Part shown: piece by piece, positions 1 through 29,499 of the stretch
Layout: every line of letters starts with the position of its first letter
Position numbering within the stretch: position 1 is the stretch's first letter
IMG/VR virus record: IMGVR_UViG_3300030451_006341
Location: 1 to 29,499 of that record
DNA length: 29,499 nt
Direction: 5' to 3' (one strand)
Source: a virus
Translations under genes and position numbers: made by a program
The notes under the pieces: generated by a model
The model's input: only the letters and a program-made list of their open reading frames with translations
What the model was told of the DNA's origin: nothing
Databases searched by the model: none

Positions 1-1470
1 GTCATCAGCAGTGACGGAAGCACGGAATCCAGCGGTGAACTCAAGGATGTTGGCAACTTCAGGTCCGCAGACGATGAAGTTAGCGCCACCACGCAGAGTC
101 TTGCGATGGATTTGTGCAGAAACATCGTTGATAGTTTCAACAAGAGTCTCATACCACTCAGAAACTGTACCAGTGAAGTCTGGGGCAGCTGCCGAGGCAC
201 CAATTTCAGAGCCGTTCGAGTCTACAAAGAGACCAGGAGCACGAGACCAGTAACGAGTTGCAGCAGTTGCACCGTTAACAAGGTCAGCAAGGATCTCACG
301 GTCAATTTCCAGAGCGATTTGCTCCGAGAGAATCGAGGTCAACTCAACTTCAGCGTCAAGGTTGTGGTAAGCGTTAAGATCTTGTCCTAACTCTGGGGTC
401 CACTTGGCCTTGAGCTTCTTGGTTTGAGCGGTAACAGCAATGCTGTCGACCTTGATGTCAATCTCAGGAATGTTAGCAGAACCTTCCAAGCCCCAAGAAG
501 ATGTACCGATAATAGAACCGATTCCATCGGCACCATTAGTAAAGTTATCTACAATTGGGAACTCAACATCAAGATTCTTAACTCCAGCAGTGATATCTAC
601 TGTTGACAAATCTGCTGTCGAGTGGAAATACAGAATTGTATTAAGACCTGAGTTTTGACTTAAGCGACGAATCTGTGCAGTGTTGGTTGTGCTTACAGTC
701 TTGTCAAGAACGTCATTTAACGAGCTAATCGAAGCTGTAACTGCAGCAAGATTTTCTTTGTCAAGTTGGCTTAACACTGTGTCAGCAAATTGAACGCCAA
801 CAATCCACCCAGCAGTGTTTGAAGAGCTAACCGCAAGAAGGTCAGGGTCATAGGCGATAGCCTTTTTCTGTGCTTCTGTAGAACCAGTTAACGAGAACGT
901 AGTTAAGGTCAACGCAGAACTTGTAACTTCAGCGCTTGAGGTTGGGCTTGCATACGCATAACCGCGAGCACCTGCAGTGCGAGCACCAGAAAAGTCTTCC
1001 TTAAGAGTACCGCCAACAAGATCAACACCACCAGTGATTTGGTTACCAACTTGATCAGTACCGTAAATCGACTTTTCAACTTCGTTACCTAATCTTCCAT
1101 CAATAGCATCAGCAGTACCACCAAGATCAGGTGAATACACGAAGTCCAGGAAGAAAATGAGACCACTTGGGAGACTCATTGGTTGAACAGAAACAAGATC
1201 GTTAGCGATCAGTCCTGCAAACACGCGACGAACGATTGGGAATGCGACGGCTGCGAAACCTTCAACATCACCTGCAGACATGCTGCTGCTCTCGCGGAGT
1301 AATTCTTTTGCTTGGTTCTCAAGCAAACGTGCCATAGAGCCCTTTTGACGATCCGAATCAAGACCTTCAAGAAGTCCAGTCTTTTCCCACTTGGAAAGAA
1401 GAGCGGAGCCCTCTGCACGCATATCACGATTGACAACACCTTCTGTCAATCTTTCGATAATACCAGCCAT
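1..1470 (-). CDS. 23: Major capsid protein, T4 gp23-like (3' end outside window)
   Basis: This gene encodes the main shell protein of the phage head. The 490 visible codons are open to the window edge, so the C-terminus is missing; T4 gp23 is about 520 residues. Strong family signatures are RRVFAGLIANDLVSVQPMS about 85 residues in, followed by SGLIFFLDFVYSP, then KAKWTPELGQDLNAYHNLDA with LTSILSEQIALEIDREI, and PEVANILEFTAGFR near the visible end. The start at 1470 has a strong AAAGGAG ribosome site. It lies directly downstream of the gp22 scaffold gene, as in T4. In T4 the gp21 protease removes the first 65 residues of gp23; I did not locate the matching site. The identity is very secure. 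Confidence 0.97.
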   Translation of the reverse strand, partial: MAGIIERLTEGVVNRDMRAEGSALLSKWEKTGLLEGLDSDRQKGSMARLLENQAKELLRESSSMSAGDVEGFAAVAFPIVRRVFAGLIANDLVSVQPMSLPSGLIFFLDFVYSPDLGGTADAIDGRLGNEVEKSIYGTDQVGNQITGGVDLVGGTLKEDFSGARTAGARGYAYASPTSSAEVTSSALTLTTFSLTGSTEAQKKAIAYDPDLLAVSSSNTAGWIVGVQFADTVLSQLDKENLAAVTASISSLNDVLDKTVSTTNTAQIRRLSQNSGLNTILYFHSTADLSTVDITAGVKNLDVEFPIVDNFTNGADGIGSIIGTSSWGLEGSANIPEIDIKVDSIAVTAQTKKLKAKWTPELGQDLNAYHNLDAEVELTSILSEQIALEIDREILADLVNGATAATRYWSRAPGLFVDSNGSEIGASAAAPDFTGTVSEWYETLVETINDVSAQIHRKTLRGGANFIVCGPEVANILEFTAGFRASVTADD

Positions 1471-1503
1471 TTTATAATTTCTCCTTTAATATATTATTGG
1501 TAC

Positions 1504-2589
1504 CTATTTGATACCTGCTAGTCTTTTCATCCTATCCTGTAATGGATCGGATGGTGTGCTCTCTTGACGAGATGCACGAATAACTGATGAACGCTTGTTT
1601 CCAATTGCTTCGCTCAGCGATTGTGGGCTTCGTTTGGGCTTAGCCTCCACTGTGCTTTGAAGTGTCTCAAAAATTGTACGTGCTTCAGTTACAGAACCAG
1701 CATTAGAAATTGCTTCGACAATTTTAGTTTTTTGTCGCTCATTAAAGGAGGTATTCCTAAGTACACGGTTCGTATATAACAAGCGAGCGTTTGAAAGATT
1801 AACATCTTGCAAGTTTTCTTGCAATTCTTTCAGTGCTCCCTCATATTGTGAAAGCTTGCCAGTAAGTTGTTTATTTTCAAAAACTAACTCTTCTTGTGCT
1901 TTCTTTAAATCGTTCATTTCTTCTTCTACGTCTGTAGAACGGCGATGCGCCATTTCTTTTTCCATTTGATGAATTTTATCTTCTTCGCTTCTACCTGCCC
2001 ATCCAGCTAAATCAGCGCCCATATCAACAGTAAGCTTTTCCATTATAGCGCTAACAAGTGCGTCGGCATCAAGTTCTTCTTCCATTTGAAGATCCTTGTC
2101 TTCATCGGCTTCTGCTTTAGTTTTTTCAGCCGAAGGGTCTGCTGTTACAGCAACTTCTTCAAGATCTTCTTCTTCAGTTAATTCTTCATCATCTTCAGAA
2201 AGAATAGCGGCTAAGTCTTCTTCAGTCAATTCAATCTCTTCATCCTCACTAAGTTCAACCTCTTCATCCTCATTGAGTTCTGCTTCTAAGGCTGCAACAG
2301 CTTCCTGAAGTGCGTCTAAATCAATGTTTACCGAGACTTTTTCGCCAGATTCTTGCATGTTGTCTGGGATATCACCCTCTTCTTGTGATAGATTGTCTGT
2401 GGCTGCAAGTGGGATATTATTAGCGACGTTGCTTGGCGGGTTTGTTTGTTCTTCTTGTTCTAATAATTGTTCCAAAGTTGCTTTTACTTCTTCAGAATAT
2501 TTTTGGATAACAGAAGTTTCAGCGTTTTTAAGTGCTGACTCACGTAATGCTTTGGCATCAACAATAGCTTCTTTTAGTAAACTTGACAT
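1504..2589 (-). CDS. 22: Prohead core scaffold protein, T4 gp22-like
   Basis: This is the probable internal scaffold on which the capsid is built and which the prohead protease degrades. The 361-residue protein opens with a helical segment MSSLLKEAIVDAKALRESAL and LEQLLEQEEQ. A very acidic middle of Glu/Asp runs follows (about residues 90-180). A predicted coiled coil lies at about 205-270, then a basic C-terminal tail ending LQDRMKRLAGIK. Composition, this start and the position immediately before gp23 fit gp22, although it is longer than T4 gp22 (about 270 residues). The start has AGGAG nine bases upstream. The call rests on synteny plus composition more than on catalytic motifs. Confidence 0.88.
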   Translation of the reverse strand: MSSLLKEAIVDAKALRESALKNAETSVIQKYSEEVKATLEQLLEQEEQTNPPSNVANNIPLAATDNLSQEEGDIPDNMQESGEKVSVNIDLDALQEAVAALEAELNEDEEVELSEDEEIELTEEDLAAILSEDDEELTEEEDLEEVAVTADPSAEKTKAEADEDKDLQMEEELDADALVSAIMEKLTVDMGADLAGWAGRSEEDKIHQMEKEMAHRRSTDVEEEMNDLKKAQEELVFENKQLTGKLSQYEGALKELQENLQDVNLSNARLLYTNRVLRNTSFNERQKTKIVEAISNAGSVTEARTIFETLQSTVEAKPKRSPQSLSEAIGNKRSSVIRASRQESTPSDPLQDRMKRLAGIK

Positions 2590-2621
2590 TAATAGTGCTC
2601 CTAAAGTGAGAAATGTTCAAA

Positions 2622-2629
2622 ATAAATAG
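2622..2629 (-). promoter_or_regulatory. CTATTTAT motif upstream of gp22, candidate late promoter element
   Basis: On the coding strand the intergenic region reads TTGACACTATTTATTTTGAA, ending about 32 bases before the gp22 start. The same CTATTTAT core with a preceding TGAC occurs at a nearly identical distance before the genes starting at 9431 and 9922. Late-promoter function is inferred from recurrence and position only; it differs from the T4 late consensus TATAAATA. Confidence 0.4.
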
Positions 2630-2660
2630 TGTCAAGACTCACAAAAGGACATTTTTGAAA

Positions 2661-4274
2661 TTAGTTACCAGAACCGCTGATAAACGGATTAAGCTGATCA
2701 AACTCCCAAACTGTTGTTACCACTGCTGAGCCAGGAATATTAGCATTTGTACTATCGCCAGACTTAAACCTTAAGCCAACCGCAGAACCTGTTCCAAATG
2801 ACCAGCTTCCTGTTGTGTTAGTGCCACCTAAAGTGCCATCACCAGTTATCACATTTACACCACCGACATAGTTTGTTCCTGGCCAGGATGAAGCTGTGCA
2901 ATATGATGTCGCAACCGCAGCAGAATCTATAGAGTTGCCATTTAGTTCGTTGACATTTGCCACAAACAACAGCCATTGTGGTTGTCCGTTTACTGGGTTT
3001 TGAGTTGCTCCAGGAAAATAATAAGTAATGCTAATCAATCTTCCAGAGAAAGGCGATAATAAAGCATTTGTTTTATCCAATGTGTTAGAAACTGAACCAG
3101 CCCCATTCAAGGCTACATACCGCCCTGTTGCTGATTGGGCCCCACTTGCTAACTCAAACTGACTAACAACTGTGTGTAGCATTCTGCCTCTTACCGCACC
3201 ATCTCCGTCAACAGAAAACGCTGGGTTTACGGTATTGCTTTTTACGCTGAATAGCTTGTCAGTATCAGAGCCGCTAACGTTAAGTGTGGCGTCTACATGC
3301 GCGCCACCTATTGCCACTTTTCCTGATCCCGTTATGGCCATAATTGAATCATGTGACGGAGACTTGAAAAACGCTACAAACGCGTTGTCGGTAGCCGATT
3401 TAACATAAAGATGGGAGTTTGCTTGGTTTGGGCCCCCGACTACGATATTGCCGCTCACGCTTAAATTAGATCCAAGAGTTGTTGCGCCGACTGCTTGAAG
3501 TGTGCCTGAACCTGAAATGTCGCCCGTTACAGAAACAGTACTTGTTGGGGCAACAGTGTGGCTTCCAAAACGAGCCTTGCCTCTGAAATAAGAATGTCCG
3601 TTGGACACGTTAGCATCGACTCTAACAAGCTCAGCACCGACCGCCCTCACCCTAAAGGCGTTGGCGTCTTCGGCACAGTTAAAATCTGCAATTGTTCCGA
3701 CTGTATCATTTCCTGCGGAGACATTTCCGCTAACTGTGAGTGAGCTTCCAAGGGTGGTTGCGCCAACAGCCTGAAGTGTACCTGAACCTGATACATCGCC
3801 TGTTACAGACAATCGTGAGCCATCAAAAGTAAGATTTGCCTCTCCTTGAACAGCGTTTGCATCCACAGAAGTAATGACCCTGTTGTTTCCTGAATCATCA
3901 TAAACACTAATTGCTGCAGGACCTAACTCAACACCATTAGAATAAAAGGCTGCTCCTGAAATATTAAGTGAACTTGAAATGTGTGTAGAATCTATACGCG
4001 TTGTTGGTGTTCTAAAATCGTTTGCTCTTACTGCGTTTCCAAAAACACGAAAATTATTATTGTCAGCTGTAAAGTTTCCGCCTATCGTAACAGCACCAGA
4101 ACCAGAAATATCTACAGATGCAGTAATCGCAGAACCTGAAACGATAAATCTTTGCTGTCCATTTGTTTTTATTGCTACAAAATCATTCTCAAAATCAATT
4201 TGAACATCATTTGGATCGCCCTCATATTGGACGTCACCCATATGTTGGTTGCCCTTGTTACTATTATATGCCAT
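2661..4274 (-). CDS. Fibre-like or virion-surface structural protein
   Basis: This 537-residue protein is rich in Gly, Ser, Thr, Asn and Val, with repeating beta-strand-like blocks typical of phage fibres. The N-terminus is MAYNSNKGNQHMGDVQYEG, the MAY start shared with three neighbouring genes. A block reading VTGDVSGSGTLQAVGATTLG then SSLTVSGNV occurs twice (about residues 155-185 and 245-275). The last 150 residues change character, with Trp-rich aromatic and Gly-rich stretches (QPQWLLFVANV, ASSWPGTNYVGG, VVTTVWEFDQLNPF). This could be a separate tip or binding domain. It lies between the gp21 and gp22 genes among related proteins. I cannot say whether it belongs to the tail fibre or decorates the capsid. 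Confidence 0.7.
   Translation of the reverse strand: MAYNSNKGNQHMGDVQYEGDPNDVQIDFENDFVAIKTNGQQRFIVSGSAITASVDISGSGAVTIGGNFTADNNNFRVFGNAVRANDFRTPTTRIDSTHISSSLNISGAAFYSNGVELGPAAISVYDDSGNNRVITSVDANAVQGEANLTFDGSRLSVTGDVSGSGTLQAVGATTLGSSLTVSGNVSAGNDTVGTIADFNCAEDANAFRVRAVGAELVRVDANVSNGHSYFRGKARFGSHTVAPTSTVSVTGDISGSGTLQAVGATTLGSNLSVSGNIVVGGPNQANSHLYVKSATDNAFVAFFKSPSHDSIMAITGSGKVAIGGAHVDATLNVSGSDTDKLFSVKSNTVNPAFSVDGDGAVRGRMLHTVVSQFELASGAQSATGRYVALNGAGSVSNTLDKTNALLSPFSGRLISITYYFPGATQNPVNGQPQWLLFVANVNELNGNSIDSAAVATSYCTASSWPGTNYVGGVNVITGDGTLGGTNTTGSWSFGTGSAVGLRFKSGDSTNANIPGSAVVTTVWEFDQLNPFISGSGN
3451..3535 (-). repeat. Internal direct repeat, copy 1 (GSGTLQAVGATTLG block)
   Basis: This stretch and one about 275 bases away in the same gene encode nearly the same block (VTGD-SGSGTLQAVGATTLGS). 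They share long runs of identical bases such as tgaagtgtgcctgaacctga against tgaagtgtacctgaacctga. The end points are approximate. Confidence 0.65.
3725..3809 (-). repeat. Internal direct repeat, copy 2 (GSGTLQAVGATTLG block)
   Basis: This is the partner of the repeat at about 3451-3535, encoding the same Ser/Gly/Thr beta-rich block. Such duplication is common in fibre shafts and can allow length variation by recombination. Confidence 0.65.
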
Positions 4275-4301
4275 TAGCTGTGTCTCCTGTACTAAGTAGG
4301 T

Positions 4302-5429
4302 TTAACTTCCCTTTGAACCTACAATCCACCAATTTTCTCCATCTGATTGAAGTGTTCTAGAAGAATAATTCATTTTGATTTCTATTCGATTATTGATATC
4401 GATAGTGCCCTCGTCACATGTGACGTAAACTAGGTTGGAATTAATCTTATATTTATCTGTGTTTGTTTTCTTAATAATTAGAACTCTGCCATTATGGTTT
4501 TTAGCTGCAGGTAATCTAACATTTATTGTGTTTGCAGATGCATCACATAAAATTGTATAATCGTCATGTTTAACTTGATAATTGGTGTCAGTAATTTTTA
4601 CAATATTAAAGTAAACTGCTCCTTCATTTACCGTTTTTTCTTTTGATATTAAATGATTGGTGTTTAATTTGCCATTAACATTTAATGAGTCGCTTGTCTT
4701 ATCATAAAATAGTTTGTCGGAAGACTCAAATTCTGAGTGGCTTTTAAACTGAATACTGCCTACGGCGCCGTGAGCGTGCGGGACTTTTTTATTAATATAA
4801 GAATTGAAAAGATTTAATAATGATGTGTTAGTAACAGTGTTACGAGATACATCGTGCACTAAAATGGTATCTGGATCAGATAAGTTTTGCCCTTCGCTGT
4901 TTATTTGTATTGCGTTTGAAGGATTAACTGACAGCTTATTAGATAAAACCTGCAACCCAGAGTGTGCTGAAAGATTTAAACCGATACCGTCTTCGCTACA
5001 TTTAATACCATCTAAAGCTTTTACTTGTAGCTCACCACGAATATTTTCAAGACCATAGCCGTGTGATATATATTCTGCTTTTATTGGGCCTATAAATTTG
5101 TCAGCAGGCAAGTTTGATAATTGTTCTGCCGATGCTTTTATTGATTGCGCAACAATTTTAGTTGTATGCAAAGTTTCATTTTCATATTTTAAATTATATG
5201 TGGCTGTTGCATTATCATTTTTTCCAAGTAATATGATACTGTTTTCAGCACCACCTTTTACATTTTTTATTGCCACATCTTTCATGGTGGCACATGGGCT
5301 CTGTGCATCGGTATCATAAAAAACACTTGCGCTTATTGTGTTTTTAAAAATCTTTATCCCGTTAATCTCTTGATCACCGTGTTGGTCAACAGAACCTTCT
5401 ACAGAACCCTTTAGTATGTTGTAAGCCAT
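4302..5429 (-). CDS. Fibre-like structural protein of the MAY family
   Basis: This 375-residue protein starts MAYNILKGSVEGSVDQHGDQ and resembles its neighbours at both ends. The C-terminal region has IRVLPAA-type packing (NVRLPAAKNHNGRVLIIKKT, then YSSRTLQSDGENWWIVGSKGS). This corresponds to the VxLPSA...IKDE...NWFVF end module of the proteins at 7552 and 8326. Its middle is richer in Lys, Asn and Ile than the adjacent repeat-rich protein. AAGGG lies seven bases before the ATG. A structural, possibly adhesin, role is inferred from family resemblance and location; no enzymatic motif is visible. Confidence 0.65.
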   Translation of the reverse strand: MAYNILKGSVEGSVDQHGDQEINGIKIFKNTISASVFYDTDAQSPCATMKDVAIKNVKGGAENSIILLGKNDNATATYNLKYENETLHTTKIVAQSIKASAEQLSNLPADKFIGPIKAEYISHGYGLENIRGELQVKALDGIKCSEDGIGLNLSAHSGLQVLSNKLSVNPSNAIQINSEGQNLSDPDTILVHDVSRNTVTNTSLLNLFNSYINKKVPHAHGAVGSIQFKSHSEFESSDKLFYDKTSDSLNVNGKLNTNHLISKEKTVNEGAVYFNIVKITDTNYQVKHDDYTILCDASANTINVRLPAAKNHNGRVLIIKKTNTDKYKINSNLVYVTCDEGTIDINNRIEIKMNYSSRTLQSDGENWWIVGSKGS

Positions 5430-5443
5430 AATTACCCTTCTCT

Positions 5444-5451
5444 ATAAATAG
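5444..5451 (-). promoter_or_regulatory. CTATTTAT motif in the gap before the 5429 gene
   Basis: The coding strand reads TTCTATTTATAGAGAAGGG, 14 bases before the ATG at 5429 and downstream of a strong terminator. A promoter at this point would explain how the genes beyond the terminator are expressed. The distance to the ATG is short, so transcription would start very near the ribosome site. Confidence 0.35.
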
Positions 5452-5474
5452 AATTATATTATTAAATAGTCTTA

Positions 5475-5506
5475 TAAAAAAGGATGCCCCCACATGGGAG
5501 GCATCC
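5475..5506 (-). terminator. Rho-independent terminator
   Basis: On the minus strand GGATGCCTCCC, a short loop, GGGGGCATCC and then TTTTTT form a GC-rich stem of about ten base pairs (one G-T pair) with a classic U tract. The U tract exists only in the minus-strand reading, so it ends transcripts of the gene at 5539-7428. It is the clearest terminator in the window. Confidence 0.92.
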
Positions 5507-5538
5507 AAAAATATCAACAGATGTTGAAAAGTGTAATA

Positions 5539-7428
5539 TTACACGATTCTCCATTTGTCTGCTGCGACATAAACGAGCGAGATAGCTGCAAATGGCGATT
5601 CAAGCTCAAGTGATGTTAAAGAATCATCAATTGTAGCCGATCCTCCACCATCTACTTGAACTATGATTTTCTTGCCAGTTGGCAAATCAAGGTTACCAGC
5701 TTTAAGGGTTACAACATCGCCCACGGTTGAGTTACCCGAAGTTGGAAGTGTAACAGTAGCGTTTGAACCACCAGATCCAATATCAGCAAAATAGTTGTAT
5801 CCTTTAGTGAGTGTTTCACCGCCAGCGCGGAGATTTACATTGTTAGACGAAATCGAAAGCTCACCAGAATCAGTAACAGTAGCATCACCGCTAATAGCAG
5901 AGTAGATGTACTTCTTCATGCGAGTCAATGTAGTCTTGCGATTAGTACCGCCAGCACCATCGTCGACAATAAGCAAATCAGCATCTACAAGGTCAGCACC
6001 GATATCGGTAGAACCATCAATGTCAAGCTTATCTGCTTTAATAGAACCATTGACAACAGAAGCGTTAACAACTGCGTCAGCAGCAAGTTGGTCAGCACCG
6101 ACAGCATCGTCAGCAATCATTGCTTGCTCAACAGCATCGTTAGCAATTGTTAAAGCACCGCCAGCAGCGATAGTAGCATCGCCAGAAACGTTAGCAAAGA
6201 TAGAATCTTCTAAGTCAGAGAATGTGACTTTCTTTTCAATTCCGTTATCGGACATTAAAAAGTGATCCTGAGTTTGATGCATAGTTTGAGCATTGTAAGC
6301 AGAAAGGTTGTCAATGTTAATCTCAAGAACACCAGACTCGATAAAGGTAAGACCTGGACCAGCAGCCGAAGCACTAAGTCTTAATCCAGCAGCAGTCAGT
6401 TCAAGACCACTAGAAGCACTAACAACGTTTGAGTTCAACATAGAAGCTTCAACAGCACCAGCCGAGATAGTAAGAGCGCCTGCATCGGAAGCAGTAGCAT
6501 CACCACTCATAGCAGAGTAGATGTACTTCTTCATACGAGTCAATGTAGACTTACGGTTAGTACCGCCAGCACCATCATCAACGATGAAGAGGTCGGCATC
6601 TACAAGGTCAGCACCGATATCGGTAGAACCGTCGATGTCGAGCTTGTCGGCCTTAAGGGCACCGTCAACAACAGAAGCGTTAACAACTGCGTTAGAGGCA
6701 AGCTGATCAGCACCAACTGCATCATCTGCAATCATTGCTTGTTCAACAGCATCGTTAGCGATTGTTAAAGCACCGCCAGCAGCGACAGTAGCATCACCAG
6801 AAACATCATTGAAGACAGCATCGCGGAAGACACTGAAGTCAACACGCTTAAGCGTGCCACCATCAGAGATCATAAGCTCATCACCATCATCAACATCGCC
6901 AGTCATGTTTGTTTGAGCGGTAATTGCAGCTGCTTGAAGCGAAAGCCCACCACCAGCGGCAATAGCTGCTTGGCCAGAAACGTTACCGAAGATCGAATCC
7001 TCTAAGTTAGAGAATGTAACCTTCTTTTCGGTTCCATCTTCTTCTGAAAACAGAAAGTGATCAGCTTGGGCAAGACCCGCAGAGCCAAGAGCATTAAGAC
7101 CATCAATCTCAAGTTTTAATTGTCCACTTTCATTGCTAAGACCAGCACCAGCAACATCAGTCACAAAATTACTAACTGATCTTTTCTTCATCAATTGATC
7201 GGTTGCATCAAAGAAATACAATGAGTCAGAACCAACTGCAAGTGTTGCTGTTGCAACACCATCAAGGCGAACAGATCCACCCAGTTCGAAATCACCAGAA
7301 CCAGATAAATCGCCATCATTTTCGAAAGAAGCAACAACGTTTCCATTGTCATCTTTGACAACAATTGTTCCTTCTTGATCTAACGCGCCACTAAGTACCG
7401 CAGCGCCTTTTTGAAATTTATAAGCCAT
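5539..7428 (-). CDS. Repeat-built fibre-like structural protein
   Basis: This 629-residue protein starts MAYKFQKGAAVLSGALDQEG and is very rich in Ala, Asp, Gly and Ser. It is built from long internal repeats. Modules DHFLFSEEDGTEKKVTF-SNLEDSIF, GGALTIANDAVEQAMIADDAVGADQLA, ADKLDIDGSTDIGADLVDAD and NRKSTLTRMKKYIYSA each occur two or more times. The C-terminus (VTLPTSGNSTVGDVVTLKAG, ending AISLVYVAADKWRIV) matches the end module of neighbouring MAY proteins. A GGAGGG ribosome site precedes the ATG, and a strong terminator follows the gene. It is probably an extended fibre or surface protein; receptor binding is possible but not shown by sequence. Confidence 0.75.
   Translation of the reverse strand: MAYKFQKGAAVLSGALDQEGTIVVKDDNGNVVASFENDGDLSGSGDFELGGSVRLDGVATATLAVGSDSLYFFDATDQLMKKRSVSNFVTDVAGAGLSNESGQLKLEIDGLNALGSAGLAQADHFLFSEEDGTEKKVTFSNLEDSIFGNVSGQAAIAAGGGLSLQAAAITAQTNMTGDVDDGDELMISDGGTLKRVDFSVFRDAVFNDVSGDATVAAGGALTIANDAVEQAMIADDAVGADQLASNAVVNASVVDGALKADKLDIDGSTDIGADLVDADLFIVDDGAGGTNRKSTLTRMKKYIYSAMSGDATASDAGALTISAGAVEASMLNSNVVSASSGLELTAAGLRLSASAAGPGLTFIESGVLEINIDNLSAYNAQTMHQTQDHFLMSDNGIEKKVTFSDLEDSIFANVSGDATIAAGGALTIANDAVEQAMIADDAVGADQLAADAVVNASVVNGSIKADKLDIDGSTDIGADLVDADLLIVDDGAGGTNRKTTLTRMKKYIYSAISGDATVTDSGELSISSNNVNLRAGGETLTKGYNYFADIGSGGSNATVTLPTSGNSTVGDVVTLKAGNLDLPTGKKIIVQVDGGGSATIDDSLTSLELESPFAAISLVYVAADKWRIV
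5881..6195 (-). repeat. Long direct repeat within the fibre-like gene, copy 1
   Basis: Bases here match those about 615 bases higher (from about 6496) over roughly 300 bases with scattered, mostly third-position differences. The repeat encodes ANDAVEQAMIADDAVGADQL through TRMKKYIYSA. The end points are approximate. Confidence 0.85.
6496..6810 (-). repeat. Long direct repeat within the fibre-like gene, copy 2
   Basis: This is the partner of the repeat at about 5881-6195. Related but more diverged modules extend further towards the N-terminus (DHFL...EKKVTFS at about 7000-7060 and about 6190-6265), so the full duplicated protein unit is longer than the DNA-conserved core. Confidence 0.85.
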
Positions 7429-7551
7429 GTTTAAAAACCCTCCATTAAATTGTTTTTATATATTAAGCTTTGAGCAAATACACATGTCCAAATTTAATTC
7501 AGATATGGCTACCTGCTCGCTTATAATTAGTATTTAATGACACAAAAAAAA

Positions 7552-8304
7552 TCAGTAAATGAAGTATTTGTTGTTGCCGTCACAATAAAGCTGGATCGAT
7601 GCATGAGGTGACTCCAAAATTATCGAATTTTGACCGTCGATTGTTTGGGAGCCTGATGCTAAAATTGTAATATTATTAGTTGGCGCTGCTCCTGCTTCAT
7701 CTTTTACAACAAACATTTGACCATCAAAAAGTGTTGCAGCAGATGGCAATCTAACATGAACAGCGCGTTGACTTGTATCAACTCCTATAAAGTAATCAGT
7801 CAGTGATGCAGTATAGACATTATTTATTACTTTTCTTTTGTGAACCACACCACCACTTAAAAATGAATTACCCTTAACTGATAGTGTGTGGGAGGGTACG
7901 TGTGATGAGCCAACATTAATGCTGCTTGTGGTGGCTGCTTGGGCATCACCTAATTGTGTAAATATGCCTCCACCTGAACCACCACCAGGAAGGTTTGTCA
8001 AAAAACGGCCATCGCCATAAAGAAACGAAGCTGACAGGCCAACGCTTGCGGTAATGTCTCCCGTAACATTTAAACTAGCACCATTAAATGTTAAGTTTCC
8101 ATTAGTTGTTAAGGTATTGTAGTCTCCACCAACATTTGTTACAATAGCATTTTCAACAGCATTGTTTAATCTAGGAACGTTTATAACATCAGCAGCATCA
8201 GATGTGCTAAGATTACCCGACAATACTGCAGATGTTACAATATCTGGGCGCGTAAGGAATTGGCCAGGCATGAACACTGTGCCTGATAAATTATTGTAAG
8301 CCAT
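7552..8304 (-). CDS. Fibre-like structural protein with MAY N-terminus
   Basis: This 250-residue protein starts MAYNNLSGTVFMPGQFLTRP. It contains LTFNGASLNVTGDITASVGL, a motif shared with its neighbours, and a glycine-rich turn GGGSGGGIF at about residue 110. The C-terminal module runs VHVRLPSAATLFDGQMFVVK through NNITILASGSQTIDGQNSII and ends LYCDGNNKYFIY. The same end module is seen in the genes at 8326, 5539 and 4302. An AGGAGA ribosome site lies before the ATG. About 120 bases without a gene follow before the next start at 7428; I see no clear terminator there. Confidence 0.68.
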   Translation of the reverse strand: MAYNNLSGTVFMPGQFLTRPDIVTSAVLSGNLSTSDAADVINVPRLNNAVENAIVTNVGGDYNTLTTNGNLTFNGASLNVTGDITASVGLSASFLYGDGRFLTNLPGGGSGGGIFTQLGDAQAATTSSINVGSSHVPSHTLSVKGNSFLSGGVVHKRKVINNVYTASLTDYFIGVDTSQRAVHVRLPSAATLFDGQMFVVKDEAGAAPTNNITILASGSQTIDGQNSIILESPHASIQLYCDGNNKYFIY

Positions 8305-8325
8305 TCAACTGTCTCCTGTTATTAA

Positions 8326-9003
8326 TTAGAAGACGAACCAGTTCGCTCCATTAGAATATAAACTAATAGCTGGATTAGAACCAGTTAGTGTATAGCTGGC
8401 GTCACCATCAATCGTGTATCCAGTTGCAGCATTAATTAAAATATTACTGCCATCTGTATGGCCTACCTCATCTTTAATAAGCAATATTGAACCAGAGCCA
8501 TATATAGAGGCACTTGGAATAAGAATGTTTACTTGACCTGTTTTCTGAACCCCCAAGATGTATCCTGGGGCGCTGGCTGTATAGCTTCCAACTGAACAGC
8601 TTTCATAAAGTACGTTTAGGCCTCTAACGTGAACAGCTTCAGTCGTCACACTGGCGCTTAGTACATTTGTAAAACTGGCGCCTGCTGTCCTAACAACTAA
8701 ACTTCCAATTCTGGTGTGCGTGTCATCATTAGTATCGCCAAAACTAGTTGAGCCTGTAGCGTCTATGACTGTGACATCTCTATAAGTAAACACACTAGCG
8801 CTTACTGTACCAGTAACAATTAAGTTGCCAGACAGCACCAATGAATTTGGAGGATTACCAGCGATTGATGAGGTGTAAAATACAAGATGGTTTGAACCAC
8901 TCGTTGCATTAGTGCCTGTTAAAAATTGTACTGATCCAGTCGGACCAGCGGCTTGTCCACCGCCCGATGATTCACAATCTACATAAGCCCATCCAAAAGA
9001 CAC
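8326..9003 (-). CDS. Structural protein of the GWAY type, probable GTG start
   Basis: The protein probably starts MSFGWAYVDCESSGGGQAAG, using GTG at 9003 just after the upstream stop at 9006. A TTG at 9033 would add ten residues but lies inside the previous gene and gives an unconvincing N-terminus. AAGPTGSVQFLTG leads into a Ser/Thr-rich beta region with LVLSGNLIVTGTVSAS-type blocks. The C-terminal module has ILIPSASIYGSGSILLIKDE, NILINAATGYTIDGDASYTL and ends LYSNGANWFVF, as in the adjacent MAY proteins. About 225 residues. The role is inferred as virion structural or fibre-associated. Confidence 0.68.
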   Translation of the reverse strand: MSFGWAYVDCESSGGGQAAGPTGSVQFLTGTNATSGSNHLVFYTSSIAGNPPNSLVLSGNLIVTGTVSASVFTYRDVTVIDATGSTSFGDTNDDTHTRIGSLVVRTAGASFTNVLSASVTTEAVHVRGLNVLYESCSVGSYTASAPGYILGVQKTGQVNILIPSASIYGSGSILLIKDEVGHTDGSNILINAATGYTIDGDASYTLTGSNPAISLYSNGANWFVF

Positions 9004-9005
9004 GT

Positions 9006-9431
9006 TTAGCCAACCCCCGCAGAACCACTCCAAGATGGACCGTCAGTTGTATTTGTTCTTTCAGGACGAATTGTTGTAAGACCTGCAACAATATCAACAT
9101 TTCTAGAACCAGTTAACCAAATTTGGGAAACTTTTAGCGGCAAAGGAGATGTGTGCCCAAGTTGTCCAGGAGAACCATCAATTTTGGGAACTGTAAAATA
9201 ATTACTGCCTTCAATGCCTGCTAAAGAAAAACCAACCTTAACCGCATTGTCGTCATCTCTATTGACAATTGTAACCCAGCGTGTCACATATGGAAAATTT
9301 ATAACCTGATGGTGGCTATCACCACCTGTACTATTCACAGCACCTGTGCAGAATGGGCGTCCAGAAGCTTGGTACGAGGGTACATTGTTAAGTCCCACTT
9401 CCATTTCCCATGATTTTTTAAAATTGCCCAC
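9006..9431 (-). CDS. Structural protein, tandem paralogue copy 2, GTG start
   Basis: This 141-residue protein closely matches the next gene upstream (9494-9922). Shared segments are FKKSWEMEVGLNNVP, YQ-SGRPF, NFPYVTRW-TIVN against EFPYVSRW-TVIN, NVDIVAGLTTIR and an identical C-terminus DGPSWSGSAGVG. It begins with GTG at 9431, preceded by GGAG at eight bases, whereas its paralogue has ATG after the same leader. It is probably a small virion protein, perhaps a decoration or fibre-associated subunit; no enzyme motif is present. The duplication spans the upstream control region as well. Confidence 0.75.
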   Translation of the reverse strand: MGNFKKSWEMEVGLNNVPSYQASGRPFCTGAVNSTGGDSHHQVINFPYVTRWVTIVNRDDDNAVKVGFSLAGIEGSNYFTVPKIDGSPGQLGHTSPLPLKVSQIWLTGSRNVDIVAGLTTIRPERTNTTDGPSWSGSAGVG

Positions 9432-9461
9432 TTAAAACTCCAAAATTTAAATATTCTAAAT

Positions 9462-9469
9462 ATAAATAG
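9462..9469 (-). promoter_or_regulatory. CTATTTAT motif upstream of the 9431 gene
   Basis: The coding strand reads GGTGACTATTTATATTTAGAATATTT, about 30 bases before the GTG start. It matches the leader of the paralogous gene at 9922 (AAGTGACTATTTATGTTGAG) and the region upstream of gp22. Promoter function is inferred. Confidence 0.4.
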
Positions 9470-9477
9470 TCACCTAT

Positions 9478-9485
9478 TATTTATA
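9478..9485 (-). promoter_or_regulatory. Exact T4-type late promoter sequence TATAAATA
   Basis: The minus strand reads GCTATAAATAATAGG in the short gap between the stop at 9494 and the start at 9431. TATAAATA is the T4 late promoter consensus recognised by gp55. It is the only exact match I found in an intergenic position on the transcribed strand. The nearby CTATTTAT motif could be the true element instead. Confidence 0.45.
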
Positions 9486-9493
9486 GCACAAGT

Positions 9494-9922
9494 CTACCCC
9501 ACTCCTGCTGAACCACTCCATGAAGGGCCATCGGAAGTTGCTGTTTTTTCAGAACGTATTGTGGTTAAGCCAGCAACTATATCAACGTTTGATGAACCAG
9601 AAATCCAAACTTGTGAGGCTTTTATTTCCAAAACACTTGTGTGAGCCAACAATCCTGGGGCACCTCCAAGATTTGGAACAGTAAAAAAATTAGTTCCATT
9701 AACTCCAGCTTCAGAAAAACCTACCTTAACTGAGTTTGAAATATCATTGTTAATAACAGTGATCCAACGTGAAACATATGGAAATTCTACAACTTGGGGG
9801 CCTCTTCCAGGGGAGCAATTAATTCCACCTGAAGCAAAAGGTCTACCGCTAACTTGATATGCTGGGACATTGTTAAGTCCCACTTCCATTTCCCATGATT
9901 TCTTAAAATTCTTGTTACCCAT
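9494..9922 (-). CDS. Structural protein, tandem paralogue copy 1
   Basis: This 142-residue protein starts MGNKNFKKSWEMEVGLNNVP and ends DGPSWSGSAGVG, paralogous along its length to the 9006-9431 product. Conserved positions include YQVSGRPF, FPYVSRWITVIN, VKVGFSEAGVNGTNFFTVP, a Leu-Ala-His-Thr turn and NVDIVAGLTTIR, a pattern of short beta strands. GGAG lies eight bases before the ATG. It sits just downstream of the bS21-like gene. A small structural protein role is inferred from placement in the head/fibre block. Confidence 0.75.
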   Translation of the reverse strand: MGNKNFKKSWEMEVGLNNVPAYQVSGRPFASGGINCSPGRGPQVVEFPYVSRWITVINNDISNSVKVGFSEAGVNGTNFFTVPNLGGAPGLLAHTSVLEIKASQVWISGSSNVDIVAGLTTIRSEKTATSDGPSWSGSAGVG

Positions 9923-9953
9923 CTAAAAACTCCAAAATTTAAACATACTCAAC

Positions 9954-9961
9954 ATAAATAG
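9954..9961 (-). promoter_or_regulatory. CTATTTAT motif upstream of the 9922 gene
   Basis: The coding strand reads AAGTGACTATTTATGTTGAG, about 31 bases before the ATG. It overlaps the stop codon of the bS21-like gene (the TGA is part of GTGAC). It is closely similar to the leader of the paralogous gene at 9431. Confidence 0.4.
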
Positions 9962-10207
9962 TCACTTGTTTCTTCTATTGCGTCTTTCTTTTGCGCGTTG
10001 TCTTTTTAGTTCTTGCCTAATACGCGCTCTTTCTGCTTTTTTACGTTTTTCTTTTTTTGCAACAGATGGCTTTTTATAGCAACGACGATCTTTGACTTCT
10101 TCAACTATTCTTTCTTTCTTGCATTTTTTAATAAATTTACGTATCATTCTTTCAGAATTGCCGCGGCATTCTCTAGAGGATACTAATACATTACATTGTT
10201 TTTTCAT
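9962..10207 (-). CDS. rpsU: Ribosomal protein bS21-like protein
   Basis: This 81-residue, strongly basic protein aligns well with bacterial small-subunit protein bS21. NVLVSSRECRGNSERMIRKF corresponds to the family's VxVRENExxxxALRRF start. IKKCKKERIVEEVKDRRCYK followed by KPSVAKKEKRKKAERAR corresponds to the SCEKxGVLxEVRRREFYEKPxxxRKRKK core. The C-terminus is an Arg/Lys-rich tail as in the family. In bacteria bS21 sits near the anti-Shine-Dalgarno end of 16S rRNA and affects initiation. Phage copies are known, particularly from aquatic phages. It lies four bases after the previous stop inside the head-gene block. The ribosome site is weak (AAGTGA). Confidence 0.85.
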   Translation of the reverse strand: MKKQCNVLVSSRECRGNSERMIRKFIKKCKKERIVEEVKDRRCYKKPSVAKKEKRKKAERARIRQELKRQRAKERRNRRNK

Positions 10208-10211
10208 ATTT

Positions 10212-10622
10212 TCACTTCATTGCATTCCAAATTTGAGATGCCCCTCCAACAAGAGAGGATATATCAACACCTGAATCACCAGCATCACCAAGATCAACAG
10301 AGCCTGGCTTGTGTTGTGTTTGTGCTGGTGCTGGTGATGTGCCTTCAAACAAATCTACACCATTATAAGCGTCTTTGCCAATTGCGTCTAGCATACGTTT
10401 CTTGTGTTCTCTTAGTTTAACAGATTGTTTGTTTTTACGCTGAATGTCCCTATCAAGGTTTTCTTCAACAGGAGCGCGCTTTGTTTCAACAACAAGATTA
10501 TTTTGCATACCGTGTGCTACTTCAGATACAATATTAGACAATAAGCCTTCTTCTAATAACACTTCGTGTATACATTCTTTCACCAATGGTTTGATAGCCT
10601 TTTTCAAATCAGCTTTTTTCAT
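10212..10622 (-). CDS. Conserved prohead-region protein, possible head-core component
   Basis: This 136-residue protein starts MKKADLKKAIKPLVKECIHE followed by VLLEEGLLSNIV, an amphipathic helical N-terminus. A charged middle includes KLREHKKRMLDAIGKDAYNG and VDLFEGTSPAP, and the C-terminus is GVDISSLVGGASQIWNAMK. It overlaps the gp21 stop by 14 bases, with GAGG before the ATG, so it is translationally linked to the protease. Small core proteins (gp67, gp68) flank gp21 in T4, but I cannot show homology. The N-terminus carries L-L-E, a potential gp21 cleavage pattern. Confidence 0.7.
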   Translation of the reverse strand: MKKADLKKAIKPLVKECIHEVLLEEGLLSNIVSEVAHGMQNNLVVETKRAPVEENLDRDIQRKNKQSVKLREHKKRMLDAIGKDAYNGVDLFEGTSPAPAQTQHKPGSVDLGDAGDSGVDISSLVGGASQIWNAMK

Positions 10623-11217
10623 TTAAAACCTCGTTTAATAATCTGTTAATTCTGTCTGCTTTTGTAAATACTTTGTTTTGAAATTCTTTTGCTTCTTTCA
10701 TCATAAAAGCCCCAGGAGTTGATGGCTCAGAAACAAAATCAAAACAAATTAATTGAAAGTCATCTTCTACAACTGTGTTGCCTTGAGATTCAGAAACAGA
10801 ACCCATTCCACGAGAAGAAATACCAATACTTACACCAGCACTGACAAGTGATTGAAGTACTTGCCCAGAGGGAGTATCAAGAACTTTCGCCTTACCCATA
10901 ACATTTTTACCATCCCACCAAACATCAGTCATCATATGTGACGCGTTTCTAAGATTGATAACAGAATCATCAGGGTGATCTAGCTCTCCAAGAGCGCGGC
11001 GCTCTTTAACAAGTTTAGAATAATTTACCATTTCTCTTTTTAGTACATGTTCTGGATAAACTCTGCCGTTTCCATTTACAGTATCAGCTTTTTGAATTAT
11101 CCCAGTAAGCATCATACCACCATTCGATACAAAACGTTTTTCTTCTTCTGTAAGTAGATCTTGACAAACTCCACCATCGCAGAGTTCATAATACTCTCTA
11201 AGTAACTTCTGACCCAT
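10609..11217 (-). CDS. 21: Prohead protease, T4 gp21-like
   Basis: This is the serine protease that processes capsid and scaffold proteins inside the prohead. Among 202 residues the catalytic-type motifs are clear: GRVYPEHVLKREM at 51-63, GELDHPDD with His81, and GVSIGISSRGMGS with Ser134/Ser135, followed by FQLICFDFVSEPSTPGAFM. This is the S78/gp21 pattern, and the length is near T4 gp21. It is preceded by AAAGGA and followed by an overlapping small gene. T4 gp21 cuts after Glu in [I/L]-x-E, which matters for the many leader-bearing proteins in this window. Confidence 0.95.
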   Translation of the reverse strand: MGQKLLREYYELCDGGVCQDLLTEEEKRFVSNGGMMLTGIIQKADTVNGNGRVYPEHVLKREMVNYSKLVKERRALGELDHPDDSVINLRNASHMMTDVWWDGKNVMGKAKVLDTPSGQVLQSLVSAGVSIGISSRGMGSVSESQGNTVVEDDFQLICFDFVSEPSTPGAFMMKEAKEFQNKVFTKADRINRLLNEVLNEKS

Positions 11218-11241
11218 AGTTAAGATCCTTTACAGCATCGT

Positions 11242-11592
11242 CTAACTGGTTGAAGCATCCACTTGTTTGTCCAAGTGGCAGGTGTCGCTATTTGCATATT
11301 TGTGTTCATATTTAACTCCGTTGTCTCCGAATACCATATTCAGAATATAAGATGTTCCTGATGATAACCAACCTAATAAGAAGTAATTTGCAACAGAAAC
11401 TTCAAAACTAAATAGTTGCGTGAACGGAGAAAGTAGCATTAAAAACCAACCGACATGAAATCCCATACACATTGGGCATTTAAATAGTTGTCCTAGACGA
11501 CCTTCTGTTGGCCTTAAACCGTCAAATATTTTACCGTATACAAGTATTTGTGTGAGCCCGTAAGCGCATAATATAAATGTTAATAGTTCCAT
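11242..11592 (-). CDS. Small membrane protein with CPMC motif, DUF1360-like
   Basis: This 116-residue protein has hydrophobic segments at about 2-18 and 46-62 and a third at about 68-88. Between the first two lies LRPTEGRLGQLFKCPMCMGF followed by HVGW. A CPxCxGxxVG turn next to membrane helices is typical of a small uncharacterised phage/bacterial family (DUF1360-like; assignment from memory of the motif). The C-terminal tail is polar. The gene starts directly after the previous stop (TAAATG) with AGGAG, in the interval between portal and protease. Function unknown. Confidence 0.65.
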   Translation of the reverse strand: MELLTFILCAYGLTQILVYGKIFDGLRPTEGRLGQLFKCPMCMGFHVGWFLMLLSPFTQLFSFEVSVANYFLLGWLSSGTSYILNMVFGDNGVKYEHKYANSDTCHLDKQVDASTS

Positions 11593-12204
11593 TTATTCTC
11601 CTAATGGTTCAATTTTAACTTTTCCAGAGTGTTCCCCAGACTGTATTCTAGCATCCATTACAGATTCAGCAGTAATGGTGCCTAATAGTTGAGATATTTT
11701 TGTGTTTGGGTCAACATCACCATTTACAGCATTTTCTATTTTGTCTTTCATAATTGAAAAAACTTGCTTTTCTGGCTCAGAAGGCCTGGTTATATTGCCA
11801 CCTTTGGTTTCAAGATCTCGCATAAATATTTGTAAATTATCGTTTAAATCAAAATATGAAGCTGCTGAGCCTGGTTTATATGTTCCATCTTCAATATCGG
11901 CAAATGCCATAATTGAGGCTTGCAGCATTTGCTCAACCACCTTTTCGGCAACAACCCCTGCCGCGGCGCCTGCTGCTACGCCAGCACCTGCAGTAGCAAC
12001 TCCAGTGGCAGCACCTAAGCCAACCCCCATAAGTTTGGCTACATATCCTCCATATTCGGCTGCAAACTTTTTCAGTGTACTTGGATCTTTTTCTTTAAAG
12101 TATTCAACAAGTTCTCCGATAGTCATTATTTCTTGAGGGGTTTTTTTTGTTATTCTTATTTCATTAACAACAAACTTATTCCAATTTTCTATTAAAGTTT
12201 TCAT
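11593..12204 (-). CDS. Capsid-targeting-like leader protein with Gly/Ala-rich hydrophobic segment
   Basis: This 203-residue protein begins MKTLIENWNKFVVNEI, the ENW-type leader shared with the products starting at 24057 and 20985. The leader resembles the T4 capsid-targeting peptide and contains LIE, an [I/L]-x-E site. Residues 58-86 form a long Gly/Ala hydrophobic stretch (LMGVGLGAATGVATAGAGVA continuing AAGAAAGVVAE), which could insert in a membrane. The rest is polar. No strong ribosome site is visible before the ATG, which follows the previous stop closely. Packaging in the head and ejection with DNA is an inference; no enzymatic domain is recognised. Confidence 0.7.
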   Translation of the reverse strand: MKTLIENWNKFVVNEIRITKKTPQEIMTIGELVEYFKEKDPSTLKKFAAEYGGYVAKLMGVGLGAATGVATAGAGVAAGAAAGVVAEKVVEQMLQASIMAFADIEDGTYKPGSAASYFDLNDNLQIFMRDLETKGGNITRPSEPEKQVFSIMKDKIENAVNGDVDPNTKISQLLGTITAESVMDARIQSGEHSGKVKIEPLGE

Positions 12205-12205
12205 T

Positions 12206-12745
12206 TTAAATTGTATACAAGTAGCTTAATGAATATGGATCTCGAATAAATCCTGGCCTAATTGATCCTTTCTCGGTGGACTGTGGTACTTCTCCAAGCT
12301 CAGTAGAGTCTTCTTTATCAGGGTGTATCAGTTCATCGTCCGACATGCTTATAATTGCTTCAGTCGATTCAAAATATGGCCTTTCTTCATCAATAAATTT
12401 GGATATATTAATTAATGTCATTTTTGCAGTGTCAAGATCTTTCTTAAAAGATTTTTGAAGTTCGCCCTCAAGTACTCCATAAAAAGCCCCACCTTGAATA
12501 CTTTCAGGGATTACGAGACCTTTCTTCCGTAAATGTGCAAACAGTCTATTTTGTGCACCATACACCAAGTCAGACATTGTTTCTTTTGGAAAAGCTAAAA
12601 CTTTATTGTCAGATGGAGACAGTACGATATCAATATCTCCATGATCAAAAATCATTAAATCACCGCTCATACTTTTGCGGACATCCATCTCTAAACGAAC
12701 TACAGCTGATTGATGGCCGCGGCCAATTTTAATTGTTAGAGCCAT
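12206..12745 (-). CDS. Conserved protein of unknown function, head region
   Basis: This is a protein of about 179 residues beginning MALTIKIGRGHQSAVVRLEM. AAGGA lies eleven bases before this ATG; a TTG two codons earlier (12751) has better spacing and is an alternative start. It contains MIFDHGDIDIVLSPSDNKVL, FPKETMSDLVYGAQNRLFAH and an acidic stretch around ISMSDDELIHPDKEDSTE, ending PYSLSYLYTI. No known motif is recognised. It overlaps the upstream gene's end by 17 bases and sits between portal and protease, so a role in head assembly is plausible but unproven. Confidence 0.65.
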   Translation of the reverse strand: MALTIKIGRGHQSAVVRLEMDVRKSMSGDLMIFDHGDIDIVLSPSDNKVLAFPKETMSDLVYGAQNRLFAHLRKKGLVIPESIQGGAFYGVLEGELQKSFKKDLDTAKMTLINISKFIDEERPYFESTEAIISMSDDELIHPDKEDSTELGEVPQSTEKGSIRPGFIRDPYSLSYLYTI

Positions 12746-13559
12746 CTGCAAATATTTCCTTTGTTAAGCTTTGAGTTTTAAGCACAGTAAGCAATACATT
12801 GTCATTAATCTTAGCTGTTGCAAACGAATTTAATTTTTCAATCACTTCTTCTAATTTTAATGACATGTCTTTATCTTCTTTAATTTCAGTAACTTCACGT
12901 GCATGTTCAAGTTTATTTTTCAATCTTGATATTTCATTATTTAAGTAAACTTTTAATTCAACGGAGTTATCAGTAAATGAAGAAATATAATGTGTAAGCA
13001 ATGTTTTTTGTTCTTCCAATAAATTAGTAGAATATTTTTCATTAAACTTTTTCACAAATGTTTGAACAACAACATTATCAACATGTTCTTCGTTTGAGAC
13101 ATTTTCTACCGCAGTCATGTATTCAACCATTTCATTTTCTAACATAACACGCTTTCGAGGTGTTGTTTTTATAGAAAATAACTGATCTATTGTGGCAAGT
13201 GTTTTATAATTTGGCACAAAGTTATTAAATATGTCTGAGTCTATCTGTTTATTAATATCATTAATCATTTGTGATTGGAGCTTAAACAAGCCAGTTGGAT
13301 CAATCATTCTTTTTTCAGCTGTTGCTGTTTCTAGTAGTCGGCGTGAATCTTTTTCGCTCAAACCACTCGCCTCATAAAGCGAACGATAACAATCTAAATC
13401 TTTGCTAAGTATACACGCTGGGTTAAAATACTTCTTGATGACGTTCACAACTTTATTTTTGTGTTCGTGATCTCCTTTTAAAACAGCAGCCGTGGCCTCT
13501 TTTATTAATGCCTCGTAAACAAAAGCAGTGTTTCTTTTTTTGTTATGCCTGTTCTTCAT
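12729..13559 (-). CDS. Conserved protein of unknown function following portal
   Basis: This 276-residue helical protein starts MKNRHNKKRNTAFVYEALIK. It is highly charged (Lys/Glu/Asn-rich) with likely coiled-coil segments around 205-245 (NEISRLKNKLEHAREVTEIK) and no membrane segment. The ATG at 13559 overlaps the portal gene by 17 bases with GGAG at seven bases, indicating translational coupling. The KRNTAFVYEAL opening is, to my recollection, recurrent in marine T4-like phages at this location. It occupies the interval where T4 has gp67/gp68 core genes, but I see no homology to those. Confidence 0.68.
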   Translation of the reverse strand: MKNRHNKKRNTAFVYEALIKEATAAVLKGDHEHKNKVVNVIKKYFNPACILSKDLDCYRSLYEASGLSEKDSRRLLETATAEKRMIDPTGLFKLQSQMINDINKQIDSDIFNNFVPNYKTLATIDQLFSIKTTPRKRVMLENEMVEYMTAVENVSNEEHVDNVVVQTFVKKFNEKYSTNLLEEQKTLLTHYISSFTDNSVELKVYLNNEISRLKNKLEHAREVTEIKEDKDMSLKLEEVIEKLNSFATAKINDNVLLTVLKTQSLTKEIFADGSNN

Positions 13560-15552
13560 CTTTTTGCTCCGTTAATACTTTTTTATTTTCCAAACTTTCT
13601 ATAATATTTTTAATAGAATTATTTAGTTCAAACAATTTTTGTTCTTCAACTTGCTCGTTCAACTTATAAATAGGCTCTTGCTCTTCGTAAATACCTTTTG
13701 CTATACTTGGTATACTATTGATTTCAGAGCCAGGAAATACATTTCTAATTGTTGAACTACTTTTTTCTGCGCTACGTTTAGCAGCATAGTTTCTAACACG
13801 AGGGCCCGAATCTTTTCTTCTGTCATTTTTGACAGGCGTATACGTACTTTTTTCATATGTTCGTTTATCGTTTCTAGAGCCTGGTGGGACTGCCAACAAT
13901 GGTGACTCATCGCCGCCACCTGCTGGTTCTCCACCAGCATCACCACCACCAAGATCTAAATCACCACCTGCATCACCTGCTGGGATTTCTGCTGGACCTC
14001 CTGCGTCATCACCGCCAAGATCTAAATCATCACCGCCGCCGCCTAGATCTAAATCACCACCTAAGCCGCCTGTTTCTCCAGCAGCTTGTGCTTCAGCGAC
14101 TGCTTGAAGTGATGCATCGTGCTTACGGTCGTAATACATTTCGCGCTGATTACGAATAAATTCTTCATGAGACATACCGAAGATATTTTCTGCAACCCAA
14201 CGACGAGAAAAGTATCCTTCCGTTGCTGAACCAGCGATATCAAACTTAGCTTTCCAGTGCTCAATCTCTTGGAGTTCAGCAATCTTGGATGGGTTGTTAA
14301 GAGCAAGCTTGAATGACAATAAATCGTCGCCGCGAAACCCAAGAGTATAAAGATGAATAATTCCAACTTTTTCAAGTTCTGCAATAATAACTCTTTGTAG
14401 TCTTTGAATTGTTCTTGCAAAACGAATATCTTTTTGCGCAAGTGTTGTTTTATCTTCTGAAGCGCCTTCACCCATAGCAAGATATGCTTGGGGGATTTTT
14501 AGCGCAGAAAAAAGTTTGTCGCGAAGGTATTTAATATCGTCAATGGCTGTAATGTTTTGTGCCCCTGCAAGTGATTGTATTTCTGTTTGCGAGCCTGCGC
14601 GTACTGGAATGAAATAATCTTCTTCGATTGACATCGGGTTGTAACGCAAGTCAATGCGGCCTGTGCTTGGATCGACGACGGAGTGTCTTTTAAGTTGAGT
14701 AACAATCTTTTCCATATATTGTTCAACTTCATTCGGAGGCACTGCACCAACATCAATCTTAAACACACGACGTTCTGAAGAGCGAACCACTCTGTATGCC
14801 ATCATTGCATCTTCCATAAGCGTCAATTGGCGCCAGATACGTCTGGCTGGTTCAAGAATTGAAGTACCGTATGGTTGATATTTATCGTTTCCTAAAACAC
14901 GAAAATGTGCAATTTGCCAGTTTTCAAATGTCATACCTGCTGAGTTCCACTGATACTGCACATAATTTGGGTTTGTAGCGTCTTGTCCTTCGAGCCTTTC
15001 AATTTCTTGAATTGGTAAAGTAATAACAGACTTAACACCAAATTTATCATCAATGTCCATATACAAGAAAAAATCACCATACTTGCACATTGTGCGAGAC
15101 CATCCAAATAAATTATATTGAATATTTAATATGCTATTATACAAAGTTTCTAAAACAGCTTTGATTTCTTCATTAGCACATCTGATATTTAACATTGGCT
15201 TAAGGTCAGAGTACGTTGTCATCTCATCAGCATATATATCAAGTGTTGAGGCAATTTCAGGCATGTATTCCATTTGATCAAAGTCCACATAACGCTCAGA
15301 ACGACGCTGGTTAGCAATTGCATTGGTAGCAATTTGATCAAGAGGGTTGTACAGTGTCTTCTTGAACTGCTGCCCTGATGCTGACTTAAACCTTGATGAA
15401 TATTTATCTAAGTGCTGCCTACGAATGCGGCGCCCTGATTGTGAGCGATAGTTTACAATTGGGCCTGAAAAAAGACGAGTTAGTCTTTTAAATAATTCTG
15501 ATTCTTCATTCGCTGGATTTTTGCCTTTTGGTCTAATTCTGTTGTCTGCCAT
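13543..15552 (-). CDS. 20: Portal vertex protein, T4 gp20-like
   Basis: This protein forms the dodecameric ring through which DNA enters and leaves the head. It has 669 residues. The family region is clear: RRSERYVDFDQMEYMPEIAS, YADEMTTYSD, EWK/LIGN-type central strands, RVFKIDVGAVPPNEVEQYME, and IDDIKYLRDKLFSALKIPQA with YLAMGEGASEDKTTLAQKDIRFAR. About residues 487-552 form a Gly/Asp-rich low-complexity insert with repeated GGDLDLGG units, unusual for portal. The C-terminal 100 residues are charged. The start at 15552 is preceded by AAGTGAGA. It directly follows the terminase gene with a nine-base gap. Confidence 0.96.
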   Translation of the reverse strand: MADNRIRPKGKNPANEESELFKRLTRLFSGPIVNYRSQSGRRIRRQHLDKYSSRFKSASGQQFKKTLYNPLDQIATNAIANQRRSERYVDFDQMEYMPEIASTLDIYADEMTTYSDLKPMLNIRCANEEIKAVLETLYNSILNIQYNLFGWSRTMCKYGDFFLYMDIDDKFGVKSVITLPIQEIERLEGQDATNPNYVQYQWNSAGMTFENWQIAHFRVLGNDKYQPYGTSILEPARRIWRQLTLMEDAMMAYRVVRSSERRVFKIDVGAVPPNEVEQYMEKIVTQLKRHSVVDPSTGRIDLRYNPMSIEEDYFIPVRAGSQTEIQSLAGAQNITAIDDIKYLRDKLFSALKIPQAYLAMGEGASEDKTTLAQKDIRFARTIQRLQRVIIAELEKVGIIHLYTLGFRGDDLLSFKLALNNPSKIAELQEIEHWKAKFDIAGSATEGYFSRRWVAENIFGMSHEEFIRNQREMYYDRKHDASLQAVAEAQAAGETGGLGGDLDLGGGGDDLDLGGDDAGGPAEIPAGDAGGDLDLGGGDAGGEPAGGGDESPLLAVPPGSRNDKRTYEKSTYTPVKNDRRKDSGPRVRNYAAKRSAEKSSSTIRNVFPGSEINSIPSIAKGIYEEQEPIYKLNEQVEEQKLFELNNSIKNIIESLENKKVLTEQKDEEQA
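13666..13673 (-). promoter_or_regulatory. CTATTTAT motif inside the end of the portal gene
   Basis: This is a further copy of the strand-biased CTATTTAT sequence, about 107 bases before the start at 13559 and inside coding sequence (GAGCCTATTTATAAG). It is listed for completeness of the motif set. As a promoter it is weaker than the intergenic copies. Confidence 0.2.
13900..14090 (-). repeat. Gly/Asp-rich coding repeats in portal
   Basis: Short imperfect repeats with the core ccaagatctaaatcaccacc (plus strand) recur at about 13949, 14020 and 14041. They encode GGDLDLGG units. They make a low-complexity acidic-glycine linker in the portal protein. Confidence 0.75.
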
Positions 15553-15560
15553 TTATATTC

Positions 15561-17144
15561 TCACTTTATTATCCATTTAAATTCATCATACATTGATTTT
15601 GCTTCATTCATTTTATCAAAAATATTATCTTTTTTGTAGCCATGTTGTCCTGCAATTTGTGTATTCATGGTAGTTTTTGATGTTTTTATTGCACTTACAA
15701 ATGCTTTTTGATAATTTAAATCTCTTGCGTTTGCTTGCAATGCAGTATCTCTAACCCAGCAAGCAATAGCCAGTGCCATAACAAGGTCATCATTATAGCC
15801 TTTCATTGCTTGTGGCTTACCATTCCTCCAAATGAAAGTCTTCATCTCGTTAATTGTGCGAGAAGAATATATTTTAATTAGTTTGTTTCTTATAAACTCT
15901 TCTAATTTCGCAACAATCAAAGGTCTGGTTTTCATAGAAGTAGTAAATCCTGCTACTGCTGTTGAGCGCGTTTCTGCCTGATGTTGTTCTATGTATTCAT
16001 GTGTAGATTTAATAGAGAAGTACAAGTTTGGATATCCGTATTCCATTAATTTATCAAGAACCGTGTAGCCAATGTTATTGTTTTCCACCACAAGCATCGC
16101 ATTTCCAAATTCTCGCCCTACTTGGTTCAAGAAGTTTGCATACATGTCTGGCGTTGGTTTACCTTGATACTCGCCTACTATTTCGAGAGTTTCTAATTTT
16201 ATTATGTGAAGTGTTGAATAATCAGCACCGTCACCACGTGACACATCTGCTACGGCAAGATAATTGCACGACGGATCAAACTCTTCCCAAATCCAAAAGT
16301 TTCTATCAAATCCTGTTCTGTACTTTGGTTCTCTTACGTTTTCAAGCATCCATTTCATACACTCAGGATCTATAACAGTTTCGCCAGATGTGTTGAAATT
16401 GCACTCAAGCTCTTGTGCAATTTGACGCTTGGACATGTTCTTAGTTTCTTTTTTATACCATGCTTCATCACGATCAGGGTGTACATCCCATGGGAGTGTT
16501 GTTAGTTTAAAGTTATTGGCGTTTGATTCAGCATCTGTACATGTTTTATGAAACCAATTACCAACACCATTAGGTGTTGATAAGGCAATGCAACGACCAC
16601 CAGTTGATAATGTAGGATATAAACCTGTCCATAATTCTTCAAGCCCTTCAATGTGTGCGGCCTCATCAAGAACTAAAAGAGACAGTGCTTCTGAACGACC
16701 AGCATCGCCAGAAGTTGAAGCAGCTTTAATTTGAGAACCATTTGATAACTCAAATGACGTACGGTTGTCAACAGAAATAGAAGCTATGCAGATCCAGTCT
16801 GGTAAGTTCTTCATAATACTTTTGACTTTTTTTACTAAGTTGCCTGCAGTTGCAAATTTTGTAGCCATAACAAGGATTGATTTATCACGATGAAAAAGCA
16901 TCATCCATGCAATGTAGCCAGCAGTGATTGTTGATATACCAAGCTGACGTGCCTTTAAAATAACGTTAAAACGGTAATCATTAAAATCTTGCAACAGATC
17001 ATCTTGAAAATCATATGTATTAAACAGAATTAGCCCGTGCATCGGGTGTGATATACGGGCATAATTCTTAAGAAAATAAGCAGGATCTTTGCCGCACTTT
17101 AAAATTTCTTTAATTTGTTGTTTTTTATCTAATTGAAAAGACAT
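15561..17144 (-). CDS. 17: Terminase large subunit, T4 gp17-like
   Basis: This is the packaging motor ATPase and DNA-cutting nuclease. In 527 residues the ATPase elements are KARQLGIST at 64-72 (Walker A variant), LLVLDEA with Asp160/Glu161 (Walker B), and ALSTPNG at 187-193 (coupling motif). The nuclease elements are VADVSRGDGADYS with Asp300, VVENNNIG with Glu354, and NDDLVMALA with Asp452/453. These match the order and spacing of gp17. The length is shorter than T4 gp17 (610). The start overlaps the upstream stop as TAATG. It is followed directly by portal, without the gp18 and gp19 tail genes found there in T4. Confidence 0.97.
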   Translation of the reverse strand: MSFQLDKKQQIKEILKCGKDPAYFLKNYARISHPMHGLILFNTYDFQDDLLQDFNDYRFNVILKARQLGISTITAGYIAWMMLFHRDKSILVMATKFATAGNLVKKVKSIMKNLPDWICIASISVDNRTSFELSNGSQIKAASTSGDAGRSEALSLLVLDEAAHIEGLEELWTGLYPTLSTGGRCIALSTPNGVGNWFHKTCTDAESNANNFKLTTLPWDVHPDRDEAWYKKETKNMSKRQIAQELECNFNTSGETVIDPECMKWMLENVREPKYRTGFDRNFWIWEEFDPSCNYLAVADVSRGDGADYSTLHIIKLETLEIVGEYQGKPTPDMYANFLNQVGREFGNAMLVVENNNIGYTVLDKLMEYGYPNLYFSIKSTHEYIEQHQAETRSTAVAGFTTSMKTRPLIVAKLEEFIRNKLIKIYSSRTINEMKTFIWRNGKPQAMKGYNDDLVMALAIACWVRDTALQANARDLNYQKAFVSAIKTSKTTMNTQIAGQHGYKKDNIFDKMNEAKSMYDEFKWIIK

Positions 17145-17698
17145 TAATCATTAGTAGGTTTTGGTCTGGTGTCGTTTGAAGGGCGCTTACCACCGTCGCC
17201 AGTCCAACCACCTTGGTCAATAAATTTTCTAAAACTATCTTCTGGCTTTGTGTCTGCATCTGCTGACACAGCCATAGCTTCATCAAGACCACCAACACGA
17301 TAATGAATTTTGGCAGTTACCCAAGAGCGAACTTTGGAAGAGTTTTCAACGCGAACATCGATCTCCCCTTCTTTTGTTAATGTTACAGATTCACCACGAA
17401 TTTTGCGATATTCCTTTTTAAGAAAAGAGGCTATATCAGCCATGCGCTGCTCAACATCAGATTCAAAACCAGAGGCATATACTTCTTTTAATTGAACTTC
17501 TGACATATATGACAAGCACATAATGTTACCATGAAACTTAACTCCGAAGCCATCCATAACGCGCTTATCAAGTATAGGGTCACCTTCCTCTCTTTGGAGC
17601 CCAGCCTTTAGGGGTTCTCCTTTATCATCATGAGCACCATCATAAGCATTCGCTGCTGCTTGTGATAATCCTTGAATTATTTCATATACTGTTGCCAT
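17144..17698 (-). CDS. Conserved protein immediately before terminase
   Basis: This 184-residue protein starts MATVYEIIQGLSQAAANAYD with AAGGA nine bases upstream. It contains GVKFHGNIMCLSYMSEVQLK, a helical segment DVEQRMADIASFLKKEYRKI, then beta-like VTLTKEGEIDVRVENSSKVR and SWVTAKIHYRV. The C-terminus is disordered and polar (GGWTGDGGKRPSNDTRPKPT). Its position just before gp17 is where T4 has the small terminase gp16, but its content does not look like the coiled-coil gp16, so I do not assign that function. It is expressed with terminase via the TAATG overlap. Confidence 0.65.
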   Translation of the reverse strand: MATVYEIIQGLSQAAANAYDGAHDDKGEPLKAGLQREEGDPILDKRVMDGFGVKFHGNIMCLSYMSEVQLKEVYASGFESDVEQRMADIASFLKKEYRKIRGESVTLTKEGEIDVRVENSSKVRSWVTAKIHYRVGGLDEAMAVSADADTKPEDSFRKFIDQGGWTGDGGKRPSNDTRPKPTND

Positions 17699-18023
17699 TA
17701 TTTTGATCCTTATTGTTATCGGGGGCGCCCTTAATTTGTTTTTGTAGTAATTTCAGCACTCTTTGTAGAAGGGGGCGATGTTGAACTAGATCAACTCCAG
17801 GCTCAGATGCTAATTTTGAAATAAAATCTTCTAATTGATCAACAAGACCTTGTTCAGTTGTTGTAAATTCTTCACCTTGGCCTTTAATTCTATCGCGAAC
17901 AGTTTGCTGTCTTTGTGATGTTGACATAGCCCTGTTTATCAACTTAGTTTCATCATCTTTTGATTCTAACATTTCAAATTCTTCTAAAATAATTTGTTTT
18001 AATTTATCTTTATTGATCTTCAT
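17682..18023 (-). CDS. Small protein with QLKQII-type capsid-targeting-like leader
   Basis: This 113-residue protein begins MKINKDKLKQIILEEFEMLE, one of five such leaders in the window, with ILE as a potential gp21 cut site. The body is helical and charged (STSQRQQTVRDRIKGQGEEF, LVDQLEDFISKLASEP, LLQRVLKLLQKQIKG) and ends in an Asn/Asp-rich tail. GGAG is six bases before the ATG, and the gene overlaps both neighbours by 14-17 bases. It could be an internal head protein; no enzymatic motif is seen. Confidence 0.68.
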   Translation of the reverse strand: MKINKDKLKQIILEEFEMLESKDDETKLINRAMSTSQRQQTVRDRIKGQGEEFTTTEQGLVDQLEDFISKLASEPGVDLVQHRPLLQRVLKLLQKQIKGAPDNNKDQNNGNSI

Positions 18024-18396
18024 TTGGTCTCCATCCTTCTATCCATCTTTCTTCTCTGCCCTCAACAAATTTAATGTAGCAATGGTTACAGCACTTAAAT
18101 TTTATTAAAGACACATCATCTTTAACGCCTTTTGGAAAAGCATTACAAATTGGACAATTTTTCAATGATTCTCTATTAAGTAGTTTTTTTGATATCTTTA
18201 TACCATCAACATCTATTTTTTCTGAGTACTCTCTTTTTTTATTATTTTTAGAATACAAATCTTTCATTTGATTTAAGTATTCTTTTTCTTTGTTTTCATC
18301 CCAATGAGATTTAGGATTGGCTACAGCTTGTTCACCATATTTTTCTTTTATTGCCTTCTCTACAGCAACTAATTTATTGTAATCTTTGTCACTCAT
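18010..18396 (-). CDS. Zinc-ribbon-like small protein of unknown function
   Basis: The protein has about 128 residues from the ATG at 18396 (MSDKDYNKLVAVEKAIKEKY). An earlier ATG at 18417 lies further inside the previous gene and lacks a ribosome site. The C-terminal half holds CPIC and, 20 residues on, CCNHC (NCPICNAFPKGV, KFKCCNHCYIKFVEGREERW). This four-cysteine pattern suits one zinc ion. The N-terminal half is charged and helical with NPKSHWDENKEKEYL. The ATG overlaps the upstream stop by eight bases. Nucleic-acid or protein binding is possible, but the function is unknown. Confidence 0.65.
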   Translation of the reverse strand: MSDKDYNKLVAVEKAIKEKYGEQAVANPKSHWDENKEKEYLNQMKDLYSKNNKKREYSEKIDVDGIKISKKLLNRESLKNCPICNAFPKGVKDDVSLIKFKCCNHCYIKFVEGREERWIEGWRPNEDQ

Positions 18397-18817
18397 TGAA
18401 TACTTTATATGCTCCATATGAAATGGCCATACCGCTTGCTACACCAATAGCAACCCATAAAGCTGGATTTGTTTTAGATTGTTTTTTTAAAGCATTTGCC
18501 AGTGCATCTGCTTCTCTTTCTAAGGACTGAACTCTCATGTCATACTCTGCTAGTAATGCGTCATGCCTTATAGTTAAGTTTTGTAATTGTAGCTCATGTT
18601 CAACTTTTTGTTTATCTAATTCGTATTGTAATACTAGACTACAGTTATCATCGGCTGTTTGTGCTTGTGCTAATATGCTTGCTGTCGCAGTTGGATCAAA
18701 TAAAACACCTTCAAATGGAGCACACTGGTTCTCACCAAGGAATGTAAACTTACCTGGCGTAGTGGCAGTCGCGTTATTGCTCCACAAACTCAAAGCCAAA
18801 AGTGTTAACAATCTCAT
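18389..18817 (-). CDS. Secreted or membrane coiled-coil protein, possible spanin-like component
   Basis: I chose the ATG at 18817 because AAGGAGG sits nine bases upstream; an in-frame ATG at 18856 lacks a ribosome site. The 142-residue product starts with a signal-like segment MRLLTLLALSLWSNNATA. It then has APFEGVLFDPTATASILAQA, a coiled-coil region (YELDKQKVEHELQLQNLTIR, MRVQSLEREADALANALKK) and a C-terminal membrane helix (ALWVAIGVASGMAISYGAYK). There is no lipobox. The start lies 44 bases inside the preceding membrane coiled-coil gene, an arrangement typical of spanin pairs. The topology with a C-terminal anchor is unlike classic outer spanins, so this is tentative. Confidence 0.6.
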   Translation of the reverse strand: MRLLTLLALSLWSNNATATTPGKFTFLGENQCAPFEGVLFDPTATASILAQAQTADDNCSLVLQYELDKQKVEHELQLQNLTIRHDALLAEYDMRVQSLEREADALANALKKQSKTNPALWVAIGVASGMAISYGAYKVFNE

Positions 18818-19160
18818 TTGACAGTGCCTCCTTGTCTTGAGAGAAAAGTCTTTCATATGTTTCTAGTCTCTTTTGCTTTTCTTTCTCTAATTCTTTTTGT
18901 GATTTTTCATAGTTCTTACGCAACTCTCTTAGTGCTTTCTTGTAAGTGTCAAGCGCGTGCTCCCGTCGCGCTATCTCTTCACTATGAATAGCCTGTAGAG
19001 CATCAATACGTTCGCGGGTTTCTTCTTTAGAAATCTCGTATGCTTTATTAAGAGCGCGATAATCCATTTGAGTTTTTACCGACACAGCAAGCAAAGAAAC
19101 GACTACCAATATTTCTTTCCAATTTTTAAGACAAAATTGTAATACTTTTGCCCACGTCAT
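18774..19160 (-). CDS. Membrane-anchored coiled-coil protein, possible inner-spanin-like
   Basis: This 128-residue protein has one N-terminal membrane helix (EILVVVSLLAVSV at about 16-28) followed by a long charged coiled coil (YEISKEETRERIDALQAIHS, KALRELRKNYEKSQKELEKE, then KQKRLETYERL). This is the architecture of an inner spanin, the type II membrane protein linking inner and outer membrane at lysis. It overlaps the upstream holin-like gene by ATGA and contains the start of the downstream signal-bearing gene. The role is inferred from topology and gene arrangement, not from sequence homology. Confidence 0.6.
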   Translation of the reverse strand: MTWAKVLQFCLKNWKEILVVVSLLAVSVKTQMDYRALNKAYEISKEETRERIDALQAIHSEEIARREHALDTYKKALRELRKNYEKSQKELEKEKQKRLETYERLFSQDKEALSNEIVNTFGFEFVEQ

Positions 19161-19351
19161 GCTACCCCCTTGAGTTTAGCAATACCATCAATTACGGTTT
19201 GACCGCCAATATAGATAGCAGAGATAATGACCCAATCGCTCGAAGCTAAATCAGAAAACGCTAACAAGCCTGTTGCTGTTAGCCATACAAGAAACTTGCG
19301 TGAAATCATTTTTTCTACAAGGCGATCTAATTTGCCCTGAACGTATCTCAT
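19157..19351 (-). CDS. Small two-helix membrane protein, holin-like candidate
   Basis: This 64-residue protein starts MRYVQGKLDRLVEKMISRKF. The ATG at 19351 is in a TGATG overlap with the upstream stop, preferred over GTG at 19354. Two short hydrophobic segments, FLVWLTATGLLAFSD and WVIISAIYIGGQTVIDGIA, are separated by a small polar turn, and the N-terminus is basic and amphipathic. Size and topology suit a holin, and the next two genes look like a spanin pair. No endolysin gene is visible nearby. The assignment is by topology and context only. Confidence 0.5.
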   Translation of the reverse strand: MRYVQGKLDRLVEKMISRKFLVWLTATGLLAFSDLASSDWVIISAIYIGGQTVIDGIAKLKGVA

Positions 19352-20184
19352 CACTTTTTACCTCGATTTTTCTTTGCAATATTAGTTGCTGCTCCATACA
19401 TTACATTTTCAGCATCTTTACCATATCTTTTCTTAAAATCTTTTTTATTCTTTTTCATGCCTTTTACAATATCTTCTTTTTCATCTTCTTCTGCATCAGT
19501 AAGTTCTCTTTCTGCTACACGACGATATGGGACATCAGTTGGATCTACTGTAGGTCTTACGGCTACAGAGTCACACTGCGAGCCTTTGCCACCAGAGATT
19601 TGTATGTCACTAATCACTCTTTTCATTCCAAAAGCTATTAAATCTGCATCGTGCCCCATTGTTTCTAATTCTTGCATATAACATGTTAACAACTCTTGTA
19701 AATCACCTTTTATGATATCAATAGGTCTTTGTTCACCAGCTTGGTAAACTCGTTCGTTTACTGGATCAAAATCTGGATCGGCTCCAGAAAGATAGTTTAA
19801 AACTGTGTTGATGTAATCGTGCGCTTTTGTAATTTTTGATTCAACCCACTCTTCGTGATCGTCACTTTCATCTACCATTGCTTGTAGTTCTTGCACCATT
19901 TGAGATAAATTATTCAATTGTCTGACAGCCATAGAACCTTCACCACCATGGCCTTCGTCTAATGACCCTTTTTTATTGTGGGGAGTGGCAAACCTACCAA
20001 GAGCCTTTTGCATCGAACCAACAGTAAAAGGATCTTCGCCCGTAACAGCAGAAGTTAAGTAATCAATGCTTACATCTAAACCTTCAATACTATCAGTCAA
20101 CTTGTTAATTGCTTTCATCATTGCTGGATCGGTTCCAATTTCTTCGACAATAATTTGTTTAAGCTGGCTTTTGGTAATTTTCAT
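19351..20184 (-). CDS. QLKQII-leader protein with KKNKKDFKKRYGKDA tail module
   Basis: I set the start at the ATG at 20184 (MKITKSQLKQIIVEEIGTDP), which has AAGGA at eight bases and begins the leader; an ATG ten codons earlier adds only a nonconserved extension inside the previous gene. The 277-residue product has IVE as a possible gp21 site. A helical acidic body follows (QLNNLSQMVQELQAMVDESD, LQELLTCYMQELETMGHDAD). The basic C-terminal module is VKGMKKNKKDFKKRYGKDAE followed by NVMYGAATNIAKK. That tail motif recurs, as I recall, in marine phage proteins, with unknown function. A packaged internal protein is the favoured inference. Confidence 0.7.
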   Translation of the reverse strand: MKITKSQLKQIIVEEIGTDPAMMKAINKLTDSIEGLDVSIDYLTSAVTGEDPFTVGSMQKALGRFATPHNKKGSLDEGHGGEGSMAVRQLNNLSQMVQELQAMVDESDDHEEWVESKITKAHDYINTVLNYLSGADPDFDPVNERVYQAGEQRPIDIIKGDLQELLTCYMQELETMGHDADLIAFGMKRVISDIQISGGKGSQCDSVAVRPTVDPTDVPYRRVAERELTDAEEDEKEDIVKGMKKNKKDFKKRYGKDAENVMYGAATNIAKKNRGKK

Positions 20185-20185
20185 A

Positions 20186-20485
20186 TCACAATCCTTTCCA
20201 GATATAATTAGCATTTAAACGCGGGTGTTCTGACTTGAAATCTGAAATAGCTTCCTTTACACTATCCTCGTTGGCATCTCCTTGATACCAATCAACGAAC
20301 AATTCAACTATTTTAAATTTTTCAATATTGCTTTGTTTAACCTTTGAGTTTTTTAAAAGTTCAACAAATATCTGTTCTACTGAAGACTTTTCAACAATTG
20401 CAGCACCTTCACCTGCAGGTTGCTCTGGCTTTTGTTGTGGTTCTTCTTTGTCAAACCAGTCTTTAATATCGTTCCATAAACTCAT
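20186..20485 (-). CDS. Small acidic protein of unknown function
   Basis: This 99-residue protein starts MSLWNDIKDWFDKEEPQQKP, followed by a Pro/Gln/Glu-rich linker. A helical domain follows: VEQIFVELLKNSKVKQSNIE and FKIVELFVDWYQGDANEDSV, ending NANYIWKGL. The start overlaps the upstream stop by ATGA. No leader of either type and no known motif is present. It sits between two leader-bearing genes and is presumably co-expressed with them. Confidence 0.6.
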   Translation of the reverse strand: MSLWNDIKDWFDKEEPQQKPEQPAGEGAAIVEKSSVEQIFVELLKNSKVKQSNIEKFKIVELFVDWYQGDANEDSVKEAISDFKSEHPRLNANYIWKGL

Positions 20486-20985
20486 AATTCTTTAAAATCC
20501 TTTAGCGCTTTGTGTAAAGCTTGAATAACACCATTGTTAAGGTGAGAATATTGTGGAGGATCTTTCATGGCATCCTCGGCAGCTTCTTGCAACATGCGTG
20601 CTAATTTTCTTTCGACTTGCTGAACAGTCATAATTCCATAGCCAGGAATTTGAAGATCTGGACTACGTGATTGGCCGCGGCTATAATCTCTAAGTTCTTC
20701 GTTCATTTCTTGTCGGCTTGCTAAATCTTGATACATTTCTTCTTCATCCATATAGCCCATGGTTTCGCCATTTTGAAGAGTGACAACAGCGATATGTTTG
20801 CCATCTGTAGTTTTAGCAAACATCACTTGCACATTAAATTTATCAGCTAAATCTTCCATAGCTTCTTTTTCAGCCATTTCAGGCTCTACATAATCTTCAC
20901 CAGTATCGATATCAGCAACAGCGCGACCTGGCTCGTATTCTGCTTCGTTTAAAGACTTACGCCAATTTTCAAATAGTTTTTTCAT
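20482..20985 (-). CDS. ENW-leader protein of unknown function
   Basis: I chose the ATG at 20985, which gives MKKLFENWRKSLNEAEYEPG, the ENW leader shared with the genes at 12204 and 24057. It lies just after the upstream stop at 21005, whereas the longer reading frame back to 21069 would run into the previous gene. LFE is an [I/L]-x-E site. The 167-residue product is acidic, with EPEMAEKEAMEDLADKFNVQ, VMFAKTTDGKHIAVVTLQNG and a C-terminal helical part (MTVQQVERKLARMLQEAAED). The ribosome site is weak (TGGAT). Packaging in the capsid is inferred from the leader. Confidence 0.65.
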   Translation of the reverse strand: MKKLFENWRKSLNEAEYEPGRAVADIDTGEDYVEPEMAEKEAMEDLADKFNVQVMFAKTTDGKHIAVVTLQNGETMGYMDEEEMYQDLASRQEMNEELRDYSRGQSRSPDLQIPGYGIMTVQQVERKLARMLQEAAEDAMKDPPQYSHLNNGVIQALHKALKDFKEL

Positions 20986-21004
20986 GTTGCTAATCCATTT
21001 ATAC

Positions 21005-21307
21005 TTATGCTGAGACCGAAACGCCTTTAGCGATTGTTTTTCCTTTACATTTAGTTGTAAAACCGTCATACAGTTTTTTAATAAACTCGGCTTGTTGATC
21101 CAAGTCTTCGCGAGTTATCATACCAGAACCTAAGTACGCTTCAAGCGATGCGTATCCCTGTCTAGCTTTCCCTATCTCGGCTTCAAGCTTGCCACAATTA
21201 ACTTCAGCAGATGCGCTTGTAGTATAATCGTCAAAGTCATCTTCACCTAAATAAGATTGTATTTCTTCTTTGATAAGTTCTTTAAGTTGTTGTTTGGTTA
21301 ATTTCAT
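21005..21307 (-). CDS. Small QLKELI-leader protein
   Basis: Start at 21307 (MKLTKQQLKELIKEEIQSYL), supported by AGGAGA seven bases upstream; a further in-frame ATG nine codons earlier overlaps the tubulin-like gene. The 100-residue product has IKE as a possible protease site and an acidic linker (GEDDFDDYTTSASAEV). A helical domain with two Cys residues follows (VNCGKLEAEIGKARQGYASL; KLYDGFTTKCKGKTIAKG). No known fold is recognised. It is probably a member of the internal-protein set. Confidence 0.65.
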   Translation of the reverse strand: MKLTKQQLKELIKEEIQSYLGEDDFDDYTTSASAEVNCGKLEAEIGKARQGYASLEAYLGSGMITREDLDQQAEFIKKLYDGFTTKCKGKTIAKGVSVSA

Positions 21308-21317
21308 TTTAAATCTC

Positions 21318-22457
21318 CTATGTTGCCAACCCATTCATACTTAGTATCGCAATCAATCCAGGCACATTCTTTCTGACATAAACGCCAGAGAAAAGTGTCT
21401 CGCATCGACCGCCGACATAAGCGATTGCCGACTCAATATTTTTGCTGATTTTTGGGTCAGCCACCATCTCTTCTGACACAACCAACACCAACGAGCCCGC
21501 AGCGGCCTTACCTTTCGGCGGGGGGCATGCTGACCTGTTCATACAGTTATGGAGAATCACCGATCCAAGCTTAGCAGTGTTTGGGTCTTTTATCATGGTT
21601 GAGCCCATAAAGGCCCTGCCGTTATTACCCAAACATGTTTCCAAATCTTTGCTATCAAAAGATTGAATCGGTGAATCCTCAGTGGAGAGTTTTAACACTT
21701 GGGCTAACGACTTAGCAAATTGTGTGTTTGCGACAGGATACATGCCAAGCATGCCAATTCTGCCACGAAGTAAACGAGTGGAGCGCTCGTTGTCTAAAAC
21801 AATATGCGGATGCTTAGCAACATCATTTGCTAGTGTCAACGCATTACGAGCGATTGTAGGATTAAGATTTTCTTGTGCTGTTGGCCATGAGACTATATAA
21901 ATGACCTTGCCACTTGACTGCACAGAGCGCATGTAACGCTCAAAGACAGGATGCAAAGCGGCAACAGAACTACCTGTCCCACCACCACCGCCAGCAAGGA
22001 CGAATAACCAATCAACTTTACCGAGTTTGATGCGGAGAGCATCTTCAACAATTGCACCATTTTGACTTAAAACCTCTTTTCCATATTCAGTGTTCTTGCC
22101 GATTCCATCAGAATCGGGTATAAGGACAACGTGGTCCTCTTCGACATTCTTTGGAATGTCTTTGCCTGTTGTGTTGACAAGCAACGTTTTGTTAAAACCA
22201 AGCTCTATAAAAGCATTAGCCATTTTGTTGCCTCCACCGCCGACGCCAACAAAGCCCACATTTATCGAAGAAGGAGCGGTGTTTTCTGGGAGTAAATCTT
22301 CATCAGAGTATTCCATCTGTAATCCGAAATCCTCGACCATTCCGAAATCTTCTGCTGCGACTTCTTCATGATAGTGGTCTTTCTCCTGATTGAAGGAGGG
22401 TGGTGGCTCTGCGGGAGGCAGAAAATCAAATTCGTTGTTATCGTTATCACCTGACAT
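21318..22457 (-). CDS. FtsZ/tubulin-like GTPase
   Basis: Start at 22457 (MSGDNDNNEFDFLPPAEPPP), with AAGGA at eight bases. The 379-residue product has an acidic, Pro-rich, probably disordered N-terminus (1-64) and then an FtsZ-type fold. INVGFVGVGGGGNKMANAFI at 65-84 is the first nucleotide loop, and VLAGGGGGTGSSVAA at 153-167 is the tubulin GGGTGS signature. HIVLDNERSTRLL is at 218-230. FDSKDLETCLGNNGRAFMGS at 267-286 aligns with the FtsZ T7 loop DFADVxTVM...GxAMMGS and keeps the two catalytic-type aspartates (268, 271). A C-terminal domain follows, without an obvious FtsZ-tail peptide. It could form filaments that position DNA or capsids, or interfere with host division; this is inference. 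Confidence 0.88.
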   Translation of the reverse strand: MSGDNDNNEFDFLPPAEPPPSFNQEKDHYHEEVAAEDFGMVEDFGLQMEYSDEDLLPENTAPSSINVGFVGVGGGGNKMANAFIELGFNKTLLVNTTGKDIPKNVEEDHVVLIPDSDGIGKNTEYGKEVLSQNGAIVEDALRIKLGKVDWLFVLAGGGGGTGSSVAALHPVFERYMRSVQSSGKVIYIVSWPTAQENLNPTIARNALTLANDVAKHPHIVLDNERSTRLLRGRIGMLGMYPVANTQFAKSLAQVLKLSTEDSPIQSFDSKDLETCLGNNGRAFMGSTMIKDPNTAKLGSVILHNCMNRSACPPPKGKAAAGSLVLVVSEEMVADPKISKNIESAIAYVGGRCETLFSGVYVRKNVPGLIAILSMNGLAT

Positions 22458-22476
22458 ATTGTAATCCTTAATACTG

Positions 22477-23088
22477 TTATTGACCAAATCTACCAGTCAG
22501 CCAATCTCGCCTAAGTTTTTGTGCGATATCTCCAATATAAATTGCGTTATCTACACTTAAAAACGGCTCATCAGAATCAACTCCAGGCGCATTGTTTTGG
22601 GCTTCAGCATACTCTGCAATCTCTTCAAGTTTCTCTATAATTTGCAAAGCTTGAAACTGAACTTTTTTAAGGCCATCGGGGTCTTTTGTTGTTACCATTA
22701 CATTTGAATTATTCTCAATTTTTGGACGACCAGTATAGCTTTGTAATTTTTCAGCCTCTTTCGCCAACACATTGTGTATTACAGCTAAATCTCTACTGTA
22801 GGGATCATAAAAGCCCATTGCCAGTTCATTTCTTCCTATTCGCTCTTTTGGGTCAATGACAAAAACACCACCCATTTTATTAATAAGTTGTCTAAATTCA
22901 GAAATAAGCTTCGTGTACATTTCGTCTGCGTCTTGTGCTCTACGCTGACCACCGTATTTGTCGACGTCACCTGCTGCAGCATCTACGTCAGCCATGGAAA
23001 AAGCCATTTCGTCCATGGCCATTTCGCTCATTGTATTTTTAAGTTCTTCAAGAACAATTTGTTTAAGTTGTGTTTTTGTAATTTTCAT
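22477..23088 (-). CDS. QLKQIV-leader protein of unknown function
   Basis: This 203-residue protein starts MKITKTQLKQIVLEELKNTM, nearly identical in its first 15 residues to the product starting at 20184. The leader has VLE/LEE, close to the [I/L]-x-E cleavage pattern. A Met/Glu/Asp-rich linker follows, then a folded-looking domain (MYTKLISEFRQLINKMGGVF, DPKERIGRNELAMGFYDPYS, LQALQIIEKLEEIAEY) ending IGDIAQKLRRDWLTGRFGQ. AAGGA lies ten bases before the ATG. No enzymatic motif is recognised. It lies between the ParB-like leader gene and the tubulin-like gene. Confidence 0.68.
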   Translation of the reverse strand: MKITKTQLKQIVLEELKNTMSEMAMDEMAFSMADVDAAAGDVDKYGGQRRAQDADEMYTKLISEFRQLINKMGGVFVIDPKERIGRNELAMGFYDPYSRDLAVIHNVLAKEAEKLQSYTGRPKIENNSNVMVTTKDPDGLKKVQFQALQIIEKLEEIAEYAEAQNNAPGVDSDEPFLSVDNAIYIGDIAQKLRRDWLTGRFGQ

Positions 23089-23100
23089 AATATTATTTCC

Positions 23101-24057
23101 TTATTCTGCGGCCTTTTTCTTATCAGTCGCGAATGGCGATCTAAAATCTACTTGTCCCTTCTCAAGCGGTTTAAGGGCGGCGGGTGTATCACCACCAGCG
23201 CTAACCTTAGAGCCCGCGGGGGCATCTGTTTGAGGCATTGGTTCTCTGGAGCTTGCACCTGATACTGGTTTATTGTTAGACTGCATTAGATCGATGTTTC
23301 TTTCGTAGATACCTAAAAGTCTCTGTGCTACTTCTTGTGCTCTTTTTTCTGATCTGCCACCAGCTTGGTCAGTAGGATCGCCACCAAGGCCACCTTTACC
23401 TGTAAGGAGCCCTAATTTAATATATTCTGGCACAAGTTTCGGATTTTCGTTTATAATTTTATAAACCTGTTGTGTTAAAGTTTTTTGATCAATTGTAAAT
23501 AAATTTATACCGCCGCCTTGATTAGAGGGAACCTCGCCTGCATACGCCTTGATTGACGCTTGCATTAGTTTAAGGGCATTGAGTGGGCTTACAGGTAACT
23601 TAATATTAAACGCATACATTTCCGCGTTCGGGTTTACACAAAAAAGCGATGACCATCGATGATGACCATCAAGAACAAATTTTCCATTAAGAACAATAAT
23701 CGCATCATTTCCAGGTGGGCCTACTTTAAATGGACCATTGGATTTTAAGTAAGTCATAAACACTTGTGGCTTTTTTAAAGCAAAAGGAATAGATTTATCA
23801 AATACAACTTCTGCTTGTGTTGGTCTTAAATCAGCACATTTCACTGTTACGGGCTCAATAGAAACTGTGTCATCGCCTTCTTTGCCATCTTTGGCGCCAG
23901 CCAATACAGTTTGTATTATATCTTTTCTATTAGACTGCATTGCTTTTACAAACTGTGGTAGCGACATTTTAAGGACTTGAGCCGATGTAACGCCCCCTGC
24001 AGATACTTCTTCTTGTTCGTTTACAAATTTATTCCAATTCTCTAGTATTAATTTCAT
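23101..24057 (-). CDS. ENW-leader protein with ParB/sulfiredoxin-like domain
   Basis: This 318-residue protein begins MKLILENWNKFVNEQEEVSA, an ENW-type leader with ILE as a possible gp21 site. Residues 66-150 resemble the ParB/Srx fold: VSIEPVTVKCADLRPTQAEV, then IIVLNGKFVLDGHHRWSSLF with the DGHHRW box at 130-135 (compare the ParB GxxR nucleotide-binding box). The C-terminal third has GLLTGKGGLGGDPTDQAGGR, a helical stretch and a Pro/Ser/Gly-rich tail. The ATG overlaps the upstream stop as TAATG. Modern ParB-like domains can bind CTP, or act as nucleases or kinases; which applies here is unknown. Head packaging is inferred. Confidence 0.72.
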   Translation of the reverse strand: MKLILENWNKFVNEQEEVSAGGVTSAQVLKMSLPQFVKAMQSNRKDIIQTVLAGAKDGKEGDDTVSIEPVTVKCADLRPTQAEVVFDKSIPFALKKPQVFMTYLKSNGPFKVGPPGNDAIIVLNGKFVLDGHHRWSSLFCVNPNAEMYAFNIKLPVSPLNALKLMQASIKAYAGEVPSNQGGGINLFTIDQKTLTQQVYKIINENPKLVPEYIKLGLLTGKGGLGGDPTDQAGGRSEKRAQEVAQRLLGIYERNIDLMQSNNKPVSGASSREPMPQTDAPAGSKVSAGGDTPAALKPLEKGQVDFRSPFATDKKKAAE

Positions 24058-27000
24058 TATTGATTTACCCTTGCGTAGCCTTGTTTCTTTTCAATTACAA
24101 TTTGCATGTCAACACAATCTTTGAGCGAATCAAGGTGTGAGATCAGCAAAACGTTCTTAAAATACACTTTAATTAGTTCCAATATTCGAATAAAACCCGA
24201 CATATTATCTTCGTCTAGTGCAGTTCCAGGCTCGTCAAGGATAAAAATATCACCAGTAGGCAACGAAGAGACACCAAGAAGGGCTAATCGGATTGCCATG
24301 GCAGACAATGATTTTTCTGCACCCGACGCCATTTCAATAGGGCGCTCTTCATACTTGGGGTGCTTAATGAAAATATCAAATTTATTTCCTGTGGCTTCAA
24401 AAAATACTTCGAAATCAACAATGTTAGCAAGAACTTTTGCAATCTCTTCGTTAATTACTGGTATCTTTTTCTTAATGACGTCGTATGCGATACCATTAGG
24501 GTGCATGCATTGCATATACAGATCATAGGCAGCAAATTCACGCTGTAGATCTTGATACTCTTGCTTTTGTTCTCGCAGGTTTTCTACCTTTTGTTCATAT
24601 GTTCCAACAAGCTTAATTGTTTCAAGAACGTTCTCTTCACAAATGCCAATTTGTGATTGCTTGGTCTTGATACTTCTTGTGATTGATTTCTGCTCTGCGA
24701 TTAGTTTTTCAAGATTTTCAATTACATCTTTGTTGTCTTCATACTCGTTAATTTGTTCAGTCACAGTCTTTAAAGCAAATTGTGTTTTTGCCTTGAGAGT
24801 ATTATTTTTCTCTCGCGACAACTTAAGACTTGCAATGTTGTTTTCATGTGTTTGTATGCTGTCGCGCATAACCTGATAATGTTCAATTTGTTGTGCCACT
24901 TCACTTGCGTTTAGCGCTGCGAGCGAAAGTGATGCTTGGCTAAGCTGATTTTGGTGTTGCTCTTTTGTTGCAGCAGCTACGTTGGCGTCTTTAACAAACG
25001 GATTTTCACAACAATAGTGACAATTAGGATCATATTCGTGGTCCTCAAGCATCTTTATTTTTTTGTTAATGCTTGCAAGTTTTTGCTGCATTTGATTTAT
25101 GTCAGCATTGAGAGCATCAATCGCCTGCTGATCACTTTGCAGCTTCTCATAATCAACAAGAACCAGCGCTTCCTTTAATTCTTTAACAGCATGACTTTTG
25201 TTTGTAATACTATCGGTTTGTTTTTTAATTTTATTTGCCAAATCGACGACTTGATGTGCTTTGTCTTGCTGTTGATCAAGTAGCTTGTGAATATCAATAA
25301 ACTCAGCTGGAATGTTATCTATTTGATTTTTAATCGCCACATGTTTTTGAGAAAGCATTGCTAGTTCATTTTTTAGCAATGAGCATGCAGCTTTATTTTG
25401 TTCTGCAGATACCCTATAGTCTGACAAGCTTACCAAAGCTGCTTCAATTTCTTCATCAAAGTTTTTGTCTTCTAGTCTTTTAATGGCCCCTTTAAGGTCT
25501 ACAGAGTCTTCTTTTGCTAATTTAAACTTGCGCTCAAACTGCTCAAGATCTAAAAACTTGGCTATAATTTCTTTACGTCGAGTTGACCCCTCGTCAATAA
25601 AAGCCAACGCACCGTGTTGTGATGACAGTGAAGATACAGAAAAATCTTCAAGAGTACCAAGTTGTCGTCTAATATTTGCATCGGTTAAAGTGCGTGTAAG
25701 GCCGTTTAATGATTCAACGGTGTCCATTACAGGATTATACACTTCAAAATTAAGTTCTGTTTTTGCTTCAAGAGTTTCTTCGCCTTTCAATCTCTTGATA
25801 TACTTCTTAGCTGAGCGTTCAACAGTGTAAATCTTTTCACCAATTTGTATGCGCACTTTGCCACGGCAATCTTCTTTGTTTTGATTGATAACGTTAAGGT
25901 TTTTACGTTCATTTTTTGACGTAGAATTAAACAGTGTCCAAAGCACACCATCAATAATCGACGATTTACCCGAGAAGTTTTTACCAAAGATGCCAATGAT
26001 ACCATCTAAATCTTCAAAATTAACTTTATTGCTGTCACCATAATTGAAAAGGTTATCAAACTCAAAATCAACAAGCTTCCAATTAATATTTCTTGATACA
26101 TCTTCGTTGTCCTCAATAACTTTATTGTAACGCTTGTTTAATTCATAAACCTTTTCTAGTGTTTTATTCTCGACTTCATATGCTACAAGATATTCATCTA
26201 TAAGTTCTTCTTGTACATCAATATCTCGTAGATTTTCTGTGCGTAATCCATCGGTCAATGCATCTACAGAGCCTCGCTCGCCTGATGCTCGATTAAGGAA
26301 CGAAATTGTTTCTGGTTTAAATCTATGCTTTGCGATATCCACCGCCCGCTTCATCACATCAAGCGGAAGATTGTTATTGCTAACGAGCCGCAGACGAGCA
26401 CCAAACGGAATAGATATATTTCTGGGCATTCGTCCCTTTTGTGTGAGTTCGATTGTAATGAACGGCTTGGGGTTTGTAAGGCCGACATGTCTAGTGCTCC
26501 ATATATTTTTATCTTTAATGTTCCAAATTAAATAACCTTTATCGTTGCTCTCGCCATGGTTTTGTTGTACAAGAGAACCAGGGTATTTTGCTCGACCTTC
26601 TTTGTCAACTTTCTGATCAGTCTTGTGGATATCACCAAGCATAGCATAGTCATACTTCTCAAGTTCATCAAGAGAAATATCACCATGCGTCATCATCCAA
26701 CCACTATCTGTGACTGAGCCAACAACAGAACCATGATATAAGGCAATGTTAACACGATCTTCTGGCAAATCTTTTTGCCAGTTTTCTGGATCCACAATAG
26801 ATAAAACATGCAAATCGATACCATCTGCTACCTCCACCACTGATGCATATTTATGAAAATGTATATTGGGGTGATCAAGGTACTCTACGATTGGTGAGAT
26901 AGCGTCTAAACGTCCACTATTCTTAAGGTTCATGTCGTGGTTACCAAGTATCATATGATATGGAGCAATATCGGCAAGACCGACAAATAACTCACTCATC

Positions 27001-27179
27001 ATTTTAATTGCTTCTGGTGACATATCCAACTTAGTATGGAATGTGTCGCCAGTGTTCACAATAATATCTGGCTTTTCGTCACGTAGTGACTGATATAATT
27101 CTTCAAATACTACTTTGTATTCTTTATGATAACGTAATTTTCGGATATGGATATCCGATACATGTGCAATTTTAATCAC
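24057..27179 (-). CDS. 47-46: Fused gp47-gp46 (SbcD-SbcC/Mre11-Rad50-like) recombination nuclease
   Basis: This single 1040-residue chain combines both subunits of the recombination exonuclease. The N-terminal metallophosphoesterase has HVSDIHI (Asp9, His11), NTGDTF (Asp45), GNHDMN (80-84), YHG (His149) and GDIHK (182-186). The ATPase follows, with GIFGKNFSGKSS at about 393-404 (Walker A), a coiled coil with a zinc-hook CHYC (Cys720, Cys723), signature ASGAEKSLS at about 953 and FILDEPGTALDED at about 981-993 (Walker B and D-loop). T4 encodes gp47 and gp46 as separate genes totalling about 900 residues. The start is GTG with AGGAG six bases upstream. A sigma70-type promoter lies about 190 bases upstream. 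Confidence 0.95.
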   Translation of the reverse strand: MIKIAHVSDIHIRKLRYHKEYKVVFEELYQSLRDEKPDIIVNTGDTFHTKLDMSPEAIKMMSELFVGLADIAPYHMILGNHDMNLKNSGRLDAISPIVEYLDHPNIHFHKYASVVEVADGIDLHVLSIVDPENWQKDLPEDRVNIALYHGSVVGSVTDSGWMMTHGDISLDELEKYDYAMLGDIHKTDQKVDKEGRAKYPGSLVQQNHGESNDKGYLIWNIKDKNIWSTRHVGLTNPKPFITIELTQKGRMPRNISIPFGARLRLVSNNNLPLDVMKRAVDIAKHRFKPETISFLNRASGERGSVDALTDGLRTENLRDIDVQEELIDEYLVAYEVENKTLEKVYELNKRYNKVIEDNEDVSRNINWKLVDFEFDNLFNYGDSNKVNFEDLDGIIGIFGKNFSGKSSIIDGVLWTLFNSTSKNERKNLNVINQNKEDCRGKVRIQIGEKIYTVERSAKKYIKRLKGEETLEAKTELNFEVYNPVMDTVESLNGLTRTLTDANIRRQLGTLEDFSVSSLSSQHGALAFIDEGSTRRKEIIAKFLDLEQFERKFKLAKEDSVDLKGAIKRLEDKNFDEEIEAALVSLSDYRVSAEQNKAACSLLKNELAMLSQKHVAIKNQIDNIPAEFIDIHKLLDQQQDKAHQVVDLANKIKKQTDSITNKSHAVKELKEALVLVDYEKLQSDQQAIDALNADINQMQQKLASINKKIKMLEDHEYDPNCHYCCENPFVKDANVAAATKEQHQNQLSQASLSLAALNASEVAQQIEHYQVMRDSIQTHENNIASLKLSREKNNTLKAKTQFALKTVTEQINEYEDNKDVIENLEKLIAEQKSITRSIKTKQSQIGICEENVLETIKLVGTYEQKVENLREQKQEYQDLQREFAAYDLYMQCMHPNGIAYDVIKKKIPVINEEIAKVLANIVDFEVFFEATGNKFDIFIKHPKYEERPIEMASGAEKSLSAMAIRLALLGVSSLPTGDIFILDEPGTALDEDNMSGFIRILELIKVYFKNVLLISHLDSLKDCVDMQIVIEKKQGYARVNQ

Positions 27180-27190
27180 ATATTCTCCTA

Positions 27191-27343
27191 TTAGTCTTTG
27201 GGGATCTCAATACTCATTAAGATGTCAAGCTGCTTATCGTTAAGCAAGTCATCGTTAAGGTTTACACCATTGTCTCCCGACAACGAAAGGTAAGAAATAA
27301 ACCCGAGAGTGAATCCAAAAATAATTGTTTTAGCAAGTTTCAT
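27191..27343 (-). CDS. Short single-helix membrane peptide
   Basis: This 50-residue product starts MKLAKTIIFGFTLGFISYLS and ends ILMSIEIPKD. The N-terminal half is a membrane helix or uncleaved signal; the rest is polar and acidic (GDNGVNLNDDLLNDKQLD). GGAGG lies seven bases before the ATG, and it is the first gene after a strong promoter-like sequence, both supporting real expression. It ends 12 bases before the GTG of the recombination nuclease. Function unknown; small early membrane peptides often act on the host, but that is speculation here. Confidence 0.7.
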   Translation of the reverse strand: MKLAKTIIFGFTLGFISYLSLSGDNGVNLNDDLLNDKQLDILMSIEIPKD

Positions 27344-27361
27344 GTGTGCCTCCATAATATT

Positions 27362-27390
27362 ACTATAGCACTTATGAATAGGGCTGTCAA
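27362..27390 (-). promoter_or_regulatory. Strong sigma70-type promoter
   Basis: The minus strand reads TTGACA (27390-27385), a 17-base spacer, then TATAGT (27367-27362). This is a perfect -35 and a -10 with one mismatch at ideal spacing, lying between the stop at 27398 and the small gene starting at 27343. Transcription would begin near 27355 and cover the membrane peptide and the gp47-gp46 fusion. It fits early expression by host polymerase. Confidence 0.85.
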
Positions 27391-27397
27391 GAACTTT

Positions 27398-28357
27398 TTA
27401 GCGTGTTTGTAATGGTCGACCAATCCTATACATTGTATCTTTAACAAATTTGTTGAACCCAGCTTCATCTTGTACACCAAGTGCTTGGTATAGTTCTCCA
27501 CGGCCTTCTGGGTTATCTATATGGTAGTCCATCAGTTCAATTGTTTTTTCTTCCATTAAATCAGCGTATACAGTGTACGCCACTGTCCAATCAGGTGGTA
27601 AAATTTGTGAACCGTCTTCTGCTACTTTGAAGTTTTGGTTAGGATTACCAGTGCCGCCAGACCACTTACCTACGTCACCATACACCATGTTTTTAAGAAG
27701 AGGTAATTCCGTCATTGGATCTTTTGCAACTCTGTCTTTTAGTGCGTTATAATAATCTCCAGCTTTGGCCCCTGCTAGTGGCAGCACGGTATCAACATCA
27801 ATCTGGCTAGCTGGGACCATCTTATATTTGTAAATCCAAACAGAACTTGACACAGGCGCATCGTCAAGCGCAGGCTCACTTAAATCATACTGGCCCCAAA
27901 GCGCTTTGCTTTTTTCAAATCGATCCATACCATGAAATTTTTCATCATCCATACCAGAACCAAAAACATCTGCAAAACCTAATTCGTCGTCTTGTACTTG
28001 TAATTCAATATTATCTTGATTGGAAGCACTATCTCCACTACCCGCCAGGTATGCACCAGTCATGCCGCCGCCCCAAATAGACGCTACTAGTGCTGCAGGT
28101 ATCGCAAGACGCTTAGCAACTCTAGCTACAGCTTCTGCATTATCACCAGCTTTAACAACTAAGTTGCGTATTTTCTCTTTCATATCCTCAGTTAACATTT
28201 CTTCGTTTAACTTTTTCTTGGATGTAAGAGCTAAAATTGCTTTAATAACTTTATCATCGAGCGGAACAGTCTCGCCTCGATGTGGTTTAAGAAAGTTTTC
28301 CATTAAGGCAATTTCTTCAAATATAATATTTAATAATTGTTGTTCAGTAAGTTGCAT
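27398..28357 (-). CDS. Leader protein with membrane segment, unknown function
   Basis: This 319-residue protein begins MQLTEQQLLNIIFEEIALME, a divergent member of the QLKQII leader set with IFE as a possible gp21 site. A helical region runs to about residue 80 (EDMKEKIRNLVVKAGDNAEA). A hydrophobic segment follows at about 85-107 (LAIPAALVASIWGGGMTGAY). The large remaining domain is acidic and Trp/Tyr-containing (GVQDEAGFNKFVKDTMYRIG near the end). No ribosome site precedes the ATG, and a CTATTTAT motif lies only three bases upstream, so initiation is unusual. It may be a packaged, membrane-interacting protein. Confidence 0.68.
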   Translation of the reverse strand: MQLTEQQLLNIIFEEIALMENFLKPHRGETVPLDDKVIKAILALTSKKKLNEEMLTEDMKEKIRNLVVKAGDNAEAVARVAKRLAIPAALVASIWGGGMTGAYLAGSGDSASNQDNIELQVQDDELGFADVFGSGMDDEKFHGMDRFEKSKALWGQYDLSEPALDDAPVSSSVWIYKYKMVPASQIDVDTVLPLAGAKAGDYYNALKDRVAKDPMTELPLLKNMVYGDVGKWSGGTGNPNQNFKVAEDGSQILPPDWTVAYTVYADLMEEKTIELMDYHIDNPEGRGELYQALGVQDEAGFNKFVKDTMYRIGRPLQTR

Positions 28358-28360
28358 ACT

Positions 28361-28368
28361 ATAAATAG
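28361..28368 (-). promoter_or_regulatory. CTATTTAT motif just before the 28357 start
   Basis: The coding strand reads AAAGTCTATTTATAGTATGC. The motif ends three bases before the ATG, with no ribosome site between. If it is a promoter, the transcript of this gene would be leaderless or the ATG is reached from an upstream transcript. Confidence 0.3.
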
Positions 28369-28390
28369 ACTTTAGTTTTAATAAAGTGTG

Positions 28391-28885
28391 TCATTTGTTG
28401 CTTTTTGATTTGCTTGAAAGTTTTAAAAATTCTTTATAATCTTCAGGTAATTTATCGTAGTATTTAGTTTTTTGCAATGCTTGTTGAGCTTTTATAAGCA
28501 CATCTCTATGCGCTATATTAACCATAAAATATGGTGCTTTAGATCTTGGATTGTAACCATCTACAGCAACCTGATCATTTGGATTAAAACAAATATTTTT
28601 GTAATCCTTCAAGCCTTTTGCTTTTAAAACTTTATTAACAAAAATTTGAAACTTCTGTGTCTGCTCAGCTGGAACATCATCTTTAATAATAAAAAGCGCG
28701 CTTTCATAGTTTGACAAATAAAACTCATCTATAAGTTGGCCTAAGCTTCTATCTCCAATGCTTGCTATCATTAGTTTATTTGAATCTAATTCAGGTTTTG
28801 CAAATGGACACACAGCTTTGCCTCCAAATTCTGATCGTTTTTCGGCTAAAACATTTGTAATATAGCTTGTTACTTTTTTTGTCAT
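28391..28885 (-). CDS. Conserved protein with CPFAKPEL motif, unknown function
   Basis: I chose the ATG at 28885 (MTKKVTSYITNVLAEKRSEF), with AGGAG five bases upstream and just past the primase stop; a longer frame to 28915 would overlap the primase. The 164-residue product has GKAVCPFAKPELDSNKLMIA, then YESALFIIKDDVPAEQ, NKVLKAKGLKDYKNICFNPN and YNPRSKAPYFMVNIAHRDVL, ending in a Lys/Ser tail. The CPFAxP turn recalls an uncharacterised family, but I cannot name a function. Its place next to primase suggests a link to replication only by context. Confidence 0.65.
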   Translation of the reverse strand: MTKKVTSYITNVLAEKRSEFGGKAVCPFAKPELDSNKLMIASIGDRSLGQLIDEFYLSNYESALFIIKDDVPAEQTQKFQIFVNKVLKAKGLKDYKNICFNPNDQVAVDGYNPRSKAPYFMVNIAHRDVLIKAQQALQKTKYYDKLPEDYKEFLKLSSKSKSNK

Positions 28886-28892
28886 AATGCTC

Positions 28893-29499
28893 CTATACGG
28901 CTGACAGCATATCAAGCAACAGATAGTTATCGTTATCTATTGCTGTAGCCTGCTTTTTTCTTTCTTTGAAGACGCTTTTTGGCATTGAGCCAACATCTTC
29001 GTAGCCTGTAACATCTATTTTATAAAGCTCAACATCGTATTCCAAAAGCGTTTTAATAATCCGTCTTTCTTTTTTGGCTGCGTCTGCATCAAGTGCGATG
29101 TAGATTGGGGTGTCATTCCGTACAATCTCTCGTAATAGTCTGGATCCCTTCCGCAATGTAGAGCCCAAAATAGGTACAGCGTTTCCTGCGACCAGTGCAT
29201 CAAATACTCCTTCGACCATAACAAGGTCTTTGTTCCAGTCGATATATAGTTCGTTAAAAGTTATATCCTTAGAGGCTCTTGGATTTTTATATTTATAAGA
29301 GTCTCCACTATATGATCTTGCAATAAAATAGCTTACATCACCATCCTTGTCAAATGATGGTATGATTATTCTATTGCGATACTCACCGCTAAAACAATAG
29401 CCAATCTTCCATTTAAGAATATCGGCCTGAGATACGCCGCGGTTTTGTAAGTATCTCATGGCATATGTTCCTGTGGCTGGAATATTATTGCTACATAAA
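28893..29499 (-). CDS. DNA primase with TOPRIM domain, DnaG-like (5' end outside window)
   Basis: The reading frame is open to the window edge: in-frame residues LCSNNIPATGTYA precede the internal Met at 29459, so the true start lies beyond the window. YLQNRGVSQADILKWKIGYC is the typical DnaG linker before the catalytic core, and NRIIIPSFDKDGDVSYFIAR begins that core. The TOPRIM metal-binding motifs are VEGVFDALVA and IALDADAAKKE. No helicase-interaction domain is recognisable in the short C-terminal remainder. The enzyme would make RNA primers for lagging-strand synthesis (T4 gp61 role). The zinc-binding N-terminus cannot be checked here. Confidence 0.85.
   Translation of the reverse strand, partial: LCSNNIPATGTYAMRYLQNRGVSQADILKWKIGYCFSGEYRNRIIIPSFDKDGDVSYFIARSYSGDSYKYKNPRASKDITFNELYIDWNKDLVMVEGVFDALVAGNAVPILGSTLRKGSRLLREIVRNDTPIYIALDADAAKKERRIIKTLLEYDVELYKIDVTGYEDVGSMPKSVFKERKKQATAIDNDNYLLLDMLSAV

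Follow-up and report, generated by a model that had tools for sequence, protein, structure and literature searches.

Two short N-terminal leaders on unrelated proteins of an uncultured T4-type phage: probable capsid-targeting sequences, one T4-like and one new

Why do many unrelated proteins of one phage begin with the same short peptide? The question is raised by a window of 29,499 nucleotides, which is part of a 114-kb T4-type phage contig coding for a gp23-type capsid protein and an S77 (gp21-type) prohead protease. The phage itself and its near relatives are known from metagenomes alone. An earlier note on this DNA had claimed that five proteins with unrelated cargoes share one leader, four of them with [IL]xE in it, and this description holds. 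All five ORFs lie on the minus strand and have the quoted N-termini at 18023, 20184, 21307, 23088 and 28357; from residue 23 onward no two of the proteins are similar (best E 0.71), and [IL]xE is seen at residues 12-14 in four of the five. The longest ORF starts farther upstream than the leader ATG at 20184 (by 30 bases) and at 21307 (by 27 bases), but orthologues favour the ATG over the longer ORF, which supports the leader ATG as the start of both genes.

We call this leader type A; a slash marks the proposed cut. The first type-A gene (17682..18023, minus strand, leader about 17964-18023) codes for 113 aa starting MKINKDKLKQIILEEFEMLE/SKDD, and four orthologues retain a hydrophobic-x-E end (VINE, VLSE, VLEE, ALSE) ahead of the same cargo. 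The second (19351..20184, minus strand, 277 aa, MKITKSQLKQIIVEEIGTDP) is without [LI]xE at residues 19-26 and ends in a C-terminal 'VKGMKKNKKDFKKRYG' module; its cargo family is widespread, with the A leader in every example seen. The third (21005..21307, minus strand, 100 aa, MKLTKQQLKELIKEEIQSYLGE/DDFD) has [LI]xE at residues 20-22. At the same residues the fourth (22477..23088, minus strand, 203 aa, MKITKTQLKQIVLEELKNTMSE/MAMD) has MxE, not [LI]xE, and a tblastn search with this protein against named phages gave zero matches. The fifth (27398..28357, minus strand, 319 aa, MQLTEQQLLNIIFEEIALME/NFLK) has a CTATTTA motif 11 nt 5' of its ATG, and its orthologue in L106, with 56% identity, begins MNFTEEKLLQIILEE. 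When the whole contig was searched for the leader, a check that the earlier note had proposed, two more type-A genes were found beyond the window, at 111068 and 110909 on the minus strand. The list of five was thus correct and incomplete, since it lacked these two genes and overlooked a second type of leader.

The second type, which we call type B, is MKLLLENWRKFLNE, with the pattern MKxLxENWxxF..E, and has three copies in the window. They belong to the genes at 11593..12204 (MKTLIENWNKFVVNE/IRIT, one gene from the protease gene), 20482..20985 (MKKLFENWRKSLNE/AEYE) and 23101..24057 (MKLILENWNKFVNE/QEEV), all on the minus strand; elsewhere in the contig, type-B leaders stand at 106372, 109751 and 111507. 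Type-B cargoes include nudix hydrolases, a zeta-type kinase, a protein kinase, GNAT, an exonuclease, SAM-lyase-like and HAD-fold proteins. Structure prediction places the leader beside the HAD cargo as a low-confidence helix outside the well-predicted HAD fold.

How far do these leaders spread? Type A, MKITKxQLKQIIKEELExVLxE, is found on more than 300 cargo-unrelated proteins in IMG/VR, and the two tags together stand at the start of many unrelated proteins in this phage and in hundreds of uncultured relatives. Of 46 large viral contigs, 29 have a match to a relaxed DNA pattern for the leader and none to the same pattern reversed, a control which rules out a chance origin. Neither the 11 control contigs nor the 12 named phages, T4 among them, contain the leader patterns; tblastn searches of named phages with the short leaders gave nothing useful, and the leader strings were not found by literature search. 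One match, in L462 (Streptococcus phage Sfi19), was dismissed as chance; no ORF of at least 70 aa begins there. A C-terminal tag common to the family was also sought, and was seen in six type-A proteins only.

Where does the leader end? Type-A conservation extends to residue 22, closes there with [LI]xE and then drops to background. The motif is present at residues 19-26 in 54% of type-A proteins against 7% downstream, and LxD, LxK, LxQ and LxG are rarer there than background. The end is the same in a held-out type-A set collected by residues 1-9 alone (48% against about 8%). For type B, where the search demanded W8 and F/Y11 and left L12 and E14 free, the shares are 81% of proteins for [LI]xE, compared with 7% downstream, and 0.9% for LxD; leaders with one-residue slips retain the motif. 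The capsid protein of the phage offers a comparison: gp23 (1..1470, minus strand, running off the window) has LLRE/S at 1291-1302, which matches a conserved LL[RK]E/[SAGN], and L[RK]E/[SAGN] is kept near residue 60 in the capsid protein of 18 relatives. This is presumably where the protease cuts the capsid protein. The earlier note had placed the leader cut at residue 14, between E14 and E15; as the main site we reject this, given the conservation to residue 22 and the E that would stand at P1'. Because the conserved block reaches residue 22, closes there with [LI]xE before background, and the capsid site reads LL[RK]E/[SAGN], the second [LI]xE, at about residue 22, is the probable type-A cut. 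Several observations count against the capsid-targeting reading given below. In the window, strict [LI]xE stands at the proposed cut in two of five type-A and one of three type-B proteins, the rest having MxE, VxE or none; elsewhere nearly half of type-A leaders miss it at residues 19-26, and the small P1' residue favoured at the capsid site is only weakly mirrored after type A.

Do the leaders stay with their cargoes? Some cargoes have leader A in one phage but leader B in a second, among them two cargoes of this contig. In L065, for example, a type-A leader stands directly before the C-terminal half of the 20985 type-B product, with 79% identity. Homologous cargoes show leader swaps, cargo repertoires vary greatly between phages, and leaders A and B are interchangeable modules. 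The leaders, with their defined ends and their swapping, occur in the same genomes as the protease and gp23. S77 is present in 13 of 14 leader contigs of at least 120 kb, against 3 of 7 large control contigs; these three controls, which have S77 yet no leaders of either type, count against a role in capsid targeting. In the window the protease gene (10609..11217, minus strand; Peptidase_S77 of the T4 gp21 family, E 7.5e-34, PHROG 207) codes for the proposed processing enzyme of the leaders. The small protein adjoining it (10212..10622, minus strand, N-terminus MKKADLKKAIKPLVKECIHEVLLEEG, weakly leader-A-like) is a probable prohead core component, and the product of 1504..2589 (minus strand, without family match) is a probable gp22-like scaffold, judged from its acidic composition, its conservation and a gene that immediately precedes the capsid gene. 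CTATTTA, a putative late promoter, precedes structural genes and also 14% of the type-B and 8% of the type-A genes, where 1.5% is expected.

What might the leaders do? We think it quite probable that they are capsid-targeting sequences, and that they make up a large modular system for targeting and processing, akin to that of the T4 internal proteins, in which one tag is T4-like and the other is new. As read from the sequences, the tagged proteins would be docked, packaged, cleaved and injected. During head assembly the N-terminal helix would dock on the prohead core and bring the cargo into the prohead. The S77 protease would then cut after the [LI]-x-E at the leader end, about residue 22 in A and residue 14 in B, which would release the cargo and clear the leader. 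The cargo would remain in the filled head, and at least the enzymes would enter the next host with the DNA. On this reading, cargoes acquire, lose and exchange leaders by recombination. The enzyme cargoes, most of them behind a type-B leader, may plausibly be injected; the small type-A proteins may remain in the head or be degraded as core proteins. The interpretation in the earlier note is thus partly supported. Its core, a modular leader like that of T4 with removal by a gp21-type protease, has good support from indirect evidence: the S77 protease, the [LI]xE boundary with no conservation beyond it, the leader exchange and a second leader that is T4-like. The cut, however, is more likely at the later site than where the note put it, and the leaders are of two types, the one that the note overlooked being closer to T4.

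There is a further question of concern, whether the tagged proteins are cargo for injection at all. They might instead be parts of the prohead core or scaffold, recruited to the core by the leader, acting in assembly and then degraded or kept in the head. The T4 protease that acts on the internal proteins also cuts gp22, gp67 and gp68, all of them core proteins (PMC9026906). In 12 of 19 contigs the type-A genes form a cluster that lies 5-20 kb upstream of the protease gene, a placement which we count in favour of our own reading too. Their products are small and mostly without family match, a lack which we count against it. Leader A also scores 16.2 against the N-terminus of the 10212..10622 protein, where the shuffle maximum is 12.8 (40% probability), a likeness that is no more than suggestive. 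However, the cargo sets vary greatly between phages and swap leaders, unlike essential scaffold parts, and many type-B cargoes are enzymes. We therefore consider this explanation unlikely.

That the helix serves a membrane, a host partner, a regulatory complex or some other target outside the capsid is less probable still, and we give this very little weight. By sequence the two leaders are amphipathic helices, their function is deduced from that sequence only, and a conserved helix could have a binding partner other than the core. Such a helix leaves unexplained why the leaders end exactly at [LI]xE while LxD is depleted, why shifted type-B leaders keep the motif, and why the spacing is T4-like. 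Could the leader be conserved as DNA instead, as a selfish or recombination cassette or a translation-initiation region? At several leader positions the codon bias exceeds that of the cargo (GAA at E14 is 93% against 67%), which points to spread by recombination. Yet synonymous codons vary at most leader positions, and for this reason we reject a DNA-level element as the main explanation; A and B, unrelated in sequence, exchange on the same cargo, and conservation stops at a protein motif. This is the least probable of all, and we regard it as highly improbable.

If the capsid-targeting reading is right, a tag of 14 or 22 residues shows which proteins of an uncultured phage go into its head and are probably injected, with nothing but the sequence to go by. 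It would give hundreds of candidate host-takeover and counter-defence proteins, mostly of unknown function, in phages known only from metagenomes, extend the T4 internal-protein principle well beyond the few proteins of T4, and provide new short tags for putting proteins into phage heads. Why two leaders? One tentative idea, which we rather doubt, is that A and B have separate core partners or dock at separate times. The A set would then build or stay in the core, the enzyme-rich B set would be loaded for injection, and a leader swap would reassign the destination. If true, the system would deliver many effectors, sorted by destination, on a far larger scale than T4 does.

Equivalent descriptions in other phages were sought in the literature, and the search gave T4, P1 and SPN3US only. 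T4 ipII and ipIII start MKTYQEFIAE, where residues 4 and 7 drive targeting and residues 8 and 10 processing (PMC9026906). Type B resembles this closely, more so than type A: its W8-x-x-F/Y11-L12-x-E14 has the spacing of IPIII Y4, F7, I8 and E10, a likeness of spacing and not proof of common descent. When T4 and type B were generalised into one motif, it matched only ipII and ipIII in 48 kb of T4 and, in this contig, only four genes, each of type B. Type B is best explained as a lengthened T4 capsid-targeting sequence, aromatic-x-x-aromatic-[LI]-x-E. The type-A core is without aromatic residues, so the aromatic targeting residues of T4 are not shared, and we file type A as a different amphipathic helix, a new tag that would work like the T4 sequence from outside its family. 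Other systems are likened by description. T4 Alt, an injected ADP-ribosyltransferase, is likewise an enzyme packaged and injected with a short N-terminal propeptide (PMC9026906), but it is a single protein with no common leader. The phage P1 DarB signal is N-terminal and able to bring a reporter into the head (PMC9024508), but both the phage and the signal are different. Head propeptides of giant phages of the SPN3US/phiKZ type are N-terminal and removed by the prohead protease after x-x-E, two of them being 20-24 residues long (PMC10052503); their specificity is AxE rather than [LI]xE, and they are not one tag on many unrelated cargoes. The T4 internal proteins share the short N-terminal leader on unrelated proteins, the [LI]xE end, the S77 protease, and leader and cargo as recombining modules (PMC9026906, PMC12373910). 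The present system differs from them as follows: type B has an ENW core and four extra residues, type A is another sequence of about 22 residues, two leaders stand side by side, and the relatives together carry a far larger repertoire of cargoes.

The window covers positions 1-29499 of its source contig, a viral sequence of 114,207 bp. In the window, the major capsid protein is gp23-type (PF07068), the prohead core protease is a Peptidase_S77 (E 7.5e-34; PHROG 207, E 3.9e-56), the portal protein is related to T4-type portals, and the minus-strand gene order is terminase-like protein, portal, protease, small core-like protein, probable scaffold and capsid. The head genes of the window are a T4-type head module. 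The gene directly downstream of the core and protease genes codes for a small, basic protein similar to S21 of the ribosome (9962-10207, minus strand), and Mel-JY01 has an annotated S21 at a roughly equivalent place. Judged by its motifs, a 1040-aa protein (24057-27179, minus strand) looks like a fusion of gp47 and gp46, recombination nuclease subunits of the SbcD/SbcC type.

The five leader ORFs of the earlier note are present with the N-termini it described, and their cargoes, the parts after the leader, are indeed mutually dissimilar (best E 0.71 beyond residue 22). The genome-wide search for this leader (type A, beginning MKITKxQL) added two type-A genes in the contig, at 111068 and 110909. 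Of 46 large viral contigs, 29 were matched by a relaxed form of the pattern and none by the reversed pattern. A second leader (type B, MKxLxENWxxF..E) was found three times in the window (12204, 20985 and 24057) and three times outside it (109751, 111507 and, as a variant, 106372), which brings the tagged genes in the contig to 13. The earlier note had proposed a T4-like leader cut at residue 14; it had the kind of signal right, but it overlooked the second leader and the probable cut site is a different one.

Where do the leaders end? The type-A set comprised 318 proteins, no two with redundant cargoes, taken from the IMG/VR matches listed and from other loci; residues 16-22 played no part in the selection. 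Residues 1-16 are strongly conserved, residues 17-22 more weakly with V19, L20 and E22 preferred, and conservation equals background from residue 23-24 onward. An [LI]xE whose E falls within 19-26 is present in 54% of the proteins versus 7% further down, and [LI]xD, xK, xQ, xG, xS and xA in the same range are each below background. Within-protein shuffles yield a mean of 67 proteins with the motif, where 165 were observed. The IIxEE core and the leader end were recovered (48% versus about 8%) in an independent set of 66 proteins, picked on residues 1-9 only and sharing no cargo with the first set. For type B, whose selection did not include L12 and E14, the junction is [LI]xE in 81% of 221 proteins versus 7%, and [LI]xD in 0.9%. 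Type-B leaders with one-residue insertions retain hydrophobic-x-E (YMLKE, FIIKE, YLITE), so a protease site fits better than a helix register.

The gp21 protease of T4 cleaves after L/I-x-E (PMC9026906). In 18 relatives the capsid protein shows a conserved L[RK]E near residue 60, with S, A, G or N in most cases as the next residue; this is likely where the capsid protein is cut. An S77 protease was detected in 21 of the 34 leader contigs; among those of at least 120 kb it was in 13 of 14. Unrelated control contigs had it in 3 of 11 cases, and in 3 of the 7 in that size class; both leaders are absent from all 11 controls. Among contigs chosen for leader A, 7 of 16 also matched the leader-B pattern; among those chosen for leader B, 12 of 18 also matched leader A. 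Neither pattern was matched in 12 named phages (T4, KVP40, S-PM2, Syn9, P-SSM2, HTVC008M, RM378, Cr30, phiM12, Mel-JY01, immuto and one uncultured giant phage).

What do the leaders carry? Among 130 type-B proteins, some have cargoes that match nudix, zeta toxin/AAA kinase, protein kinase, GNAT, RNase T, 2H phosphodiesterase-like or SAM-lyase families, and the domains begin a few residues past the leader (nudix at 18, P-loop at 22). Four SAM-lyase-like proteins above the Pfam cut-off have type-B or B-like leaders, three of which end NE/AG, NE/SG and RE/SG (the slash marks the predicted cut). The type-B protein at 109143-109751 of the contig is HAD-fold with intact motifs; in its model (mean pLDDT 85.5) residues 1-13 are below 50 and the fold begins near residue 20, and the closest among solved structures, HAD phosphatases, reach a TM of about 0.48, too low for substrate assignment. 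Type-A cargoes are smaller and mostly without known family, the matches being YkuD and DUF6321 only. A C-terminal module, VKGMKKNKKDFKKRYGxDAExVMYATATKxAK (19351-19470, minus strand; PHROG 12788), ends six type-A leader proteins.

Of 19 contigs with both features, 12 have their type-A genes mostly 5-20 kb upstream of the protease gene. The 20 kb upstream of that gene contain 38 of 69 type-A genes, each on the strand of the protease gene, against 8 of 37 for the more dispersed type-B genes. An extreme tandem array, with eight MKITKxQL-leader gene starts within 3 kb, was seen in another viral contig (L439, 3063-5939). Within the type-A island of the window is an FtsZ/tubulin-like protein with glycine-rich nucleotide-binding motifs (21318-22487, minus strand), whose best matches across these phages are 91-97% identical. 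The motif CTATTTA, strongly strand-biased with 471 sense and 42 antisense occurrences, precedes structural genes and is over-represented ahead of leader genes (B 14%, A 8%, versus 1.5% expected). Its sites, at 28368, 2629, 5451-5469, 9469 and 9961 in the window (minus strand) and at 109765 and 111519 in the contig, lie a short way ahead of structural and leader genes, and for type-B genes the distance to the ATG is often 11-12 nt. In this phage group the motif is probably a late promoter, and such spacing would mean near-leaderless mRNAs for type-B genes.

Is it the peptide or the DNA that is kept? Homologous cargoes carry A in one phage and B in another, as in the comparison contigs L067 and L234 (67% identity), L067 and L042, L009 and L054, and L108 and L168. 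Where L213 or L147 is set against L148, L187 and L221, the swap is located at the predicted cut (YLSE/SH, AYLNE/AH, LFLE/SH, LFTE/SH). Two cargoes of this contig show swaps: in L065 a type-A leader precedes the C-terminal half of the 20985 type-B protein (79% identity), and in L128 a type-B leader precedes most of the 110909 type-A protein (93%). Cargo homologues with other N-termini were also found. At 110421-110909 (minus strand) a mini-domain, KCWxGYxxxGMKxMFGKxYPNCVxK, follows three different N-termini, one of them MLNDEQILLKTANLLDTLQE, perhaps a third leader type. Leader codons vary synonymously at most positions, and thus the peptide is what is kept. Some positions have a codon bias beyond cargo usage, which suggests that leaders spread also by recombination.

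Taken together, the sequences make a capsid-targeting and processing function of the leaders quite probable, and the enzyme cargoes would, on balance, be delivered into the host; steps past the sequence evidence are ones we infer. In T4 IPIII the first ten residues are enough for targeting, residues 4 and 7 serving mainly targeting and 8 and 10 processing (PMC9026906). The T4 record gives MKTYQEFIAE/A as the N-termini of ipII and ipIII, and type B, MKLLLENWRKFLNE/, has the same spacing of aromatic, two residues, aromatic, L/I, one residue and E. A motif generalised from the two, built with both sequences known and therefore a consistency check rather than a blind test, matches ipII and ipIII only in 48 kb of T4 and four genes only in the contig, all type B. 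Type A is without the T4 aromatics and by sequence falls outside the T4 leader family. The precedent for the delivery reading is T4 Ip1-3, which have the leader alone in common and after injection inhibit different type IV restriction enzymes (PMC12373910).

Follow-up and report, generated by a model that had tools for sequence, protein, structure and literature searches.

Phage T4 delivers its internal proteins IPI–IPIII and the Alt enzyme into the host together with its DNA, and each of them carries a short N-terminal peptide and a site for the gp21-type protease. T4 gp21 cleaves its substrates after L/I-x-E, and the ten N-terminal residues of IPIII, its CTS, are enough for packaging (PMC9026906). 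The injected T4 proteins Ip1–3 inhibit GmrSD, the GmrS part of which is a ParB_n domain (PMC12373910). In phage P1, DarB is packaged by an N-terminal signal of 30 residues and DdrB is a head protein (PMC9024508), the latter being linked to antirestriction. ParB/Srx domains in packaged polyvalent proteins, with P1 DdrB as the prototype, have already been described (Iyer et al., 2017; PMC5512222). A DarB-like protein of the BcepIL02 gp70 type, gp69 of phage JC1, was found in virions with 51 peptides (PMC9144972). Dickeya phage LIMEstone1 encodes ORF101 (CCD57662.1), annotated as a ‘confirmed structural protein’; row 102 of its virion mass-spectrometry table (17.31 kDa, 35.57% coverage, 5 peptides; PMC3296691) appears to be this ORF, since its calculated mass is 17,302 Da and 53 of 149 residues amount to 35.57%. 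The first-pass annotation knew of no described system of the kind discussed here, yet P1 DdrB, the Bcep22-type DarB-like proteins and LIMEstone1 ORF101 precede it.

The window, by which we mean the whole analysed stretch of 29,499 nucleotides, is part of a virus record of 114,207 bases, which was read in pieces. The gene of interest occupies positions 23101–24057; this and all other features of the window described below lie on the minus strand. It is a real ORF, as originally described, with an ATG start and 318 codons for a protein with a single recognisable domain. The protein would follow the same logic as T4 IPI–IPIII and Alt, but we found no relation to them in sequence or fold, and its leader, MKLILENWNKFVNE, differs from that of ipIII (MKTYQEFIAE). 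With LIMEstone1 ORF101 and its counterpart in Salmonella phage dinky_61, the short form of Ackermannviridae, it shares a homologous ParB/Srx core and an RxxMPQ element. In contrast to the window protein, this short form has 149 aa, carries RxxMPQ at its N-terminus and DGSHR in place of DGHHRW, and lacks the ENW leader; the mass-spectrometric evidence for presence in virions concerns such relatives. The same domain family also occurs in BcepIL02 gp70, a Bcep22-type DarB-like antirestriction protein (GIPRAEMPQV...LKPTQAEF...DGHHQ). DarB-like proteins are, however, giant and multidomain, with the domain as one segment, and a DarB-like polyvalent identity was rejected for a protein of 318 aa with one recognisable domain. 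P1 DdrB belongs to the same ParB/Srx superfamily but has an ESGNGR motif and no RxxMPQ; it matches PF18763 (ddrB-ParB) at 2.1e-39, whereas neither the window protein nor the aligned family members do, and membership of the DdrB family was rejected.

The fold assignment was based on structure prediction and profile comparison. The AlphaFold2 model of the window protein reached a pLDDT of 88.9 and a pTM of 0.85. Its best PDB structure matches were 2hwj and human sulfiredoxin with weak E-values (0.07–1.5), while in the viral structure library BFVD a full-length entry named ‘ParB/Sulfiredoxin’ ranked first (E 5.8e-19, TM 0.71/0.77), and numerous other Foldseek matches there bore the same name. For a short sister protein, pf16 gp103 (pLDDT 88.8), the first 21 PDB matches were all of ParB, Noc, Srx type or 2hwj, mostly with probabilities of 0.8–1.0, after which the probability collapsed to 0.02. 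The core of the window protein (residues 63–180; 23518–23871) matched the profile of the short family at E 2.5e-16. Given the structure matches of both models and this profile–profile match, we consider the predicted ParB/Srx fold secure. The earlier impression that the strands around DGHHRW resemble ParB/Srx was thus borne out by both models, and the proposed prediction against ParB and Srx returned a confident domain of this type rather than an unrelated fold. Pfam PF08857 (ParBc_2) was matched by 16 of 56 aligned members; the window protein itself had no Pfam match at E≤1. At the sequence level the single protein gave no match in the PDB, a six-sequence profile matched designed helical proteins only, and the calmodulin matches of the 56-sequence profile arose from the KDGxxxD region and were judged to be due to chance.

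The DGHHRW motif named in the first-pass annotation is present at residues 130–135 (23653–23670), and D130–W135 is invariant in 56 of 56 relatives, as are L77, Q81 and L162. Nearly invariant are P79, S89, N254, R271, M274, P275 and Q276. Two conserved elements that had gone unmentioned thus accompany the motif, namely the LxPTQ strand (LRPTQ, residues 77–81; 23815–23829) and RxxMPQ (residues 271–276). Conservation of the pocket residues D130–W135, Q81, R271, M274 and P275 is 98–100% across the long family. DGHHRW contains GxxR (G131-H132-H133-R134, invariant in 56/56), described as a P-motif for nucleotide phosphates; the tested ParB-fold proteins require its Arg to bind NTP (PMC12704722). The motif predicts that the window protein binds NTP.

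Named ParB/Srx proteins did not account for the window protein. The catalytic Cys of sulfiredoxin lies within an FGGCHR motif. As DGHHRW is without Cys in 56 of 56 members, the protein is not a sulfiredoxin. A canonical chromosome or plasmid ParB was likewise rejected, as the HTH domain that follows the CTPase fold and the C-terminal dimerisation domain were found by Pfam neither in the window protein nor among the 56 members. The archaeal free-serine kinase SerK, exemplified by Pyrococcus furiosus PF0380, has an identical DGHHRW in a ParB/Srx fold, but in a PDB profile search it showed no significant overall similarity and shared only this motif. The SerK model NF053625 was matched by 2 of 56 members, at best with E 0.0062, but the window protein did not match it, and nothing in these comparisons pointed to serine kinase activity.

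When viral contigs were scanned with an alignment of six sequences, at least 313 proved to carry the long form. Microcystis phage Mel-JY01 is a cultured carrier of this form (WWT39393.1). The scan of 84,980 prokaryote genomes yielded only 16 loci, 15 of them in metagenome-assembled contigs, and the family is therefore essentially viral. Members are mostly annotated as hypothetical proteins; 54 of 56 match phrog_2859 (unknown function), and PADLOC gave no match for the window protein. The short form is present in 457 cultured-phage records, Ackermannviridae among them, and also makes up part of DarB-like proteins in Burkholderia phages. The two forms differ in the position of RxxMPQ, which precedes LxPTQ at the N-terminus of short members and follows a helical insert in the window protein, as part of an RxxMPQ...LxxGxVxF element (residues 266–304; 23146–23262). 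Placing residues 266–300 before the core raised the profile score against the short family from 97 to 120. Seventeen other donor segments, used as controls, gave 97–101, and three with RxxMPQ gave 110–115. A simple circular rotation did not improve the match. Because only direct joining of residues 266–300 to the core raised the score, RxxMPQ is best described as a putative relocated element and not as a proven circular permutation.

The window encodes a head module of T4 type. It comprises a gp23-like major capsid protein (1–1470, cut by the left end of the record; PF07068, E 2e-48), a gp21-like prohead core protease (Peptidase_S77; 10609–11217; PF03420, E 7.5e-34) and a gp20-like portal protein (13543–15552; PF07230, E 4.8e-80). 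A probable scaffold protein ending in QDRMKRLAGIK is encoded beside the capsid gene (1504–2589), and its homologues in relatives are located between the protease or ParB/Srx gene and the capsid gene.

The ENW leader of the window protein, MKLILENWNKFVNE, spans residues 1–14 (24016–24057) and includes an ILE cleavage-type site at residues 4–6. Its presence at the N-terminus had been claimed before, and we confirmed that such leaders recur more often than expected by chance. In the 114-kb record five proteins bear the ENW leader (the ParB/Srx protein and four unrelated ones), and six carry a second type, QLKxIIxEE. All are N-terminal and the motifs are absent elsewhere in the proteome, while shuffled N-termini gave on average 0.03 (ENW) and 0.003 (QLK-type) occurrences, with a maximum of 1 of each. 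The mature parts of the leader-bearing proteins show no similarity to one another. In the window, ENW leaders head two unrelated proteins, MKTLIENWNKFVVNE (11593–12204) and MKKLFENWRKSLNE (20482–20985, with the start inside a listed ORF). The second type heads the product of the next gene downstream, MKITKTQLKQIVLEEL (22477–23088), and a further protein, MQLTEQQLLNIIFEEI (27398–28357). As MKITKxQLKQIIxEE it is present on these two and on other unrelated window proteins (17682–18023, 19351–20184 and 21005–21307). In one relative (L017) a QLK-like sequence, LSKEQLAKIVKEELAQLKK, lies at the C-terminus of the ParB/Srx protein. The ENW leader also heads unrelated proteins in other contigs, such as a P-loop-like protein (GPPSVGKSR) of a 136-kb contig (L007, 6001–6909). 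Within the same record as the window it is found on a HAD-phosphatase-like protein (FDFDETIAF; record positions 109143–109751, or 544–1152 on the minus strand of piece L100), which is another candidate packaged enzyme. We found no description of the ENW leader in the openly available literature.

The leaders of the ParB/Srx relatives differ (ENW, QLK, LQKLAG and others) and yet retain an [LI]xE site, which is ILE6 in the window protein. Within the first 40 residues the site was present in 59 of 61 non-redundant relatives vs. 183 of 360 other ORFs (51%) of the same loci; the Fisher p of about 1e-13 is nominal, since the relatives share ancestry. Of internal windows, 20% contained the site. Four short relatives (L152, L158, L161 and L162) bear T4-like leaders (MKTFREFLSE, MKTFRSFINE, MKPFKEFITE, MKNFRQFITE) comparable to MKTYQEFIAE, a CTS that is absent from the window protein. 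The ENW leader differs in sequence from the T4 CTS; the case for a packaging role, which we consider very probable, is built on analogy and on how the leader is distributed.

Another terminal sequence is common to these proteins and the scaffold. A degenerate pattern, RxxKLAGI, occurred 22 times in the ORFs of the relatives' loci, 17 times at a C-terminal end, five times at an N-terminal end and never internally, and its carriers there were only scaffold proteins or ParB/Srx family members. Scaffolds of the window and of five further loci (L020, L058, L060, L061 and L079) end in R(M/W)xxLAGIxK, and many ParB/Srx relatives bear a tag of the scaffold type at one end or the other. The tag may be a docking or cleavage signal common to both.

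Gene order further connects the family with the head. Of 60 representatives, 14 carry the gene on the strand of the S77 protease gene, with its start no more than 12 nt from the protease end or overlapping that end; in several of these, where the contig is long enough, scaffold and capsid genes follow downstream. This is the T4 20-21-22-23 order with the ParB/Srx gene inserted. We expected an S77 protease in every record, but found a match in 13 of the 20 records searched; the seven without one include some that may be fragments and four of more than 100 kb.

Leader modularity, the [LI]xE statistics, synteny, the scaffold-shared tags and the virion-detected relative support the original proposal of a head-packaging leader. 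The most probable reading, to which we assign a probability of roughly 0.6, is that the window protein is head-core cargo which loses its leader, is retained in the virion and is injected to serve as a nucleotide-binding early factor. According to it, the leader would target the protein to the assembling prohead core, where the S77 (gp21-type) protease would remove it, most likely after ILE6. Once mature, the ParB/Srx-fold protein would stay alongside the DNA in the virion and enter the host when infection begins. There, the pocket formed by LxPTQ, DGHHRW with GxxR, and RxxMPQ would bind nucleotide, and the protein would exert an early effect, most likely by countering restriction or modifying the host. 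Host entry and action are plausible by analogy with the T4 internal proteins, P1 DarB and DdrB and LIMEstone1 ORF101.

The main rival, unlikely in our estimate, is a role in head assembly. The protein would then belong to the prohead core or regulate it, for instance by sensing NTP or a ligand as a partner of the protease or scaffold, and any presence in virions would be residual. The position directly after the protease and before the scaffold and capsid genes in many relatives suits such a role, as does the tag common to the scaffold. The window copy, however, lies outside the head operon, like many others, which counts against an assembly role and also against packaging. Short relatives are located elsewhere in genomes and inside DarB-like proteins, LIMEstone1 ORF101 is found in mature virions, and leaders of the T4 IP type on short members are typical of injected, non-essential cargo. 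Against packaging, in turn, stand the short form of the virion-confirmed relative, with no recognised leader, and the four long records without an S77 match.

It is very unlikely that the protein is packaged as a mere binder, with neither nucleotide binding nor catalysis, for example by imitating the ParB_n (GmrS-type) restriction subunits of the host. In the short family the Arg of the P-motif is not always retained (DGHHQ, DGHHT), and ParB_n mimicry is an attractive though speculative idea in view of the inhibition of GmrSD by injected Ip1–3. The near-complete pocket conservation of the long family nevertheless fits ligand binding or catalysis better. An unpackaged intracellular ParB/Srx enzyme or regulator (NTPase, nuclease or kinase) with the leader as a general oligomerisation or interaction peptide would agree with the many non-virion roles of ParB/Srx proteins (PMC12704722) and with the adjoining replication/recombination-type gene, but is very unlikely in the face of the leader statistics, protease synteny, scaffold-shared tags and virion-detected relative.

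The window copy is flanked by an SbcCD-like gene on one side and, one gene further on the other, by a tubulin-like gene; copies in L002, L004 and L081 have the same setting. The former is a fusion of an SbcD-like phosphoesterase and an SbcC-like ATPase in a single ORF of 1040 aa (24057–27179). The tubulin/FtsZ-family protein (21318–22487; PF00091, 5.4e-9) is 93–94% identical in L002 and L004, an unusually strong conservation vs. about 60–70% for most neighbouring genes. Elsewhere in the record, a long run of genes at 73–93 kb (L098, L099) has the look of nucleotide-sugar and glycan synthesis (epimerase-like, glycosyltransferase-like), an impression from translated termini only.

ParB/Srx domains in packaged proteins are already known; the window protein belongs to a different family with unusually clear head-targeting tags, and it is this family, its widespread tags and its putative relocated element that are new here. 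As a broader and doubtful conjecture, a large group of uncultivated phages with T4-type heads may load many kinds of unrelated cargo by means of a few interchangeable terminal tags, some of them common to the scaffold, the ParB/Srx protein being a recurrent cargo and an injected NTP-dependent counter to ParB_n-based (GmrSD-like) or other NTP-driven restriction. The occurrence of the short form in cultured phages makes the packaging question testable now. If the packaging reading is true, the tags would serve as a rule for recognising further packaged proteins of uncultivated phages from sequence, and in many of the long-form and short-form carriers the protein would be virion cargo, possibly acting at the first moment of infection.
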